Assembly (NCBI RefSeq): GCF_024612015.1
Contig: NZ_CP102512.1
Coordinates: 2,170,001 to 2,234,000 of the forward strand
DNA: 64,000 nucleotides
Direction: 5' to 3'
From: Streptomyces sp. CA-210063
GTDB taxonomy: Bacteria; Actinomycetota; Actinomycetes; Streptomycetales; Streptomycetaceae
In this document: positions 1-64,000 of the stretch, one piece after another
Numbering within the stretch: position 1 is the first letter of the stretch
Layout: each line of letters opens with the position of its first letter
The notes under the pieces: generated by a model
Told to the model about the DNA's origin: nothing
The model's input: only the letters and a program-made list of their open reading frames with translations
Database searches by the model: none
Position numbers and translations under genes: made by a program

Positions 1-636
1 GGGACGGCTCACGGGGTCGCACGGCTTGACCTGGCCCTTGAAGAACATGTACCGGAAAGCTTGGGCCGTTCTCATGTCCGACCCCTTCGGACCGGACCCG
101 GGCAGGTACTCCTCGACCACATACGCGTCCGCATGCGTCATGACGTACTGGTAGCCCCCCTTGCCGTCGCCGGTCTTCTGCTGATTCAGGGGCGTTCCCC
201 GATCGAGCCGGCACGTCTTGCCCGCGGGAATCTTGTCGACGATCGCGGTGAAGCCGGCGGCCCGGATCTCGCGTGCCAGCCGCTCGAAGTGCTGGGGGTC
301 CCCCCACCAGTCGAGGTCGCGGACGGAGATGGTCAGCGTGCCGTCCGGGTTCTTCTCCACCGCGTAGGCGGGAGTCTCCGTCCCGCCCGGCACCGGCACC
401 GCCACCGCCACGCCGGCCACGATCGACGCTGCGGCCAGCCCCCACGCGAACCGCTTTCGCACGCGGCGCCCGTGCTCGCGCCCGCCGGTGCGTTCTTTTT
501 CCATCGTCCGCCAACTGCGCATCAGGTGTTCCTCACGCTGGATCCGTCGGCCGGCGGGGAGGTCCCGCTCGGCCGGCACGGCCAGCAGCCGGCGCAGTTC
601 TCGGACGTCGTCGTCCCGGTCTCCGTCCCAGCTCAC
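1..636 (-). CDS. CU044_5270-like membrane protein, partial (3' end outside window)
   Basis: Partial gene running off the left edge. The GTG start at 636 overlaps the stop of the upstream sigma-factor gene (GTGA), so the two are translationally coupled. The product has a charged cytoplasmic N-terminus (about 55 residues, rich in Arg and Glu), one membrane segment (about residues 62-80, AAASIVAGVAVAVPVP), then an exported domain beginning after AYAVEKNPDGTLTISVRDL. Position next to an ECF-like sigma gene and this topology match the CU044_5270 family of single-pass proteins found beside sigma factors in actinobacteria. An anti-sigma role is inference; I see no zinc-binding HxxxCxxC motif, so it is not a classic ZAS anti-sigma factor. 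Confidence 0.7.
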   Translation of the reverse strand, partial: MSWDGDRDDDVRELRRLLAVPAERDLPAGRRIQREEHLMRSWRTMEKERTGGREHGRRVRKRFAWGLAAASIVAGVAVAVPVPGGTETPAYAVEKNPDGTLTISVRDLDWWGDPQHFERLAREIRAAGFTAIVDKIPAGKTCRLDRGTPLNQQKTGDGKGGYQYVMTHADAYVVEEYLPGSGPKGSDMRTAQAFRYMFFKGQVKPCDPVSRP

Positions 637-1286
637 CGCAGTCCCCTTCCGTTGTCCCCGCTCGGCCGGACCGCCTCGTGGCGGTCACCTGTCTGCTGCC
701 GTCTCGCGGCCGCAGGTTCCGTGTCACCGTCAAGATTTTTCTGCGTCAGTTTCTGCAGCCGACCACGCGCCCGGGACAGCCGGGAGCGGACGGTGCCCAC
801 CGGCACCCCCAGCGCCTCGGCGGTCGCGGCGTAGTCCAGCCCGGCCCACACGCACAGCGCCAGCACCTCGCGGTCCGGCCGCGACAACTGGTCCAGCGCC
901 TTGCGCAGCGCGGCGATCCGCTCCTGGTCCTCGAGCCGGCCGACCACCTCGTCGGCGAAGTCGGGCAACAGGCCGGGCGGGGGCATTCGCTCCATCAGGG
1001 CCCGGTGCCGCCGGGCCGTGCGTCTTCGGTGGTGCACGACGTACGTGGCGATCCCCAGCAGCCACGGCAGCAGGCTTCCGCCGTGCGGGTCGACCTTCTC
1101 CCGTATCCGCCAGGCTTCGAGGAACACCAGTGAGACGCAGTCCTCAGCGACCGACCAGTCGCCGGTCAGGCGGAAGCAGTGGTTGTACACCGCCCGCCCG
1201 TGCTCGCGGAACAGCACCCTGAAGGAGTCCTCGTCGCCCGCTCGGACGCGGGCCCGGAATAGTGGCTCCATACCTGGTTCTGCCAT
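633..1286 (-). CDS. RNA polymerase sigma factor, ECF type
   Basis: A 217-residue sigma-70 family protein. Region 2 lies at about residues 20-75 (FREHGRAVYNHCFRLTGDWSVAED), the segment that binds core polymerase and the -10 element. Region 4 lies at about 130-185 (LSRPDREVLALCVWAGLDYAATAEALGVP then GTVRSRLSRARGRL), a helix-turn-helix for the -35 element. The tail after residue 185 is disordered and Arg-rich. The start at 1286 has a purine-rich GGGGGTGGCGGA just upstream; ATG at 1271 is an alternative. It is coupled by GTGA overlap to the downstream membrane protein, which may control it. A CRP-like palindrome lies 21-36 bp upstream. Confidence 0.9.
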   Translation of the reverse strand: MAEPGMEPLFRARVRAGDEDSFRVLFREHGRAVYNHCFRLTGDWSVAEDCVSLVFLEAWRIREKVDPHGGSLLPWLLGIATYVVHHRRRTARRHRALMERMPPPGLLPDFADEVVGRLEDQERIAALRKALDQLSRPDREVLALCVWAGLDYAATAEALGVPVGTVRSRLSRARGRLQKLTQKNLDGDTEPAAARRQQTGDRHEAVRPSGDNGRGLR

Positions 1287-1306
1287 TCCGCCACCCCCGA
1301 GTTCCC

Positions 1307-1322
1307 TGTGATGCGCGTCACG
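1307..1322. promoter_or_regulatory. CRP-like palindrome upstream of the sigma gene
   Basis: The sequence TGTGA-N6-TCACG differs in one base from the TGTGA-N6-TCACA consensus of CRP-family regulators. It sits 21-36 bp upstream of the sigma-factor start codon (minus strand) in a 198-bp gap, so it would overlap the promoter or 5' leader. Binding is inferred from the sequence only. Confidence 0.4.
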
Positions 1323-1484
1323 GGACCGGAATGCGGTCCTGAAGCAGGGTGCGGTCCTGGTCGGAGCGGGCGGCCGGCGTTTCGCCGGAGGAGATGCGGG
1401 CCGCCGGCATGGGCCGACTCTCTTCGGGGCCCGGCCGCGTCGAACGGCCGCGCCCGACTGGACCGTTCCAGTCCTGGCCGGGGC

Positions 1485-2153
1485 TCAGCCCGACGTGCCC
1501 ACCTCGTTGTTCGGTGCGCCGTCGCCCGCCGGGGGCAGGTCGCCGCGTTGGATCGGCATGCCGTCGTGCGGGGGCGGGGGCTTGTCGTGGTGGCGGGGCG
1601 GGAGGAGGAAGGCGAGTTCGGCGTCGGTGGGGCGGTGCGCGGCGAGGGCCGCCGCGCGCAGGACGTCGCGGTCGACCGCGGCCGTGGCGGCGCTGATCCG
1701 GACGACATGGCCGTCCTCCGGTACGGCGTACTCGTGCTGTCCCGCCGAGGTCCGGTACCAGGTGTCCCCGTCGCGCTCGCAGCCGACGGACGTACCCGTG
1801 CCCTGGCCGAGCGGGTGCTCGGGGCAGTTCTGGGCGTTCATCGTGCCGTGGTCGACGAGGAGCAGGAGTTGGGCGCTGTTCTTCCGGGACCAGTAGACGG
1901 CGGAGAAGCCGTCGTCGCCGTACACGCCGACCGACTGCCGGGCCAGCATGAATCCGGGCGACTCGGTGACATGGACGAGCCCCGGCGCGATGCCCAGCGC
2001 CTCGGCGCGGGCGTGCAGCTCGGCGGGGTCGGGGGCAGGCATCAGGGGCTCCCGGCCCGCGGCCACGACCTTCTCGGTCCCGCAGGCCGTGAGCAGCAAC
2101 GGCAGCAACGCCAGGGGCAGCAGAACACGTGCGGTACGGAACATGCCCTCCAT
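1485..2153 (-). CDS. Putative lipoprotein of unknown function
   Basis: Product of about 222 residues with a signal peptide and lipobox: MFRTARVLLPLALLPLLLTACG, where the Cys in LLTAC would be lipidated. The mature domain has no motif I recognise; it contains two further Cys residues (QNCPEH, VGCERD) that could form a disulfide, and a His/Pro-rich C-terminus (PPRHHDKPPPPHDG). The start is ambiguous: ATG at 2153 or ATG at 2144, with GGAGGG lying between them, so the ribosome site favours neither clearly. The gap between this gene and the sigma gene (1287-1484) holds only the CRP-like palindrome. Confidence 0.65.
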   Translation of the reverse strand: MEGMFRTARVLLPLALLPLLLTACGTEKVVAAGREPLMPAPDPAELHARAEALGIAPGLVHVTESPGFMLARQSVGVYGDDGFSAVYWSRKNSAQLLLLVDHGTMNAQNCPEHPLGQGTGTSVGCERDGDTWYRTSAGQHEYAVPEDGHVVRISAATAAVDRDVLRAAALAAHRPTDAELAFLLPPRHHDKPPPPHDGMPIQRGDLPPAGDGAPNNEVGTSG

Positions 2154-2323
2154 CCTGCCGCACAGTTGTTCCACAGGTGAGCCAAAGAGTCCGTTCCCGC
2201 GAGAGCGCTTACTCACATGGTTCCCTCGCGCCGCGGCAGGCGTCGGCGTGCGGGTCTCGCGAGGAGCGTGAGGTGTCCGATTCCTTCAAGACCGGCCGGC
2301 GCCGGCCCGCCTACGGTGACCGT

Positions 2324-2728
2324 ATGACTCCACGACTCGATGCGATCGGCATGGTGGCCTCGGACATGGCCGCCTCCGTCACCTTCTACCGCCGGCTCGG
2401 TTTCGCCTTCCCCGAGGGCGCCGAGAACCAGCCGCACGCCGAGGCCCAGTTGCCCGGCGGTCTGCGGCTGATGCTCGACACCGAGGAGACCGTCCGTTCC
2501 TTCTTCCCCCAGTACCGTCCGGGGACGGGCGGCGGCGCCGGGCTCGCGCTCCTGTGCGACAGTCCCGCCGAAGTCGACGCGGTGTACGAGGAGTTGGTGA
2601 ACGCCGGGTACCAGGGCGAGCTGAAGCCGTGGGACGCGGTGTGGGGCCAGCGGTACGCCGTGATCCAGGACCCCGACGGGAACGGGGTCGACCTCTTCGC
2701 GCCACTGCCGACGTCCGCCCCCGAGTAG
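2324..2728 (+). CDS. VOC family (glyoxalase/bleomycin-resistance fold) protein
   Basis: A 134-residue vicinal-oxygen-chelate protein. Two beta-alpha-beta-beta-beta modules can be seen: the first starts at LDAIGMVASDMAASVTFYRRLGF, the second at LALLCDSPAEVDAVYEELVNAGY and ends with the family hallmark IQDPDGNGVDLFAP. Substrate cannot be read from sequence; members include dioxygenases, glyoxalases and antibiotic-binding proteins. The start is the ATG at 2324; the longer upstream reading frame lacks family similarity. It converges on an AraC-type regulator gene, a pairing often seen for VOC proteins. Confidence 0.85.
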   Translation: MTPRLDAIGMVASDMAASVTFYRRLGFAFPEGAENQPHAEAQLPGGLRLMLDTEETVRSFFPQYRPGTGGGAGLALLCDSPAEVDAVYEELVNAGYQGELKPWDAVWGQRYAVIQDPDGNGVDLFAPLPTSAPE

Positions 2729-2750
2729 CCGACCCGCCGCCGCAACCGAC

Positions 2751-2796
2751 ACCGGCACCGGCACCGGCACCGGGCACCGGGCACCGGGCACCGGGC
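2751..2796. repeat. Short tandem repeat (ACCGGC x3, ACCGGGC x4)
   Basis: Three 6-bp units (ACCGGC) followed by four 7-bp units (ACCGGGC), without interruption, in the 73-bp gap between the convergent VOC and AraC genes. The change of unit length by one G suggests slippage. No function is evident. Confidence 0.85.
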
Positions 2797-2801
2797 ACCC
2801 G

Positions 2802-3497
2802 CTATCGTCCGCCGAGCAGTTCGCCGAGCGGCAGCCCCGCCAACTCCCGTACATCACGCGCGAGATGTGCCTGATCGGCGTACCCGGTCCGGGCCGCCGT
2901 CTCGGCGAAGGGCACCCCGTCCCGGGCGAGCGCGAGCGCCCTTCGCAGCCGTAGCACCCGCGCCAGCGTCTTGGGCCCGTACCCGAACGCGGCGAGCGAC
3001 CTGCGGTGCAACTGCCGTACCCCGAGCCCGAGTTCGTCGGCGGTCGCGGCGACCGGCCGCCCCGCGTCCAGCGCGACGACGATCCGCCGCAGCAGCGGAT
3101 CGGGCCGCCCCCCATCGGCCGCCCGCTCCAGGGCCACCTCTTCGAGCCCGCTCGCCGGGTCGGCCGCCGCGTTCACCCGGGCGGTGAGCCGCCGTACGAG
3201 CGCCGGTGACCACAGCTCGGCAAGCTCCACGCGCCGGTCACGCAGCTCATGCGCGGGCACACCCAGATAGGCGGGCGCGGTGCCGGGGTAGAAGCGGAGG
3301 CCCGCCCAGCTGCTGGGCGGGCCTTCGGTGACGTACGCCGTCGTATCGGGCCCGGCGACCAACAGCCGCCCGTCGTTCCACAGCAGATCCATGCACCCGT
3401 CCGGCAGAATGCGCCCGGCCCCGGGCTCGCCCGAACCACTCGGCGTGTTCGTCCACACGACGGCCCCGCCCAGCCGAGACGCCCTTTCCGCATACAC
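2802..3497 (-). CDS. AraC-type transcriptional regulator (DUF6597-like N-terminus)
   Basis: A 231-residue regulator. The N-terminal half ([23 protein letters not shown], then [20 protein letters not shown]) matches the DUF6597 sensor-like domain common in actinobacterial AraC proteins. The C-terminal half (about residues 130-228) carries the double helix-turn-helix: [26 protein letters not shown] and [23 protein letters not shown]. It converges with the VOC gene and probably controls it or itself; no inducer can be inferred. Confidence 0.88.
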
Positions 3498-3651
3498 ACG
3501 AAAAGGCTACGCCTGTGAACAAAGGGGCTCCCCAGCATGCCCCGGGGCGCGCGGGGACCGAACGAGCAACCGCGCACTACCCCCGGGCACCGCCACGCCT
3601 CGGAGGTGAGCGTGAGCGCCGTTGGAGGTGCGGGTGCTCTGCGGACCGCGG

Positions 3652-3697
3652 ACCGTCCGTGGCTGATCGCGCAGTTCCCCGCGCCCCTTCAGGGCGC
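3652..3697 (+). repeat. Streptomyces intergenic hairpin repeat, copy 1
   Basis: Contains CGCAGTTCCCCGCGCCCC followed by TTCAGGGCGC, giving a GCGCCC/GGGCGC stem, preceded by CGTGGCTGATCG. It ends at the stop codon of the BrkB-like gene and so lies at that gene's 3' end. The same core recurs near 47814 and, inverted, near 52490. Probably a transcription terminator or a dispersed repetitive element; U-tract is absent. Confidence 0.75.
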
Positions 3698-4821
3698 TAG
3701 TCGTCCCCCTTCTTCACAGGTGACCGCAGCCGTGACGTCACGTCCTCCGGCGGCAGGAAGCGTGACCACCGCTCCGGGAACTCGGACGGCATGTCCGGGT
3801 CCTCGGGGTCGTGGGAGCGGGCGGCGGCGGCGCGGGCGACGTACTCGGCGGCCTGTTCCTCGCGGAGGCGCTCGTTGGCGGCGCGGGCGGCGGCGGTGGC
3901 CGCGGCGGGCCAGACGCGGTCGATGGCGGCGTTGACGGCGGCGCCGACCAGTACGGCGAAGGCGCTCACACCGATCCAGAGGAGGACGGCGACGGCGGCG
4001 GCCAGGGAGCCGTAGATCGTCGCCCCCTCGACCGTGCTGGTGAGGTAGATGCGGAGCAGGAAGCTGCCGAGGACCCACATGCCGAGGGCCATGAGGGAGC
4101 CCGGGACGTCCTCGACCCAGGGGGAACGGACCGGAACCGAGACGTGGTAGAGCGTCGTCAGGAAGACGATGGACAGGACGATCACGACGGGCCAGTAGAG
4201 GACCTGGACGACGGTCGCCGACCACGGGACGATCCGGACGACGGCGTCGGGGCCGGCGACCATCAGCGGCAGGGCGACCGACCCGATCAGCAGGGCCACG
4301 ATGAAGAGCAGGAACGCCATGAGGCGGGTCTTGACGATGCCGCGGACGCCGTCGAGGCCGTACATGACGGTGATGGTGTCGATGAAGACGTTCACCGCGC
4401 GGGACCCGGACCACAGGGCGAAGAGGAACCCTATCGAGATGACGTCGGGGCGGCCGCCCCTCATCACGTCGTCCAGGATGGGCTGCGCGATCTCGGCGAC
4501 GCCCTTGTCGGACAGGACGGTGCGCGAGGCCTCCAGGAGGTTGAGCTCCAGGCTGGCGATGGTGTCGGCGCCGGTCCAGTCGTCGACGTAGCCGAGCAGG
4601 CCGATCATGCTGAGCAGCAGCGGAGGCACGGAGAGCAGCGTGAAGAACGCCGCCTCGGCCGCGAGGCCCAGGATGCGGTACTCGATGCAGGAGTTGACGG
4701 TGTCCTTCAGGAGCAGCCAGGCGGTCCTGCGCTTGGAGACGTTCCGGTAGAGGGCACGCGCGCGGTGGAGACGCCCATGGGGGCTCTCGGGTGGTGGGGG
4801 TGACTGACTTGCTGGCTGCAC
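3697..4821 (-). CDS. YihY/virulence factor BrkB family membrane protein
   Basis: A 374-residue integral membrane protein. About six hydrophobic segments are visible, beginning with LAAEAAFFTLLSVPPLLLSMIGLLGYV and including the family's conserved ALWSGSRAVNVFIDTITVMYGL stretch, then three further segments ending at ALVGAAVNAAIDRVWPAA. The C-terminal ~70 residues are a cytoplasmic Ala/Arg-rich tail. The family was misnamed ribonuclease BN; its real role, probably transport or envelope related, is unsettled. The start at 4821 is chosen because residues 1-30 are compatible with a short charged N-terminus. It is transcribed away from the biosynthetic operon that follows. Confidence 0.88.
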   Translation of the reverse strand: MQPASQSPPPPESPHGRLHRARALYRNVSKRRTAWLLLKDTVNSCIEYRILGLAAEAAFFTLLSVPPLLLSMIGLLGYVDDWTGADTIASLELNLLEASRTVLSDKGVAEIAQPILDDVMRGGRPDVISIGFLFALWSGSRAVNVFIDTITVMYGLDGVRGIVKTRLMAFLLFIVALLIGSVALPLMVAGPDAVVRIVPWSATVVQVLYWPVVIVLSIVFLTTLYHVSVPVRSPWVEDVPGSLMALGMWVLGSFLLRIYLTSTVEGATIYGSLAAAVAVLLWIGVSAFAVLVGAAVNAAIDRVWPAAATAAARAANERLREEQAAEYVARAAAARSHDPEDPDMPSEFPERWSRFLPPEDVTSRLRSPVKKGDD

Positions 4822-5378
4822 GCCCTAAAGGTATCCGGCCGGGCGTGCCGCCCTCACCTCCCGGTGCCGCCCGCCGCGGCGGGGTCCGCGTGCGGCGCAG
4901 GCTTCCCTCCGGTCGCGTCACGGGGCAGCAAACAAAAGGAAACCCAGCAGAAAACAAAGGTGATTCCGAATCTCCTTTTCTGTCATGAACGTGCTGGCCG
5001 AATCAGTGAGGGACCAGAAGTGGAACGTTCGGGCACGCTTGTACCCGCTTTTTGGAAAGTTCCCCGCTGAAGCCTTGGGTCGAACCGGGTCCGACGGGCC
5101 GGAAGAGATCGGAAAAGGGGTGGGAAAGCGTCAATTACCCGACCCGCCTTGACCCGTTCCCGAACGTACCGAAAGAATCCGGATTGCATTCCGTTGCGCC
5201 CACCTGGACCAGGTACCGGCGCAACGCGCACCGGGGGATTCACGCAGGCTCCGACCAGGCCTGATCAATTCCGCCCCACCCGTCACCGCTCTCCATCCCC
5301 TCTCCTTCTGTCATTCCGCGCGCCGTCCCGTTCACCCCCGGGCGCCTTCCCTCGCAATACCTGTCGCGGAGAAATTCA
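4822..5378. promoter_or_regulatory. 557-bp divergent intergenic region upstream of the biosynthetic operon
   Basis: No convincing gene. The segment at 4925-5130 is distinctly AT-richer than its surroundings (runs such as GCAAACAAAAGGAAACC and TCTCCTTTTCTGTCATG), as expected for the control region of a specialised-metabolite operon. It holds a 35-bp imperfect palindrome at 5192-5226. A leader mRNA of about 150 nt would lie between that palindrome and the first start codon at 5379. Confidence 0.6.
5192..5226. promoter_or_regulatory. 35-bp nested palindrome (candidate operator or leader hairpin)
   Basis: Outer arms CGTTGCGCC (5192-5200) and GGCGCAACG (5218-5226) are perfectly complementary; inner arms ACCTGG (5202-5207) and CCAGGT (5209-5214) are also complementary around one central A. 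It stands 153 bp before the first gene of the diaminopropionate/Pls-like operon. Either a dimeric repressor site or a strong RNA hairpin would explain it; no regulator gene lies in the operon. Confidence 0.5.
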
Positions 5379-7889
5379 ATGACATTGCCAGTGCCACGAC
5401 ACGTGGTGGAAAAACCGGGTGAGGTCCAGGCGGCCGAGCCGGACGCGGCGGAATCGTACACCGCCACCGAGCGACTCCTCGCCGAACTTCTGGCCGGCGT
5501 CGCACGTATCGAACATGTGCCCGCAGAAAGCCATTTCTTCGACGACTTGGGCGCCAACTCCCTGACGATGGCCCATTTCTGTGCCCGCGTCAGGAAGCAC
5601 CCCGATCTGCCGTCGGTGTCCATACGGGACGTCTACGGCCACCCGACCATCCGCGGCCTCGCGGCCGCGCTCACCGAGGCACCGCCACCGCCGGCCGCCC
5701 CGCCGGTACCCGCTGAGGTCACACCACCGGGCAACACGTTCCGGTACGTCCTGTGCGGGGCGCTGCAGTTGCTCCTCTTCGCCGCGTACTCCCTGCTGGC
5801 CACGTCCGGATACGTACTGGGGTACGAGTGGGTGGCGGACGCCTCGGGCATCGTCGCGGTCTATCTCCGGTCGGCGCTCTTCGGCGCGCTCGCCTTCCTC
5901 GCCCTGTGCACCCTGCCGGTCGTCGCCAAGTGGCTGCTGATCGGGCGGTGGAAGCCCGGGGAGTTCCCCGTGTGGGGTCCGGCGTATCTACGGTTCTGGA
6001 TCGTCAAGGCGCTGCTGCGCACCAGCCCGATGATCCTGTTCGTCGGCAACCCGCTGTACGTGCTGTACCTGCGGGCCCTCGGCGCCCGGATCGGCCCGGG
6101 CGTCACGATCCTCAGCCGCACCCTCCCGGTCTGCACCGATCTGCTGACGATCGGCGCGGGCACGGTGATCCGCAAGGAATCCTTCTTCCTCTGCTACCGG
6201 GCGCGCGCCGGGCGGATCCGCACCGGCCCGGTGACCCTCGGCCGGGACGTCTTCGTCGGCGAGCACACCGTGCTCGACATCGACACCGCCCTGGGCGACG
6301 GCTCCCAGCTCGGCCACTCCTCCGCACTGCGCGCCGGCGAGGCGGTCCCGGCCGGGCAGAGCTGGCACGGCTCCCCGGCTCGGCGCACGGACGTGGACCA
6401 CATCCGGGTCGCCCCGGCCGACTGCGGCAGGCTCCGGCGGGCCGGATACGGATGCGCCGCCCTGCTCCAGACACTGCTGCTGTATGTGCCGCTGACCCTC
6501 GGCGGCGCGTATCTGCTGCTCACCGCCGCGCCCTCGCTGGACACCCTGCTCGACCCGGCGTCGCGGCACATCGCGTCGGCGCGCTTCTACCTCGAGGCAC
6601 TGGCCCTGTCGCTCGTGCTGTTCGCCGGTTCCCTCGTCGTCGCAGCCGTCGTCGTGTTCGTCGTGCCCCGACTGCTGCGCCCGCTGGTCCGCCCGGACCG
6701 CGTCTACCCGCTGTACGGCTTCCACTACTCCGTGCACCGCGCGATCACCCGGCTGACCAACCTCAAGCTCTTCACGTGGCTGTGCGGCGACAGCTCCTAC
6801 ATCGTCCCGTACCTCAAGGCCCTCGGATACGACCTCTCGCGCGTCGAGCAGACCGGGTCGAACTTCGGCACGGAGGTGCGGCACGAGACGCCGTACCTGG
6901 TGACGGTCGGCAGCGGCACGATGGTCGCGGACGGTCTCTCGGTCATGAACGCGGACTACTCCGCCACGTCGTTCCGGGTGTCCCGGACGGCGATCGGCGG
7001 GCACAACTTCCTGGGCAACTTCATCGCCTACCCGGTCGGTGGCCGGACCGGCGAGAACTGTCTGCTGGCCACGAAGGTGCTGGTCCCGCTCGACGGCGAG
7101 ATCCGCGAGGGGGTCGGGCTGCTCGGCTCGCCGCCCTTCGAGATCCCCCGCTCGGTGGAGCGCGACACCCGCTTCGACCATCTGCGCGAGGGTGACGAAC
7201 TGCGCCGCCGGCTCGCCGCGAAGAACCGCTTCAACCTGCGCTCGATGGGGCTGTTCCTGTTCCTGCGCTGGCTGCACACCTTCGCGCTCACCGTCCTCGG
7301 CTTCGCGGCCTTCGACCTGTACGGGCACGGGGACGGCATGGCGGGACTGCTCGCGCTCGCCGCGCTGCCCCTGGCGGCGCTCGTGTTCACCGTCCTGTAC
7401 TACACGCTGGTGGAACGGTCCATGACCCGCTTCCGGCCGCTGCGGCCGCGGTTGTGCTCCATCTACGACCCGCTCTTCTGGCGGCAGGAGCGGCTGTGGA
7501 AGCTGCGGGACACACACATACAGGTGCTCAGCGGCACTCCGTACAAGAACCTCGTCTGGCGGCTGCTGGGGGTCCGGATCGGACGACGGGTCTTCGACGA
7601 CGGGGTGGTCATCACCGAGCGGACGCTGACGGCCGTCGGGGACGACTGCACGCTGGCCGCGGGCAGCAAGATCCAGGCGCATTCGCAGGAGGACGGCACC
7701 TACAAGTCCGACCACGTCACGATCGGCGCGCGCTGCACGCTGGAGGTCGGAGCGTTCGTCCACTACGGCGTGGTGCTGGGCGAGGGGGCCGTGCTCGCGC
7801 CGGACTCCTTCCTGATGAAGGGCGAGGAGGTGCCGCCGCACGCGCGCTGGGGCGGGAACCCGGCTACGGAAACCACCGGAGAACGGTGA
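5379..7889 (+). CDS. Pls-type membrane peptide synthetase lacking an adenylation domain
   Basis: An 836-residue protein with the layout of epsilon-poly-lysine synthetase-like (Pls/PosA) enzymes minus their adenylation domain. Residues 25-100 are a carrier domain with phosphopantetheine site FFDDLGANSLTM (Ser61). Three units then follow, each a pair of membrane helices plus a soluble left-handed beta-helix module: helices at about 122-142, 160-187, 357-382, 403-433, 622-646 and 655-676; beta-helix modules at about 235-335 (GVTILSRTLPV...GPVTLGRDVFVGEHTVLD), 480-590 and 730-828 (VTIGARCTLEVGAFVHYGVVLG). In Pls these tandem domains form the isopeptide bonds at the membrane. First gene of a five-gene operon; the adenylating partner is encoded next. 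Substrate and polymer length are unknown. Confidence 0.85.
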   Translation: MTLPVPRHVVEKPGEVQAAEPDAAESYTATERLLAELLAGVARIEHVPAESHFFDDLGANSLTMAHFCARVRKHPDLPSVSIRDVYGHPTIRGLAAALTEAPPPPAAPPVPAEVTPPGNTFRYVLCGALQLLLFAAYSLLATSGYVLGYEWVADASGIVAVYLRSALFGALAFLALCTLPVVAKWLLIGRWKPGEFPVWGPAYLRFWIVKALLRTSPMILFVGNPLYVLYLRALGARIGPGVTILSRTLPVCTDLLTIGAGTVIRKESFFLCYRARAGRIRTGPVTLGRDVFVGEHTVLDIDTALGDGSQLGHSSALRAGEAVPAGQSWHGSPARRTDVDHIRVAPADCGRLRRAGYGCAALLQTLLLYVPLTLGGAYLLLTAAPSLDTLLDPASRHIASARFYLEALALSLVLFAGSLVVAAVVVFVVPRLLRPLVRPDRVYPLYGFHYSVHRAITRLTNLKLFTWLCGDSSYIVPYLKALGYDLSRVEQTGSNFGTEVRHETPYLVTVGSGTMVADGLSVMNADYSATSFRVSRTAIGGHNFLGNFIAYPVGGRTGENCLLATKVLVPLDGEIREGVGLLGSPPFEIPRSVERDTRFDHLREGDELRRRLAAKNRFNLRSMGLFLFLRWLHTFALTVLGFAAFDLYGHGDGMAGLLALAALPLAALVFTVLYYTLVERSMTRFRPLRPRLCSIYDPLFWRQERLWKLRDTHIQVLSGTPYKNLVWRLLGVRIGRRVFDDGVVITERTLTAVGDDCTLAAGSKIQAHSQEDGTYKSDHVTIGARCTLEVGAFVHYGVVLGEGAVLAPDSFLMKGEEVPPHARWGGNPATETTGER

Positions 7890-7903
7890 ATCGGGGGGAA
7901 ATG

Positions 7904-10369
7904 ATGGATCAGTCGGAGTCGGGCACCGCTGCCCGGAAGTACTGGCACGAGGTGCTCACCGCCGGGGGGCGGACCGTGGTTCCGCGGTGGAGCGCCGATC
8001 CGGTGAAGGGCGTCGCCGCCTACGAAGTGGCGCTTCCGGAGGGGCCGTTGGCCGCTTCGGACGGTACGGCCGCAGTGCTCGCCGCCCATGCCAAGGTGCT
8101 CGCCGCGTTGTCGGGCGAGCACGAGGTCACCACCGGCTGGATGGAGGACGGCCGGCTGCTGCCGTGCCGGCTCACGACCGCGCCCGGCGACACCTGGCGC
8201 GACCTGCTGGGGCACACCCACCGCGTCACCACGGAGCTGCTCACGCACGCGGACTTCCCGGTCGACACCCTGCGGCGCGAACTCGGCCTCGCCGAGCCGC
8301 CGTTCGAGACCGTGCTCGACACGAGCGGAGGCGACGGCGACCTCGGCGAGGAGGTGGTCCTGCGGGTGGGGCTGGTGTATCGCGACGACGGGCCCGCGCT
8401 GCGGCTGCGGTACCGCACCGAGGTGCTCGACGAGGACGGCGCGGCCCGGATCGCCGGGTACCACGTCACCGCGCTCACCCGGCTGGCCGCCGATCCGGAC
8501 GCCGAGCACGGGCGGCGCAGCCTGGTGTCGCACGACGAACTCCGGTTCCAGCTCGACGGGTTGGCCGGACCATACCGTGAACTGCCCGACCGCCGGGTGC
8601 ACGAGCTGTTCGAGCAGCGGGTCGTGGCGCACCCGGACGCCGTCGCGGCCGTGCACGGCGACCGCCGCTGGACCTACCGGGAGCTCAACTCCCGTGCCAA
8701 CCAGCTCAGTCGGGCCCTGCTGGTCCGGGGCCTCGGCCGTGAGGGCGTCGTCGCGGTGGTGACCGAGCGGAACCTGGACTGGATGGCGGCCGTCCTCGCG
8801 GTGTTCAAGGCCGGCGGGGCCTATCTGCCCGTCGAGCCGCACTTCCCCGCCGAGCGCATCGCCTCCACCCTCGCCCGGGCCGGCTGCGAGCTGGTCCTCA
8901 CCGAGGAGGGCAGCACGGCCACCCTGGACGAGGCCCTGCCCGCGCTGCCCGGGGTGCAGCGGCTGCTCGTCGGGGAGGCGTACGACGAGGCCCATCCGGA
9001 CTCCGACCTCGGCATGGAGATCGCGCCGGACCGGCTGGCGTACATCTACTTCACGTCCGGTTCCACGGGCGAGCCCAAGGGCGCGATGTGCGAGCACGCC
9101 GGCATGCTCAACCATCTTCAGGCCAAGCTGGACGACCTCGACATCGGCGAGGGGGACGTGGTCGCGCAGACCGCGCCCCAGTGCTTCGACATCTCCCTGT
9201 GGCAGCTGCTGGCCGCGCCGCTGGTCGGCGGTCGGACGCTGCTCGTGGAGCAGGAGGCGATCCTGGACGTCGAACAGTTCGTCGACCGGATCGCCGACGG
9301 CCGGGTGAACGTGCTCCAGGTCGTGCCGTCGTACCTCGAAGCGGTCCTCGCCCATCTGGAGCAGACGCCCCGGGAACTGCCCGATCTGCGCCGGGTCTCC
9401 GTCACCGGGGAGGCGCTGAAGAAGGAGCTGGCGGAGCGCTGGTTCGCCACCGAGCCGGGGATTCCCCTGGTCAACGCCTACGGGCTGACGGAGACCTCGG
9501 ACGACACCAACCACGAGGTGATGGACCGGGCTCCGGAGGGGGGCCGGGTGCCGCTGGGCCGTCCGGTCCGCAACGTCCGTGTGTACGTCGTCGACGAACA
9601 CCTCTCCCTCGTCCCGCTGGGCGCTCCGGGGGAGATCGTCTTCTCCGGGGTCTGTGTCGGGCGGGGGTACGTCAACGATCCCGAGCGCACCCGGCGGGCC
9701 TTCACCACCGACCCGTACCTGCCGGGTGAGCGGCTGTACCGCAGCGGTGACCACGGGCGCTGGCGGCCCGACGGCAAGCTGGAGTTCCTGGGCCGCCGGG
9801 ACACCCAGGTCAAGGTGCGCGGCTTCCGCATCGAGATCGGCGAGGTGGAGAACGCGCTACTGCGGGTGGCGGGTGTGCGGGACGGGGCGGTGGTGGTCGC
9901 CAAGGGCGCGCATCTGGTCGCCTTCCACTCCGGGCGTCCGCTCGCGGGCGAGGAGCTGCGGGACCGGCTGGCGGCCTCGCTGCCGGCGTACATGGTGCCG
10001 TCGGTGTTCCACTGGCGCGAGAGCCTGCCGCTGACCGCCAACGGCAAGATCGACCGGCGGACGCTCACCACGCTGGCCGAACAACTCCCCGCCGTGCCAG
10101 GCGAGTCGGGCGGGCTTCCGGCCACGCCGACGGAGGAGCGGCTGGCTACCGCGTGGGCCGAGGTGCTCGGTGTGGCGCGGTCCCTGATCGGCCGTCGCGA
10201 CCACTTCTTCGACCGGGGCGGCACCTCGCTGTCGGCGGTGAAGCTCGCGATCGCCCTGGACCGGGCGGTGTCCCCCAAGGACGTGACCGCGTATCCGGTG
10301 CTGTCCGACCTGGCCGGGCTGATCGACACGAGGGCCGGCGCGAACACCGTAGGGAGGCCGACGTCATGA
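7904..10369 (+). CDS. NRPS: condensation-domain remnant, adenylation and carrier domains
   Basis: An 821-residue synthetase. Residues 1-225 resemble only the C-terminal lobe of a condensation domain, with no HHxxxDG active site. The adenylation domain spans about 233-720 (core motifs IYFTSGSTGEPKG, NAYGLTETS, YRSGDHGRW, LTANGKIDRR). A carrier follows at 742-808 (FFDRGGTSLSAVK, Ser775). Aligning by eye to GrsA gives pocket residues D-I-W-Q-S-T-A-D-D-K; the paired acidic residues suit a basic amino acid such as diaminopropionate. No thioesterase or reductase domain. Start: ATG at 7904 sits 5 nt after GGGGGG; ATG at 7901 is the alternative. Its stop overlaps the next start (ATGA). Confidence 0.9.
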   Translation: MDQSESGTAARKYWHEVLTAGGRTVVPRWSADPVKGVAAYEVALPEGPLAASDGTAAVLAAHAKVLAALSGEHEVTTGWMEDGRLLPCRLTTAPGDTWRDLLGHTHRVTTELLTHADFPVDTLRRELGLAEPPFETVLDTSGGDGDLGEEVVLRVGLVYRDDGPALRLRYRTEVLDEDGAARIAGYHVTALTRLAADPDAEHGRRSLVSHDELRFQLDGLAGPYRELPDRRVHELFEQRVVAHPDAVAAVHGDRRWTYRELNSRANQLSRALLVRGLGREGVVAVVTERNLDWMAAVLAVFKAGGAYLPVEPHFPAERIASTLARAGCELVLTEEGSTATLDEALPALPGVQRLLVGEAYDEAHPDSDLGMEIAPDRLAYIYFTSGSTGEPKGAMCEHAGMLNHLQAKLDDLDIGEGDVVAQTAPQCFDISLWQLLAAPLVGGRTLLVEQEAILDVEQFVDRIADGRVNVLQVVPSYLEAVLAHLEQTPRELPDLRRVSVTGEALKKELAERWFATEPGIPLVNAYGLTETSDDTNHEVMDRAPEGGRVPLGRPVRNVRVYVVDEHLSLVPLGAPGEIVFSGVCVGRGYVNDPERTRRAFTTDPYLPGERLYRSGDHGRWRPDGKLEFLGRRDTQVKVRGFRIEIGEVENALLRVAGVRDGAVVVAKGAHLVAFHSGRPLAGEELRDRLAASLPAYMVPSVFHWRESLPLTANGKIDRRTLTTLAEQLPAVPGESGGLPATPTEERLATAWAEVLGVARSLIGRRDHFFDRGGTSLSAVKLAIALDRAVSPKDVTAYPVLSDLAGLIDTRAGANTVGRPTS

Positions 10370-11505
10370 GTTTCCTGAGCCGCCGAGGCGCCGCGAGCCG
10401 CCGTCGCAAGAACACGGGGATGGCGGCGCCCTCCTCAACTGCCCTGCCGCTACCGGACATCGAGTCGGCGGCCGGCAGGCCGCCGCTGCTCATGGTCTCC
10501 CCCGCCGATCCCGCTGCCCACTGGGTCGCCGGGCGACGGGAGGCCCTGCGTGCCGCCGTCGCCGAGCACGGCTCGGTGCTCGTGCGCGGTCTCGGGCTGC
10601 GGGACGCCACCGAAGTCGGAGCCGTCTTCCGGGCGTTGGCGGACACGCTGATGAGCGAGAAGGAGGCCTTCGCGCCGCGGCGGACGTACGCGGACGGCGT
10701 GTACTCCTCGACGGCCTGGCCGCCGAACCAACCGATGTGCATGCACCACGAGTTGAGCTACACGGTGGAGTTCCCCGGCCTGATGCTCTTCGCCTGCCTC
10801 GAAGCCGCCGAGCGGGGCGGGGCGACCGGGGTCGCCGACGCGGAGGCCGTACTCGCCGCGCTGCCACCCGAGTTGACCGAGCGGTTCGAGCGGGACGGCT
10901 GGCTGCTCACCCGCTCGTACAACGACGAGATCGGCGCGTCGGTCGCCGAGGCGTTCGGCACCGACGAACGGACCGTCGTCGAGGCCTACTGCCGGGCGCA
11001 CGCCATCGAGTTCGCCTGGCAGCCCGACGGCTCCCTGCACACCCGGCAGCGGCGCGCCGCCGTGCTCCGCCATCCGATGACCGGCCGGCGCTGCTGGTTC
11101 AACCAGATCGCGTTCCTCAACGAATGGACCATGGACGCCGAGGTGCGCGAGTACCTGGTGGACATGTACGGAGCCGACGGTCTGCCCTTCAACACCCGTT
11201 ACGGCGATGGCGATCCGATCGGCGAGGACGCCGTCCGGACCCTCAACGAGATCTACGAGGCGCACACCGTCCGCGAACCGTGGCGGCCCGGCGACCTCCT
11301 GCTCGTCGACAACATCCGCTCCGCCCACAGCCGTGAGCCCTTCGAAGGGCCGCGCGAGGTGCTGGTGGGCCTGGCGGATCCGGTACGGCCGACCGACTGC
11401 GCCACGCGGGACTCCGACACACAGGACTCCCGCTCGCAGGACTCCCGCTCGCAGGACCCCGACTCGAAGGACTCCGACGCGAAGGACGAGGTGAGCTTCC
11501 GATGA
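10366..11505 (+). CDS. Fe(II)/2-oxoglutarate-dependent oxygenase (TauD/SyrP-like)
   Basis: A 379-residue TauD-superfamily enzyme. The iron site is His127-x-Glu129 (MCMHHELSY) with distal His321 (DNIRSAHSREPFEGPRE); Arg330 would hold 2-oxoglutarate. Use of Glu rather than Asp in HxE is typical of the amino-acid hydroxylases SyrP, AsnO and VioC. Next to an A-T synthetase it most likely hydroxylates the carrier-bound amino acid, here plausibly beta-carbon of diaminopropionate (inference). The basic first 18 residues may not be translated (Met19 alternative). The C-terminus (after residue 348) is a charged pentapeptide repeat of the DSxxQ/K type. Overlaps both neighbours by ATGA. Confidence 0.88.
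   Translation: MSFLSRRGAASRRRKNTGMAAPSSTALPLPDIESAAGRPPLLMVSPADPAAHWVAGRREALRAAVAEHGSVLVRGLGLRDATEVGAVFRALADTLMSEKEAFAPRRTYADGVYSSTAWPPNQPMCMHHELSYTVEFPGLMLFACLEAAERGGATGVADAEAVLAALPPELTERFERDGWLLTRSYNDEIGASVAEAFGTDERTVVEAYCRAHAIEFAWQPDGSLHTRQRRAAVLRHPMTGRRCWFNQIAFLNEWTMDAEVREYLVDMYGADGLPFNTRYGDGDPIGEDAVRTLNEIYEAHTVREPWRPGDLLLVDNIRSAHSREPFEGPREVLVGLADPVRPTDCATRDSDTQDSRSQDSRSQDPDSKDSDAKDEVSFR
11410..11484 (+). repeat. 15-bp tandem repeat, five copies, inside the oxygenase gene
   Basis: Five consecutive 15-bp units of the form GACTCCCGCTCGCAG encode pentapeptides DSDTQ, DSRSQ, DSRSQ, DPDSK and DSDAK at the extreme C-terminus. The second and third units are identical, pointing to recent slippage. 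The tail lies beyond the catalytic fold and is presumably disordered. Confidence 0.9.
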
Positions 11506-12542
11506 CCGAGGTTCCGGGTTTCGCCGTGATCTCCGGCGCCCAGGTACAGCAGGCCCTGCGGGGCCGGGAGGGGGAGATCGTCGACCTGGTCGAATCCGCC
11601 TACCTGTTGCACGGAGCGGGGGACACGGGCGACACGGTCAATCCGCCGTCGTACTTCCTCCGCTTCCCCGACCGTCCGTCCTCGCGGATCATCGCGCTGC
11701 CCGCCTCGCTGGGCGGGAAGTTCCAGGTGGACGGGTTGAAGTGGATCTCCAGTTTCCCGGAGAACACGGCGTCCGGGCTGCCGCGCGCGTCCGCCGTGCT
11801 GATCCTCAACGACCACACCACCGGCTATCCGTTCGCGTGCCTGGAGGCCTCGGTCATCAGCGCCACCCGGACGGCCGCGTCGGCGGCACTGGCGGCCGAC
11901 CGGCTGAGCGAGCGCCGGGGGGCGCCGCGCCCGGCCAGGGTCGGATTCCTCGGCACGGGCCTGATCGCCCGGTACATCCACACCTTCCTCGAGGCGACGG
12001 GCTTCGCGTTCGAGGAGGTGGGGGTGCACGATCTGTCCGCCGACAGCGCGGCCGGGTTCCGGGGGTACCTGGAACGGTCCCACGCGAGCGGGCGCGTGAC
12101 CGTGCACGAGAGTGCCGAGGACGTGATCCGGGCGAGCGACCTGGTGGTCTTCGCGACGATCGCGGGCGAGCCGCACATCCACGAACCGAAGTGGTTCGCC
12201 CACCACCCGCTGGTGCTGCACGTGTCGCTGCGCGATCTCGCGCCCGAGGTGCTGCTCGCGTCGGCGAACTTCGTCGACGACGTCGAGCACTGTCTCAAGG
12301 CGAACACGTCACCGCACCTGACCGAACAGCTCACCGGCGCACGGGACTTCCTCGATGGAACGCTCCATGACGTCCTCACCGGCCGGGCGACCGTGCCGAC
12401 GGACCGTCCGGTGATCTTCTCGCCCTTCGGCCTCGGGGTCCTCGACCTCGCGGTCGGCGGTTATGTCCACGACGAAGTGGCCCGCTCCGGCGGACTACGG
12501 GTCGTGGACGACTTCTTCCACGAGCTGCGCCGCCACGGCTGA
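11502..12542 (+). CDS. sbnB: 2,3-diaminopropionate biosynthesis protein SbnB-like
   Basis: A 346-residue protein of the ornithine cyclodeaminase/mu-crystallin fold. An N-terminal substrate domain carries FQVDGLKWISSFPEN and ASAVLILNDHTTGYPFACLEAS; a Rossmann dinucleotide site is at about 148-160 (VGFLGTGLIARY). In staphyloferrin B synthesis SbnB oxidatively cleaves N-(1-amino-1-carboxy-2-ethyl)-glutamate, made by SbnA, to L-2,3-diaminopropionate and 2-oxoglutarate. Pairing with an SbnA homologue immediately downstream makes that role secure here. The 2-oxoglutarate released is also co-substrate of the oxygenase encoded upstream. Start overlaps the upstream stop (ATGA). Confidence 0.92.
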   Translation: MTEVPGFAVISGAQVQQALRGREGEIVDLVESAYLLHGAGDTGDTVNPPSYFLRFPDRPSSRIIALPASLGGKFQVDGLKWISSFPENTASGLPRASAVLILNDHTTGYPFACLEASVISATRTAASAALAADRLSERRGAPRPARVGFLGTGLIARYIHTFLEATGFAFEEVGVHDLSADSAAGFRGYLERSHASGRVTVHESAEDVIRASDLVVFATIAGEPHIHEPKWFAHHPLVLHVSLRDLAPEVLLASANFVDDVEHCLKANTSPHLTEQLTGARDFLDGTLHDVLTGRATVPTDRPVIFSPFGLGVLDLAVGGYVHDEVARSGGLRVVDDFFHELRRHG

Positions 12543-12589
12543 CCTGCCGGGCGCAGCGAGTACCACAGTGCACAACCAGGGGGGCCGCA

Positions 12590-13600
12590 GTGCCAGTCAT
12601 ATCCGTTCCCACGGACTTCAACGAAGAGGAGCTGTACGTCGATCTGCGCCAGGTCGTCGGACACGAGCTCTTCCTGAAATGCGAGGGATTCAACTTCGCC
12701 GGCTCGATCAAGCTCAAGGCCGCGACCGAGATGGTGCGGGCCGCCGAACGGGACGGATGTCTCCGGCCGGGCTCGACGCTCGTCGAGTCGTCGTCCGGCA
12801 ATCTCGGCGTCGCGCTGAGCATGATCGCGGCGAGCCGGGGTTATCGGTTTCTGTGCGTGACCGATTCCCGGTGCAATCCGCAGACCCGGCGCCTGATCGA
12901 GGCGCTGGGCAGCCGGGTGCACGTCATCTCCGAGCCGGATCCGCACGGCGGTTTCCTCGGCGCGCGGATCGCGTACGTCCGCGCGCTGTGCGCCGCCGAC
13001 CCGGAGTACGTGTGGCTCGACCAGTACACCAATCAGGCGAACTGGCGGGCGCACTACCGCACCACCGCGCCCGCCATCGCCCGGCAGTTCCCGCGGCTGG
13101 ACGTGCTGTTCGTGGGGGTCGGCACCTCCGGGACGCTGATGGGCTGCGCCCAGTGGTTCTGGGAACGACGGCGCCGGGTGCGGATCGTCGCCGTGGACAG
13201 CGTGGGGTCGGTCGCCTTCGGCGGGGCGCCGGGCCGCCGGATGATCCCGGGGCTCGGCACGAGCGTGCCCCCGGCGCTGCTCGACCCGTCCTGTGTGGAC
13301 GACGTCGTCCGGGTGGAGGAGATCGACACCGTACGGGCCTGTCACCGCATGGCCCGGCGCGGCTTCCTCTTCGGCGGCTCCACCGGCACGGTCGTCAGCG
13401 GCGCCACCGACTGGCTGAACCGCAACGGCTCCCCCGACATCACGGCGGTGGCGATCTCCCCGGACCTCGGCGAGCGCTACCTCGACACCATCTACCGGCC
13501 GGGGTGGCCGCTGGAGCAGTACGGGGAGGGCGTACTGGACCCGGAGGACGAGTTCGGCACAGGTGAACTGGGGACGGGCGAGCTGGCGGCGCCCGTCTGA
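12590..13600 (+). CDS. sbnA: 2,3-diaminopropionate biosynthesis protein SbnA-like (PLP)
   Basis: A 336-residue cysteine-synthase-fold enzyme. The PLP lysine is Lys41 (NFAGSIKLKAA), the substrate loop is ESSSGNLGVALS, and the phosphate-binding glycine loop is GVGTSGTLMG. SbnA condenses O-phospho-serine with glutamate to give the precursor cleaved by SbnB. GTG start at 12590 follows a GGGGGG ribosome site by a few nt; the 47-bp gap from sbnB is short enough for one transcript. The last 20 residues hold a small duplication (GTGELGTGEL) and are probably unstructured. Last gene of the operon; no exporter, thioesterase or phosphopantetheinyl transferase follows. Confidence 0.92.
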   Translation: MPVISVPTDFNEEELYVDLRQVVGHELFLKCEGFNFAGSIKLKAATEMVRAAERDGCLRPGSTLVESSSGNLGVALSMIAASRGYRFLCVTDSRCNPQTRRLIEALGSRVHVISEPDPHGGFLGARIAYVRALCAADPEYVWLDQYTNQANWRAHYRTTAPAIARQFPRLDVLFVGVGTSGTLMGCAQWFWERRRRVRIVAVDSVGSVAFGGAPGRRMIPGLGTSVPPALLDPSCVDDVVRVEEIDTVRACHRMARRGFLFGGSTGTVVSGATDWLNRNGSPDITAVAISPDLGERYLDTIYRPGWPLEQYGEGVLDPEDEFGTGELGTGELAAPV

Positions 13601-13723
13601 GCCGAGACCAGCCGTCCGGCGCCGGACAGAACGGGTCCGGCGCCGGGCACCTGCCCGGGCCTGCCCACCGGACACCGGTGGGCGTCGCGGTGCCGATGCG
13701 CTGCCGAGGGGTAGGTTCCAGAT

Positions 13724-15367
13724 ATGGCTGCCCGCACCCACGAAGTGACCAATCAGGCTCCGCCCCTGGTGGACTACGACGTCTTCAGCGCCGACCGGGC
13801 CCTGGCGGAGGCGGTCGACCGGCATCTGGCCCCGGACCTCCTCGACGAGGCGCGGGGCGAGCTGTCGGGGCTCGGCCGTACGGCGGGCTCCGTGCAGGTG
13901 CAGGAGTGGGGACGGCTGGCGAACGAGAATCCGCCGAAGCTGCGCACGCACGACCGGTACGGCAACCGGATCGACGAGGTGGAGTTCCACCCGTCCTGGC
14001 ACCGGCTGCTCGGCAAGGGCGTCTCGGCGGGGCTGACGGCGGCCTGGACCCGTCCGGGCGGGCATGTACGGCGCGCGGCCGGGTTCGTCGTCTGGTCCCA
14101 GGTCGAGGCCGGCAACGGCTGCCCGCTGTCCATGACCCACGCGGCGGTACCCGCCCTGCGCACGGACCCGGCACTCGCCGCCGAGTGGGAGCCGCGGCTG
14201 ACGTCCCCGCTCTACGACTGGGATCTGCGGCCCGCCGACCAGAAGGCCGGGGCCCTCTTCGGCATGGGCATGACCGAGAAGCAGGGCGGCAGCGACGTAC
14301 GCGCCAACACGACCGGGGCGCGCCCCCTGGCCGAGGAGGGGACGTACGAGCTGACGGGCCACAAGTGGTTCTGCTCGGCGCCGATGTCGGACGGTTTCCT
14401 GGTACTGGCACAAGCGCCGGGCGGCTTGACGTGTTTCCTCGTGCCTCGGGTACTGGCGGACGGCTCGCGGAACGTGTTCCGCATCCAGCGGCTCAAGGAC
14501 AAGCTGGGCAACCGGTCGAACGCCTCCGCCGAGGTCGAGTTCGACGGGACGTGGGCGCGCCGGGTCGGGGACGAGGGCCGCGGGGTGCGCACGATCATCG
14601 AGATGGTGTCGGCCACCCGGCTGGACTGCGCGCTGGGCGCGGCCTCCCTGATGCGGCAGGCGGTGGCCCAGGCGGTGCACCACTGCGCGTACCGGGAGGC
14701 GTTCGGCGGCCGGCTGATCGACAAGCCGCTGATGCGCAATGTCCTCGCCGATCTCGCGTTGGAGTCGGAGGCGGCGACGACGCTGGCGATGCGGCTGGCC
14801 GCGGCGTACGACGCGGCCGAGGCGGGCAACGAGACCGAACGCTCGTTCCTGCGGCTCGCGGTGCCGGCCGCCAAGTACTGGGTGACCAAGCGCTGCACCC
14901 CGACCGTGGTCGAGGCCTCCGAGTGCCTCGGTGGCAACGGCTATGTCGAGGAGTCCGGCATGCCCCGACTGCTGCGCGAGTCCCCGCTCAACTCCATCTG
15001 GGAGGGCGCCGGAAACGTGCAGGCCCTGGACGTGCTGCGGGCACTCCAGCGGGAACCGGGGGCCCTCGACGCCTACCTGCGGGAAGTGGGCCGGGCCCGG
15101 GGAGCGGACCACCGGCTCGACGGCGCCATCAAGAACCTGCTGACCGAACTCGCCGATCTCGACGGCATCGAGGCCCGCGCACGCCGGCTCGTGGAGCGCC
15201 TCGCCCTCGTCCTCCAGGGCGCGCTCCTCGTGCGGTACGCGCCCCCGGCGGTCGCCGACGCGTTCTGCGCCTCCCGGCTGGGCGGCGACTGGGGCACGGC
15301 CTTCGGCACGCTGCCGCACACGCTGGATCTGGCGTCGGTGGTGGAACGGGCGCGTCCGGTGAGCTGA
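13724..15367 (+). CDS. aidB: Acyl-CoA dehydrogenase family protein, AidB-like
   Basis: A 547-residue flavoprotein with the AidB arrangement: unusually long N-terminal region, flavin-contact motif MGMTEKQGGSDVRANTT, helix EAFGGRLIDKPLMRNVLADL, and the C-terminal active-site stretch ECLGGNGYVEESGMPRLLRESPLNSIWEGAGNVQALD. AidB proteins are induced by alkylation stress and bind DNA; whether they dehydrogenate a substrate is unclear. It follows the diaminopropionate operon after 123 bp but has its own context and a terminator behind it, so I regard it as a separate gene. Confidence 0.88.
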   Translation: MAARTHEVTNQAPPLVDYDVFSADRALAEAVDRHLAPDLLDEARGELSGLGRTAGSVQVQEWGRLANENPPKLRTHDRYGNRIDEVEFHPSWHRLLGKGVSAGLTAAWTRPGGHVRRAAGFVVWSQVEAGNGCPLSMTHAAVPALRTDPALAAEWEPRLTSPLYDWDLRPADQKAGALFGMGMTEKQGGSDVRANTTGARPLAEEGTYELTGHKWFCSAPMSDGFLVLAQAPGGLTCFLVPRVLADGSRNVFRIQRLKDKLGNRSNASAEVEFDGTWARRVGDEGRGVRTIIEMVSATRLDCALGAASLMRQAVAQAVHHCAYREAFGGRLIDKPLMRNVLADLALESEAATTLAMRLAAAYDAAEAGNETERSFLRLAVPAAKYWVTKRCTPTVVEASECLGGNGYVEESGMPRLLRESPLNSIWEGAGNVQALDVLRALQREPGALDAYLREVGRARGADHRLDGAIKNLLTELADLDGIEARARRLVERLALVLQGALLVRYAPPAVADAFCASRLGGDWGTAFGTLPHTLDLASVVERARPVS

Positions 15368-15387
15368 GCCGCCGCCGGGCAGGAGAC

Positions 15388-15412
15388 GCCCCCTTTCGCG
15401 GGGGGCCTTTTT
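15388..15412 (+). terminator. Rho-independent terminator after aidB-like gene
   Basis: Stem GCCCCC (15388-15393) pairs with GGGGGC (15401-15406) across a 7-nt loop and is followed by CTTTTT. One of the few classical stem-plus-U-tract terminators in the window; it separates the aidB-like gene from the regulator gene. Confidence 0.8.
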
Positions 15413-15547
15413 CGAGTGGTACGACGCGGGGGTGGTGCTGCGCCGACACGGCACCACCCCCGCTTTTCTGGCCCCTTCGAGCGGAGCACATACGCCGCAC
15501 CGGGCGACGTCGAACAAGTCTCAAGCAGCCAGGGCCGGTTCGCCAGA

Positions 15548-15565
15548 GTTGCAGGGGGTTGCAAC
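15548..15565. promoter_or_regulatory. Inverted repeat GTTGCA-N6-TGCAAC upstream of the GAF regulator
   Basis: Perfect 6-bp arms around GGGGGT, 56 bp before the ATG at 15621 and 146 bp before the GTG at 15711. The roughly 300-bp gap 15413-15710 holds this palindrome and no other gene I can support. Probably an operator, perhaps for autoregulation by the adjacent regulator. Confidence 0.45.
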
Positions 15566-15710
15566 GTGTCCGCGCTCTGTGGCCGGAGTGTGTCCCTCCG
15601 TGGCCGAGGAGCGGCAGACTATGAAGCCCGCAGTCAACGCCGTCACGCAGATCCGGACTTCCACGGCCACCAGGGGCCGTGGCGCGATCGGGCCTGCCGG
15701 GGAGGAACGA

Positions 15711-17045
15711 GTGCCGCACTCGCCGATGGAAGTCGCGCGGCTCACCGCCACGGACGCCGCCCGGGCGGCACGGGTCCTCGGCGAGGTACGTGCCTCCGCC
15801 CTCGACGGCCGACGGCCGAAAACCGCCCCCCGCCCGGCGATCCGGGAGTCCTGGAGCCGCATGGTCCACAGCGGCGTCGACCCCGACCACGACTTCCGGT
15901 CCGACCTGCTCAGCCAGGACGAGATCGAGCGCCGCCGTCAGAGCACCCGCCTGCGGCACGTCCTGCCGGTCCTGCGCGAGGGGCTGCTCTCCCTCGCGGA
16001 CACCGCGCAGCACATAATGATGGTCGCGGACGCCGACGCCCGGGTGCTGTGGCGCGAGGGCAGTACGGCCGTGCTCCGCAAGGCGGACGGGCAGGGTCTC
16101 GGGATCGGCGCGGACTGGCGCGAGGAGACCATCGGCACCAACGGCGTCGGCACCCCCCTCGTCTCCCGCCGCCCCGTGCAGGTCTTCTCCGCCGAGCACT
16201 TCGTCCGCGCCCTGCACCCCTGGACCTGCACCGGCGCCCCCATCACCGACCCGCGCGACGGCCGTCTCCTCGGCGCGGTCGACATCAGTGGCCCCCTGGA
16301 GACCCTGCATCCCTCCACCCTCGCCCTGGTCGACGCCGTCGCCAAGCTCGCCCAGGCCCGGCTACGAGAACTGCACCTGACCTCGCTCGAAGAACTGCGG
16401 GCGGTGGCGGCGCCGGTGCTGGCCCGTATCGGCGGCCCCGCGATCGCCGTCGACCGGGACGGCTGGACGGCCGCGGTGACCGGCATGCCGTACACCAGCC
16501 GCGTCGCCCTGCCCAAGTCCCTCTCCCCCGGCCGCTGCCGGCTCTCCGCGCTCGGGCTGTGCACCGTCGAGCCGCTGCCCGCCGGCTGGCTGATACGCCC
16601 CACGGCGGACCCCGCGCCCGCCTCCACGACCACGCACATCACCCTCGACGTCTCCCACCCCCGCCGCTGGACCGTCACCGTCACAGGCTGCGCCGGTTCC
16701 TGGACCCATGAACTCACCCCCCGCCACGCCGAACTCCTCTACCTCCTCGCCCTCCACCGCGGCGGCCGCAGCGCCTCAGCCCTCGCCGACGACATGTTCG
16801 GCGACCCCGCCCGCACGGTCACCGTCCGCGCCGAGATGTCCCGCGTACGCCGCTACCTCGGCGCCTTCCTCGACCACCGGCCGTACCGTTTCACCGAACG
16901 GGCCGACGTCGAAGTCCTCCTCCCCGAGGCCCCGTTGGACCTGCTGCCGCATTCGGTGGCGCCGGGGGTGGTGCGGGCGCGGGGAGCGGCACCGGCGGGC
17001 CGGCCGCACCCCCTTCCCGGTGAACGGATCATGTCCCCAGGGTGA
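15711..17045 (+). CDS. GAF-domain transcriptional regulator
   Basis: About 444 residues from the GTG at 15711, chosen because GGGGAGGA stands 4-5 nt upstream; an in-frame ATG at 15621 would add 30 residues. The N-terminus has the RPAIRESWSRMVHSGVDPD signature that begins GAF-containing bacterial enhancer-type regulators. The GAF sensor follows (MMVADADARVLWREG, ADWREETIGTNGVGTPL, HPWTCTGAPITDPRDGRLLGAVDISG). The sigma-54 AAA+ module of NtrC-type proteins is absent; instead the C-terminus has a winged-helix-like segment (HELTPRHAELLYLLALH ... EMSRVRRYLGAFL). In actinobacteria such proteins often regulate alcohol or aldehyde dehydrogenases; no such gene is nearby. Confidence 0.75.
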   Translation: MPHSPMEVARLTATDAARAARVLGEVRASALDGRRPKTAPRPAIRESWSRMVHSGVDPDHDFRSDLLSQDEIERRRQSTRLRHVLPVLREGLLSLADTAQHIMMVADADARVLWREGSTAVLRKADGQGLGIGADWREETIGTNGVGTPLVSRRPVQVFSAEHFVRALHPWTCTGAPITDPRDGRLLGAVDISGPLETLHPSTLALVDAVAKLAQARLRELHLTSLEELRAVAAPVLARIGGPAIAVDRDGWTAAVTGMPYTSRVALPKSLSPGRCRLSALGLCTVEPLPAGWLIRPTADPAPASTTTHITLDVSHPRRWTVTVTGCAGSWTHELTPRHAELLYLLALHRGGRSASALADDMFGDPARTVTVRAEMSRVRRYLGAFLDHRPYRFTERADVEVLLPEAPLDLLPHSVAPGVVRARGAAPAGRPHPLPGERIMSPG

Positions 17046-17180
17046 GGGATCTCCCTGTATTTCACGCGTCCTCGGCGTGACACGTGTCCCACTGCCGTAG
17101 CATCGCTGCCAGGCCGCCCCACCTGCCTCTGCGTCAAGGTCTTGTTCTCGGTAGGCAGTTGGCCGTCCCCGGGAGGTTTT

Positions 17181-18584
17181 GTGAAGCACCGCGGTAGGCA
17201 CCGTCGACGCAGAAGGGGACGTGCGCTGCGTGCGTCCCTGGCGGGGACCGCGCTGGCGCTCACGGCGGCGGCCACGCTGATCAGCACGTCGCAGGCGGCG
17301 GGCGGGGAGACGCCGGGCGCGCTGTCCTCGATCGGCTCGGCCGGTGAGCTGCGCGGGCTTCAGCTGCGGGAGACCCTGACCGACGAGACCGGGCTGTCCA
17401 TCCTCGCCGACGAGATGGGCGGTGGGGTCGGTGTCGACGAGGTGCTGGAGAGCGCCAACCATGTGATGCGCGACGAGGACGACTGCTTCGACTCCGAGAA
17501 GGACAATCTGCCCGTCGAACCGGCGGCCTCACGGGCGTACTGCTGGGAGCCGGGCGACGCGGTCAACGACAAGTGGGTCCCCCGGTCGGTCACCACGTCC
17601 CGGAACAACCAGGTCATCGTGTCCGGGTGGACCAGCGAGACGGGTGACGGCGACACGAGCGCCGACGGTGCGGGTGCCGACCGTACGAACGGCGACAGCA
17701 CCGACGGCGAAGGGCTCACCAGGGTCGCCTTCATCGACGCCAAGAACCCCGCGAGCCTCAAGTACCGGTGGGTTCTGCTGGTCGTGCCGAAGGCCGACGG
17801 ACAGGGCTTCGAGGGGCTGCGGTCCCGGCTCGGCGGCATGGCCTGGTACGAGGACAAGTTGATCGTCACCGCGCGGGGCCCGGAGAGCGGCGGACGGCAG
17901 GACGACTCCCTGTACGTGTTCGACATGGCTCGCTTCCTCCGCGCCGATGTGACCGACAGCGATGTGATCGGCAAGGTCGGCGACGGCTGGTCGGCCCATC
18001 ACTACCGGTACGCGCTGCCGGCGGTCGCCACCTACAGCCCGGCGGCGGGCGGCGGCTGTGACGCGCGCGACAACGACGGGGTGCCCTGCTTCGGTTCGCT
18101 CTCCCTCGACCGGACGTCGGCGCGGCCCAGCCTCGTCGCGAGCGAGTCGTTCCAGCCGGGCCGTGAGGAGCCCACCCGCGTCTGGCGCTACGCCCTCGAC
18201 ACCACCGCCGACCGCACCGGCCTGCTCACCACCACCGGGCGCTGGAGCGACGCCGTCGCCACCGAGGCGTACGAGACCGAGGCCACCGGTGTCCGGGGGG
18301 TCCTCTCCCACGGCGGGGACTGGTACATCGGGCAGGCCGGCGAGGGGCGTGACGAGCACGACACCCTCTGGCGGCAGGACCAGGACGGCGCGAAGGCCGC
18401 CAAGTGCGCGGCGGACAAGTCGGACGAGAAGTCGGGCCTGCGGACGTCCGCCTGCTGGGGGCGGCACACCGCCTCCCTCTCCTACTCGCCGGAGACCGAC
18501 GAGGTGTGGACGCTCACCGACCCGATCCCCGAGCGGGTGCTGTACGCGGTGAAGCTGTCGGACGTCGACGGCACGCTGGGCTAG
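17181..18584 (+). CDS. Secreted protein of unknown function
   Basis: A 467-residue exported protein. GTG at 17181 is preceded by GGGAGG at 4 nt. The N-terminus is extremely basic (KHRGRHRRRRRGRALR) followed by a hydrophobic core (LAGTALALTAAATLISTSQAAGG), a Sec-type signal peptide with an unusually long n-region. The mature protein contains several paired Cys (DDCFDSEKD/AYCWEPGD, GCDARDNDGVPCFG, KCAADK/SACWGRH) implying disulfides, and repeats of 'W-x-aromatic' segments that may form a beta-propeller. Related proteins are annotated hypothetical secreted proteins in Streptomyces. No catalytic motif recognised. Confidence 0.75.
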   Translation: MKHRGRHRRRRRGRALRASLAGTALALTAAATLISTSQAAGGETPGALSSIGSAGELRGLQLRETLTDETGLSILADEMGGGVGVDEVLESANHVMRDEDDCFDSEKDNLPVEPAASRAYCWEPGDAVNDKWVPRSVTTSRNNQVIVSGWTSETGDGDTSADGAGADRTNGDSTDGEGLTRVAFIDAKNPASLKYRWVLLVVPKADGQGFEGLRSRLGGMAWYEDKLIVTARGPESGGRQDDSLYVFDMARFLRADVTDSDVIGKVGDGWSAHHYRYALPAVATYSPAAGGGCDARDNDGVPCFGSLSLDRTSARPSLVASESFQPGREEPTRVWRYALDTTADRTGLLTTTGRWSDAVATEAYETEATGVRGVLSHGGDWYIGQAGEGRDEHDTLWRQDQDGAKAAKCAADKSDEKSGLRTSACWGRHTASLSYSPETDEVWTLTDPIPERVLYAVKLSDVDGTLG

Positions 18585-18710
18585 AAAGCCCGCCCCGACA
18601 CCGAGCCAGGGCACCCGACCCGACACCGAGTCAGGGAGCCCGGCCCCGGACGCTGGTCAGGGCGCCCGGCCCGGACGCCCGGTCAGCGAGTCCGGCCCGG
18701 CCGGGCAACC

Positions 18711-18732
18711 GGCCCGCCCTTGGAGGCGGGCC
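18711..18732 (+). terminator. GC-rich hairpin between secreted-protein and GNAT genes
   Basis: GGCCCGCC (18711-18718) pairs perfectly with GGCGGGCC (18725-18732) over a 6-nt loop, without a T-run. It ends 23 bp before the GNAT start codon, so it is either the terminator of the upstream secreted-protein gene or a leader hairpin. Upstream, 18595-18700 is filled with imperfect repeats of GACACCGAG/CAGGG type with no gene. Confidence 0.5.
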
Positions 18733-18755
18733 GGGCCCCATGATTCCCTGGCCCC

Positions 18756-19337
18756 ATGAGCAGCAACCCCGTCACCACCTGGTCCCTGGAGCAGACTTCG
18801 CCGAGCGACCTGCTTCCCGCCGCCGCCCCCGACGGCGACGACATCCGTATCGTCCGCTCCGAGGTCCCCTCCCCCGAGTTCAGCCGCTTCCTGTACGCCT
18901 CCGTCGGCGGCGACATCCACTGGATCGACCGGCTTTCGTGGTCGTACGACCGCTGGCAGGAGCACCTGGGACGGCCGGGCGTGGAGACCTGGGTCGCATA
19001 CGATCGGGGCACGCCCGCCGGTTATGTGGAGCTGGAGCCACAGGACGACGGGGTCGTGGAGATCACGTATTTCGGGCTGATCCCGGCCTTCCGGGGCCGG
19101 CGCATCGGCGGACACCTCCTGTCCTGCGGGACGGCCCGCGCCTGGGACCTCGCCGAGCGGTGGCCGGGGCTGCCGCCGACCAAGCGGGTCTGGCTGCACA
19201 CCTGCAGCCTGGACGGGGAGCACGCCATGGGGAACTACCTGCGGCGGGGGTTCACCCTGTTCGACACGGAGGTGACGGAGGAGGCGGATGTTCCGGCGCC
19301 GGGACCCTGGCCCGGGGCGACCGCGCCCACACCATGA
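18756..19337 (+). CDS. GNAT family N-acetyltransferase
   Basis: A 193-residue acetyltransferase. The acetyl-CoA site is visible as ITYFGLIPAFRGRRIGGHLL (V/I-x-x-x-R-G-x-G/I-x-G/A pattern), followed by KRVWLHTCSLDGEHAMGNYLRRGFTLFDTE, the usual final helix and strand. Substrate cannot be predicted. It directly precedes the sulfur-assimilation island but has its own spacing and is not obviously part of it. Confidence 0.85.
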   Translation: MSSNPVTTWSLEQTSPSDLLPAAAPDGDDIRIVRSEVPSPEFSRFLYASVGGDIHWIDRLSWSYDRWQEHLGRPGVETWVAYDRGTPAGYVELEPQDDGVVEITYFGLIPAFRGRRIGGHLLSCGTARAWDLAERWPGLPPTKRVWLHTCSLDGEHAMGNYLRRGFTLFDTEVTEEADVPAPGPWPGATAPTP

Positions 19338-19349
19338 CCCACATCACAT

Positions 19350-19368
19350 TGTCTCGACATGCGAGACA
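19350..19368. promoter_or_regulatory. 19-bp palindrome in the promoter of the sulfur island
   Basis: TGTCTCG (19350-19356) and CGAGACA (19362-19368) flank ACATG, a perfect 7-bp inverted repeat 62 bp before the leader-peptide start. Its position ahead of the whole sulfate-reduction gene set makes it a likely operator of the sulfur or cysteine repressor. The identity of the regulator is not evident. Confidence 0.55.
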
Positions 19369-19429
19369 TCCTCGTCCGACATATGGACTATGGTGGACTC
19401 GGTCTAAAGAGCCGTGACACGCTTCCGTC

Positions 19430-19513
19430 ATGTCTGGAACTGGAATTGCCTTGGTGAGTCGGCGGCACGTCGACCTCGGCCGCATGTCCAGCGCCATCTG
19501 TCCGGTGAGCTGA
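19430..19513 (+). CDS. Sulfur-regulon leader peptide (27 aa)
   Basis: A short frame from ATG 19430 to TGA 19513 encodes 27 residues carrying the pattern of Streptomyces 'putative leader peptides': SRRHVDLGRMSSAIC, with a single Cys five residues before the stop. Such peptides precede sulfur-metabolism genes in actinobacteria, and cysteine-responsive translation of comparable leaders has been shown in mycobacteria. It ends 171 nt before the sulfite reductase start. I infer attenuation by Cys-tRNA supply. The gap 19514-19684 holds GC-rich inverted segments such as GGCGCAAGGGCGCGCAGGCGCC that could form the alternative hairpins. Confidence 0.8.
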   Translation: MSGTGIALVSRRHVDLGRMSSAICPVS

Positions 19514-19684
19514 CGCCCCACCGCGAGGGGTCCGACGACCCCGGGCGACAGCGCCGCACCCCCCTCTGTTTCAGCCGGCGCAAGGGCGCGCAGGCGCCGC
19601 ACACGTCGCATTCACGTGTGCCCGCATGCGCGCGCAAGCGCGGTCAGAGCCGCTTCCACGCCTTTCCCGAAGGACATACACACC

Positions 19685-21376
19685 ATGGCCGCCACCCCGC
19701 AGAACCCCGCCACGCCCCGCCGCAAGGTGAGCCGTCACCGTGGCGAGGGCCAGTGGGCCGCGGGACACTTCACCCCGCTGAACGGCAACGAGCAGTTCAA
19801 GAAGGACGACGACGGTCTCAATGTGCGGACACGCATTGAGACGATCTACTCGAAGCGCGGCTTCGACTCGATCGACCCCAACGACCTGCGCGGCCGGATG
19901 CGCTGGTGGGGGCTGTACACCCAGCGCAAGCCCGGGATCGACGGCGGCAAGACCGCGATCCTGGAGCCGGAGGAGCTGGACGACAAGTACTTCATGCTGC
20001 GGGTGCGGATCGACGGCGGTCGCCTCACCACCCAGCAGCTCCGGGTGATCGGTGAGATCTCGCAGGAGTTCGCGCGGGGCACGGCCGACATCACCGACCG
20101 GCAGAACGTCCAGTACCACTGGATCCGGGTCGAAGATGTTCCTGAGATCTGGGACCGCCTTGAGGCCGTCGGGCTGTCCACCACCGAGGCCTGCGGTGAC
20201 ACGCCCCGTGTGATCATCGGCTCACCCGTCGCCGGGATCGCCGCGGACGAGATCATCGACGGCACGCCCGCGATGGACGAGATCCACCGGCGGATCATCG
20301 GCAACCCGGACTTCTCGAACCTGCCCCGCAAGTTCAAGTCCGCGATCTCCGGCTCCCCGCTGCTCGACGTGGCGCACGAGATCAACGACATCGCCTTCGT
20401 CGGTGTCCGCCACCCCGAGCACGGCCCCGGCTTCGACCTCTGGGTCGGCGGCGGCCTGTCCACCAACCCCAAGATCGGGCAGCGGCTCGGCGCCTGGGTG
20501 CCGCTGGACGAGGTCGCGGACGTGTACGAGGGCGTCATCTCGATCTTCCGCGACTACGGCTACCGGCGGCTGCGCACCCGCGCCCGCCTGAAGTTCCTGC
20601 TCGCCGACTGGGGCACGGAGAAGTTCCGCCAGGTCCTGGAGGACGAGTACCTCAAGCGGAAGCTGATCGACGGCCCGGCGCCCGACCAGCCGGTGGCGCG
20701 CTGGCGCGACCACGTGGGAGTGCACCCGCAGAACGACGGCCGGTACTACGTCGGGTTCGCCCCGCGCGTCGGCCGGGTGGACGGCACCACGCTGACGAAG
20801 ATCGCCGACCTCGCCGAGGCACACGGCTCGGGCCGTGTCCGGACCACCGTCGAGCAGAAGATGATCGTGCTCGACGTCACCCAGGAGCAGGTCGACTCGC
20901 TCGTCGCGGGCCTGGAGGCGCTGGACCTCACGGTGCACCCGTCCCCGTTCCGGCGCGGCACCATGGCCTGCACCGGCATCGAGTACTGCAAGCTCGCCAT
21001 CGTCGAGACGAAGGCGCGCGGCTCCGCCCTGATCGACGAACTGGAGCGCCGTATCCCGGAGTTCGACGAGCCGATCACCATCAACATCAACGGCTGCCCG
21101 AACGCCTGTGCGCGTATCCAGGTGGCGGACATCGGTCTCAAGGGACAGCTCGTCCTGAACGACGCGGGCGAGCAGGTCGAGGGCTTCCAGGTGCACCTGG
21201 GCGGCGCGCTCGGCCTGGAGGCCGGCTTCGGCCGCAAGGTACGCGGTCTGAAGGTCACCTCCGACGAACTGCCCGACTACGTCGAGCGGGTGCTCAAGCG
21301 GTTCCAGGAGGAGCGCGAGGACGGCGAGCGGTTCGCCACCTGGGTCACCCGCGCCAGCGAGGAGGCCCTGTCGTGA
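19685..21376 (+). CDS. sir: Ferredoxin-dependent sulfite reductase (siroheme, 4Fe-4S)
   Basis: A 563-residue nitrite/sulfite reductase. Two ferredoxin-like half domains and two siroheme half domains are present; the cluster/siroheme ligands are Cys429 and Cys435 (ACTGIEYCKLA) and Cys471 and Cys475 (NGCPNACARI). Siroheme-contact Arg/Lys stretches include TADITDRQNVQYHWI. It reduces sulfite to sulfide with six electrons. Family alone cannot separate nitrite from sulfite use, but the co-directional cysH, cysC, cysD, cysN and sulfonate transporter genes make sulfite the substrate. The downstream gene starts inside its stop (overlap 21373-21376). Confidence 0.93.
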   Translation: MAATPQNPATPRRKVSRHRGEGQWAAGHFTPLNGNEQFKKDDDGLNVRTRIETIYSKRGFDSIDPNDLRGRMRWWGLYTQRKPGIDGGKTAILEPEELDDKYFMLRVRIDGGRLTTQQLRVIGEISQEFARGTADITDRQNVQYHWIRVEDVPEIWDRLEAVGLSTTEACGDTPRVIIGSPVAGIAADEIIDGTPAMDEIHRRIIGNPDFSNLPRKFKSAISGSPLLDVAHEINDIAFVGVRHPEHGPGFDLWVGGGLSTNPKIGQRLGAWVPLDEVADVYEGVISIFRDYGYRRLRTRARLKFLLADWGTEKFRQVLEDEYLKRKLIDGPAPDQPVARWRDHVGVHPQNDGRYYVGFAPRVGRVDGTTLTKIADLAEAHGSGRVRTTVEQKMIVLDVTQEQVDSLVAGLEALDLTVHPSPFRRGTMACTGIEYCKLAIVETKARGSALIDELERRIPEFDEPITININGCPNACARIQVADIGLKGQLVLNDAGEQVEGFQVHLGGALGLEAGFGRKVRGLKVTSDELPDYVERVLKRFQEEREDGERFATWVTRASEEALS

Positions 21377-21684
21377 GCGAGCGAGCCGCCCCCTTCTACT
21401 GCCCCTACTGCGGTGACGAGGACCTGCGCCCGAACGAAGAAGGTCACGGCGCGTGGGAATGCGGGGCCTGCAATCGAGCCTTCCAGTTGAAGTTCCTCGG
21501 GCTGCTGGCCCGGGGCGTGAGCCGAGGGAGCGCGACGGTGTCGAGAGACCGAGCGCGCGGAGGCCCCGACGAAGGAGGGGCTGAGCACGGTCGGTCCCTC
21601 GGCGCCGGCAATGGCGCTCCCTCGGCTCACGCCCCTCAAAAAAGCAGCCTTCAGCGAGCCGACAGCGGAGGGGATCACATATGA
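21373..21684 (+). CDS. Small zinc-ribbon protein interrupted in frame by an inverted-repeat element
   Basis: A 103-residue protein between sir and cysH. Residues 1-47 are a zinc ribbon (YCPYCGDEDL ... WECGACNRAF, two CxxC pairs) followed by QLKFLGLLARG. In other Streptomyces the equivalent gene is, from memory, only about 60 residues and ends shortly after this point. Here 44 codons (21517-21648) separate LLARG from a native-looking end (LQRADSGGDHI), and they coincide with a 124-bp inverted-repeat element. The insertion keeps the frame and the ATGA overlap with cysH. Probably an electron-carrier or assembly helper for the sulfite reductase; function is not established. Confidence 0.75.
   Translation: MSERAAPFYCPYCGDEDLRPNEEGHGAWECGACNRAFQLKFLGLLARGVSRGSATVSRDRARGGPDEGGAEHGRSLGAGNGAPSAHAPQKSSLQRADSGGDHI
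21512..21635. repeat. 124-bp element with 22-bp perfect inverted ends
   Basis: The left end 21512-21533 (beginning GGGGCGTGAGCCGAGGGAGC) is the exact reverse complement of 21614-21635. Nested inside are GACCGA (21547-21552)/TCGGTC (21591-21596) and GCCCC (21563-21567)/GGGGC (21577-21581), so the whole element can fold into one long hairpin. It carries no transposase. It lies within the zinc-ribbon gene and accounts for its unusual C-terminal length. Candidate MITE-like or palindromic repeat. Confidence 0.75.
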
Positions 21685-22445
21685 CTACCGTTCAGGCGGA
21701 TTCCGATACAGCCGCGTCCTTCGAGGACGCCGCCGACCCCGAAGCGGCGAAGCGCGCCGAGCTCAAGGCGCTCGCCGAGCAGGCCGGCCGCGACCTGGAG
21801 GACGCCTCGGCACTGGAGATCCTCCAGTGGGCCGTGGACACCTTCGGCAAGCGCTTCTGCGTGACCTCCTCCATGGAGGACGCCGTGGTCGCGCACCTCG
21901 CTTCCCGCGCCAGGCCCGACGAAGGCCCGGTCGACGTGGTCTTCCTCGACACCGGCTACCACTTCCCCGAGACCATCGGCACCCGGGACGCGGTCGAGGC
22001 CGTGATGGACGTCAACGTCCTCACGATCACCCCGCGTCAGACGGTCGCCGAGCAGGACGCCGAGTACGGGCCCAAGCTGCACGACCGTGACCCCGACCTG
22101 TGCTGCTTCCTGCGCAAGGTCAAGCCGCTCGAAGAGGGTCTGGCCCGGTTCGACGCGTGGGCGACGGGCCTGCGCCGCGACGAGTCCGAGACCCGGGCGA
22201 ACACCCCGGTCGTCGGCTGGGACGACAAGCGCGGCAAGGTCAAGATCTCCCCGATAGCGCGCTGGACGCAGGACGACGTGGACGCCTACGTCGCCGAGCA
22301 CGGCGTGCTCACCAACCCCCTGCTCATGGACGGCTACCCGTCCGTGGGCTGCGCCCCCTGCACCCGCCGCGTCGCCCCGGGCGAGGACGCGCGGGCCGGC
22401 CGCTGGGCCGGCAACGCCAAGACCGAGTGCGGGCTGCACCTGTGA
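21681..22445 (+). CDS. cysH: Adenylylsulfate (APS/PAPS) reductase, iron-sulfur type
   Basis: A 254-residue reductase. The PP-loop-like site SSMEDAVVAHL and FLDTGYHFPETI bind the nucleotide; the catalytic Cys is Cys250 in the terminal ECGLHL. Cys141-Cys142 (DLCCFLRK) and Cys224/Cys227 (GCAPCTRR) are the four ligands of a [4Fe-4S] cluster, which in this family marks enzymes able to use APS directly. It makes sulfite for the upstream sulfite reductase, with thioredoxin as donor. Start overlaps the previous stop (ATGA) and its stop overlaps a GTG in the next frame. Confidence 0.93.
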   Translation: MTTVQADSDTAASFEDAADPEAAKRAELKALAEQAGRDLEDASALEILQWAVDTFGKRFCVTSSMEDAVVAHLASRARPDEGPVDVVFLDTGYHFPETIGTRDAVEAVMDVNVLTITPRQTVAEQDAEYGPKLHDRDPDLCCFLRKVKPLEEGLARFDAWATGLRRDESETRANTPVVGWDDKRGKVKISPIARWTQDDVDAYVAEHGVLTNPLLMDGYPSVGCAPCTRRVAPGEDARAGRWAGNAKTECGLHL

Positions 22446-22534
22446 CCGCCGCAGCGCCTGCCGAGACCGCCGACACCCCCGAGAACACCGTCCCCGTGAC
22501 GGACCGCGTTCCTGTGACGAACCAGGAGAACCAA

Positions 22535-23080
22535 GTGACGACCGGAGCCACCGGAGCCACCGTCTGGCTCACGGGTCTGCCGAGCGCCGGCAAGACCACC
22601 ATCGCCTACGAGCTCGCGGGCCGACTGCGCGAGGAGGGCCACCTCGTGGAGGTCCTCGACGGCGACGAGATCCGTGAGTTCCTCACCGCGGACCTCGGCT
22701 TCAGCCGCGCCGACCGGCACACCAACGTGCAGCGCATCGGCTTCCTCGCCGACATGCTCGCCCGTAACGGCGTCAAGGCCCTGGTGCCGGTCATCGCGCC
22801 GTACGCCGACAGCCGCGAGGCGGTGCGCAAGCGCCACGACGCGAGCGGCGCCGCGTACGTCGAGGTGCATGTGGCCACGCCGGTCGAGGTGTGCTCCGTA
22901 CGCGATGTGAAGGGCCTGTACGCCAAGCAGGCGGCCGGTGAGATCTCCGGGCTGACCGGGGTCGACGACCCGTACGAGGCTCCCGAGACCCCCGACCTGC
23001 GCATCGAGTCGCAGGACCAGACGGTCCAGGAGTCCGCGGCGCTTGTGCACAAGCTGCTCACCGAGAGGGGTCTGGCATGA
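22535..23080 (+). CDS. cysC: Adenylylsulfate kinase
   Basis: A 181-residue P-loop kinase that phosphorylates APS to PAPS. Walker A is GLPSAGKTT, Walker B-like VLDGDEIREFL, then the family motifs RTNVQRIGFLADML-like (HTNVQRIGFLADM) and KGLYAKQAAGEISGLTGVDDPYEAPE. The GTG at 22535 is preferred: AGGAG lies 6-7 nt before it and it gives the family's normal length. An upstream GTG at 22442, overlapping the cysH stop, would add 31 Thr/Pro/Val-rich residues with no counterpart in the family, but cannot be excluded. Overlaps cysD by ATGA. Confidence 0.9.
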   Translation: MTTGATGATVWLTGLPSAGKTTIAYELAGRLREEGHLVEVLDGDEIREFLTADLGFSRADRHTNVQRIGFLADMLARNGVKALVPVIAPYADSREAVRKRHDASGAAYVEVHVATPVEVCSVRDVKGLYAKQAAGEISGLTGVDDPYEAPETPDLRIESQDQTVQESAALVHKLLTERGLA

Positions 23081-24015
23081 CGACGACCGTCGCGGCCGTC
23101 TCCGAGGAGACCGGCACCCCGTACACCCTCTCGCACCTGGACTCGCTGGAGTCCGAGGCCGTCCACATCTTCCGCGAGGTCGCGGGCGAGTTCGAGCGGC
23201 CGGTGATCCTCTTCTCCGGCGGCAAGGACTCCATCGTCATGCTGCACCTGGCGCTGAAGGCCTTCGCCCCGGCGGCGATCCCCTTCACGCTGCTGCACGT
23301 CGACACCGGGCACAACTTCCCGGAGGTACTGGAGTACCGCGACCGCACGGTGGCCCGGCACGGCCTGCGACTGCATGTCGCCTCCGTGCAGGACTACATC
23401 GACCGGGGTGTGCTGCGGGAACGCCCCGACGGGACCCGGAACCCCCTCCAGACCGTGCCGCTCACCGAGAGGATCCAGGCGGAGAAGTTCGACGCCGTCT
23501 TCGGTGGCGGGCGACGCGACGAGGAGAAGGCGCGCGCCAAGGAGCGGGTGTTCTCCCTGCGGGACGAGTTCTCGCAGTGGGACCCGCGCCGCCAGCGGCC
23601 CGAGCTGTGGAACCTGTACAACGGCCGCCACGCGCCCGGCGAGCACGTCCGTGTGTTCCCGCTCTCCAACTGGACCGAGCTGGACGTCTGGCAGTACATC
23701 GCCCGCGAGGGCATCGAACTGCCGGAGATCTACTTCGCCCACGAGCGTGAGGTGTTCATGCGGGCCGGCATGTGGCTGACCGCCGGCGAGTGGGGCGGGC
23801 CCAAGGACGGTGAGACCGTCGAGAAGCGGCAGGTGCGGTACCGGACGGTCGGTGACATGTCCTGTACGGGTGCCGTCGACTCCGACGCGACCACGCTGGA
23901 CGCCGTGATCACCGAGATCGCCGCCTCCCGGCTCACCGAGCGGGGCGCGACGCGCGCCGACGACAAGATGTCCGAGGCCGCGATGGAAGACCGTAAGCGC
24001 GAGGGGTACTTCTAA
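23077..24015 (+). CDS. cysD: Sulfate adenylyltransferase subunit 2
   Basis: A 312-residue PP-loop ATPase that adenylates sulfate to APS with the CysN GTPase. The loop is ILFSGGKDSIVMLHLALKAF; other family marks are LLHVDTGHNFPEVLEYRD, FGGGRRDEEKARAKERVFS, and the C-terminal RYRTVGDMSCTGAVDSDA. Length is typical. It starts within the cysC stop and is followed two bases after its own stop by cysN, so both subunits are made from one transcript. Confidence 0.96.
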   Translation: MTTTVAAVSEETGTPYTLSHLDSLESEAVHIFREVAGEFERPVILFSGGKDSIVMLHLALKAFAPAAIPFTLLHVDTGHNFPEVLEYRDRTVARHGLRLHVASVQDYIDRGVLRERPDGTRNPLQTVPLTERIQAEKFDAVFGGGRRDEEKARAKERVFSLRDEFSQWDPRRQRPELWNLYNGRHAPGEHVRVFPLSNWTELDVWQYIAREGIELPEIYFAHEREVFMRAGMWLTAGEWGGPKDGETVEKRQVRYRTVGDMSCTGAVDSDATTLDAVITEIAASRLTERGATRADDKMSEAAMEDRKREGYF

Positions 24016-24017
24016 GC

Positions 24018-25346
24018 ATGAGCACGACCACGGAACTCACCGAGACGACCCTGCTGCGGTTCGCCACCGCCGGTTCGGTCGACGACGGCAAGTCCACCCT
24101 CGTCGGGCGGCTGCTGCACGACTCCAAGTCGGTCCTCACCGACCAGCTGGAGGCCGTGGAGCGCGCCTCGGCGAGCCGTGGCCAGGAGGGCCCCGACCTC
24201 GCGCTGCTCACCGACGGTCTGCGGGCCGAACGGGAGCAGGGCATCACCATCGACGTGGCGTACCGCTACTTCGCCACGGCCAAGCGCCGGTTCATCCTCG
24301 CCGACACCCCCGGCCATGTGCAGTACACCCGCAACATGGTGACGGGTGCCTCCACCGCCGAGCTGACGGTGATCCTCGTCGACGCCCGCAACGGGGTCGT
24401 CGAGCAGACCCGCCGGCACGCCGCGATCGCCGCGCTGCTGCGCGTCCCGCACGTGGTCCTCGCCGTCAACAAGATGGACCTCGTCGGGTACGAGGAGACG
24501 GTCTTCGCGGCGATCGCCGAGGAGTTCACGGCGTACGCCTCCGAGCTGGGCGTCCCGGAGATCACCTCCATCCCGATCTCGGCGCTCGCCGGTGACAACG
24601 TGGTGGAGCCGTCCGCCAACATGGACTGGTACGGCGGACCGACCTTCCTGGAGCACCTGGAGTCCGTGCCGGTCGCCCACGACCTGGCGCACTGCCACGC
24701 CCGTCTCCCCGTGCAGTTCGTGATCCGTCCGCAGACCGCCGAGCACCCGGACTACCGGGGGTACGCGGGCCAGATCGCGGCCGGTACGTTCCGCGTCGGC
24801 GACTCCGTGACGGTGCTGCCGTCCGGCCGCACGACGAAGGTGACGGGCATCGACCTGCTCGGCAAGCCGGTCGCTGCGGCCTGGACCCCGCAGTCGGTGA
24901 CCCTCCTCCTCGAGGACGACATCGACATCTCACGCGGCGATCTGCTCGTGCCCACCAAGGACGCGCCCGCGACCACACAGGACATCGAGGCGACGGTCTG
25001 CCATGTGGCCGACCAGCCGCTGACCGTGGGCCACCGCGTGCTGCTCAAGCACGGCACCCGCACGGTCAAGGCGATCGTCAAGGACATCCCCTCCCGCCTC
25101 ACGCTCGACGACCTGTCCCTGCACCCGCACCCGGGACAGCTCGTCGCGAACGACATCGGCCGGGTCAAGATCCGCACCGCCGAGGCGCTGCCGGTCGACT
25201 CGTACGCCGACTCCCGCCGCACCGGTTCCTTCATCCTGATCGACCCGGCGGACGGCACCACGCTGACCGCCGGCATGGTCGGCGAGTCGTTCGCCTCCCC
25301 GGAGCCCGTCAAGGACGAGTCCGAGGACGACGGGTGGGACTTCTGA
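24018..25346 (+). CDS. cysN: Sulfate adenylyltransferase subunit 1 (GTPase)
   Basis: A 442-residue translation-factor-type GTPase that drives APS formation by CysD. G1 is AGSVDDGKSTLVGRLL, switch II is ADTPGHVQYTRNMVTGA, and G4 is NKMD (LAVNKMDLVGYEE). Two beta-barrel domains follow. Length fits a stand-alone CysN, not a CysNC fusion, consistent with the separate cysC gene. The C-terminus is acidic (KDESEDDGWDF). Confidence 0.96.
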   Translation: MSTTTELTETTLLRFATAGSVDDGKSTLVGRLLHDSKSVLTDQLEAVERASASRGQEGPDLALLTDGLRAEREQGITIDVAYRYFATAKRRFILADTPGHVQYTRNMVTGASTAELTVILVDARNGVVEQTRRHAAIAALLRVPHVVLAVNKMDLVGYEETVFAAIAEEFTAYASELGVPEITSIPISALAGDNVVEPSANMDWYGGPTFLEHLESVPVAHDLAHCHARLPVQFVIRPQTAEHPDYRGYAGQIAAGTFRVGDSVTVLPSGRTTKVTGIDLLGKPVAAAWTPQSVTLLLEDDIDISRGDLLVPTKDAPATTQDIEATVCHVADQPLTVGHRVLLKHGTRTVKAIVKDIPSRLTLDDLSLHPHPGQLVANDIGRVKIRTAEALPVDSYADSRRTGSFILIDPADGTTLTAGMVGESFASPEPVKDESEDDGWDF

Positions 25347-25347
25347 C

Positions 25348-25452
25348 ATGAACCTCCAGGACTTCTACGCGACGTTCGCGAAGGAGGGCGGCCGTGTGGG
25401 CAGCGGCGCCCTCGGGAGCGGGCAGGGCGGGGTGGCGCGATGTGTGCGCTGA
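25348..25452 (+). CDS. Possible 34-residue ORF after cysN
   Basis: ATG at 25348 lies two bases after the cysN stop and opens a 34-codon frame (begins MNLQDFYATFAKEGGRVG, then Gly/Ser-rich, ending ARCVR). The first 18 residues look like a real protein start and the rest does not, so this may be the stub of a gene truncated by deletion. No family recognised. No separate ribosome site, so expression would depend on coupling to cysN. Confidence 0.35.
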   Translation: MNLQDFYATFAKEGGRVGSGALGSGQGGVARCVR

Positions 25453-25581
25453 CGTACGCGCACTGCCTGCGCGCCCCGTCCCCCCACCCGACGTCCCGGT
25501 TGCGACGAAGACCCTTTTCCTGATCTCCCGGCCACGACCTGAGAGACCGTGACCGCCGGGCCTCCGAGAGGAACACCTCCC

Positions 25582-26691
25582 GTGCCTGCACACCGCTCCG
25601 CCGCATTCCGGCGTACTTTCGCGACCATCGCCGCACTTCCCCTCCTCACCCTCGCCGCCTGCGGTTACGGCTCCCAGTCCACGGAAGCCGACACCGACAA
25701 GGTCGCCGCCGGGGCCGAGAAGATCGACGGCCTCGACGAGGTCAACATCGGCTACTTCGGCAACCTCACCCATGCCACCGCCCTGGTCGGCATCCAGAAG
25801 GGCTTCTTCCAGAAGGAGCTCGGCGGTACGAGGGCGAAGTACACGACCTTCAACGCCGGTCCCTCGGAGATCGAGGCCCTCAACGGAAAGTCCATCGACA
25901 TCGGCTGGATCGGCCCCTCCCCGGCGATCAACGGCTACACCAAGGCGGACGGCGCCAACCTGCGCATCATCGGCGGCTCGGCGTCCGGCGGTGTGAAGCT
26001 CGTCGTCAACCCGGACAAGATCAAGTCCCTGAAGGACGTCAAGGGCAAGAAGATCGCCACCCCGCAGCTCGGCAACACGCAGGACGTGGCGTTCCTCAAC
26101 TGGATCGCGGAGCAGGGCTGGAAGGTCGACGCGGAGACCGGCAAGGGTGATGTGTCCGTGGTCCGCACGGAGAACTCCGTCGCCCCTGACGCCTACAAGT
26201 CCGGTGCCATCGACGGTGCCTGGGTGCCGGAGCCGACCGCGTCCAAGCTGGTCTCCGAGGGCGCGAAGGTGCTGCTGGACGAGGCGGACCTGTGGCCGGA
26301 CAAGAAGTTCGTGATCACGAACATCATCGTGCGGCAGGAGTTCCTGAAGGAGCACCCGGACGTCGTCGAGGCCGTGCTGCGCGCCTCGGTCAAGACCAAC
26401 GCGTACATCGACTCCAGCCCGGACGAGGCGAAGGCCGCGGCGAACGCCCAGCTCAAGGCAGACTCCGGCAAGGAGCTGCCGGCGAACGTGCTCGACCCGG
26501 CGTGGAAGTCCATCCAGTTCATCAACGACCCGCTGGCGTCCACCCTGCAGTCCGAGGCGGACCACGCGGTCAAGGCCGGCCTGCTGGAGAACCCGAAGCT
26601 CGACGGGATCTACGACCTGACGCTGCTCAACAAGGTCCTCAAGGCCGCCGGTGAGGACGAGGTCGACGACGCCGGTCTCGGCGTCAAGTAA
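25582..26691 (+). CDS. ssuA: Aliphatic sulfonate ABC transporter, substrate-binding lipoprotein
   Basis: A 369-residue SsuA/THI5-like binding protein. GTG at 25582 follows GAGAGGA. The signal peptide ends in lipobox LTLAACG. The mature domain has the family pattern VNIGYFGNLTHATALVGIQKGFFQKELGG, then DIGWIGPSPAINGYTKADG and GKKIATPQLGNTQDVAFLNWI. Position directly behind cysDN and ahead of the ATPase and permease indicates sulfonate or taurine import as an organic sulfur source whose sulfite feeds the reductase. Confidence 0.9.
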   Translation: MPAHRSAAFRRTFATIAALPLLTLAACGYGSQSTEADTDKVAAGAEKIDGLDEVNIGYFGNLTHATALVGIQKGFFQKELGGTRAKYTTFNAGPSEIEALNGKSIDIGWIGPSPAINGYTKADGANLRIIGGSASGGVKLVVNPDKIKSLKDVKGKKIATPQLGNTQDVAFLNWIAEQGWKVDAETGKGDVSVVRTENSVAPDAYKSGAIDGAWVPEPTASKLVSEGAKVLLDEADLWPDKKFVITNIIVRQEFLKEHPDVVEAVLRASVKTNAYIDSSPDEAKAAANAQLKADSGKELPANVLDPAWKSIQFINDPLASTLQSEADHAVKAGLLENPKLDGIYDLTLLNKVLKAAGEDEVDDAGLGVK

Positions 26692-26727
26692 CCCCACAGT
26701 CCGATGAGTTCCCAGGAGGTGACGACC

Positions 26728-27519
26728 ATGGCCACCACAATCGCCAAGGCCGCCGACGGCGTCCAGGACGCGGTCGAGCACGCCGCCCGTATCGAGCACG
26801 TGTCGAAGTCCTTCGCCGGACCCGCCGGGCAGCAGCTCGTCCTCGACGACATCACCCTCGATGTCGCACCGGGCGAGTTCGTCACCCTCCTGGGGGCCTC
26901 GGGCTGCGGCAAGTCGACGCTGCTGAACCTGGTCGCCGGGCTCGACGAGCCGAGCGCGGGCAGCATCACGACCGACGGGCGTCCGGCCCTGATGTTCCAG
27001 GAGCACGCCCTGTTCCCGTGGCTGACCGCGGGCAAGAACATCGAACTCGCCCTGAAGCTCAGGGGGGTCGCGAAGAACGAGCGGCGCGAGCGGACCGAGG
27101 AGCTGCTCGGGCTGGTCCGGCTCCAGGGCGCGTACGGCAAGCGGGTGCACGAGCTGTCGGGCGGTATGCGCCAGCGTGTCGCCCTGGCCCGCGCGCTGGC
27201 GCAGGAGAGCAAGCTGCTGCTGATGGACGAGCCGTTCGCCGCACTCGACGCCATCACCCGGGACGTGCTCCACGACGAGCTGACCCGGATCTGGAGGGAG
27301 ACCCAGGTCTCGGTGCTGTTCGTGACGCACAACGTACGTGAGGCGGTTCGGCTCGCCGAGCGGGTCGTCCTGCTGTCCTCGCGCCCCGGCCGGGTGGCCC
27401 GCGAGTGGACCGTGGGCATTCCGCAGCCGCGCCGTATCGAGGACACCGCCGTGGCGGAGCTGTCCGTCGAGATCACCGAAGAACTGCGTAGGGAGATCCG
27501 CCGCCATGGCCAGCACTGA
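26728..27519 (+). CDS. ssuB: Aliphatic sulfonate ABC transporter, ATP-binding protein
   Basis: A 263-residue ABC ATPase. Walker A LLGASGCGKSTLLNLVAG, signature LSGGMRQRVALARAL, Walker B LLLMDEPFAALD, and switch His in LFVTHNVREAVRLAERV. The subfamily is nitrate/sulfonate/taurine type. ATG at 26728 is preferred over the ATG at 26704 because AGGAGGTG stands 6-7 nt before it. The gene overlaps the permease gene by 14 nt. Confidence 0.94.
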   Translation: MATTIAKAADGVQDAVEHAARIEHVSKSFAGPAGQQLVLDDITLDVAPGEFVTLLGASGCGKSTLLNLVAGLDEPSAGSITTDGRPALMFQEHALFPWLTAGKNIELALKLRGVAKNERRERTEELLGLVRLQGAYGKRVHELSGGMRQRVALARALAQESKLLLMDEPFAALDAITRDVLHDELTRIWRETQVSVLFVTHNVREAVRLAERVVLLSSRPGRVAREWTVGIPQPRRIEDTAVAELSVEITEELRREIRRHGQH

Positions 27520-28408
27520 GACCAAGAGCGACGCCGTTCCCGGCGAGGAGACGGACGACCTCGCCGGCCTGGAGGCGGGCCTCGACGCGCTCGACTCGGT
27601 ACAGACCGGGCGTCCGCCACTGCGCCAGGTACTCGTCCAGAAGGTGCTGCCCCCGATCACCGCGGTCGCCCTGGTGCTGGCGGTCTGGCAGCTCCTCGTC
27701 CTGGCGGAGGTCGCGCCGGCCTACAAACTGCCCGCGCCGTCCGAGGTGTGGGAGGAAGTCCGGGATGCCTGGCTCCAGGGCACGCTCCTGGAGTCCGTCT
27801 GGACCAGCGTCTCCCGTGGTCTGCTGGGCTTCCTCGCGGCCCTGGCGATCGGCACCCCGCTGGGTCTGCTGGTGGCCCGCGTCCGGATCGTCCGCGCGGC
27901 GATCGGCCCCATCCTCTCCGGTCTGCAGTCGCTGCCGTCGGTGGCCTGGGTGCCGCCCGCGGTGGTCTGGCTGGGCCTGGAGCCGTCGGTGATGTACACG
28001 GTGATCCTGCTCGGCGCGGTCCCGTCGATCGCCAACGGTCTGGTGTCCGGCATCGACCAGGTGCCGCCGCTGTTCCTGCGGGCCGGCCGCACCCTGGGCG
28101 CGACGGGCCTGAAGGGGACCTGGCACATCGTGATGCCGGCGGCGCTGCCCGGTTATGTGGCCGGTCTGAAGCAGGGCTGGGCGTTCTCGTGGCGCTCGCT
28201 GATGGCCGCCGAGATCATCGCCAAGGCACCCGACATCGGCTCGGGACTCGGTCAGATGCTGGAGGCGGGCCGCACCAACAGCAGCATGTCCCAGGTCTTC
28301 CTCGCCATCTTCCTCATCCTGATCGTCGGCATCGCCATCGACCTGCTGATCTTCAGCCCGCTGGAGCGATGGGTGCTCCGCAGCCGCGGTCTCCTCGTGA
28401 GCCGCTGA
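27506..28408 (+). CDS. ssuC: Aliphatic sulfonate ABC transporter, permease
   Basis: A 300-residue permease with a 60-residue acidic cytoplasmic N-terminus and about six membrane helices (first VLPPITAVALVLAVWQLLVL). The cytoplasmic EAA loop that docks on the ATPase is LRAGRTLGATGLKGTWHIVMPAALPGYVAGLKQGWAFSWR. Start at 27506 lies inside the end of ssuB, so the two are translationally coupled. Confidence 0.93.
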   Translation: MASTETKSDAVPGEETDDLAGLEAGLDALDSVQTGRPPLRQVLVQKVLPPITAVALVLAVWQLLVLAEVAPAYKLPAPSEVWEEVRDAWLQGTLLESVWTSVSRGLLGFLAALAIGTPLGLLVARVRIVRAAIGPILSGLQSLPSVAWVPPAVVWLGLEPSVMYTVILLGAVPSIANGLVSGIDQVPPLFLRAGRTLGATGLKGTWHIVMPAALPGYVAGLKQGWAFSWRSLMAAEIIAKAPDIGSGLGQMLEAGRTNSSMSQVFLAIFLILIVGIAIDLLIFSPLERWVLRSRGLLVSR

Positions 28409-28451
28409 CCGAAACCCCCGAGCCGCCGAAAGAGAGCTGAGCCGAACCTCC

Positions 28452-29204
28452 ATGAGCCGCAGTCCCGTCCTCCTCGTCATCGCCCACGGCAGCCGCGATC
28501 CGCGGCACGCCGCGAGCGTCCACGCCCTCGTACGGCGTGTGCGGGCGATGCGGCCGGGGCTGCGGGTGGAGACCGGCTTCCTGGACTTCAACATCCCCTC
28601 CGTCCAAGGGGTGCTGGAGTCGCTGGCCGAGGAAGGCGTACGGGACGTGGTGGCGCTCCCCCTGCTCCTGACCCGCGCCTTCCACGCCAAGGCGGACATC
28701 CCGGCGGTCCTGCGGGAGGCCCCGCCGCGCCTGCGCATCCGCCAGGCGGAGGTCCTCGGTCCCTCGCCCCTGCTGCTGTCGGCCCTCGAACGCCGGCTGT
28801 ACCAGGCGGGGCTGAGCCCCGCCGACAAGTCCTCGACCGGGGTCGTCCTGGCCTCGGCGGGGTCCACCGACCCGGAGGCGATCGCGGTGATCGCCGACAT
28901 CGCGCGGGAGTGGTGGCACACCGGTTGGTGCGCCGTGCGACCCGCGTTCGCCTCCGCATCCCTCCCCCGCACCGAGGACGCCGTACGGGAACTGCGGGCG
29001 CTCGGCTGCGAACGCGTCGCCGTCGCGCCGTACGTCCTCGCCCCCGGCTTCCTGCCGGACCGCATCGCGCGCGGCGCGGCGCGGGCGGATGTCCTCGGCG
29101 AGGTGCTGGGGGCCGCGCCGGAGGTGGCGCGGCTGCTGCTGCGCAGGTACGACGAGGCGTCCACGAGGGCGCTGCCGCGGACGCGGGTGGGCGCGACCGC
29201 CTGA
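28452..29204 (+). CDS. Sirohydrochlorin chelatase (CbiX/SirB-like)
   Basis: A 250-residue chelatase with two repeats of the CbiX fold. The first begins LLVIAHGSRDPRHAASVHALVRRV with the metal-handling His in IAHGS; the second begins GVVLASAGSTDPEAIAVIADIAREW. In this position it most likely inserts Fe(II) into sirohydrochlorin to form siroheme for the sulfite reductase at the head of the island; cobalt insertion for cobalamin is the alternative. It lies 43 bp after ssuC in the same direction. Confidence 0.88.
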   Translation: MSRSPVLLVIAHGSRDPRHAASVHALVRRVRAMRPGLRVETGFLDFNIPSVQGVLESLAEEGVRDVVALPLLLTRAFHAKADIPAVLREAPPRLRIRQAEVLGPSPLLLSALERRLYQAGLSPADKSSTGVVLASAGSTDPEAIAVIADIAREWWHTGWCAVRPAFASASLPRTEDAVRELRALGCERVAVAPYVLAPGFLPDRIARGAARADVLGEVLGAAPEVARLLLRRYDEASTRALPRTRVGATA

Positions 29205-29212
29205 GCGCCGGT

Positions 29213-29267
29213 GGTGGTTCGTGGCTGGTCGCGCCCACGCGACGGAGCCGCATATCGACACCGCTTG
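29213..29267 (+). repeat. Related Streptomyces intergenic repeat between convergent genes
   Basis: GTGGTTCGTGGCTGGTCGCG followed by CCCACGCGACGGAGCCGCATATCG resembles a variant of the repeat family at 3652, 47814 and 52490 (shared GTGGCTNGTCGCGC start). It lies between the convergent chelatase and PanE-like genes. Recognition is by eye. Confidence 0.5.
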
Positions 29268-29316
29268 AGGGTGCGTGTCGTGGTTCGTCGTGCGCCTCAC
29301 GCCGGGGACGGCGCGC

Positions 29317-30339
29317 TCAGTCCTCTCGGACAGACGCGACAGCCTCGTCCGCCATGCGCGTCAGCCTCGGCAGGGGCAGTGAACCGGCCTCCTTGTGCTC
29401 ATGGGCGAACGTGTTCGCGAGCCGTTGCAGCAGCTCGTTGAGCGGGGTCGGTACGCCGTGGAGGCGGCCCAGCAGGGCGATCTCGCCGTTGAGGTGGTCG
29501 GCCTCGATGGTGCCGGTGCCGCGGGTGAGGGACTGCCAGGAGGAGCCGCCGCCGCGCGGGACGCCGTCCAGCGGGACCAGGGTGATCTTGTCGCCGCGGG
29601 TCGCCCGCTGTTCCTCGGCGGACGCGTACGGGATCCCGGCGGCGTCGAGCACCCGCTCGCCCTCCGCCCGCACCCTGGCGTACAGCGCCCGGGCCTCTTC
29701 GTTGTCGAGCGGGCCGCTGACGGCTTCGAGGGCGTTGGCCAGGTTGCCCAGCAGTTTGGCGTACTGCCAGCGCTGTACGTCGGGGACGACCGGGGACTCG
29801 AAGTGGGACTTCGCCAGGTCGGCGGCGATGCGGTGGGCCGTGTCGTCGGTGCCGTGGGGGTAGCGGCCGAGGTGGAGCATGCCGGTGAGCGGGGTGCCGG
29901 CGGCCGACACGACGCCGGGTTCGACGAACGTGGAGGGCAGCCAGACGCAGACGCCGTACACCTGGCGGAAGCGGCGCAGGGCGAGACGCTGGCTCTCGAC
30001 GCCGTTCTGGGCGCAGACCAGCGGGAGGCGCTCCGCCGCGGTGCCGCCGCCGGCCACCGGGGCGGGGGCCCAGACGGTGAGGGCCGACTCCGTGTCCTGG
30101 GTTTTCACGGCGAGCAGCAGTACGTCGTCGGGGCGGAGGTCCCCGAGGGCGGCGGGGCCGTCGACCGTGGGGAGGTGGTGGGTGTGGGCGCCGTCGGGGG
30201 TGATGAGGCGGAGGCCTCGGTCGCGCAGGGCCGTGTAGTGGGCGCCGCGGGCCACGAGGACCACCTCGTGGCCGGCCTGGGCGAGGCGTCCGCCGATGGC
30301 TCCGCCTACCGCGCCCGCGCCGATGACGATATGTCGCAT
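29317..30339 (-). CDS. panE: 2-dehydropantoate 2-reductase family (ApbA/PanE) protein
   Basis: A 340-residue NADPH-dependent ketopantoate reductase homologue. The Rossmann start is IVIGAGAVGGAIGGRLAQAGHEVVLVAR; further marks are LLLAVKTQDTESAL, CAQNGVESQRLAL and KLLGNLANALEAV, with the catalytic Lys in WQYAKLLGNL. It would make pantoate for coenzyme A and phosphopantetheine, but ApbA-family paralogues with other substrates are common in actinobacteria, so the gene symbol is tentative. It stands alone, convergent with the chelatase gene. Confidence 0.8.
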   Translation of the reverse strand: MRHIVIGAGAVGGAIGGRLAQAGHEVVLVARGAHYTALRDRGLRLITPDGAHTHHLPTVDGPAALGDLRPDDVLLLAVKTQDTESALTVWAPAPVAGGGTAAERLPLVCAQNGVESQRLALRRFRQVYGVCVWLPSTFVEPGVVSAAGTPLTGMLHLGRYPHGTDDTAHRIAADLAKSHFESPVVPDVQRWQYAKLLGNLANALEAVSGPLDNEEARALYARVRAEGERVLDAAGIPYASAEEQRATRGDKITLVPLDGVPRGGGSSWQSLTRGTGTIEADHLNGEIALLGRLHGVPTPLNELLQRLANTFAHEHKEAGSLPLPRLTRMADEAVASVRED

Positions 30340-30367
30340 GGGGACATTAAACGATGCGGGGCCTCGG

Positions 30368-30916
30368 TCAACCGGCCTTTGTCAGCTCCGCCAGTTTCAC
30401 CACCGTGTTCCAGTTACGGGTCGTCGCCACCAGGCCCTTCAGGAGGCGGGGCTTCGACAGGGTCTCCGCCAGCTTGGAGCGGCCCAGGCCGTCGGGAGCG
30501 TAGAGGTACAGGGCACGGTCTCCGAGTCTGAACTCCTCCGGGAGGAACGCCTGTTGGTCGATGGACTCGAAGCGGTCCTCCCCCACCGGCTCGGAGAAGT
30601 AGGTGACGTGGAGTTGCTTGCCCTCCAGCTCCGCCGCGGGGAAGGGGCAGGCCTCCCGTACGGACTCCAGATAGGCGTGGTCGCGTACCAGGACGTCCAC
30701 GGTGAAGCCGAAGTGCTTCTCGATGGCGGTGGTGATCTCGGTGGCGAGGGAGTCCTCGTCGCCGTGGTCGCTGGTGAAGACCACGTTGCCGCTCTGGAGG
30801 TAGGTGGCCACGCCGGTGTGGCCGAGGCCGGTCAGGAGGGTGCGGAGGTCGGCCATCGGGACCTTCTTGCTGCCGCCCACGTTGATCCCGCGCAGAAGCG
30901 CCGCGTACGTCGTCAT
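30368..30916 (-). CDS. DUF1697 domain-containing protein
   Basis: A 182-residue protein matching DUF1697 along its whole length: YAALLRGINVGGSKKVPMADLR, GVATYLQSGNVVFTSD and LEGKQLHVTYFSEPV. No enzymatic function is established for the family. The ATG at 30916 is used because the conserved TTYAALLRGINVGG begins right after it; the longer frame upstream shows no conservation. Confidence 0.88.
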   Translation of the reverse strand: MTTYAALLRGINVGGSKKVPMADLRTLLTGLGHTGVATYLQSGNVVFTSDHGDEDSLATEITTAIEKHFGFTVDVLVRDHAYLESVREACPFPAAELEGKQLHVTYFSEPVGEDRFESIDQQAFLPEEFRLGDRALYLYAPDGLGRSKLAETLSKPRLLKGLVATTRNWNTVVKLAELTKAG

Positions 30917-31038
30917 GAGCACACGATAGGCGCGACGAGAGTCTGATCGGCTGCTGAGGACCGGTGTGGGCCGGGGTGGAGACATCACCCCGGCCCACAC
31001 CCGCGTTCCGGGCCGTGTCCGCGTTCGCGTTCGCGAGG

Positions 31039-31983
31039 TCAGGCCGCCTGGGCCACGTCCCCCTGGTCGAACGAGTCGAGGGTGCGGGCGAAGTCACGGG
31101 TGGACAGCAGCAGTTTGTAGATGATGGCCAGTTCGAAGACGAGCAGCAGGGCGCCGGAGACGACGGTCGCGGCCATCACCGAGTCGACGATCGGGCCGAT
31201 CATGAAGACGCCCATCTGGAACTCGATGCCGCTGATCAGGTGAGGGCGGACGCGGTGGCGCAGCAGGAAGGAGCGTACGCGGAGGTAGGCCGGGAAGCGG
31301 CGGCGGAACTCCTGGTGCAGGTCGACGACCTGGGTCTGCGGCGCTGCCTGGGTGACCTCGGCGGCGGCCGTGCGGACGTCCTGTTCGATGTCGGCCTCGG
31401 GGTTCTCGCGCAGCAGGTCCTCCATGAAGGCGAGTTCGCGCTCGTTCTCGGCGCGGCGGGCCTCGCGGAGCCTGGCCTTGATCTGCTTGCGCATGGTGTG
31501 ACGGACCTTGAAGGTCTCCAGGGAGTTGATGTAGCGGAGCGCGTCGCAGCCGATGACGGCGGCGGCGAGCCAGATGTAGAAGGTCTCGCCCGTGCGGTGG
31601 TACTGCCCGGCCATCAGGGCGACCGAGCAGGCCGCCACCCGGATCCGGTCGAAGACGAAGTCGAGCCAGGCGCCGAACACGGAGCCCTGGCCGGTGAGCC
31701 GGGCGACCTTGCCGTCCATGCAGTCGAGGATGAAGCTCAGGTGGTAGACGACGGCGCCGGCGATCAGCCAGCGCCAGTCGCCCAGCGCGAAGAAGGCGGC
31801 CGAGACAAGGCCCAGCAGGAAGGCGCCCCACGTCAGCTGGTTGGGCGTGATCCTCGTGTACGTCGCGGTCCACCGCACCAGCGGGGTGGCGACCGGGTCG
31901 ACGAGCAGCACGGTCCACCAGGCGTCACGCTTCTTCTGCGTGATGCGGCGCACTTCCGCGAGGTCGGGTATGTCTCGGCGCAT
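31039..31983 (-). CDS. CDP-alcohol phosphatidyltransferase family protein
   Basis: A 314-residue membrane enzyme. The catalytic signature D-x2-D-G-x2-A-R-x8-G-x3-D-x3-D is complete as CMDGKVARLTGQGSVFGAWLD within ILDCMDG...FVFDR. Hydrophobic segments flank it (GAFLLGLVSAAFFALGDW, WLIAGAVVYHLSFIL, FMIGPIVDSVMAATVVSGALLLVFELAIIYKLL). A long charged insert (about residues 165-245) separates the helices. The family transfers a CDP-linked head group to an alcohol; the acceptor cannot be told from sequence. Alone in its transcription unit. Confidence 0.87.
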   Translation of the reverse strand: MRRDIPDLAEVRRITQKKRDAWWTVLLVDPVATPLVRWTATYTRITPNQLTWGAFLLGLVSAAFFALGDWRWLIAGAVVYHLSFILDCMDGKVARLTGQGSVFGAWLDFVFDRIRVAACSVALMAGQYHRTGETFYIWLAAAVIGCDALRYINSLETFKVRHTMRKQIKARLREARRAENERELAFMEDLLRENPEADIEQDVRTAAAEVTQAAPQTQVVDLHQEFRRRFPAYLRVRSFLLRHRVRPHLISGIEFQMGVFMIGPIVDSVMAATVVSGALLLVFELAIIYKLLLSTRDFARTLDSFDQGDVAQAA

Positions 31984-32144
31984 GGGTCAACTTCCTGGCG
32001 TTCGAAATGAATTCAGACTCAGCTTGGAAGCCGTTCACCTGAGGTACAAGAAGTGCCGAGCGCAACCTTTCACCGGGGGTAACGGTCGAACCCCACACCC
32101 AAGTCGATGGTTCTTTTCCGCGCACCCCCGGTGTTATCCGGCCG

Positions 32145-33329
32145 TTACCGAAGCTCCGCCTCGATCAGATCGGCCGCCCGCCGGGTGCCGCCCTCCCCCG
32201 CCATGCCCTGCTGTATCTCCCTGAGCCTGCGCGCGACTTCGGGGTCGTCGACGAGGGCGAGGACCGCCTCGCGCAGGGTCTCGGCCGTCACCTCCCCCAT
32301 GGGCAGATGGCGGGCAACGCCGAGCGACTGAAGCATGTCGGCGTTGCCGAACTGGTCGACGGCCTGCGGTACGGCGACCATGGGCGTGGCGGTGGCGAGC
32401 CCTTCCTGACTGCCGCCGGCGCCCGCGTGGGTGATGAACGCGTCGGCCTGCTTGAGGATCGCCAGTTGCGGCACCCAGTCCCGCACGTCCACGTTGGCCG
32501 GGATCTCACCCAGCTCGGCCGGGTCGACGTGCCTGCCGACCTGGAGCACCATGTGCCAGCCGGGCAGGTCGCCGAAGGCTTTCACACACTCGCGATAGAA
32601 GTCGGGCTGCTTGGTGAAGGACGACCCGAGCGAGACGAGCAGCACCTTCTCCGCGGCCGCCGGCCGCGTCCAGTCGACCTGTGCCGCACGGTCGCCCTGA
32701 CAGGCGCCGACGAAGGTGTAGCGGCTCTCGTCGACCCGGTCGGCGTTCGGCTGGAGGGCCTTGGGGATGAGGACCAGGGAGCGGGCGGGCCGGCCGACGA
32801 ACGGGTCGGGGTGCTCGGTGATCCCGTTCTCCTCCAGCCAGGCCTGGAAGCGGGCGTAGTACGCCTGGCCGCGTTCCGTCTTCTTCGGCTCGGCCCACAT
32901 GGGTTCGGCGACCTCTTCCTCGTAGCCGGTCCAGGCGACCAGGTTCGGGGAGAGCGAAATCGCCTTCACGCCCCAGCGGTGGGCGAGGACGAGCGCCGGG
33001 TAGGCGGTGATGTCGTGCAGCACGAGGTCGGGCTCGTCGCCCTCGTACGCCTCGAGGAGCTGCGGCAGGGCCTGGATCGCGTCGTTCAGGAAGGGCTCCA
33101 CGTTGTCGAGGAGCGTGGTGCCCCACGCCTCGGGATCGGCGTCGGGGCCGGGCAGCGTCGAGTGCCAGAGCTTCGGCTCGGCACCCGTCTGCGCCACCTT
33201 CTCCGCGAAGGCCGGCGGGATCGCGTACGTCACCCGGTGGCCGCGGGCCACCAGCTCCCGGATCACTTCGAGGCTCGGGTTCACGTGGCCGTGGGCGGCG
33301 ATGGAGAACATGGCGATGTGGGAGGTCAT
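32145..33329 (-). CDS. mgt: Macrolide-type glycosyltransferase (MGT family, GT1)
   Basis: A 394-residue GT-B enzyme close to OleD/Mgt. The N-terminal domain starts [30 protein letters not shown]; the C-terminal UDP-sugar site reads [33 protein letters not shown]. These enzymes inactivate macrolides by UDP-glucose transfer, giving self-protection or xenobiotic resistance; others glycosylate diverse phenols. It is monocistronic, and a perfect 14-bp palindrome lies 19 bp upstream of its start codon. Confidence 0.92.
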
Positions 33330-33347
33330 GACGCGACCCTATGCGAG

Positions 33348-33361
33348 ACGAGACGTCTCGT
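33348..33361. promoter_or_regulatory. Palindrome ACGAGACGTCTCGT upstream of the glycosyltransferase
   Basis: A perfect 14-bp palindrome in the 126-bp gap between the glycosyltransferase and the divergent TPR-like gene. CGAGAC half-sites of this kind are typical of TetR-family operators. No TetR gene is in the window, so the regulator would act from elsewhere. Confidence 0.5.
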
Positions 33362-33455
33362 GCAACTCGTTTACAACCTCGGGGCTCGACGCCGGACGCC
33401 GCCGAATGCCGTATAAACGTTCGAGTACAGCAGGGATGGCCGGCAGAGGGGGACG

Positions 33456-34736
33456 ATGAGCGGGGACGTGGATCAGGACGCGGTGCTGCGGGCGCGGAAC
33501 GTGCTGCTGGGTTCCGGCAGACCGACGCGGCGGGACGAGGTCGAGGCGTGCCGGGTGCTGGCCCGGGTGAGTCCGGCGACCTATCTGCCCCGGCTGTCGC
33601 GGGCCCTGGTCGCCCTCGGCTACGGCGACGTGTTCGACGAACTGCCCAAGGCGCGGCTGGCGTTGTTCGAGGAGGCGGCGGAGGCCGCGTACGCGCTGGA
33701 CGGATCCGATCCGATGCGTACGAAGGTGCTGCTCAAGGCTCTCGACCCCCTTCAGCACCACTTGTTCGTGCTCGGTCGGCGTCCTGAGGGGCTGGCGCTG
33801 CGCGAGGAGATGGCGGATCTCGCGCGCGGCGCGCTGGAAGACGGTTCGGGCGGCCCGGCCTGGTCGACGCTGGAGCTGTGGGCGCGGGCCCTGGCCGAGG
33901 AGGGCCGGCACCGCGAGGCGGCCGAGATCCACGAGGAGGTCGTCCGGCACGCCCGGCCGTACAGAACCCAGGGCGGGGGCGCCGCCTGGGCCGTCCTGGA
34001 ATGGATGGCCGAGGCCGAGGCGGCCGGGCTGCGGGAGACGGCCCTGGCGGCCGCCAGGGAACTGGTCGAGATGGAGCGGAGCGACCTCGCCCCCCGGGGG
34101 ACGACCCGGTCGCTGTTGCTCTTCGCCCTGCTCCGGCTCGCGGAACTGCTGGACGGGTACGGGGAGTCCGAGGCCGCCTCCGCCGCGTTCGACGAGGTCG
34201 CAGAGCTGCTGGCCGGGGCGGCCGCGAGCGGCGACATCAGCCCCGGCGCCTATCTGTACCCGTACTGGGCGGTCCTGTTCGGACTGTCCGGCCCTGACCG
34301 GGAGCCGCCGACGCCCGGCTCTTCGGCCCCTTCCCCGGCCCCGGCCCCGGCATTCGGCGCGGAGGCCGGGAGGTGGACCCCCGATGTCCGGGAGCGCTAC
34401 TTCGCCGGACTGCCCGCGCCGAGCACCGCCGTGGACGCGCGGGCCACGGACGCGGAACTGGCCGGGCAAGTCCTGACGCACCGCCGGCTGACGGTCCGCT
34501 CCGCGCTGCACGCCGTGCACCGGCGCGGCTACCTCTTCCTGGAGCCCGTGCTGCCGCTCTTCGACGAGGGCGTGGCACTGGCCCGCAGACTGTACGCCCT
34601 GGATCCGGCGGTCGGCGGCGCATCGCTCGCCCGGGCCCTGTTCGACCGGGCGAGCGCTCTGACCGCGGGTCAGCGGTTCACCGAGGCGCACCCCGACTTC
34701 CAGGAGGCTCTGGTCCTGCGTGCCGCTCAGCGCTGA
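33456..34736 (+). CDS. TPR-like helical repeat protein of unknown function
   Basis: A 426-residue soluble protein made mostly of Ala/Leu/Glu-rich helical pairs that resemble degenerate tetratricopeptide repeats (WSTLELWARALAEEGRHREAAEIHEEVV, WAVLEWMAEAEAAGLRETALAAARELV, LLLFALLRLAELLDGYGESEAASAAFDEV). A Pro/Ala/Ser-rich linker (about residues 285-305) divides it from a second helical part. The 3' end overlaps the convergent solute-binding protein gene by 10 bp. No enzymatic motif; probably a protein-interaction scaffold. Confidence 0.7.
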   Translation: MSGDVDQDAVLRARNVLLGSGRPTRRDEVEACRVLARVSPATYLPRLSRALVALGYGDVFDELPKARLALFEEAAEAAYALDGSDPMRTKVLLKALDPLQHHLFVLGRRPEGLALREEMADLARGALEDGSGGPAWSTLELWARALAEEGRHREAAEIHEEVVRHARPYRTQGGGAAWAVLEWMAEAEAAGLRETALAAARELVEMERSDLAPRGTTRSLLLFALLRLAELLDGYGESEAASAAFDEVAELLAGAAASGDISPGAYLYPYWAVLFGLSGPDREPPTPGSSAPSPAPAPAFGAEAGRWTPDVRERYFAGLPAPSTAVDARATDAELAGQVLTHRRLTVRSALHAVHRRGYLFLEPVLPLFDEGVALARRLYALDPAVGGASLARALFDRASALTAGQRFTEAHPDFQEALVLRAAQR

Positions 34737-36010
34737 TAGCGGGCCAGCACCAGGTTGCCGTCCTTCTCCAGCCGTTCCCGCAGCTCGTCGAGGTCGATCG
34801 CGCCGCTGTAGTACTCCTGGAACGCGGGGGTCGCGACCTTGTCCTTCCATTCCGGGTAGCCGCGGACGGACTGGGCGGGGGCGGAGCGGAGGTGTGCGGC
34901 GAGGGCGGTGCCGGTGGCCCAGTCGTACTCGGTCGTGCGCAGGGCGGGGTCCTTCAGGGCCTCGGTGCCGGTCGGGAGCATCCAGTCGCCGAGGGCGAGG
35001 CGGACCATGTTCTCGGGGCGCAGGAGGAAGTCGATGAACTCGGCGGCCTCCTTCTTGTGGGGGCTGTCCTCGGCGACGGAGAGGGTCTGCGGGCTGACGC
35101 CCTGGGTGAGGCCGTCGGCGCCCGCCGGGGCGGGCAGCACCTGCCAGTCGAAGCCCTCGGGTGCCTGCTGGACGATCTGCTGACGGTAGGAGAAGCCGAG
35201 CGGGACCATCGCGTACCTGCCGCCGAAGAAGCCGGGCAGCGTGTCGGAGCCGCCCATGCCGAGCGTGGTGCCCGACGCGCTCTCGTCGGTGTTCACCTCG
35301 TCGTGCACGGTCTTCGGTACGACCGCGTCGGCCGCCTCGAAGCGGACCTCGACCCTGCCGTCCTCGTCCCGGTGGAACAGCTGTCCGCCCGCCGACAGCG
35401 ACAGGTTGAGCGTGGCCGACACCGGCTCCTTCAACGGCCAGGCGACGCCGTACTTCCCGTCGCCGCTCAGCTCCTCGGCGGCTTCGCGGAACTCCTCCCA
35501 GGTCCATGGGTCCTCGGGGGTCGGAATGCGCACGCCCGACTCGCGGAGCCACGTGGCGTTGGCGATCAGGACCCTCGGCTCCTGGAGGAACGGCACCCCG
35601 TAGATACCGTCCCCGAAGGTCGTCGTCTCCCAACTGTGCCGCGGGATGTCCGACGTGAGCCGCTCGGGCAGCAGCTCACGCAGATCGGCGAGGTAGCCGC
35701 CGTACGCGAAGTCCGCGAGGTCGTCGGAGGCGTCATGGATGATGTCCGGCGCCTCACCGCCCTCGAAGGAGGTGAGCAGCTGGTCGTGGACGCTGTCCCA
35801 AGACCCCTGTACGTACTCGACCTCGACGTCGGGGTGGGTCGCGTTCCACTCCTTCACCAGCTCCTTGTTGGCCGCGACGGACTCCTCCTGCCAGGCCAGG
35901 GACTGGAAGCGGAGGGTGACGCGGCCGTCGGCAAAGCCGCCGTCGTCGCCGGTGCAGCCGCCGACCAGGAGGCACAGCAGCAGGGCCGTGATCAGCCATC
36001 GTGCGCGCAT
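34727..36010 (-). CDS. Sugar ABC transporter substrate-binding lipoprotein
   Basis: A 427-residue family 1 extracellular solute-binding protein. Signal peptide LITALLLCLLVGGCTGDD has a lipobox (VGGC). Family marks include FQSLAWQEESVAANKELVKEWNATHPDVEVEYVQG, APDIIHDASDDLADFAYGGYLADL, YGVPFLQEPRVLIANATWL and EAAEFIDFLLRPENMVRL. Sugar type is not predictable. Its ATG overlaps the stop of the permease gene upstream (ATGA). Third gene of a permease-permease-binding protein operon. Confidence 0.9.
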   Translation of the reverse strand: MRARWLITALLLCLLVGGCTGDDGGFADGRVTLRFQSLAWQEESVAANKELVKEWNATHPDVEVEYVQGSWDSVHDQLLTSFEGGEAPDIIHDASDDLADFAYGGYLADLRELLPERLTSDIPRHSWETTTFGDGIYGVPFLQEPRVLIANATWLRESGVRIPTPEDPWTWEEFREAAEELSGDGKYGVAWPLKEPVSATLNLSLSAGGQLFHRDEDGRVEVRFEAADAVVPKTVHDEVNTDESASGTTLGMGGSDTLPGFFGGRYAMVPLGFSYRQQIVQQAPEGFDWQVLPAPAGADGLTQGVSPQTLSVAEDSPHKKEAAEFIDFLLRPENMVRLALGDWMLPTGTEALKDPALRTTEYDWATGTALAAHLRSAPAQSVRGYPEWKDKVATPAFQEYYSGAIDLDELRERLEKDGNLVLARYQR

Positions 36011-36843
36011 CAGCTCTTCACCGCCCCGGCGAGCATGCCGCCCGTGATCCGTTTCTGGATGACCGCGAAGACGACCAGGGAGGGCAGCGTCGCGAGGAAC
36101 GCGGCGGCGGCCAGCGGGCCGAGGTCGGCCACGCCCTCCGCGCCGATGAAGTGCGTGAGCACGACCGGCAGGGTCTGTTTCTCCGGGGTCTTGAGCAGCA
36201 CGAGCGCGAAGAAGAACTCGTTCCACGCGGTGATGAACGCGAACAGCGCCGTCGCCACGATGCCCGGTGCCAGCAGCGGCGCCGTCACCGACACCAGCGT
36301 CCGCAGCTTCCCGGCCCCGTCGACCGCCGCCGCCTCCTCCAGCTCGGCGGGCACGGCCCGGACATAGCCGACCAGCATCCACAGCGCGAACGGCAGGGCC
36401 CACACCACGTACACCATGATCAGTCCGGGCACGGAGTTGATCAGCCGGAGGTTCTTCAGCACCAGGAACAGCGGGATGATCACCAGCACGAACGGGAACG
36501 CCTGGCTGACCACCACCCACCCGGTCGCCATCCGCGACAGCGTCGTGCGGTGCCGGGCCATGACGTACGCCATCGGGGTCGCGATCAGTACGGCGACGAC
36601 GGCCGCGCCGAGTGCCGCGACCAGCGAGTTGAGCGCGGCGTCCAGCAGGGGCTGTTCGTCGAAGGCCTGCCGGAAGTTGGCGAGGGTCGGGTTTTCCGGG
36701 ATCCAGGTCGGGTGGAGACTGCCCAGCTCGCGGGCGGGTTTGAAGGCGGTGGAGACCAGCCAGAGGAAGGGGAACGCGAGGAAGACGAGATACGCGAGAA
36801 GGGCCACGTACTGGCCGGTCCGTGCCGCTCCGCTGGTCCTCAT
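36010..36843 (-). CDS. Carbohydrate ABC transporter permease, MalG type
   Basis: A 277-residue permease with six helices, first YVALLAYLVFLAFPFLWLVSTAF. The EAA loop is VRAVPAELEEAAAVDGAGKLRTLVSVTAPLLAPG, with the C-terminal VFAVIQKRITGGMLAGAVKS ending typical of MalG-like proteins. ATGA overlaps on both sides couple it to the other permease and the binding protein. Confidence 0.93.
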   Translation of the reverse strand: MRTSGAARTGQYVALLAYLVFLAFPFLWLVSTAFKPARELGSLHPTWIPENPTLANFRQAFDEQPLLDAALNSLVAALGAAVVAVLIATPMAYVMARHRTTLSRMATGWVVVSQAFPFVLVIIPLFLVLKNLRLINSVPGLIMVYVVWALPFALWMLVGYVRAVPAELEEAAAVDGAGKLRTLVSVTAPLLAPGIVATALFAFITAWNEFFFALVLLKTPEKQTLPVVLTHFIGAEGVADLGPLAAAAFLATLPSLVVFAVIQKRITGGMLAGAVKS

Positions 36844-37787
36844 GCGTCACCGCCCCGCCGCAGCCGGCCGACCAGATGGAGGGCGAGGAGGACCGAGATC
36901 ACCGCGACCATCACACATCCCATCGCCGCCGCGTACCCGAACTGCCCGTAGCGGAAGGCCTCCTCGTACGCGAAGAGCATCGGCAGGCGGGTGCGGCCGC
37001 CCGGTCCGCCGTTGGTCAGGACGTAGACCAGGGCGAAGGAGTTGAAGTTCCAGATCAGGTTGAGCGCCGAGATGGCGAGGGCGATGGGTCTGATGGCGGG
37101 CCAGGTGACCGTGCGGAAGCGGCGCCAGGCGCCCGCGCCGTCCATCGCGGCGGCCTCGTGCAGTTCGCGCGGGGTGTTCTGCAGGCCGGCGAGCAGGGCG
37201 ACGGTGGTCTGGGGCATGCCCGCCCAGACGCCGACCACCATGACGGCGGGCAGGGCGGTGGCCAGTCCGCTCAGCCAGTCGCGGCCGTCGCCGAGGCCCA
37301 GGTCGCGGAGGGTCTCGTTGAGGATGCCCGCGTCCGGGTTGTAGACGAGGCGCCACATGATGCCGACGACCACCTCGGGCATGGCCCACGGGATGATCGC
37401 GAGCGCCCGCGCCAGCCAGCGCAGTCGTAACCGCTGGTTGAGGAGCAGGGCGAGGCCGAGCGCGAGCAGGAACTGCGGCACGGTCACCCCGACCGCCCAC
37501 AGCAGGCCGATCCGGAACGAGTCCCAGAACAGGGTGTCGTGCAGCAGATCCTGGAAGTTGAGCGTGCCGATCCACTGGGTGGGCTCGGTCCGGCCGGACT
37601 GCGCGTCGGTGAAGGCCAGGGCGATCCCGTACAGCAGCGGTCCGACGCTGAGCACCAGGATGGGGATCAGCGCGGGCAGCACCAGGAACCAGGCGCCGTG
37701 GTCGAGAAGGCGCCGCTCCTCGTCCTTGGCCGAGGTGCGCCGCTCGGCCGGTCGCGGGCGCTTCGGCGTCGCGGTCGCCAATGTCAT
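36840..37787 (-). CDS. Carbohydrate ABC transporter permease, MalF type
   Basis: A 315-residue permease, first gene of the importer operon. Six helices; first LVLPALIPILVLSVGPLLYGIALAF. EAA loop: LQNTPRELHEAAAMDGAGAWRRFRTVTWPAIRP. ATG at 37787 has GAAGGAG 8 nt upstream. No ATPase gene is in the operon; in Streptomyces one shared ATPase (MsiK type) energises several such importers, which I assume here. No LacI or ROK regulator is adjacent. Confidence 0.92.
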   Translation of the reverse strand: MTLATATPKRPRPAERRTSAKDEERRLLDHGAWFLVLPALIPILVLSVGPLLYGIALAFTDAQSGRTEPTQWIGTLNFQDLLHDTLFWDSFRIGLLWAVGVTVPQFLLALGLALLLNQRLRLRWLARALAIIPWAMPEVVVGIMWRLVYNPDAGILNETLRDLGLGDGRDWLSGLATALPAVMVVGVWAGMPQTTVALLAGLQNTPRELHEAAAMDGAGAWRRFRTVTWPAIRPIALAISALNLIWNFNSFALVYVLTNGGPGGRTRLPMLFAYEEAFRYGQFGYAAAMGCVMVAVISVLLALHLVGRLRRGGDA

Positions 37788-37810
37788 GCGGCCGGCTCCT
37801 TCGCATGTGC

Positions 37811-37846
37811 CTGGGCGGACTGGGCGGACTGGGCGGACTGGGCGAT
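37811..37846. repeat. 9-bp tandem repeat (CTGGGCGGA, four copies)
   Basis: Three perfect CTGGGCGGA units plus a fourth with one change (CTGGGCGAT) sit 24 bp upstream of the MalF-type start codon, inside the presumed 5' leader (gap 37788-38043). Copy number could vary between strains and alter leader length. The rest of the gap shows CTTGA-N7-TCAAG near 37914, a weak inverted repeat. Confidence 0.7.
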
Positions 37847-38043
37847 TGAGTGGGCTCGGGCGACTTGTGACGGTGTGGTCTCCCACGCGGCCTCCGTCAT
37901 GGTGCTGACGGCTTGAAGGGTCGTCAAGGCACCGCGCACATCGCCCGACCTGGACGAATGCGAGACTGACCGTTGTATGGCGTGAACCTGACGTCCCGCC
38001 GGGGCGTCGGTCGTACGGACCCGGTCGGATGCGGAGGCGAAGG

Positions 38044-38907
38044 ATGGACGAGGCACGGGCGCGGGACGTACTGGTCGCGGCCGGTGTGCTGCCCGGTGCG
38101 GCCGGGGAGGCGCGACTGCTCGCCCTGGGGGAGAACGCGGTGTTCGCCGCCGATGACCTGGTCGTCAAGGTGGGCCGCGACGCCGAACTCCTCGACCGGG
38201 CCCGCCGCGAACTGGCCGTCGCGGTCTGGCTCGCCGAGGCGGGCGTCCCCGCCGTGCGGGCCGCCGAGTCCGAGGCCCTGCTCGTGGAGGGGCACCCGGT
38301 GACCGTGTGGCACCGGCTGCCCGACCCCGTATGCCCGGCGGGCCCCCGCGATTTGGCCGAACTCCTTCGACTGGTCCACGCCCTCCCCACCCCTCCTTTG
38401 GCACTGCCCCGCCGTGAACTGCTGGGCGGCGTGGAGCGCTGGCTGCGCCTGGCCGGCGACGCGATCGACCCGGCGGACGCGGCCTACCTCCGCGAACGGC
38501 GCGACGGCTTCGCGGCAGCCGCGACCGCCCTCACCCCCCACCTGCCGCCGGGGCCGATCCACGGCGACGCCCTCCCCCGCAACGTCCATGTCGGCCCGGA
38601 CGGCCCCGTCCTCGTCGACCTGGAGACCTTCTCCGGCGACCTCCGCGAACACGACCTCGTGGTCATGGCCCTCTCCCACGACCGTTACGGCCTGCCGGCC
38701 GAGGACTATGACGCCTTCACGGCCACGTACGGCTGGGACGTACGCGCATGGGAGGGCTGCTCGGTGCTGCGCGGTGCCCGCGAGACGGCGAGCTGCGCGT
38801 GGGTCGCCCAGCACGCCCCGACCAACCCCAAGGCACTGGCCGAGTTCGAACGCCGCGTCGCCTCGCTGCGCGACGGGGACGAGACGGTCCGCTGGTATCC
38901 CTTCTGA
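38044..38907 (+). CDS. Aminoglycoside phosphotransferase (APH) family protein
   Basis: A 287-residue kinase-fold protein. Start ATG 38044 follows GGAGGCGAAGG. The ATP-site Lys lies in DDLVVKVGRDAE; the catalytic loop is IHGDALPRNVHV and the metal Asp is in VLVDLETF. All catalytic residues are present, so it is likely an active small-molecule kinase. Resistance function is not implied: the family also includes choline, homoserine and sugar kinases. Confidence 0.85.
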   Translation: MDEARARDVLVAAGVLPGAAGEARLLALGENAVFAADDLVVKVGRDAELLDRARRELAVAVWLAEAGVPAVRAAESEALLVEGHPVTVWHRLPDPVCPAGPRDLAELLRLVHALPTPPLALPRRELLGGVERWLRLAGDAIDPADAAYLRERRDGFAAAATALTPHLPPGPIHGDALPRNVHVGPDGPVLVDLETFSGDLREHDLVVMALSHDRYGLPAEDYDAFTATYGWDVRAWEGCSVLRGARETASCAWVAQHAPTNPKALAEFERRVASLRDGDETVRWYPF

Positions 38908-38916
38908 GCGGGGAGA

Positions 38917-39396
38917 TCAGGTCAGGACGAGGACCACTTCGTCGATCTCACCGGCGCGGGCCCGGGCGAAACCTCGCTCGTGGCCGGCGATGACGAAACC
39001 GCACTTCTCCAGCACGCGGATCGAGCCCGTGTTGTCGGCCGCCGCGTAGGCGTGCAGGGGCCGGGAGCCGTCGAGGCCGATCAGGGCGGTGAGCGCCGCC
39101 GTGGCCACGCCACGGCCCCAGTACGCCCGGTCGATCCAGTAGGTGACCTCACGTTCGTCCGACGGCCCGTACACCGAGACATGGCCGACCACCTCGTCGT
39201 CGGCGAGCACGGTGCGCATCAGGACGTCCGGGTGGGCGCGGATCTTCGCCCAGTGGCTGTCGAAGAGCCCCCGGTCGTAGTGGTACTCCCCGGTGAAAGC
39301 GGCAATCTGCTGTGCCTCGAGGTCGGACGCGTGCTTCCAGAAGACGGGCAGGTCGCTGTCACGCATTTCGCGGAGGGAGATCGGGGCGGTGGTCAT
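38917..39396 (-). CDS. GNAT family N-acetyltransferase (RimJ/RimL-like)
   Basis: A 159-residue acetyltransferase. LREMRDSDLPVFWKHASDLEA opens the fold; acetyl-CoA is bound by WIDRAYWGRGVATAAL; the last helix and strand are NTGSIRVLEKCGFVIAGHERGF, as in RimJ/RimL-like proteins that acetylate N-termini or small amines. Its start overlaps the stop of the exonuclease gene (ATGA), so both are made from one mRNA. Confidence 0.88.
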   Translation of the reverse strand: MTTAPISLREMRDSDLPVFWKHASDLEAQQIAAFTGEYHYDRGLFDSHWAKIRAHPDVLMRTVLADDEVVGHVSVYGPSDEREVTYWIDRAYWGRGVATAALTALIGLDGSRPLHAYAAADNTGSIRVLEKCGFVIAGHERGFARARAGEIDEVVLVLT

Positions 39397-40115
39397 ACCG
39401 TTTCCTCCGCCGACTCACGCAGGGGCCAGGTCGCGTCCACGACGGCTTCCGGGTTGCCCTTGCGGCGGAGGAAGGCCTGGAAGTCGGTGGCCCACTCGGC
39501 GTACCAGTCGATCTGGCGGCGGTGGAGCTCGGCCGGGCCGAGGGCGGCGACCTTCGGGTGGCGCTGGGCTATCGCGCGGGCGAGGCGGGCGGCGGCGAGG
39601 GCGTCGGCGGACGCGTCATGGGCGGCGTCCAGCGGGACGCCGTACTCGGCGCAGACCGCTTCGAGGTTGCGCTTGCCGCGGCGGTAGCGGTCGACGGAGC
39701 GGTCGATCGTGTACGGGTCGATGACCGGCGCCGGGTCGAGGCCTCCGAGACGGTCGCGCAGGGACGGCAGGGCGTGCCGGCGCAGCTCGGCGGCGAGCAG
39801 GGTGAGGTCGAAGGCCGCGTTGTACGCCACGACCGGGACGCCTGTCTTCCAGTAGGAGACGAGGACGTCGGCGATGGCGTCGGCGACCTGGTCGGCCGGT
39901 CTCCCCTCGGCGCTCGCGCGGGCGTTGGTGATGCCGTGCACCGCCACCGCCTCCTCCGGGATCTCCATGCCCGGATCGGCGAGCCATTCCCGGTGCCCGA
40001 CCGGCTCCCCGTCCGTGACCTCGATCACCGCGCCCGTGACGATGCGCGCCTCGCGCGGGTCCGTCCCGGTGGTCTCCAGGTCGAAGCCGATCAGCAGCTG
40101 CCGGTGCCAACCCAT
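39393..40115 (-). CDS. DnaQ-like 3'-5' exonuclease
   Basis: A 240-residue DEDDh exonuclease. Exo I is IGFDLETTGTDPREARIV, Exo II VVAYNAAFDLTLLAAEL, Exo III AAHDASADALAAARLA with the fifth residue His. It resembles the proofreading epsilon subunit but stands alone, so it may act in repair or RNA turnover. ATG at 40115 begins MGWHRQLLIGFD; upstream codons give no family similarity. Confidence 0.9.
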   Translation of the reverse strand: MGWHRQLLIGFDLETTGTDPREARIVTGAVIEVTDGEPVGHREWLADPGMEIPEEAVAVHGITNARASAEGRPADQVADAIADVLVSYWKTGVPVVAYNAAFDLTLLAAELRRHALPSLRDRLGGLDPAPVIDPYTIDRSVDRYRRGKRNLEAVCAEYGVPLDAAHDASADALAAARLARAIAQRHPKVAALGPAELHRRQIDWYAEWATDFQAFLRRKGNPEAVVDATWPLRESAEETV

Positions 40116-40265
40116 GCTGGCCCCCCTTCTTGGTGGTGCTTTCCCCCAGTGACCACCACCATCGCATGGGCCACTGACAATCCGAGGACCGCATTCCGCT
40201 TGGCACCGCGCCACCGGGCCACGGCGGGGGTCACAGCTCGGCTCACAGCCCGGCTCACGCGCGGC

Positions 40266-41513
40266 TCACGACACCGGCCGCGAGTCCGCCCAGGCCACCT
40301 CGAACTCCTCGCGGTATGTATCGAAAAGACCGACTTCGCCGTTCTCGTTCGCCTTGAGGACGCGGTTGCCGCCGCGCAGTACGAGCACCGGCGCCTCCAT
40401 GCCCCGGGTGCGCCGCAGATAGGTCTGGATGACGGCGACGCCGTCCGAGCCGTCGCCGTCCACGAGGTAGGCGGTGAAGCGGGGCGTCTCGTCGTAGACC
40501 TGGATCTCGAAGGCGCCGGGGTCGCGCAGCTTGGAGCGGACCCGGCGCATATGGAGGATGTTCATCTCCACGGCACGGCTCAACTCGCCCCTCTTTATGC
40601 CCAGTTCGCGCTCGCGCCGCTTGACCGCGCTGGACGCGGGGTTGAGGAAGAGCAGCCGTACCCGGCATCCCGACTCGGCGAGCCGCACCAGCCGCCGCCC
40701 GGAGAAGTTCTGCACGAGGAGGTTCAGGCCTATGCCGATGGCGTCGAGGCGGCGGGCGCCGCCGAAGAGGTCCTCGGCGGGGAACTGCCGCAGCAGCCGT
40801 ACCCGGTCGGGATGGACGCCGACGACGTCCGCGTACCGGTCGCCGACCAGGTCCTCGACCGCGTCGACGGGCAGCCGGCGCGCGGAGGGGACGTCGCTGC
40901 CCGCGCCGAGGATCTCCAGCAGCTTCGCCGAGGCGCGCTCGGCCTGGGCGAGGACGGCCTCGGAGAGGGCCCGGTTGCGGGAGACGACGTTCCGGGTGAC
41001 CTCCAGCTCGTCGAGGGCCAGTTCCACGTCGCGCCGCTCGTCGACGTACGGCTCGAAGCAGGGCCAGTGCTGCACCATCAGCTCGCGCAGCTGGGGCAGG
41101 GTGAGGAAGCTGAGCACATTGTCGTCGGCGGGGTCGAGGAGATAGCCCTTGCGGCGGCTGACCTCGCGGACCGCGACGGCTCGCTGGACCCACTCCTGTC
41201 CGGCGGGTCCGGCGGCGGCGACCACCCAGTCGTCGCCGTGGACGGGCTCGTAGATGGGCCGCAGCACGGCGGCCACCACCGCCCGCAGCCGCTGTTCGAC
41301 GAGGTTCAGCCAGATGTAGGCGCGGCCGGCCCGCTGGGCGCGCGTGCGCACTTCGAGCCAGGCGTCGGCGTTCCAGTCCAGTTCCGGGCCGATGGATCCC
41401 CTCTCCATCGGCCGTGCCAGGGACACCGCGCCGGGTGGGACATCTGTGGAGTTCCCCTCGTGACCCGCGTCGCCCGCGTCACCAGGAGGCAGCTCCAGCC
41501 CTCCCGAGCCCAC
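40266..41513 (-). CDS. SAV2148-family HEPN domain protein
   Basis: A roughly 415-residue protein that I recognise as the actinobacterial SAV2148 family, very highly conserved in Streptomyces (RAGRAYIWLNLVEQRLRAVV, LLDPADDNVLSFLTLPQLRE, IGIGLNLLVQNFSGRRLVRLAES, RFTAYLVDGDGSDGVAVIQ). The N-terminal helical region is the HEPN-like part; the second half has a phospholipase D/nucleotidyltransferase-like appearance (CRVRLLFLNPASSAVKRRERELG). HEPN domains are often RNases or partners of nucleotidyltransferases. Start: GTG 41513 preferred by family length; a TTG at 41555 is in frame. Function unknown. Confidence 0.8.
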   Translation of the reverse strand: MGSGGLELPPGDAGDAGHEGNSTDVPPGAVSLARPMERGSIGPELDWNADAWLEVRTRAQRAGRAYIWLNLVEQRLRAVVAAVLRPIYEPVHGDDWVVAAAGPAGQEWVQRAVAVREVSRRKGYLLDPADDNVLSFLTLPQLRELMVQHWPCFEPYVDERRDVELALDELEVTRNVVSRNRALSEAVLAQAERASAKLLEILGAGSDVPSARRLPVDAVEDLVGDRYADVVGVHPDRVRLLRQFPAEDLFGGARRLDAIGIGLNLLVQNFSGRRLVRLAESGCRVRLLFLNPASSAVKRRERELGIKRGELSRAVEMNILHMRRVRSKLRDPGAFEIQVYDETPRFTAYLVDGDGSDGVAVIQTYLRRTRGMEAPVLVLRGGNRVLKANENGEVGLFDTYREEFEVAWADSRPVS

Positions 41514-41781
41514 CCACGCACCGCCTTCCGCTCCCCCGAGCTCACCCCTACTCAACGATCAAGGAAGGGTACTCCGGTACCGCCCGGCGATACAGCCGGA
41601 TGGACAGGTCGTTTCTCAACTACCCCACGTGACTTGGCCGTTCCGGCCTGCTACCGCTTTCGGGAGTGAGCTGTTTCATAGCGGTCAGCCGCGCCGGGAC
41701 ATCACAAGTGGACGCCGGACCGTCACGAAGTGTCGTCCACTGGGCAGAAGGCACGTATGTCATAGGTGGTTCCATCAGTTT

Positions 41782-41809
41782 GGGGGAGACTCCACCCGGA
41801 GTCGCCCCC
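41782..41809 (+). promoter_or_regulatory. Strong hairpin in the glgX leader
   Basis: GGGGG-A-GACTCC, loop ACCC, GGAGTC-G-CCCCC forms an 11-pair stem with one A/G mismatch, 33-60 bp before the glgX start. No T-run follows, so it looks like a leader structure rather than a terminator. The gap 41514-41841 otherwise holds only the divergent promoters of the HEPN gene and glgX. Confidence 0.5.
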
Positions 41810-41841
41810 AGCGGCGCGCGACAACTGGAAGAGTCGTATCC

Positions 41842-43971
41842 ATGCAGGTCTGGCCTGGACAGGCGTATCCGCTCGGCGCCACGTACGACGGCGCCGGAAC
41901 CAATTTCGCGGTCTTCTCGGAGGCCGCGCACCGAGTCGAGCTGTGTCTCCTGGACGACGACGGCTCCGAGACGGCGGTGGAGCTGCGCGAGACGGACGCG
42001 TTCGTACGGCACGCGTACCTGCCCGGCGTGATGCCCGGGCAGCGGTACGGCTTCCGCGCGCACGGCCCGTACGCACCGGAGCGCGGGCTGCGCTGCAACT
42101 CCGCGAAGCTGCTTCTCGACCCGTACGCGCGTGCCATCAGCGGCTCCGTCAAGTGGGGCGAGGAGGTGTACGGCTATCACTTCGGGGCGCCCGACCGGCG
42201 CAACGACCTCGACTCGGCACCGCACATGATGACGTCGGTCGTGGTCAATCCGTACTTCGACTGGGGCGACGACCGGCGGCCCCGCACCGAGTACCACCAC
42301 ACGGTGATCTACGAGGCCCACGTCAAGGGCCTCACGATGCGGCACCCGGGGCTGCCCGAGGAACTGCGCGGCACCTACGCGGCGCTCGCCCACCCGGCGA
42401 TCATCGAACACCTGACCGGACTGGGCGTCACGGCGCTGGAGCTGATGCCCGTACACCAGTTCGTGAACGACCACCGGCTGGCCGACATGGGCCTCAGCAA
42501 CTACTGGGGCTACAACACGATCGGCTTCTTCGCCCCGCACAACGCCTACGCCTCCTGGGGCGACCGGGGGCAGCAGGTGCTGGAGTTCAAGTCGGCGGTC
42601 CGGGCGCTGCACGAGGCCGGGATCGAGGTCATCCTCGACGTGGTCTACAACCACACGGCCGAGGGCAACCACCTGGGTCCGACGCTGTCGTTCAAGGGCC
42701 TCGACAATCCGTCGTACTACCGGCTCACGGACGACCCGCGCTACTACATGGACACGACGGGGACGGGAAACTCCCTGCTCATGCGGTCCCCGCACGTCCT
42801 GCAGCTGATCATGGACTCGTTGCGGTACTGGGTCACCGAGATGCACGTCGACGGCTTCCGCTTCGACCTCGCCGCGACGCTGGCCCGGCAGTTCCACGAG
42901 GTGGACCGGCTGTCGTCGTTCTTCGACCTCGTCCAGCAGGACCCCGTGGTCTCCCAGGTGAAGCTGATCGCCGAGCCCTGGGACGTCGGCGAGGGCGGCT
43001 ACCAGGTGGGGAACTTCCCCCCGCTGTGGACCGAGTGGAACGGCAAGTACCGGGACACCGTGCGGGACCTGTGGCGGGGCGAGCCGCGCACGGTCGCGGA
43101 GTTCGCGTCCCGGCTGACCGGCTCCTCCGACCTGTACCAGGACGACGGGCGGCGGCCACTGGCCTCCATCAACTTCGTGACCTGCCACGACGGCTTCACG
43201 ATGCGGGATCTCGTCTCCTACAACGACAAGCGCAACGACGCGAACGGTGAGGACAACCGGGACGGCGAGAGCCACAACCGGTCCTGGAACTGCGGGGCGG
43301 AGGGCGAGACCGACGACCCCGAGGTGCTGGCGTTGCGGGTCCGGCAGATGCGGAACTTCGTCGCGACGTTGATGCTGTCGCAGGGGGTGCCGATGCTCAG
43401 CCACGGCGACGAGTTCGCGCGGACGCAGAGCGGCAACAACAACGCGTACTGCCAGGACAACGAGTTGTCCTGGGTGCCGTGGCCTTCCGGCGAGGACGGG
43501 GACGACGGCGAGGTCTTCGGGGATCTGCTGGAGTTCACGCGCGCGATGGTGTGGCTGCGGAAGGACCATCCCGTCTTTCGGCGGCGGCGCTTCTTCCACG
43601 GTCGGCCGGTGGAGGGGACCCACGACGAGCTGTCGGACATCGCGTGGTTCACGCCGGAGGGGACGGAGATGACGCAGCGGGACTGGGACTCGACGGGGGC
43701 GGGAGCGGTCACCGTGTTCCTGAACGGGAACGCGATCTCCGAGCCGGGTTCGCGCGGCGAGCGGATCAGCGATGACTCGTTCCTGTTGATGGTCAACGCG
43801 TCTGCGGAGCCGCTGGAGTTCGTGGTGCCGGTCAACCATGGGCCCCAGTGGCAGATGGTGGTGGATACGGGGCGGGAGGACGCGGTGCCTGTGGACGGGC
43901 CGAAGGTGGCGGCTGGGGAACGGGTGAGTTTGGTGGATCGGAGCCTGGCTGTTTTCAGGAGGCCGACTTAG
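41842..43971 (+). CDS. glgX: Glycogen debranching enzyme GlgX
   Basis: A 709-residue GH13 isoamylase-type enzyme. An N-terminal CBM48 module (GQAYPLGATYDGAGTNFAVFSEAAHRVELCLLD) precedes the barrel. Catalytic regions: VILDVVYNHTAEGN, DGFRFDLAATLAR (nucleophile Asp), KLIAEPWDVGEGGYQVG (acid/base Glu) and NFVTCHDGFTMRDLV (transition-state Asp). It hydrolyses alpha-1,6 branches and supplies linear maltodextrins to TreY, encoded next. Start at ATG 41842; weak ribosome site. Confidence 0.95.
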   Translation: MQVWPGQAYPLGATYDGAGTNFAVFSEAAHRVELCLLDDDGSETAVELRETDAFVRHAYLPGVMPGQRYGFRAHGPYAPERGLRCNSAKLLLDPYARAISGSVKWGEEVYGYHFGAPDRRNDLDSAPHMMTSVVVNPYFDWGDDRRPRTEYHHTVIYEAHVKGLTMRHPGLPEELRGTYAALAHPAIIEHLTGLGVTALELMPVHQFVNDHRLADMGLSNYWGYNTIGFFAPHNAYASWGDRGQQVLEFKSAVRALHEAGIEVILDVVYNHTAEGNHLGPTLSFKGLDNPSYYRLTDDPRYYMDTTGTGNSLLMRSPHVLQLIMDSLRYWVTEMHVDGFRFDLAATLARQFHEVDRLSSFFDLVQQDPVVSQVKLIAEPWDVGEGGYQVGNFPPLWTEWNGKYRDTVRDLWRGEPRTVAEFASRLTGSSDLYQDDGRRPLASINFVTCHDGFTMRDLVSYNDKRNDANGEDNRDGESHNRSWNCGAEGETDDPEVLALRVRQMRNFVATLMLSQGVPMLSHGDEFARTQSGNNNAYCQDNELSWVPWPSGEDGDDGEVFGDLLEFTRAMVWLRKDHPVFRRRRFFHGRPVEGTHDELSDIAWFTPEGTEMTQRDWDSTGAGAVTVFLNGNAISEPGSRGERISDDSFLLMVNASAEPLEFVVPVNHGPQWQMVVDTGREDAVPVDGPKVAAGERVSLVDRSLAVFRRPT

Positions 43972-44020
43972 GCGGCGTGTCAGGGCGCTCAACCGTCGTC
44001 TGGCGGGTACGTAGGTCTGC

Positions 44021-46354
44021 ATGACCTCTGTCGTGCCCACCGCCACGTATCGGCTTCAGCTCCAGCCCGACTTCCCCTTTGCCGCCGCCTCCGCCGCCGT
44101 GCCGTACATCGCCTCGCTCGGGGTGTCGCATCTTCATCTCTCGCCCGTGCTGGAGTCCGTGCCGGGGTCGCGGCACGGGTACGACGTGGTCGATCACGGG
44201 CGGGTGCGGGGGGAGCTCGGCGGGGAGGACGGGCTGCGGGCGCTGGCCCGGACCGCTCGGGAGCATGGGCTCGGGATGGTCGTGGACATCGTGCCGAACC
44301 ACATGGCGATGGCGCCTCGGCACAACCGGGCGCTGTGGGCGGTGTTGCGGGACGGGCCGGAGTCGGCGTACGCGCGGTGGTTCGACATCGACTGGGAGGC
44401 GCGGGACGGGCGGGTGCTGCTGCCGGTGCTCGGGGGGCCGATCGGCGCGGAGATCGAGCAGTTCGTGGTGGACGGGCGGGAGCTGCGCTACTACGACCAT
44501 GTGTTCCCGCTGCGGGAGGGCACCGAGAAGCTGCCGTTGCCGCAGCTGCTGGACGCGCAGTGGTACCGGCCGGTGTGGTGGCGGCTGGCCCGTACGGAGC
44601 TGAACTACCGGCGGTTCTTCAGTATCTCGGAGCTGATCGGGGTGCGGGTGGAGGAACCGGAGGTCTTCGACGCGACCCATGCGAAGATCCTCCAGCTGCT
44701 GGAGGAGGACGTCGTTCAGGGGCTGCGGGTCGATCATCCTGACGGACTCGCCGATCCCGACGCCTATCTGCGGCGGCTGCACGAGGCCACCGGGGGGCGG
44801 TGGACCGTCGTCGAGAAGATCCTGGCGGACGGGGAGACGCTCCCCGCGGCCTGGCCGGTCGCGGGGACCACCGGCTATGACGCGCTGCGACACGTCGACG
44901 GGCTGTTCACCGATCCGGCGGGGGCCGGTGAGCTGCTGGGGCAGTACCGGCGGTTCACGGCCGCGCAGGCCGACCGGGGCGGCGAATGGGAGTCGACCGT
45001 ACGGCGGGCCGCGTATCGCGTGCTCACGCATGAGCTGGCGACGGAGGTCGAACGGCTCACCCGGGTGGCGCACCGGCTGTGCGAGCGCTCCCCCGAGCTC
45101 ACCCTGCGCGACCACGCGCCGTGGGCGCTGCGCACCGCGCTGTGCGAGCTGCTCGCCCGGATGGAGGTGTACCGGCCGTACACCTCCCGGGACGCCTCCC
45201 TCGTCGTCACCGAGGAGGCCGCGGCCGAGGCGCGTGCGGTGTTCGTGGTGCCCGAGGAGGCCCGGTCGGTGGACGCCGTACGGGATCTGGTGCTGGGGCG
45301 GGTGGGTGAGGGGCCGGAGGGCGAGGAGTTCCGGGCGCGGTTCGCGCAGACCTCGTCGGCGCTGCGGGCCAAGTCGGTGGAGGACACGGCGTTCTATCGG
45401 TATGTGCCGTTGCTGTCCGCGAACGAGGTGGGTGGCGATCCGGGGAGTCCGGCCGTCTCGACGGAGGACTTCCACGCCTACTGCGCTCGGGTGCAGCGCG
45501 ACTGGCCGGCGACGGGGACCGTGCTGTCGACCCATGACACCAAGCGCAGCGCGGATGTGCGGGCGGCGATCGCGGTGCTCGGCGAGTGCCCGGAGCGGTG
45601 GGCCGATGCGCTGGCGGAGGTGACGCGGGACGGTGCGGGGGTGCCGGATCCGCAGATGGCGTGGGCGGCCTGGCAGACGGCGTTCGGGCTCGGCCCCGCG
45701 GACGGGGAGCGGTTGCAGGGGGCCCTGCTGAAGCATGTGCGGGAGGCGGGGCTGCACACCTCCTGGACCGAGCAGAACCCGGCGTACGAGCGGGCGGTGG
45801 CGGACTTCGTCGCGCGGGGGCCCGCCGTGGACGCGCGTGTCGCCTCGCTGCGGGAGGCCCTGGAGCCCCATGTGCGGGCGAACTCTCTCGGTGCGGCCCT
45901 GGTGCAGCTGACCATGCCGGGGGTGCCGGACGTCTACCAGGGGACGGAGGAGGAGTACCGGGCGCTGGTGGACCCGGACAACCGGCGGCCCTTGGCGCCC
46001 GGGGAGGGGGCTTCCGACAAGTTCCGGCTCACCTCGGCCGCGCTACGGCTGCGCCGGCGGCGGCCGGAAGTGTTCGGGGACGGGGCGACGTACGCGCCGC
46101 TGCCGGCGGACGGACCGGGGGCCGGGCACTGTGTGGCGTTCGAACGGTCCGGTGCGGTGGTCACCGCTGTCACGCGGTTGTCGCTGCGACTGGCGGAGGC
46201 CGGCGGCTGGGGGGACACGCGGCTGGCGCTGCCGGAGGGGCGGTGGACCGATGCGCTCGGCCAGGAGCGGGAGTTCGCGGGGGACGTGCGGGTGGCGGAG
46301 CTCTTCGAGACGCTGCCGGTCGCGCTCCTTGAACGGGTCGACAGGCAGCCGTGA
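44021..46354 (+). CDS. treY: Malto-oligosyltrehalose synthase
   Basis: A 777-residue GH13 enzyme converting the reducing-end alpha-1,4 bond of maltodextrins to alpha,alpha-1,1. It begins VPTATYRLQLQPDFPFAAASAAVPYIASLGVSHLHLSP, with MVVDIVPNHMAM, GLRVDHPDGLADPDAYLRRL (nucleophile Asp) and GRWTVVEKILADGE (Glu), then GVPDVYQGTEEEYRALVDPDNRRP near the C-terminus. Its product is cleaved by TreZ, encoded 4.3 kb downstream rather than adjacent. It follows glgX after 49 bp. Confidence 0.96.
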   Translation: MTSVVPTATYRLQLQPDFPFAAASAAVPYIASLGVSHLHLSPVLESVPGSRHGYDVVDHGRVRGELGGEDGLRALARTAREHGLGMVVDIVPNHMAMAPRHNRALWAVLRDGPESAYARWFDIDWEARDGRVLLPVLGGPIGAEIEQFVVDGRELRYYDHVFPLREGTEKLPLPQLLDAQWYRPVWWRLARTELNYRRFFSISELIGVRVEEPEVFDATHAKILQLLEEDVVQGLRVDHPDGLADPDAYLRRLHEATGGRWTVVEKILADGETLPAAWPVAGTTGYDALRHVDGLFTDPAGAGELLGQYRRFTAAQADRGGEWESTVRRAAYRVLTHELATEVERLTRVAHRLCERSPELTLRDHAPWALRTALCELLARMEVYRPYTSRDASLVVTEEAAAEARAVFVVPEEARSVDAVRDLVLGRVGEGPEGEEFRARFAQTSSALRAKSVEDTAFYRYVPLLSANEVGGDPGSPAVSTEDFHAYCARVQRDWPATGTVLSTHDTKRSADVRAAIAVLGECPERWADALAEVTRDGAGVPDPQMAWAAWQTAFGLGPADGERLQGALLKHVREAGLHTSWTEQNPAYERAVADFVARGPAVDARVASLREALEPHVRANSLGAALVQLTMPGVPDVYQGTEEEYRALVDPDNRRPLAPGEGASDKFRLTSAALRLRRRRPEVFGDGATYAPLPADGPGAGHCVAFERSGAVVTAVTRLSLRLAEAGGWGDTRLALPEGRWTDALGQEREFAGDVRVAELFETLPVALLERVDRQP

Positions 46355-46400
46355 CTCCTGCGCCGGGTAGCGGTAACTCCCGTGCCGGGTAACGGTGAAT
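46355..46400. repeat. Two tandem 24-bp near-identical copies after treY
   Basis: GACTCCTGCGCCGGGTAGCG and AACTCCCGTGCCGGGTAACG stand in tandem immediately after the treY stop, differing in a few bases. No hairpin or gene is evident in them. Confidence 0.5.
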
Positions 46401-46494
46401 GCCTCTGGGCGCCCCTTGGAGCCGCCCCTTCCACGGAAGGACACTGGACATATCCCCCACTCGATTCGGTCGGGTGGAGGGATTGTGATGCCAG

Positions 46495-47763
46495 GTGGAC
46501 TGGACGGGGGTGGGTCTCCTGTTGGAGCTCGGTTATCCCACGGTGGCGGAACTGGAGTCGGCGGCGCGGGCTCTGACGGTCCGTCGGCCGGGGCTGTGTG
46601 CGCTGCGGCGGATCGGTGTCTCGCGCGCGGGCCGGCCGCTGCGGCTGCTGTCCGTGGGCCATGCGAGACATGCCGTCCTGGTCGTCGCGGGCGCCCACGC
46701 GAACGAGCCGACCGGCGGCTCCACCGTGCTCGCGCTGGCCGAACGGGTCCTGCGGGAGCGGGCGTTGCGGACCGGTGTCTCCTGGCACTTCGTGCTCTGC
46801 GCGGACCCGGACGGGGCGAGCCTGCACATGGCCCAGGCGCCGCGCACGCTGCTCGACTACCACCTGGGGTTCTTCCGGCCGGCCGGTCCCGAGCAGCCGG
46901 AGTGGTCGCCGTCGGTGCTGCCGCCGGACCGGCTGCCGCCCGAGACGCGCGCCCTGCTGAAGGTGATCAACGAGCTGCGACCCTACCTCCAGGTGACCCT
47001 GCACGGCACCGATCTCGGCGGCAGCTGGGTGCAGTTGACGAAGGACGTGCCGGGGCTCGCCGAGCCGTTCGCCAAGTCCGCGGCCGAGCTGGGCATACCC
47101 GTGGAGATGGGCGCCTCCGACGCCGCCGGCTGGCCCGTCTCCGGACCCGGGGTCTTCGTCATGCCGCGGCCCGGCGGCCATGCGGCGTACCCGAGCATGC
47201 CGGACGACGCCCGGCACAGCACCTGGTACCAAGCCCACCGGTACGGCGGCCTGACGGCGGTCGTCGAGGTGCCGATGTGGGCGAGCGACCTGGTGGACGA
47301 CACGGCCCCGCACCCGGCCCCGGCGGCGGCCCTGCGGCATCTGGCGCGGCGGCTCCTCGCGGAGGCGGGACAGGTGGAACGGGTCCTCGCCGACGCGCTG
47401 CCCCGGCTGCCGGGGCCCGAGGGGCCGCTGCTGCGTGCCGCCCGGTGGGCGCTGGCCCTGGTGCCGGGGCTGGCCCGGGACTGGGCCGACGGCCCGCCGC
47501 CGGACCTCTCGACGGCGTACGTGGGCAGTGTGGACGCCTTCGGGCGCCGGCTCCCGCTGCGGGCCGGGGCGATGCTGCTGCGGGTTCTGAGGGAGGCCGA
47601 CGATCCGGCTGCGCCGTATCTCGAAGGGGTTGTCTCCGACTGGTGCGAGTCTTTTGCCGACCGGTTTCGTGCGCGGTGGGTGCCGATCTGTGATCAGGTC
47701 GAGCATCAGGTGCGTACGGTGCTGGCGGCTGCGTTGTACGCGCGGGGGGATGTGGGGTCCTGA
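46495..47763 (+). CDS. M14-family zinc carboxypeptidase (paralogue 1)
   Basis: A 422-residue M14-like metallopeptidase without signal peptide. Zinc ligands are in VAGAHANEPTGGSTVL (HxxE) and LQVTLHGTDLGGSW (third His); the candidate catalytic Glu is in TAVVEVPMWAS. Conserved M14 Arg/Asn features include DPDGASLHM. GTG 46495 is used; GGAGG at 46476 is somewhat far, and no better in-frame start exists. A paralogue is encoded on the opposite strand at 48262-49710. Substrate unknown; predicted cytoplasmic or non-classically exported. Confidence 0.85.
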   Translation: MDWTGVGLLLELGYPTVAELESAARALTVRRPGLCALRRIGVSRAGRPLRLLSVGHARHAVLVVAGAHANEPTGGSTVLALAERVLRERALRTGVSWHFVLCADPDGASLHMAQAPRTLLDYHLGFFRPAGPEQPEWSPSVLPPDRLPPETRALLKVINELRPYLQVTLHGTDLGGSWVQLTKDVPGLAEPFAKSAAELGIPVEMGASDAAGWPVSGPGVFVMPRPGGHAAYPSMPDDARHSTWYQAHRYGGLTAVVEVPMWASDLVDDTAPHPAPAAALRHLARRLLAEAGQVERVLADALPRLPGPEGPLLRAARWALALVPGLARDWADGPPPDLSTAYVGSVDAFGRRLPLRAGAMLLRVLREADDPAAPYLEGVVSDWCESFADRFRARWVPICDQVEHQVRTVLAAALYARGDVGS

Positions 47764-47813
47764 GTGCGCCTACTGGAGTGCCTCGTGGTGTGGTGAGGCG
47801 GCTGCGGGTCCGT

Positions 47814-47855
47814 CGTGGCTTGTCGCGCAGTTCCCCGCGCCCCTTACGGGGCGCC
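47814..47855 (+). repeat. Streptomyces intergenic hairpin repeat, copy 2
   Basis: CGTGGCTTGTCGCGCAGTTC then CCCGCGCCCCTTACGGGGCGC; stem GCGCCCC/GGGGCGC. It sits between the convergent M14 carboxypeptidase (+) and SSI (-) genes, three bases short of the SSI stop codon, where a bidirectional terminator would be expected. Confidence 0.75.
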
Positions 47856-47857
47856 GG

Positions 47858-48265
47858 TCAGTCTGACAGCGCGAACACCGCTCCCGTCCGGGCCGTCATC
47901 ACGCAGCCGTTCGCGAACGTCTGTTCGTAGGTGATCGGGCGGCCGTTCCACCGGCCTTGGGCGGTGGCGCGGACGGGGGCGTAGATCTGGGCGCAGATGG
48001 CGTGCTCGTGGGGGATGCGGGTGATGTCTCCGCCGGTTTCGCGGAGTTGCGCGCAGGCCTGGGCGGCGCGGCCGTGGCCCTGGGGCGGGTCGCAGAGGAG
48101 GAGGGTGCCGCGGGTGTCGAAGGAGCGGGCGTCGCCTCGGGTGAGGGAGACGTAGAGCCAGTCGCTGTGGGCGGCGGACGTCCGGTCCGGGGCCGAGGCG
48201 CCGACGGTGAGGAGTGCGAGTGCGGCGAACAGGCCGCTGCGTACCGCGTGGGTGGTGTTCGTCAT
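47858..48265 (-). CDS. SSI-family (Streptomyces subtilisin inhibitor) protease inhibitor
   Basis: A 135-residue inhibitor. Hydrophobic signal region SGLFAALALLTVGASA; the mature part matches SSI: WLYVSLTRGD, TLLLCDPPQGHGRAAQACAQL, ICAQIYAPV, RWNGRPITYEQTFANGCVMTARTGAVFAL. Four Cys give the two family disulfides. In classic SSI the reactive loop is CPMVYDP with Met at P1; here it is CAQIYAP, so P1 would be Gln. ATG at 48265 overlaps the stop of the M14 carboxypeptidase gene upstream, coupling inhibitor to peptidase. Confidence 0.88.
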   Translation of the reverse strand: MTNTTHAVRSGLFAALALLTVGASAPDRTSAAHSDWLYVSLTRGDARSFDTRGTLLLCDPPQGHGRAAQACAQLRETGGDITRIPHEHAICAQIYAPVRATAQGRWNGRPITYEQTFANGCVMTARTGAVFALSD

Positions 48266-49710
48266 TCCCGGTGCATCGGCACGGCGGGCTCGGAACTCCA
48301 TGGGGGCTCACCCGAACGGGAGTCGGCGTGGGCGTCCGGGCAGGGCGGCGGCGGGGCGGACTCCGGGCGCGGACGTCCGGCCGTCAGTTCGAACGCGGCG
48401 AGGACGACGCGGGCCTGGTACTCCGCCTGGCGGGCGACGGGGATCCAGCGCGCCCCGTAGCCGTCGCGGTAGTCGGCGCACCACTCGTCGATGAGCCGGT
48501 CCAGCTCGGGCAGCGCGTCGGCCGGGTCGTGTCCGGCGCGGGTCACCAGCTGGTGCAGCAGCCCGGCGGTGCGCAGGGCGACCCGGCGGCCGGAGAGGGC
48601 GAGGGTCGTGAGCCGGGCGGTGTCGAGCGGGGGCAGCGGCCGGGCGGCGACGTCGTGGACGTCGGGGTCCCAGGAGTCGGCGAGGCCCGGCCCGACCAGT
48701 ACGTAGTCGTCGACCGGGGCGAGGAGCCGGGCGGCGTCCGGGCCGGCGCCCGCCGAGGGGCGGACGCGGGCGAGGATGCTCTCCAGCAGCCGGGTGTCGC
48801 GGCGCAGGGCGCGGCTGACGGTGCGCAGTACGGCGTCGGCGTCGGGCGACGGTGAGGCGTCCTCGACGGCGGTCACGCCCCACATGGGTGCCTCGACGAC
48901 GGCGGTGACCGTGCCGTAGCGGTGCGGGTGGTACCAGGTGGACTCGACGGCGGCCTCGGTGATGGCGGCGGCCAGGTCGCCCCGGCGCGGCGGCGGGATG
49001 CGGTAGACGGCGGGGCCGAGGCGGGGCCAGTACAGGGTGTCGTACGGGCTCAGCTCGCGCGGGATGCCGAGGCGGGCGGCGGTGCGGGCGACGCGCTGGG
49101 CGATGCCCGGCAGTTCGCGGGTCAGCTCGACGAAGCCGCCGCCGACGTCGACGCCGTGCAGCGAGCACTGGAGGAAGGGCCGCAGTTCGTCCTGGAGGTC
49201 GAGGAGGGCGCGGGTCTCCGGCAGGACGGCCCCGGCGGCGCCGTCGGGCAGCCACTCGGGCTGTTCCAGGAAGCCGGGGCGGAAGAAGTGCCGGAAGTAG
49301 TGCCCGAGGGTGTACGGGCCGGACAGCCAGCCCTCGTTGCGGCGGGAGCCGTCGGGGTCGAGGCTCAGCAGCAGGTTCCAGGTGGTGTCCGCTTGGTCGC
49401 TCAACCGGGGGTCGGCCAGGGCCCGTTCGGCGAGTCGGAGGACCGTGGCACCGCCCACGGGTTCGTTGGCGTGCGGGCCGGCGACGATCAGGGTGTGGCG
49501 GCTGCCCCGCCCGACGGACAGCAGCCACATCGGCGTGCCCGCCCGTGACGTGCCCACGCGGCGCAGTCGGGCGCGGTGCGGATGTCGGGCGACGAGTGCC
49601 GCGGCACGGGCGGACAACTCGTCCACGGTCGGGTAGCGGAGGAGTGGCGGCAGGGCACACCTCCACGCGTGTGGCGCCGTCGGTTCACCGGGTGTGCATG
49701 GTGTAAGCAC
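48262..49710 (-). CDS. M14-family zinc carboxypeptidase (paralogue 2)
   Basis: A 482-residue paralogue of the 46495 gene. Zinc motif VAGPHANEPVGGATVL and CSLHGVDVGGGFVEL; candidate catalytic Glu in TAVVEAPMWGV. Shared architecture includes YPTVDELSARAAALV at the N-terminus and DEWCADYRDGYGARWIPVARQAEYQARVVL near the C-terminus, so the pair arose by duplication. The last 40 residues are Pro/Ser-rich. GTG start at 49710 lacks a good ribosome site. Its stop overlaps the SSI start (ATGA). Confidence 0.85.
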   Translation of the reverse strand: MLTPCTPGEPTAPHAWRCALPPLLRYPTVDELSARAAALVARHPHRARLRRVGTSRAGTPMWLLSVGRGSRHTLIVAGPHANEPVGGATVLRLAERALADPRLSDQADTTWNLLLSLDPDGSRRNEGWLSGPYTLGHYFRHFFRPGFLEQPEWLPDGAAGAVLPETRALLDLQDELRPFLQCSLHGVDVGGGFVELTRELPGIAQRVARTAARLGIPRELSPYDTLYWPRLGPAVYRIPPPRRGDLAAAITEAAVESTWYHPHRYGTVTAVVEAPMWGVTAVEDASPSPDADAVLRTVSRALRRDTRLLESILARVRPSAGAGPDAARLLAPVDDYVLVGPGLADSWDPDVHDVAARPLPPLDTARLTTLALSGRRVALRTAGLLHQLVTRAGHDPADALPELDRLIDEWCADYRDGYGARWIPVARQAEYQARVVLAAFELTAGRPRPESAPPPPCPDAHADSRSGEPPWSSEPAVPMHRE

Positions 49711-49819
49711 AGTCAGTCATGGCCGAGAACGTACGTCAACACCCCGGAAGGGAAGGTGAGTTGACAAACTCGCTGCGTAAATACCAGGCCAGAGCTTTGT
49801 GCGGGGATCGGTGGGGAGG

Positions 49820-50371
49820 TCACTCCGAGGAGAGGCGGAACGTCATCCGGCCGAAACTCACCTGATCGCCGTCCTTCACGACGGCCGCGCCGATCACCCG
49901 ACGGCCGTTGACGGTGGTGCCGTTGGTGGAGCCGAGGTCACGCAGGATCCACATGCCGCCCTGTCGGGTCAGCTCGGCGTGGACGCGGGAGACCGTCTCG
50001 TGGCTGAGCCGGAGTCCGCTCGCCGGGTCGCGGCCGATGCGCAGGCCGTGGCCGCTCGCCGGGTGCGGCAGCTGGAGCTTGGGGAGCCGCTCGGCCTGCC
50101 AGGCGCGGCGCAGCTTCACCCCGAAGCCGGAGATCGCGCCGACGGTGCCGAGCACCAGCCGGGACCAGCGCTTCTCGGCGGGCAGGTCGGCGGTGAGCGC
50201 GGCGAGTTCGTCGGAGCGGCGGGCGGTGAGGGCCAGCTCCATCCGCCGGATGAACGTGTCGTGCGACAGCCGGCCCAGCGCGACGCCGTCACGGAGCACC
50301 CTCAGCGCGCGGTCGCGCTCGGCGTCCGACAGCCGCGCGGGGTGCGTGGGGAACTCGAAAGACGACGTCAC
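49820..50371 (-). CDS. DUF1707 and FHA domain-containing protein
   Basis: A 183-residue two-domain protein. DUF1707 spans about residues 12-65 (LSDAERDRALRVLRDGVALGRLSHDTFIRRMELAL). The FHA domain spans about 105-182, with phosphothreonine-binding residues in LRIGRDPASGLRL, SHETVSRVHAEL and LGSTNGTTVNGRRV. It therefore binds phosphorylated partners, probably substrates of Ser/Thr kinases. Divergent from treZ; the 241-bp gap holds both promoters. Confidence 0.9.
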   Translation of the reverse strand: MTSSFEFPTHPARLSDAERDRALRVLRDGVALGRLSHDTFIRRMELALTARRSDELAALTADLPAEKRWSRLVLGTVGAISGFGVKLRRAWQAERLPKLQLPHPASGHGLRIGRDPASGLRLSHETVSRVHAELTRQGGMWILRDLGSTNGTTVNGRRVIGAAVVKDGDQVSFGRMTFRLSSE

Positions 50372-50612
50372 GCTGGTGATTGTCGGTCAGGAGGGCCGGA
50401 GGTGTCCAGACAACCCGTAAACGGTGACCATCCGCAGACATGCGGGAGGACAGTACGACTCGCGGGTTCAAAAGCCCCGATCCGAGCGCGCGCCGATCTC
50501 GTTTGCCGCACGATGGACGGAAGCGGAAACGGGGCGGTGTGGGTGCGTTCCCGGAACCGCTTACCCCCTGACTACCCAGGACCACGACCGGCAGCCGAGG
50601 GAGAACCGTTCC

Positions 50613-52358
50613 GTGCAGTTCGAGGTGTGGGCACCGCAGGCCGACCGTTTGACGCTCCACTGCGCGGGCGCCACGCATGTGATGGAGCGCGATCCGGAGC
50701 GGCCGGGCTGGTGGACCGCCGAGGCGGAGGCTTCGGACGGCACGCGCTACGGGTTCGCCGTCGACGACGGACCGGTGCGGCCCGACCCGCGCTCGCGCCG
50801 CCAGCCGGACGGCCCCGACGGGCTGAGCGCGGTCGTCGACCACGGGCGGTACGCGTGGCGTGCGCCATGGTCCGGGCGCGGGCTGCCGGGCGCGGTCCTC
50901 TACGAGCTGCACGTCGGCACGTACACCCCCGAGGGCACGCTCGACGCGGCCACCGAGCGCCTCGGCCACCTCGCCGAACTGGGCGTCACGCACGTCGAGT
51001 TGATGCCGCTGTGCCCGTTCCCCGGCACGCACGGCTGGGGGTACGAGGGGGTCTCGCTCTGGGCCGTGCACGAGCCGTACGGCGGTCCCGAGGCGCTGAA
51101 GCGGTTCGTGGACGCGGCGCACGAGCTGGGCCTCGGGGTCGTGCTCGACGTCGTGCACAACCATCTGGGCCCCTCCGGCAACTATCTGCCCGTCTTCGGC
51201 CCGTACTTCACCGAGCGGCACCACACGCCCTGGGGCGCGGCGGTCAACCTGGACGCGCCCGGCTCGGACGACGTACGGGAGTACTTCCTGGGCAGCGCGC
51301 TGGCCTGGCTGCGCGACTACCGCCTCGACGGGCTGCGCCTGGACGCGGTCCACGCGCTCAGGGACACCCGCGCCCTGCACTTCCTGGAGGAGCTGTCGAC
51401 GGCGGTGGACACGCTCGCCGACGAGGTCGGACGCCCGCTGTTCCTGGTCGCCGAGTCGGACCTCAACGACCCGCGTCTGGTCACCCCGCGCGCCCAGGGC
51501 GGCCTCGGGCTGCACGCCCAGTGGAACGACGACTTCCACCACACCCTGCACACCACCCTGACCGGTGAATCGCAGGGCTACTACGAGGACTTCGCGCGGG
51601 CCGGTCTGGCGGGCCTGGCGAAGACCCTGACGGGCGGCTACTTCCACGACGGCACGTACTCGTCGTTCCGGGAGCACCGCCACGGCCGCCCCCTGGACCG
51701 TACGAGCGTGTCGGCGCACCGTCTGCTGGGCTACACCCAGACCCATGACCAGGTCGGCAACCGCGCCCAGGGCGACCGACTCTCCGCCTCCCTCTCCCCC
51801 GGGCTGCTGGCCTGCGCGGCCGCGCTGGTGCTGACGGGCCCCTTCACCCCCATGCTCTTCATGGGCGAGGAGTGGGCCGCGTCCACGCCCTGGCAGTTCT
51901 TCACCGACCACACCGATCCGGAACTCGCTCAGGCCGTACGGCGGGGGCGGCGCCGGGAGTTCGCGGCGCACGGCTGGGCCGAGGAGGACGTGCCCGACCC
52001 GCAGGACCCGGCGACCCGCGACCGCTCCTGCCTCGACTGGTCCGAGCCCGCACGCGCGCCCCATGCCCGTGTTCTGGCCTGGTACCGCGACCTCATCACC
52101 CTCCGCCGCACCCTGCCCGACCTCTCCGACCCCGACCTCTCCGACGTCAAGGTCGCGTTCGACGAGGAGGCCCGGTGGTTCGGCTTCCGCCGGGGGGACG
52201 TCCTGGTGGCCGTGAATCTGGGGAAGGAAACGGCCATGATTCCGGTCGGGGTGCCCGATGCGCGGGTGCTGGCGGCTTGGGAGCCGGTGGAGGGGCCGGG
52301 TGCGGATGGGGTGCTGAGCCTGGGCGGGGAGTCCTGCGTGGTGCTGACGGTGGCGTGA
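50613..52358 (+). CDS. treZ: Malto-oligosyltrehalose trehalohydrolase
   Basis: A 581-residue GH13 enzyme that releases trehalose from the TreY product. N-terminal CBM48-like part FEVWAPQADRLTLHCAG; barrel motifs VVLDVVHNHLGPSGNYL, YRLDGLRLDAVHALRD (nucleophile Asp), LFLVAESDLNDPRLV (acid/base Glu) and GYTQTHDQVGNRAQGDR. GTG 50613 is preferred: GAGGGAGA lies upstream and conserved sequence starts at once (VQFEVWAPQ). With TreY it turns the maltodextrins produced by GlgX into trehalose. Confidence 0.94.
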   Translation: MQFEVWAPQADRLTLHCAGATHVMERDPERPGWWTAEAEASDGTRYGFAVDDGPVRPDPRSRRQPDGPDGLSAVVDHGRYAWRAPWSGRGLPGAVLYELHVGTYTPEGTLDAATERLGHLAELGVTHVELMPLCPFPGTHGWGYEGVSLWAVHEPYGGPEALKRFVDAAHELGLGVVLDVVHNHLGPSGNYLPVFGPYFTERHHTPWGAAVNLDAPGSDDVREYFLGSALAWLRDYRLDGLRLDAVHALRDTRALHFLEELSTAVDTLADEVGRPLFLVAESDLNDPRLVTPRAQGGLGLHAQWNDDFHHTLHTTLTGESQGYYEDFARAGLAGLAKTLTGGYFHDGTYSSFREHRHGRPLDRTSVSAHRLLGYTQTHDQVGNRAQGDRLSASLSPGLLACAAALVLTGPFTPMLFMGEEWAASTPWQFFTDHTDPELAQAVRRGRRREFAAHGWAEEDVPDPQDPATRDRSCLDWSEPARAPHARVLAWYRDLITLRRTLPDLSDPDLSDVKVAFDEEARWFGFRRGDVLVAVNLGKETAMIPVGVPDARVLAAWEPVEGPGADGVLSLGGESCVVLTVA

Positions 52359-52404
52359 GCGGGGCACCCGGCGGGTGGGGCTGGGCGGGGGGCGGTGCGC
52401 AACT

Positions 52405-52532
52405 CGGCGCTACGAGGTGCCGCTGCGCCCACCCGTGCCGCCCCGGCGGCACGATTGCCCGCAGCTGGGGCAGGCAGGTCAGCGGGGGCGCGCCCCTTCA
52501 GGGGCGCGGGGAACTGCGCGATCAGCCACATA
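52405..52532 (-). repeat. Streptomyces intergenic hairpin repeat, copy 3 (inverted), plus second hairpin
   Basis: Two stems: GTGCCGCC/GGCGGCAC at 52435-52452, and GCGCCCC-TTCA-GGGGCGC at 52490-52507 followed by the complement of the CGCAGTTCCCCGCGCCCC core. The element is in reverse orientation to copies 1 and 2 and fills the gap between convergent treZ and the kinase-like gene, so it probably terminates both. Confidence 0.75.
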
Positions 52533-52579
52533 CGACCCGCAGTCGCCGTGCAACACGCACCCCCGACCTATCAGGCGCC

Positions 52580-53503
52580 TCAGTCCTCGCCCCGCAGATC
52601 CGTCACCCTCTCCAGCAGGATCGCCTCCCACGTGCGCCGCAGGCGACCCCGCAGCACCGGCAGCGGAGCGGCGCCGCGGCCCTGCACCCCCTCCGCGAGG
52701 GCGATGAGCGTGTCGCAGCGGGCGAGCCAGAGGCCGCGCAGGCAGGGGCGGGCGCCGTAGCCCGCGAGGGTGGCGGCGCGGACGGCGGCGGGGGCACCGA
52801 CGGCCGTGGCGAGGCCGGCGATGTCCTCGGCGGGGTCACCGATGACCGCGTCGGCCCAGTCGAGGACGCCACGGACCCGGCCGTCGGCGCTCACGACGAG
52901 GCGGTCGCCCGTCAGCCCGTGGTGGACCAGCACCGCGGCCGGCGCCGTCAGTTGCGCGGCGCTCGCGGGCGTGAGCTGCCCGAGCCGAGCCGCGTCGAAC
53001 TCGTCGGCCTCGGCGAGGCGCCGCGCCGCGCGCCCGGCGGCCGTACGCAACGTCTCCAGGGAGCGTGGGGCCGGCCGGGGCACCCCGAGCGTCTCCACCT
53101 GCCGCAGCGGCACCTCGCGCAGTCCCGTGAGGAGTGCCGCCAGATCGGCCTCGCCCACGGCGGACACGTCGTGGTCCTCGGCCGTGCCGCCGGGCAGCCT
53201 GGTGTCGAGCGTGTAGGTGAGGCCCTCGGACCACTCGCCGGCCGCGACGCTCACCGGGACGGCGACGCCGATGTGCGGGCGGACCAGGTCCCGCAGCCGC
53301 AGTTCGCGCCGCTGGCGTCCGACGGCGTGCCGGTCGGTGGTCAGGCGCAGTACGTGGCGGGTGCCCACCCACCAGGTGCGGTGCGCCTCGTCCCCGGCGA
53401 CGGGCCGCACGTCGGGGCCGCCGCCCCGGCCCTCCCCGTTCTTCAGGAGGGAACGGACCAGCCGGCGGACGCTGTCCGCGGTGGGTGTCGGTGCCTGGGT
53501 CAT
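52580..53503 (-). CDS. APH-family kinase-fold protein with altered catalytic loop
   Basis: A 307-residue protein of the aminoglycoside phosphotransferase/macrolide kinase fold. The C-terminal metal region is intact (VRGVLDWADAVIGDPAEDIAGLATA). The catalytic loop, normally HGDLTGxxL, reads VHHGLTGDRLVV, so the catalytic Asp is replaced by Gly. It may be a pseudokinase or use another base. 48 bp separate it from the M24 peptidase gene in the same direction, so they may share a transcript. Confidence 0.8.
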   Translation of the reverse strand: MTQAPTPTADSVRRLVRSLLKNGEGRGGGPDVRPVAGDEAHRTWWVGTRHVLRLTTDRHAVGRQRRELRLRDLVRPHIGVAVPVSVAAGEWSEGLTYTLDTRLPGGTAEDHDVSAVGEADLAALLTGLREVPLRQVETLGVPRPAPRSLETLRTAAGRAARRLAEADEFDAARLGQLTPASAAQLTAPAAVLVHHGLTGDRLVVSADGRVRGVLDWADAVIGDPAEDIAGLATAVGAPAAVRAATLAGYGARPCLRGLWLARCDTLIALAEGVQGRGAAPLPVLRGRLRRTWEAILLERVTDLRGED

Positions 53504-53551
53504 GGTCGCGCCGTCGTCCGGGGGTTCAGGGGAACGGGGATACGCGGTCGG

Positions 53552-54712
53552 TCACTCCACTGTCGCCATCTCCCGCGGGGTGTTGTTGAGGCGCCGGCCG
53601 CCGTCCTCGGTCACCGTCACGATGTCCTCGATCCGCACCCCGAAACGGCCCGGCAGATAAATACCCGGTTCGACCGAGAAGCACATGCCGGGCACGAGGG
53701 GCCGCTCCTCGCCCTCGACCATGTACGGCGGTTCGTGGGTGGTGACGCCGATGCCGTGCCCGGTGCGGTGGATGAAGCGGTCGCCGTACCCGGCCTCGGT
53801 GATGACCGCGCGGGCGGCCCGGTCGACGTCCTGGCAGGCGGCGCCCGGCCGTACCGCGCGGAAGCCCGCCTCCTGGGCGGCGCGCACGATGTCGTGCACC
53901 TCGCGCTCCTCGGCGGCCGGTTCCCCGACGTGGACCGTGCGGGAGGTGTCGGAGCCGTAGCCGTCCTTGAGGCCGCCGAAGTCCAGGACGACCATGTCGC
54001 CGCGTCCGATGACGCGGTCGCCGGCCTCGTGGTGCGGGTTGGCGCCGTTCGGGCCCGACGCGACGATGGTGAAGTCGACCTGCGAGTGCCCGAACCGCCG
54101 CAGCAGGCCGGCGAGATCGGCGGCGACTTCCTTTTCCCGGCGCCCGGCGAAGGGGACCTGCCGGATCTCCTCGTACGCCCGGTCGGCGGCCGCGCCCGCC
54201 GCCGCCATCCGCTCCAGCTCGGCCGTGTCCTTCACCGCCCGCAGCATCGGCAGGCCCTCGGTGAGCGCGACGTACGTCGTCTCGGGCAGGCGCCGCCGCA
54301 GGCCGAGCAGATGCAGCGCCCAGGTGTTGTCGCTGACCCCGAAGCGGCCACGCGGACCGAGGAGGGAGACGGCCGCCTCGTACGGGTCCTTGGCGTCGGT
54401 CCAGTCGCGGAGGGTGAGCGCGGGTCCGCCGGGTGCCTCCGCGGCGTCCGGGGCCTCCAGGGTGGGGACGACCAGCACCGGGTCCTCGCCGTCCCGCAGC
54501 ACCAGCATCGTGAACCGCTCGGTCTCCGGCGGCCGGTGGCCCGTCAGCCACACCAGGTCCGGGCCGGGCGCGACGAGCAGCCCGTCGAGCCCGGCGTCCG
54601 CTGCGGCCCGTGCCGCCCGCCGCATACGGGCCCGGTAGTCGTCGGTCGTGAAGGGCGCGGGTGTGGCATCGGTCGTGACGGTCGCGGGCCCGTCGCTGGG
54701 CGTGCCGGTCAT
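53552..54712 (-). CDS. M24-family metallopeptidase (Xaa-Pro aminopeptidase-like)
   Basis: A 386-residue peptidase. The creatinase-type N-terminal domain (ADAGLDGLLVAPGPDLVWLTGHRP) precedes the pita-bread domain with all five metal ligands: Asp in VVLDFGGLKDGYGSDTSRT (two), His in GHGIGVTTHEPP, Glu in CFSVEPGIYLPG and Glu in GVRIEDIVTVTED. It should release N-terminal residues next to proline. ATG 54712 (MTGTPSDG) is chosen for family length. Possibly cotranscribed with the kinase-like gene. Confidence 0.92.
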   Translation of the reverse strand: MTGTPSDGPATVTTDATPAPFTTDDYRARMRRAARAAADAGLDGLLVAPGPDLVWLTGHRPPETERFTMLVLRDGEDPVLVVPTLEAPDAAEAPGGPALTLRDWTDAKDPYEAAVSLLGPRGRFGVSDNTWALHLLGLRRRLPETTYVALTEGLPMLRAVKDTAELERMAAAGAAADRAYEEIRQVPFAGRREKEVAADLAGLLRRFGHSQVDFTIVASGPNGANPHHEAGDRVIGRGDMVVLDFGGLKDGYGSDTSRTVHVGEPAAEEREVHDIVRAAQEAGFRAVRPGAACQDVDRAARAVITEAGYGDRFIHRTGHGIGVTTHEPPYMVEGEERPLVPGMCFSVEPGIYLPGRFGVRIEDIVTVTEDGGRRLNNTPREMATVE

Positions 54713-55066
54713 CCATGCCTCCGTCTGCTCGGAGTTCCCTGAAGCTACGGGCAGCATCCTGCCCCTCCGCCGCAGCGCACGCGAGCCGATTGCGCCGTGG
54801 CGTCCACTGTCGTGCGGCTTCGGCGTCAGCTCTCCCGGGCGAGCCGCGCCCCGAGGAGCAGCAGCACGCCCGGTACGAGGCCCAGCCGCTCTTCCCGGCC
54901 GCCTCCCCCATGCTCGCCGGCTGCCCCTTCGAACGGCACGCCTGCCACAGGGTCCGCGCGCCGAAGACAACGAGGACCCGGCTAATGCCTGAGGGTTGCC
55001 CATCCGTTAGGTCTAATGCTTGGATTCGACTGTTCCATTAAGCACCGCCCGAGGAGGCGTACGACG
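54713..55066. other. 354-bp gap; no supported gene
   Basis: A plus-strand frame through 54715-55041 reads EEQQHARYEAQPLFPAASPM and GCPFERHACHRVRAP, which has some protein-like character but matches no family I know, and it ends abruptly before the phosphodiesterase gene. TAATGCCTGA and TAATGCTTGG near 54984 and 55016 are AT-rich and may belong to the promoter of the gene at 55067. Confidence 0.4.
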
Positions 55067-55822
55067 ATGCTCGTACTGGCGCACATCAGTGATCTGCATC
55101 TGGACGGGAGCGAGCGGGCGACCCGGCGGGCCGAGCGGGTGCGGGATCTGCTGTGGGGGCTGCCGGGGCGGGTGGACGCGCTGCTGGTGACCGGGGACAT
55201 CGCGGACCACGGCACGGAGGCCGAGTACGAGGAGGCGGCGAGCATCCTGGGCCTGCGGGAGGGCGGGGCTCCCTTCCCGGTGCTCACCTGCCCGGGCAAC
55301 CACGACAGCCGGGCGCCCTACCGCAAGGCACTGCTCGGGGAGCCGGCCGCCGACGGGCCGGTCAACAGCGTGCGGGTCTTCGCGGACGCGGCCGTGCTGA
55401 TGTGCGACTCCAGCATTCCGGGGCAGGACGAGGGCGAACTGGACGCCCAGACGTACGCCTGGATCGAGGAGACGCTCGACGAACTCGACGGCGAGCGGCC
55501 GGTCCTGCTCGCCTTCCACCACCCGCCGGTGGCACTGCACCATCCCCTGCCGGACGCGTACCGACTGGGCCGGCCCGCCGCTCTGGCCCGGCTGCTGGGG
55601 CGTCGCCCGGAGATCGCGGGCCTCGTCACCGGGCACGCCCACACCCCCGCCGCGACCACCTTCGCCGGGCGTCCGCTCGTCGTCGGGCCCGGCGTCACCT
55701 GGACGCTGCGGCTGCCCTGGGAGGGCGACCAGGCCGCGGACCGGGAGGCGCCGCCCGGGCTCGCCTTCCATGTGCTGGACGACGAGGGACGGCTGACGAG
55801 CCACTTCAGGGTGGCTTCGTAA
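55067..55822 (+). CDS. Metallophosphoesterase, CpdA-like (class III cyclic nucleotide phosphodiesterase)
   Basis: A 251-residue dimetal phosphoesterase. All five family blocks are present: ISDLHLDG, VTGDIADHG, CPGNHDSR, AFHHPPVAL and TGHAHTPAATTF. The blocks and length match CpdA/Rv0805-type enzymes that hydrolyse cAMP, though other phosphodiesters are possible. ATG 55067 has GAGGAGG 9-10 nt upstream. Confidence 0.9.
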   Translation: MLVLAHISDLHLDGSERATRRAERVRDLLWGLPGRVDALLVTGDIADHGTEAEYEEAASILGLREGGAPFPVLTCPGNHDSRAPYRKALLGEPAADGPVNSVRVFADAAVLMCDSSIPGQDEGELDAQTYAWIEETLDELDGERPVLLAFHHPPVALHHPLPDAYRLGRPAALARLLGRRPEIAGLVTGHAHTPAATTFAGRPLVVGPGVTWTLRLPWEGDQAADREAPPGLAFHVLDDEGRLTSHFRVAS

Positions 55823-55944
55823 GGGCTCCACAGGCTTCCGGCCCGGCTCCTCAGGTGACGACTCCCGGTACGGCCGCCAGGTGCTGTCGGTTGCCGGCGG
55901 GCGTTCGCCCGGGCCGCGGTCGAGCACGCGACCCGGGCGTCGGC

Positions 55945-58251
<2,307 letters not shown>

Positions 58252-58327
58252 TCAGCCTCCCGTGCGTACGGCCCTGCCCACGTCCGCCCGGCGCTCCCCC
58301 GGTTCTTCGGTCGGGGAAGCGCCTCGG

Positions 58328-59503
58328 TCAGACCCTGACCTGGATCAGTGCGCGGGTCCCGCTCGTCCGCCAGCGCTGTCCCTCGGCGGCCACGAGGGCG
58401 GCCTCCTTCTGCGCGGTCAGGCCCACGATCACATCGGACTTGAGGGTGCGCAGGGCGGCGACCGGGCCGGGGAAGTACGCCGTGACCTCCGCGAAGGGCG
58501 TGGTGGGAGGCCAGAGCCGGTCGCCGACCAGGCGGCGGTAGTTGAGGTCGCCCTTGAGGAGGGTCAGGTCGGCGGAGGCGAAGTCGTCGCGCAGGTCGGC
58601 CGGCATGTCCGCGTACGGCAAGGGAGCGCAGGAGAAGGGGTGAGCGCGCAGGACGATGCGGCCGTCGGACAGTGCGGACCAGAGGCGGTGCCCGGCGTCG
58701 GTCTTTGCGGCGACCAGATGGCGTACGGCGTCGAGGGTGTCGGCGGTCGTGGCGTCCGAGACGAAGTACGGGTACGGCTTCAGGTGCAGTACGGCGCGGT
58801 CGAAGTGGCCGTGGGTGAGGAGATGGTCGATGAGGAGCAGGTCGGGGATCAGTTCGCGGCCCGCGTTGTCGGCGACCAGGCAGAGCGTTCTCGCGCCGGC
58901 GCCGGCGCCCGCGCCCCTGCCGGCGCCCGTCAGCAAGGACATCAGCGACTCGCTGTCGTCCGCGACCAGTTGGGAGTCGGCGGCGGTTGCGTCCTCCTCG
59001 GCGGTCTGGATGCGGAAGCCAAGGTCCGCGCGGTTGCCCCAGAGGGAGCCGTGCAGGAGGGCCTTGAGCTGGTCGGGGAGGGGGTGCTGGGCCAAGGTGC
59101 CGAGAGCGGTGAGTTCGGCGGCCGCCTCGGGGGTGTCCAGTTCGGCGAGCTTGAAGGGGCGGAACGGATCGGTGCCCTGCCACGGGCCGGGGCCGAAGTG
59201 GCCGACCGCGCGGAGGAGTTGGCGGTAGAAGCAGCTCTCGGCGACGAGGAAGGGGAGGGAGAACCAGGAGCGGCCGGCGTGGCGGCGTACGTTCCAGGTG
59301 TCCCACCAGTCGTCGTCGGCCGGTGGTTCGACGGTGCCGTGGAGGGTGTTCTTGAGCAACTCGTCGAGGGCTCGGCGCTGTTCGGGGCCGTAGGGCGTGG
59401 CGTCCTGGACCTTGCGGATGAGGGCGGGGTGCCGTTCGGCGAGGACGCTGTGCGGGAAGGAGGTGGGGTCGTCGCAGCGGATCACGGGGGCGGTGTCAGG
59501 CAT
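58328..59503 (-). CDS. Damage-control phosphatase ARMT1/DUF89 family protein
   Basis: A 391-residue metal-dependent phosphatase homologue. Metal and phosphate residues lie in LVADNAGRELIPDLLLIDHLL and LLKGDLNYRRLVGDRLW, both DUF89 hallmarks. Members remove damaged or surplus phosphometabolites such as fructose-1-phosphate. A Gly/Ala repeat (GAGRGAGAGAGA) lies just before the metal loop. Its start overlaps the 3' end of the upstream membrane-protein gene by 8 bp. Confidence 0.88.
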   Translation of the reverse strand: MPDTAPVIRCDDPTSFPHSVLAERHPALIRKVQDATPYGPEQRRALDELLKNTLHGTVEPPADDDWWDTWNVRRHAGRSWFSLPFLVAESCFYRQLLRAVGHFGPGPWQGTDPFRPFKLAELDTPEAAAELTALGTLAQHPLPDQLKALLHGSLWGNRADLGFRIQTAEEDATAADSQLVADDSESLMSLLTGAGRGAGAGAGARTLCLVADNAGRELIPDLLLIDHLLTHGHFDRAVLHLKPYPYFVSDATTADTLDAVRHLVAAKTDAGHRLWSALSDGRIVLRAHPFSCAPLPYADMPADLRDDFASADLTLLKGDLNYRRLVGDRLWPPTTPFAEVTAYFPGPVAALRTLKSDVIVGLTAQKEAALVAAEGQRWRTSGTRALIQVRV

Positions 59504-60098
59504 GGCCGGGGGTCCCTCCGGGGCCGGAAGGCATGCCGGGCGGCAGGGAGACGCCCTTGACCTTGGTGTCGAGTTGCTTGCCGTAGCCGGCCTCGGTCCA
59601 CACGTACTTCTTGAACTGCTCCGGCGTCAGCGGGCCCGGCCAGGGGCTGCCGCCGGGGTAGAACACCGACCCGCACGACGAGCAGTGGTGCGCGGGACGC
59701 CACAGTCGTTCGGCGTGCGCCTCGCCGGCCACGACGGCCTTCCGTTCGCGCCTCTCGCCACGGACCACCACGATGGTGCCGACGAAGAGCAGCACGGCGA
59801 GGAGCGAACCGCCGATCGTGTAGAGCGGTTTGTCGTTCTGTACGCCGCTGTAGGCGAGGCCGGCGCCGATGCCGGCCATCACCATGCCTTCGAGGAAGTG
59901 CACGAGGCTGTCGGATCCGTCATGCACGCCCGGGCTCCTCGCCAGCCGGTCGGTGAGGCCGCCGCGCCGGGACTCCGGATCGGCGCAGGCGTCGGCGACC
60001 GTACGCACCGCCGGGCCCGTACCGCCACAGCCGGGACACACCGCCGCGACCGGCTGCCCTTCGGGACGCCCGTACGTCTCAGTCTTCTCTGTCGACAT
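59496..60098 (-). CDS. Zinc-ribbon membrane protein of unknown function
   Basis: About 200 residues. Two Cys pairs frame the protein: VCPGCGGTG near residue 22 and HCSSCGSVFYPGG near residue 140, which could form a split zinc ribbon. Two membrane helices lie between (FLEGMVMAGIGAGLAYSG, IGGSLLAVLLFVGTIVVV). The C-terminus has PEQFKKYVWTEAGYGKQL. No function known. ATG at 60098 or 60104. Overlaps the ARMT1-like gene and is presumably cotranscribed. Confidence 0.75.
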   Translation of the reverse strand: MSTEKTETYGRPEGQPVAAVCPGCGGTGPAVRTVADACADPESRRGGLTDRLARSPGVHDGSDSLVHFLEGMVMAGIGAGLAYSGVQNDKPLYTIGGSLLAVLLFVGTIVVVRGERRERKAVVAGEAHAERLWRPAHHCSSCGSVFYPGGSPWPGPLTPEQFKKYVWTEAGYGKQLDTKVKGVSLPPGMPSGPGGTPGHA

Positions 60099-60170
60099 GC
60101 ACATACGCTAACGGTCGAACACATATGCGCCGACGGCCGACCGATGCCCGCTCGCATCGGTCGGCCGCCG

Positions 60171-60209
60171 GCAGTGGGGGGTGGCGGTCAGTGGGGGGTG
60201 GCGGTCAGT
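60171..60209. repeat. 18-bp tandem repeat (CAGTGGGGGGTGGCGGT)
   Basis: Two perfect copies and a partial third of GCAGTGGGGGGTGGCGGT-like sequence lie between the subtilase stop and the zinc-ribbon gene. No gene or terminator seen in this 130-bp gap. Confidence 0.7.
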
Positions 60210-60233
60210 GGGCCCGGCCTGTCGGCCGAGGGC

Positions 60234-62078
60234 TCAGAAGGTCAGCTTCCAGCTGTTGAGCCGGCCGGTGTCCGCGGACGCCACGTCCTGGACCCGCAGC
60301 TTCCAGGTGCCGTTGGCGACCTCGCTGGAGGCGTTCACCGAGTAGGTGGTGACCAGGTTGTCGGCGGAGTCCGAGCTGGAGGCCTTGAGACGGTAGGTCG
60401 AACCGTCGGGGGCCACCAGGTCCAGGACCAGGTCACCGCGGTAGGTGTGGGTGATGTCCACGCCGACCTGGAGGGTCGAGGGCGCGTTGCCGGTGCGGCC
60501 GCTGACGGAGATCGAGGACTCGATCGCCGCACCGTTGTCCGGGATGGAGACGGCCGTGGCGTTGGTGAAGGTGGTGCCCCCCGTGGAGCCCCCGCCGGAG
60601 CCGCCGGTCACCGCCTGCACCGTCTTGGCTGCGTCGGCGAGGCCCGCGCCACAACCGCCGGAGCAAGTTCCGGGCAGAGCACGCGAGTTGGTCTTGATCG
60701 CGGACTCGATCTGGGCCGGGGTCAGCGCGGAGCTCGCCGACTTCAGCAGCGCGGCGAGGCCCGCGATGTGCGGGGCGGCCATGCTGGTGCCCTGGTAGTA
60801 GTCGTACGTCTCGCTGCCCGGGCCCGAGGCGCCGGTGTTCAGCGTGGACAGGATGCCGCCCGACGCGGTGGTGCGGGTATCGCCGCCGGGGGCCGCGATG
60901 TCGACGACCGAGCCGAAGTTCGAGTAGTACGAGCGGGAGCCGGCGCGGTTGGTGGCCGCCACCGAGATCACGTTGGCGCAGCTGGCCGGAGAGTAGTTGG
61001 CCGCGTTGGCGTTGCTGTTGCCCGCCGCGACGACGACCGTGGTGCCGCGGTTCACGGCGGAGTTGATCGCGGTCTGCGTCGCGGTGGTGCAGGCGCCGCT
61101 ACCGCCGAGGCTCATGTTGATGACCTTGGCGACGTTGGTGTTGGCGGGGACACCGGAGACGGTACCGCCGGACGCCCAGGTGATCGCGTCGATGATGTCG
61201 GAGTCGTAGCCGCCGCACTTGCCGAGCACCCGCAGCGGGGAGACCTTGGCGCCGTAGGCGATACCGGCGACGCCCTTGCTGTTGTTGGTGACGGCGGCGA
61301 TGGTGCCGGCGACGTGCGTGCCGTGCCAGGAGGAGGTGGTGGCCGTCCAGTCGGTGGCGCACTCCCCGTCCGAGGTCCAGTCGCCCGGGTCGGCCGGGTT
61401 GCTGTCACGGCCGTTGCCGTCGTTGGCGACAGCGGTGTCGGCGATGAAGTCGTAGCCGCCGACGATGTTCGCGGCGAGGTCCGAGTGGGCGACGTAACCG
61501 GTGTCGATGACGGCGACCGTCACTCCGGAGCCGGTCACCGTGTCCCAGGCGCCCGGCACGTTCATGCCCGCGGTGGACTCGTAGAGGTCCCACTGCTTGC
61601 TGTACTCGGTGTCGTTCGGGGTGGCCAGCGGCTTGTTCAGGCGGTCCGGGACGACATAGGCGACCTGCGGGTCGGCCTGGTACTCGGCGATGACGTCGGC
61701 GACGTCCGTCTTGGTGAGATCCTCGCCCAGGTCGACGAGGGCCGCGCCGCTGCCCAGCCGGCGCTGGAAGTCGAGGCTCTCGCCGGCCTCCTTGCCCTTG
61801 GCCACGGCGTCCGCGTCGGCGGCCTTGTTCGACTTGGCCTCGGCGGCGCCGGACTTGTAGCCGACGATCAGGCGCTCGGCGGTGGTACCGGGCGCGGCCT
61901 CGGTGGCACCGGCGACGGCGGGGGCCGCGTCAGCCTTGGCGGACGGGGCGGCGACGGCGACCGAGGAGGTCATGCCCGCCACCAGGGCGACGGAGACCGC
62001 AGCGACGGATATGAGCTTCCGTCCGGCGGTACGGGAGGGGGAGGTACGCAAGGGCTTCGCCTTTCGTGGCCTGCTCAT
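60234..62078 (-). CDS. Secreted S8 subtilisin-like protease with P/homoB domain
   Basis: A 614-residue exported protease. Signal peptide KLISVAAVSVALVAGMTSSVAVAA; inhibitor I9-like propeptide (AERLIVGYKSG ... VAYVVPDRL). Catalytic triad: Asp in VAVIDTGYVAHSD, His in SWHGTHVAGTIAAV, Ser in YYQGTSMAAPHIAGLA, with oxyanion Asn in VVAAGNSNANA. A Gly/Ser linker leads to a proprotein-convertase P domain (NGAAIESSISVSGRTGNAPS, YRGDLVLDLVAPDGSTYRLK, WKLRVQDVASADTGRLNSW). Start ATG 62078 lacks a clear ribosome site. Divergent from the LPMO gene; the 374-bp gap (62079-62452) holds no gene I can support. Confidence 0.93.
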   Translation of the reverse strand: MSRPRKAKPLRTSPSRTAGRKLISVAAVSVALVAGMTSSVAVAAPSAKADAAPAVAGATEAAPGTTAERLIVGYKSGAAEAKSNKAADADAVAKGKEAGESLDFQRRLGSGAALVDLGEDLTKTDVADVIAEYQADPQVAYVVPDRLNKPLATPNDTEYSKQWDLYESTAGMNVPGAWDTVTGSGVTVAVIDTGYVAHSDLAANIVGGYDFIADTAVANDGNGRDSNPADPGDWTSDGECATDWTATTSSWHGTHVAGTIAAVTNNSKGVAGIAYGAKVSPLRVLGKCGGYDSDIIDAITWASGGTVSGVPANTNVAKVINMSLGGSGACTTATQTAINSAVNRGTTVVVAAGNSNANAANYSPASCANVISVAATNRAGSRSYYSNFGSVVDIAAPGGDTRTTASGGILSTLNTGASGPGSETYDYYQGTSMAAPHIAGLAALLKSASSALTPAQIESAIKTNSRALPGTCSGGCGAGLADAAKTVQAVTGGSGGGSTGGTTFTNATAVSIPDNGAAIESSISVSGRTGNAPSTLQVGVDITHTYRGDLVLDLVAPDGSTYRLKASSSDSADNLVTTYSVNASSEVANGTWKLRVQDVASADTGRLNSWKLTF

Positions 62079-62452
62079 GTCAGGGGAGGAGCGGCAATGA
62101 AACGCTTCTTCTTCGAAGCGGCGGGGGTCCAGAAAGGGTTGGCGCGAAGGCCGGCCAGGCGCGAGCCGTGCCACCAGGGGTTACCTATGGTTCGGCTGTG
62201 CGATGACATTAGGCAAAGCGCAGGTCATGGGGATACGGGGAAAACCCTCGACCCCCGGGGAACTCCCCTATGCCAGGCGGCAGTCGGGCCGGATGTGCCG
62301 CTTCGCCGGGTTTGCCGAGGCCTTGCCGATGCCCGGCGCATGGCTGGATCCGACCGGTCGAACACGGCCGCGGTGTTGAACGCGGCGCCCTCGGGTCCCG
62401 TACGACTCGGTGGACCGCCAGCCCCACCATCCCCTTGGATCGGACGTACCGG

Positions 62453-63508
62453 ATGTACCGCTTGTCCGCCCGCCGCACCACCGGCCGAGGCACCACCGGC
62501 CGACGCACCGCCTGTCGCACGGCCGCCTGCCGCACCACCGGCCACCGCACCGCGGTCACGGCCGCCGCCGTCACCGTCGTGGCCCCGCTGATCCTCACCG
62601 CGGGGGCCGTCACCCCGGCCTGGGCGCACGGCGCGCCGACCGATCCGGTGAGCCGGGTGTCGGCATGCTCGCCCGAGGGCGGCAGTCAGGGGTCGGCGGC
62701 GTGCGAGGCGGCGGTCGCCGCGAACGGCGCGCCCTTCACCGCGTGGGACAACATGCGGATCGCCGGGGTGAACGGGCGCGACCGGGAGGTCGTCCCGGAC
62801 GGGCAGCTGTGCAGTGGAGGGCTCGCGGACTACAGGGGTCTCGACCTGGCCCGCGCCGACTGGCCCTCGACCCGCCTCTCCCCCGGTACCACGCTGAACC
62901 TGACGTACCGGTCGACGATCCCGCACACCGGGACCTTCAAGCTGTTCCTGACGAAACCGGGCTACGACCCCACCGAACCGCTGAAGTGGTCCGATCTGCC
63001 CGGGAAGCCGTTCGCCTCGATCACCGACCCGCCGCTGAAGAACGGCTCGTACCAGTTCTCGGCGAAGCTGCCGGCGGACCGGGCCGGGCACCATGTGCTG
63101 TACACGATCTGGCAGAACACGAGCACGGTCGACACGTACTACTCGTGTTCGGACGTGGTGTTCCCGAAGGCGAAGCAGGCCAACTCCGAGGCGGGCGACG
63201 GGAGTTCGGCAAAGACGCCCGCCGGGAGCGAGGAGACCGCCTCCGAGAAGCCGGCGGCCGAGAAGTCCGAGCCCGCCACGACCGCGCCGACGGAGTCCAC
63301 GCAGGCGCCTCCCGCCGAAGCCGCCGACAACGCCGACGACGACGCGCAGGCGGCCGACCCCGGCAGCCCCGTCGCCTCCACGACCGACGAGAGCGGCGCC
63401 CCCGTTCCGCTGGTCGCGGGCGGCGCCACGGCGTTGGCGTTGGTACTGGCCGTGGGCACCGCCCTCTTCCTCCGCGGACGCGGGCGCCGCTCTCGTATCA
63501 GCGACTGA
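62453..63508 (+). CDS. AA10 lytic polysaccharide monooxygenase with C-terminal membrane anchor
   Basis: A 351-residue chitin/cellulose-active copper enzyme. The signal peptide has a long Arg/Thr-rich n-region encoded by imperfect CACCACCGGCCG repeats; cleavage after PAWA leaves His as residue 1 (HGAPTDPVSRVSACSPEGG), one half of the copper histidine brace. The second brace His is in TIPHTGTFKLFLT. The catalytic domain ends near SCSDVVFPKAK. A Glu/Ala/Pro/Thr-rich linker of about 70 residues and a membrane helix (VAGGATALALVLAVGTALFL) with RGRGRRSR follow, so it stays on the cell surface. No LPxTG motif. Confidence 0.88.
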   Translation: MYRLSARRTTGRGTTGRRTACRTAACRTTGHRTAVTAAAVTVVAPLILTAGAVTPAWAHGAPTDPVSRVSACSPEGGSQGSAACEAAVAANGAPFTAWDNMRIAGVNGRDREVVPDGQLCSGGLADYRGLDLARADWPSTRLSPGTTLNLTYRSTIPHTGTFKLFLTKPGYDPTEPLKWSDLPGKPFASITDPPLKNGSYQFSAKLPADRAGHHVLYTIWQNTSTVDTYYSCSDVVFPKAKQANSEAGDGSSAKTPAGSEETASEKPAAEKSEPATTAPTESTQAPPAEAADNADDDAQAADPGSPVASTTDESGAPVPLVAGGATALALVLAVGTALFLRGRGRRSRISD

Positions 63509-63580
63509 TCGGGCAGGCGATCCGGCCAGCGGTCAAGCAACCGACCGGTGTCTTACGTCAGTTGGTATAGGCCGTCATCT

Positions 63581-63644
63581 GTGCAGGCCGTCAGTTGTGC
63601 AGGCCGTCAGTTGTGCAGGCCGTCAGTTGTGCAGGCCGTCAGTT
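63581..63644. repeat. 16-bp perfect tandem repeat, four copies
   Basis: GTGCAGGCCGTCAGTT is repeated four times without change. The last copy contains the stop codon (TCA on the plus strand, 63639-63641) of the secreted-protein gene that follows; a fifth degenerate copy (TAGGCCGTCATCT) precedes the array. Likely produced by slippage at a gene end. Confidence 0.92.
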
Positions 63645-64000
63645 GGTGTAGACCGTCGCGCCGCCCTGGGTGGCGTCCGTGACGGGCGCGTACTTCGCCG
63701 TGAAGTAGCCGGTGGCGAAGCACAGGGACGAGCCGGAGGTCTTGGTGAACGGCTGGCTGGTGAAGTTGATGCTGTTGTCGTCGTTGCTGGAGGTGCCGGT
63801 GATGCTGGCCGCCTGGTAGACGCAGTTGATGGTGCCCAGCAGGGTGCGCAGCACGACGGTGGTCTGGAGGACCGAGCCCGCCGCCGGGCTGACGGTGACG
63901 ACGCCGTCCGAGGTCACGGTGGTGGTGTAGGGCAGGTTGTTGACCGTGACGCCGGTGACGCCGAGCACGCCGACGACGTTGCTGGTGCAGCTGCCGAAGG
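63639..64000 (-). CDS. Secreted protein, partial (5' end outside window)
   Basis: The last 120 codons of a gene that enters from the right edge. Visible part begins FGSCTSNVVGVLGVTGVTVN and ends GGATVYTN; it is Thr/Ser/Val-rich with Cys residues (GSCTSN, TINCVYQ, SSLCFATG) and beta-strand pattern, as in small exported Streptomyces proteins often annotated 'Tat pathway signal sequence domain protein'. The signal peptide is not in the window. No enzymatic motif; function unknown. Confidence 0.65.
   Translation of the reverse strand, partial: FGSCTSNVVGVLGVTGVTVNNLPYTTTVTSDGVVTVSPAAGSVLQTTVVLRTLLGTINCVYQAASITGTSSNDDNSINFTSQPFTKTSGSSLCFATGYFTAKYAPVTDATQGGATVYTN

Follow-up and report, generated by a model that had tools for sequence, protein, structure and literature searches.

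An adenylation-domain-free Pls-type polymerase encoded beside an unrelated adenylation-carrier protein, a dioxygenase and diaminopropionate genes in Streptomyces

The synthetases of epsilon-poly-L-lysine (Pls) and delta-poly-L-ornithine (PosA) contain a carrier, six helices and three beta-helix modules in that order, with an adenylation (A) domain within the same chain. The poly-diaminopropionate (poly-Dap) synthetase of S. albulus PD-1 is likewise one chain of A domain, carrier (T) and Pls-type terminal domain; its monomer, 2,3-diaminopropionate (Dap), is likely made by an SbnA/SbnB-like pair, and the Dap genes are not near pdaps (PMC4668381, in the part available). The description given there mentions no second carrier or dioxygenase. 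Synthetases of the PDAP and PDAB type carry Phe at position 2 of the A-domain code, and all such synthetases carry Glu at position 3, according to the sections of PMC10522769 that treat them. Activation in trans is described for streptothricin, where an A domain acting on a separate carrier (ORF19/ORF18) builds an oligo(amino acid); there the stand-alone A domain itself drives chain growth, and the relevant text of PMC9606270 mentions no Pls membrane domain. Herein, we describe a Streptomyces locus that shares the carrier and terminal domain of Pls and PosA, the Dap genes of the poly-Dap type and, probably, the activation in trans of streptothricin, and in which the A domain is found in a separate protein of another lineage.

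The stretch of DNA analysed, called the window below, comprises 64 kb (positions 2170001-2234000) of a 10.86-Mb genome assembled as one contig. Five genes, all on the + strand, run from 5379 to 13600 and encode a polymerase subunit of 836 aa (5379..7889), an A-carrier partner of 822 aa (7901..10369), a TauD/clavaminate-synthase-like Fe(II)/2-oxoglutarate dioxygenase (10366..11505), an SbnB-type enzyme (11502..12542) and an SbnA-type PLP enzyme (12590..13600), the last two for 2,3-diaminopropionate synthesis. The stop of the partner gene overlaps the start of the dioxygenase gene at 10366 and the stop of the dioxygenase gene overlaps the start of the SbnB gene at 11502, and the five genes are probably co-transcribed. 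The AidB-like gene at 13724 was rejected as a cluster member, as it has matches only in L004, L005, L006, L007 and L009 among the 80 loci compared below. An earlier note on this DNA had overlooked the operon as far as 13600, the condensation remnant of the partner (residues 1-236) and the thioesterase present in many relatives.

The first protein had been read in that note as a carrier with its serine at Ser61, six helices and three modules in the Pls order without an A domain, and TIGR02353, Pfam and AlphaFold2 all agree with this reading. TIGR02353 was matched completely (profile positions 1-695 of 695; 793 bits and E 2.3e-238, the NCBIfam cut-off being 423.1 bits), with the Pls/PosA terminal (polymerisation) domain at residues 125-829 (5751..7865). 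Directly before it, at residues 33-98 (5475..5672), lies the Pfam PP-binding domain (PF00550; 33.6 bits, cut-off 20.8), which we call T2. Its phosphopantetheine residue Ser61 (5559-5561) is Ser in all 154 aligned relatives. The NCBIfam and Pfam profile searches found no AMP-binding domain in this protein. The AlphaFold2 model, of moderate confidence (mean pLDDT 66, pTM 0.69) and poorest in modules two and three, has a helical carrier at 29-99 and helix pairs at 120-188, 351-427 and 606-683, with a strand-bearing segment after each pair, which is the six-helix, three-module layout. A structure of Pls was sought in the open PubMed Central literature and nothing was found.

An unrelated acetyltransferase family had been named as the assignment that might displace Pls. 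The best acetyltransferase model of NCBIfam reached 35.9 bits on the polymerase (cut-off 192) against the 793 bits of TIGR02353, and an ordinary hexapeptide acetyltransferase was therefore discarded. In a fold search, carriers and beta-helix acyltransferases were matched locally only, and no match reached E <= 0.001. The closest relative of the polymerase, 95% identical, is from Streptomyces sp. DSM 40750, followed by those of S. sp. NBC_00024, S. bottropensis and S. stelliscabiei, and the one-chain Pls of the same genome (L001) is approximately 28% identical. The public annotation already reads 'Pls/PosA family non-ribosomal peptide synthetase'. Among the 120 best matches, 119 are 802-863 aa long, so that A-less proteins of such length are excluded by the length filter of 1100-1800 residues given in PMC10522769, in the part available, for its similarity-network survey.

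The second gene had been listed as an open reading frame from 7454 that overlaps the first gene; its likeliest start is the ATG at 7901, behind the purine-rich GGGGGGA. With the start moved accordingly, the earlier description of an A-T protein with its own carrier and no release domain stands by Pfam for the window, where AMP-binding was found at residues 237-590, AMP-binding_C at 648-716 and PP-binding at 746-808. The A domain as a whole spans residues 237-716 (8609..10048) and the carrier, T1, spans 746-808 (10136..10324), with Ser776 (10226-10228) being Ser in 145 of 145 relatives. The N-terminal lobe, about residues 1-236 (7901..8608), was modelled at pLDDT 84 by AlphaFold2 and matched condensation domains of the PDB in Foldseek (E 2e-11). 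Pfam Condensation was not reached in the window partner, and in its relatives the match begins only at profile position 188-194 and stays at or below the cut-off, indicating a truncated domain. The HHxxxDG motif was found in none of 65 relatives, and the remnant is therefore probably non-catalytic. Eight partners of the Streptomyces sample described below can be aligned only from residue 109-167 onwards, which means that their remnant is either shortened or diverged. With no catalytic condensation domain recognised and no C-terminal thioesterase, the partner differs from a canonical C-A-T-TE module of non-ribosomal peptide synthetases.

The code positions of the A domain, which follow the PheA convention and were placed by motif, read DIWQSTADDK, and the code is identical in 79 of 81 partner rows, the remaining two being incomplete. 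Position 2 is Ile, not Phe, and the Glu at position 3 is missing. We take this code to resemble diaminobutyrate codes; a search for A-domain codes in the open PubMed Central literature did not confirm the likeness.

The three downstream genes point to a supply of Dap and to an oxidation. SbnB (TIGR03944, 403.8 bits, cut-off 326.9) and SbnA (TIGR03945, 390.1 bits, cut-off 349.95) both lie above their curated cut-offs, thus indicating Dap supply, and the pair stands in the same gene string as the polymerase, as looked for in a poly-Dap type system. The dioxygenase matches PF02668 (E 2e-43), and its HxE...H set is invariant, with H127 and E129 retained in 145/145 relatives and H321 in 144/144; from the clavaminate-synthase-like family we take these three residues to be the iron ligands. 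The combination of SbnA/SbnB with a dioxygenase was also sought in the open PubMed Central literature, and nothing was found.

To compare loci, contigs were scanned with the polymerase alone, partner similarity not being used, and the best 80 of 245 relatives were kept. The partner adjoins the polymerase in 80/80 of these loci and all five genes are present in 75; the five incomplete loci (L008, L019, L044, L048 and L072) all stop at a contig end. Second, 199 evenly drawn Streptomyces genomes were searched, of which 110 hold the family. From at least 64 of these genomes, the window's own not counted, at least 74 A-less loci were taken; with the window's genome, at least 65 of 199 encode A-less Pls proteins. 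Of the 74 loci taken, 70 have the partner next to the polymerase and 65 have the full five-gene set, and in six (L168, L170, L192, L193, L197 and L201) SbnA is encoded upstream, on the other strand. The two sets share genomes, as is seen from contigs of identical length (for example, L029 and L158 at 555,077 bases each), and are thus not independent. By these counts the arrangement, of which the earlier note knew no identical case, is not unique, and a lack of joint conservation in other genomes, which that note had named as a ground for refuting its reading, was not observed.

The exceptions are few. Among the pairs of the Streptomyces sample without the full set, L160, L164, L189 and L211 reach a contig end, and L197 is a real exception that keeps the pair and SbnA, with genes for acetate kinase and pyruvate kinase adjoining and no dioxygenase or SbnB match in the region read. 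Four loci, L198, L200, L204 and L208, do not have the usual partner, and they count against a two-protein model. No A match was found in the regions read of L198, L200 and L204. Two tandem carriers occur in both L198 and L200, the first one of L200 being degenerate and the second intact; L208, whose contig begins at the polymerase, has the dioxygenase together with a separate 585-aa A protein and a 95-aa carrier. A dioxygenase match lies beside 76/80 pairs of the first set and 68/70 of the second, and the six pairs without it comprise five cut by a contig end and L197. This conservation fits a monomer-modification step, and L197 argues against a universal need for the dioxygenase.

Outside the genus the A-less form was rarely met. 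A phylum sample of 246 genomes gave full-length A-less frames in three, all Streptomyces, and fragmentary matches in two genomes of other families (G008 and G013), and a family sample of 101 genomes added two genomes of further genera, G448 and G514, with frames of 900-982 aa. Over 65 loci, the pairwise distances between polymerases are correlated with those between partners (r = 0.80). Those of polymerase and SbnB are correlated nearly as well (0.77), and the former value therefore shows shared history, not contact.

Whether a thioesterase belongs to the system depends on the locus. Two carriers and no thioesterase had been given as a mark of the pair, and this is true of the window, whose partner has no Pfam thioesterase at E <= 0.1, and not of the system. 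About 260 extra C-terminal residues are present in 67 of 76 complete partners of the 80-locus set, and this extension was a Pfam thioesterase in 4/4 partners tested. The motif GHS[SA]G occurs in 67 of 81 partner rows; by count, the other 14 are the window, nine without the extension and four that are cut. In the Streptomyces sample the extension is present in 38 of 69 complete partners and missing in 31, which keep the other cluster genes. Loci that, like the window, have a BrkB neighbour (14 in the Streptomyces sample and 8 in the 80-locus set, one of the 8 being cut) gave no thioesterase match. Absence of a thioesterase was therefore dropped as a defining feature. Among relatives the thioesterase and the condensation remnant vary, and both carrier serines are invariant. 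Where a thioesterase with the Ser motif is present, it could release a product directly from T1.

Strong evidence that the first three proteins act together comes from L214, in which a single frame of 2323 aa joins a polymerase (57% identical), an A-carrier protein (61%) and a dioxygenase (61%), followed by SbnB and SbnA. It is the sole fusion case, and its genome (G344) is one contig and 99% complete. The fusion and the near-constant pairing support the part of the earlier claim of a split Pls that has the polymerase working in trans with an A-carrier protein. The other part, a Pls cut in two, did not hold. The partner A domain shares no more than 30-35% identity with those of Pls, has a different code and follows a condensation remnant, and the protein often ends in a thioesterase, which together argue against a severed Pls A domain; a Pls gene broken by a frameshift or recently split was thus rejected, the A domain being of another lineage.

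The origin of the polymerase was approached with a tree built quickly by maximum likelihood from 95 terminal domains; it is midpoint-rooted only, and several of its rows, including the L214 fusion and the multi-carrier protein P0116, were flagged as long. One fork (support 94) takes in all 49 A-less rows together with P0116 and adjoins five one-chain enzymes (L213 and L217-L220) and the fusion, and the other 39 one-chain rows, L001 included, lie across a long, fully supported branch. These three groups of 49, 5 and 39 proteins have 64 terminal-domain columns in common, and the five nearest one-chain relatives are 50-53% identical in this domain. The code of the five is DFECLSVVTK, with Phe at position 2 as in the PDAP and PDAB type, in contrast to the Ile of the window partner; 11 other one-chain rows have DAESIGTVVK. 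From the tree position and the Phe-type code of the nearest relatives, the polymerase most plausibly derives from a one-chain enzyme of the poly-Dap/poly-Dab type whose A domain was replaced by the unrelated A-carrier protein, the change probably running from one chain to two proteins. Nine one-chain loci read with their flanks (L213 and L215-L222) gave no dioxygenase, SbnA or SbnB match, indicating that the cassette is associated, within the loci sampled, with the A-less form.

Taking these results together, we think it reasonably probable that the operon 5379-13600 makes a cationic oligomer or polymer of L-2,3-diaminopropionate, probably oxidised, by a route of two carriers on two proteins. 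SbnA and SbnB would make Dap, and the partner, encoded from 7901, would adenylate it with its A domain and load T1. The dioxygenase would most likely oxidise the monomer on T1. The aminoacyl group might then pass to Ser61 of T2 by thioester exchange, or T2 might be loaded directly by the same A domain, and the three-beta-helix domain on its six membrane helices would join the residues as in the epsilon-poly-lysine, poly-ornithine and poly-Dap synthetases. That both carriers are conserved, and that a dioxygenase gene stands beside nearly every pair and is in one case fused into the chain, makes sense if a step lies between loading and polymerisation. Possible precedents of such a step are DdaC/DdaD and SyrP, carrier-dependent Fe/2-oxoglutarate oxygenases of the TauD superfamily encoded beside A-carrier proteins; the present enzyme may share with them a substrate presented as a thioester and differs in the next step, which here would be a membrane polymerase. 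Because the partner code lacks the Glu at position 3, the assignment of Dap as the substrate draws on the Sbn genes and on the presumed likeness to diaminobutyrate codes.

Among other explanations, a short product (a modified Dap, a dipeptide or a small oligomer) released by A-T1 with or without a thioesterase, the Pls-like protein carrying out a few condensations and export, is rather unlikely. The thioesterase-like extension of most partners, confirmed by Pfam wherever tried and bearing its Ser motif, is what this explanation would lead one to look for. The S. coelicolor cluster SCO6429-38, which may be homologous to the present one, has been called a 'dipeptide' cluster (PMC8981147 and others, in the parts available, which give no account of its domains). 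However, 31 complete partners of the Streptomyces sample do without the extension while the other cluster genes are kept, and the terminal domain retains the 64 columns held in common with one-chain Pls groups.

It is also quite unlikely that the two-protein machine makes plain poly-Dap, with T1 as no more than a loading relay and the dioxygenase having free Dap, the finished chain or some accessory compound as its substrate. A one-chain poly-Dap synthetase is known from S. albulus (PMC4668381, as excerpted), the nearest one-chain relatives pair a Phe-type code with no dioxygenase match in the regions read, and in L197 the pair and SbnA are present while the region read holds no dioxygenase gene. 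But the dioxygenase accompanies nearly every pair, with the misses other than L197 cut by a contig end, and it is fused into the L214 chain, whereas a dispensable decoration would be expected to be lost more often. That the beta-helix membrane protein is no polymerase and transfers Dap as an aminoacyl transferase onto a cell-surface acceptor is very improbable, for although left-handed beta-helix acyltransferases turn up among its local neighbours in sequence and in fold (in the fold search, none at E <= 0.001) and L198 and L204 retain the protein and intact carriers with no A match in the region read, TIGR02353 is matched in full at almost twice its curated cut-off, and the parts of PMC10522769 and PMC4668381 available tie this domain by experiment to polymerisation in Pls, PosA and the PDAP synthetase.

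The two-carrier, two-protein route to a Dap polymer thus remains our preferred reading, and the locus represents a variant of the Pls system that is real and conserved. In the open PubMed Central literature searched, no paper was found that treats an A-less Pls paired with an A-carrier protein, as judged by titles and the starts of abstracts, and a polymer with an enzymatically oxidised monomer is absent from the bacterial homopoly(amino acid)s in the available parts of PMC9606270 and PMC10522769. About a third of the sampled Streptomyces carry an A-less Pls-type polymerase, and in all but four of the loci taken it is paired with the same unrelated activating enzyme. More tentatively, such machines may be widespread in Streptomyces as systems in which a monomer is oxidised on one carrier, handed to the carrier of a membrane polymerase and polymerised to an oxidised poly-amino acid. 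If the preferred reading is right, activation and polymerisation would be separable within the Pls enzyme class, and nature would offer a system for swapping the monomer, or for modifying it on a carrier before polymerisation. Many strains would then also be expected to make a polycationic product that has yet to be described.

The operon is flanked by genes for a BrkB-like membrane protein (window 3697-4821, minus strand) and an AidB-like acyl-CoA dehydrogenase (window 13724-15367, plus strand). This BrkB neighbour is a marker of loci without a thioesterase match. Further along the plus strand, a block at window 19616-25346, encoding a sulfite/nitrite reductase, two PAPS-reductase-domain proteins and an EF-Tu-like GTPase, looks like a sulphur assimilation block. 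The same genome also carries a one-chain Pls with the code DAESIGTVVK (L001, G000:C1:8530151-8532184, minus strand).

At locus L214 (G344:C1, 3645-10616, minus strand), the polymerase, A-carrier protein and dioxygenase are fused in a single open frame of 2323 aa, a single case that serves as evidence for their acting together. Locus L223 (G008:C14, 7716 bases), from a different actinobacterial family, holds a tandem pair of cassettes on the minus strand, each truncated by a contig end, in the order polymerase end, A-carrier protein, dioxygenase, polymerase and A-carrier protein. Locus L197 (G257:C1) retains the polymerase, its A-carrier partner and SbnA; neither a dioxygenase nor an SbnB match was found there, and genes for acetate kinase and pyruvate kinase come next.

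The environmental protein P0116 (1357 aa) shares the terminal domain of the polymerase, preceded by six tandem carrier motifs, the first two of which have no Ser, and an A domain is absent from it. Two tandem carriers each were present in the A-less polymerases of loci L198 (G349:C6) and L200 (G278:C12), the first of the pair in L200 being degenerate, and no A match was found within the region read at either locus. At locus L208 (G382:C87, 38-6144), the polymerase likewise has no A domain, and the genes after it encode a dioxygenase, an A protein of 585 aa and, as a protein of its own, a carrier of 95 aa; this trans arrangement differs from the usual A-carrier pairing.
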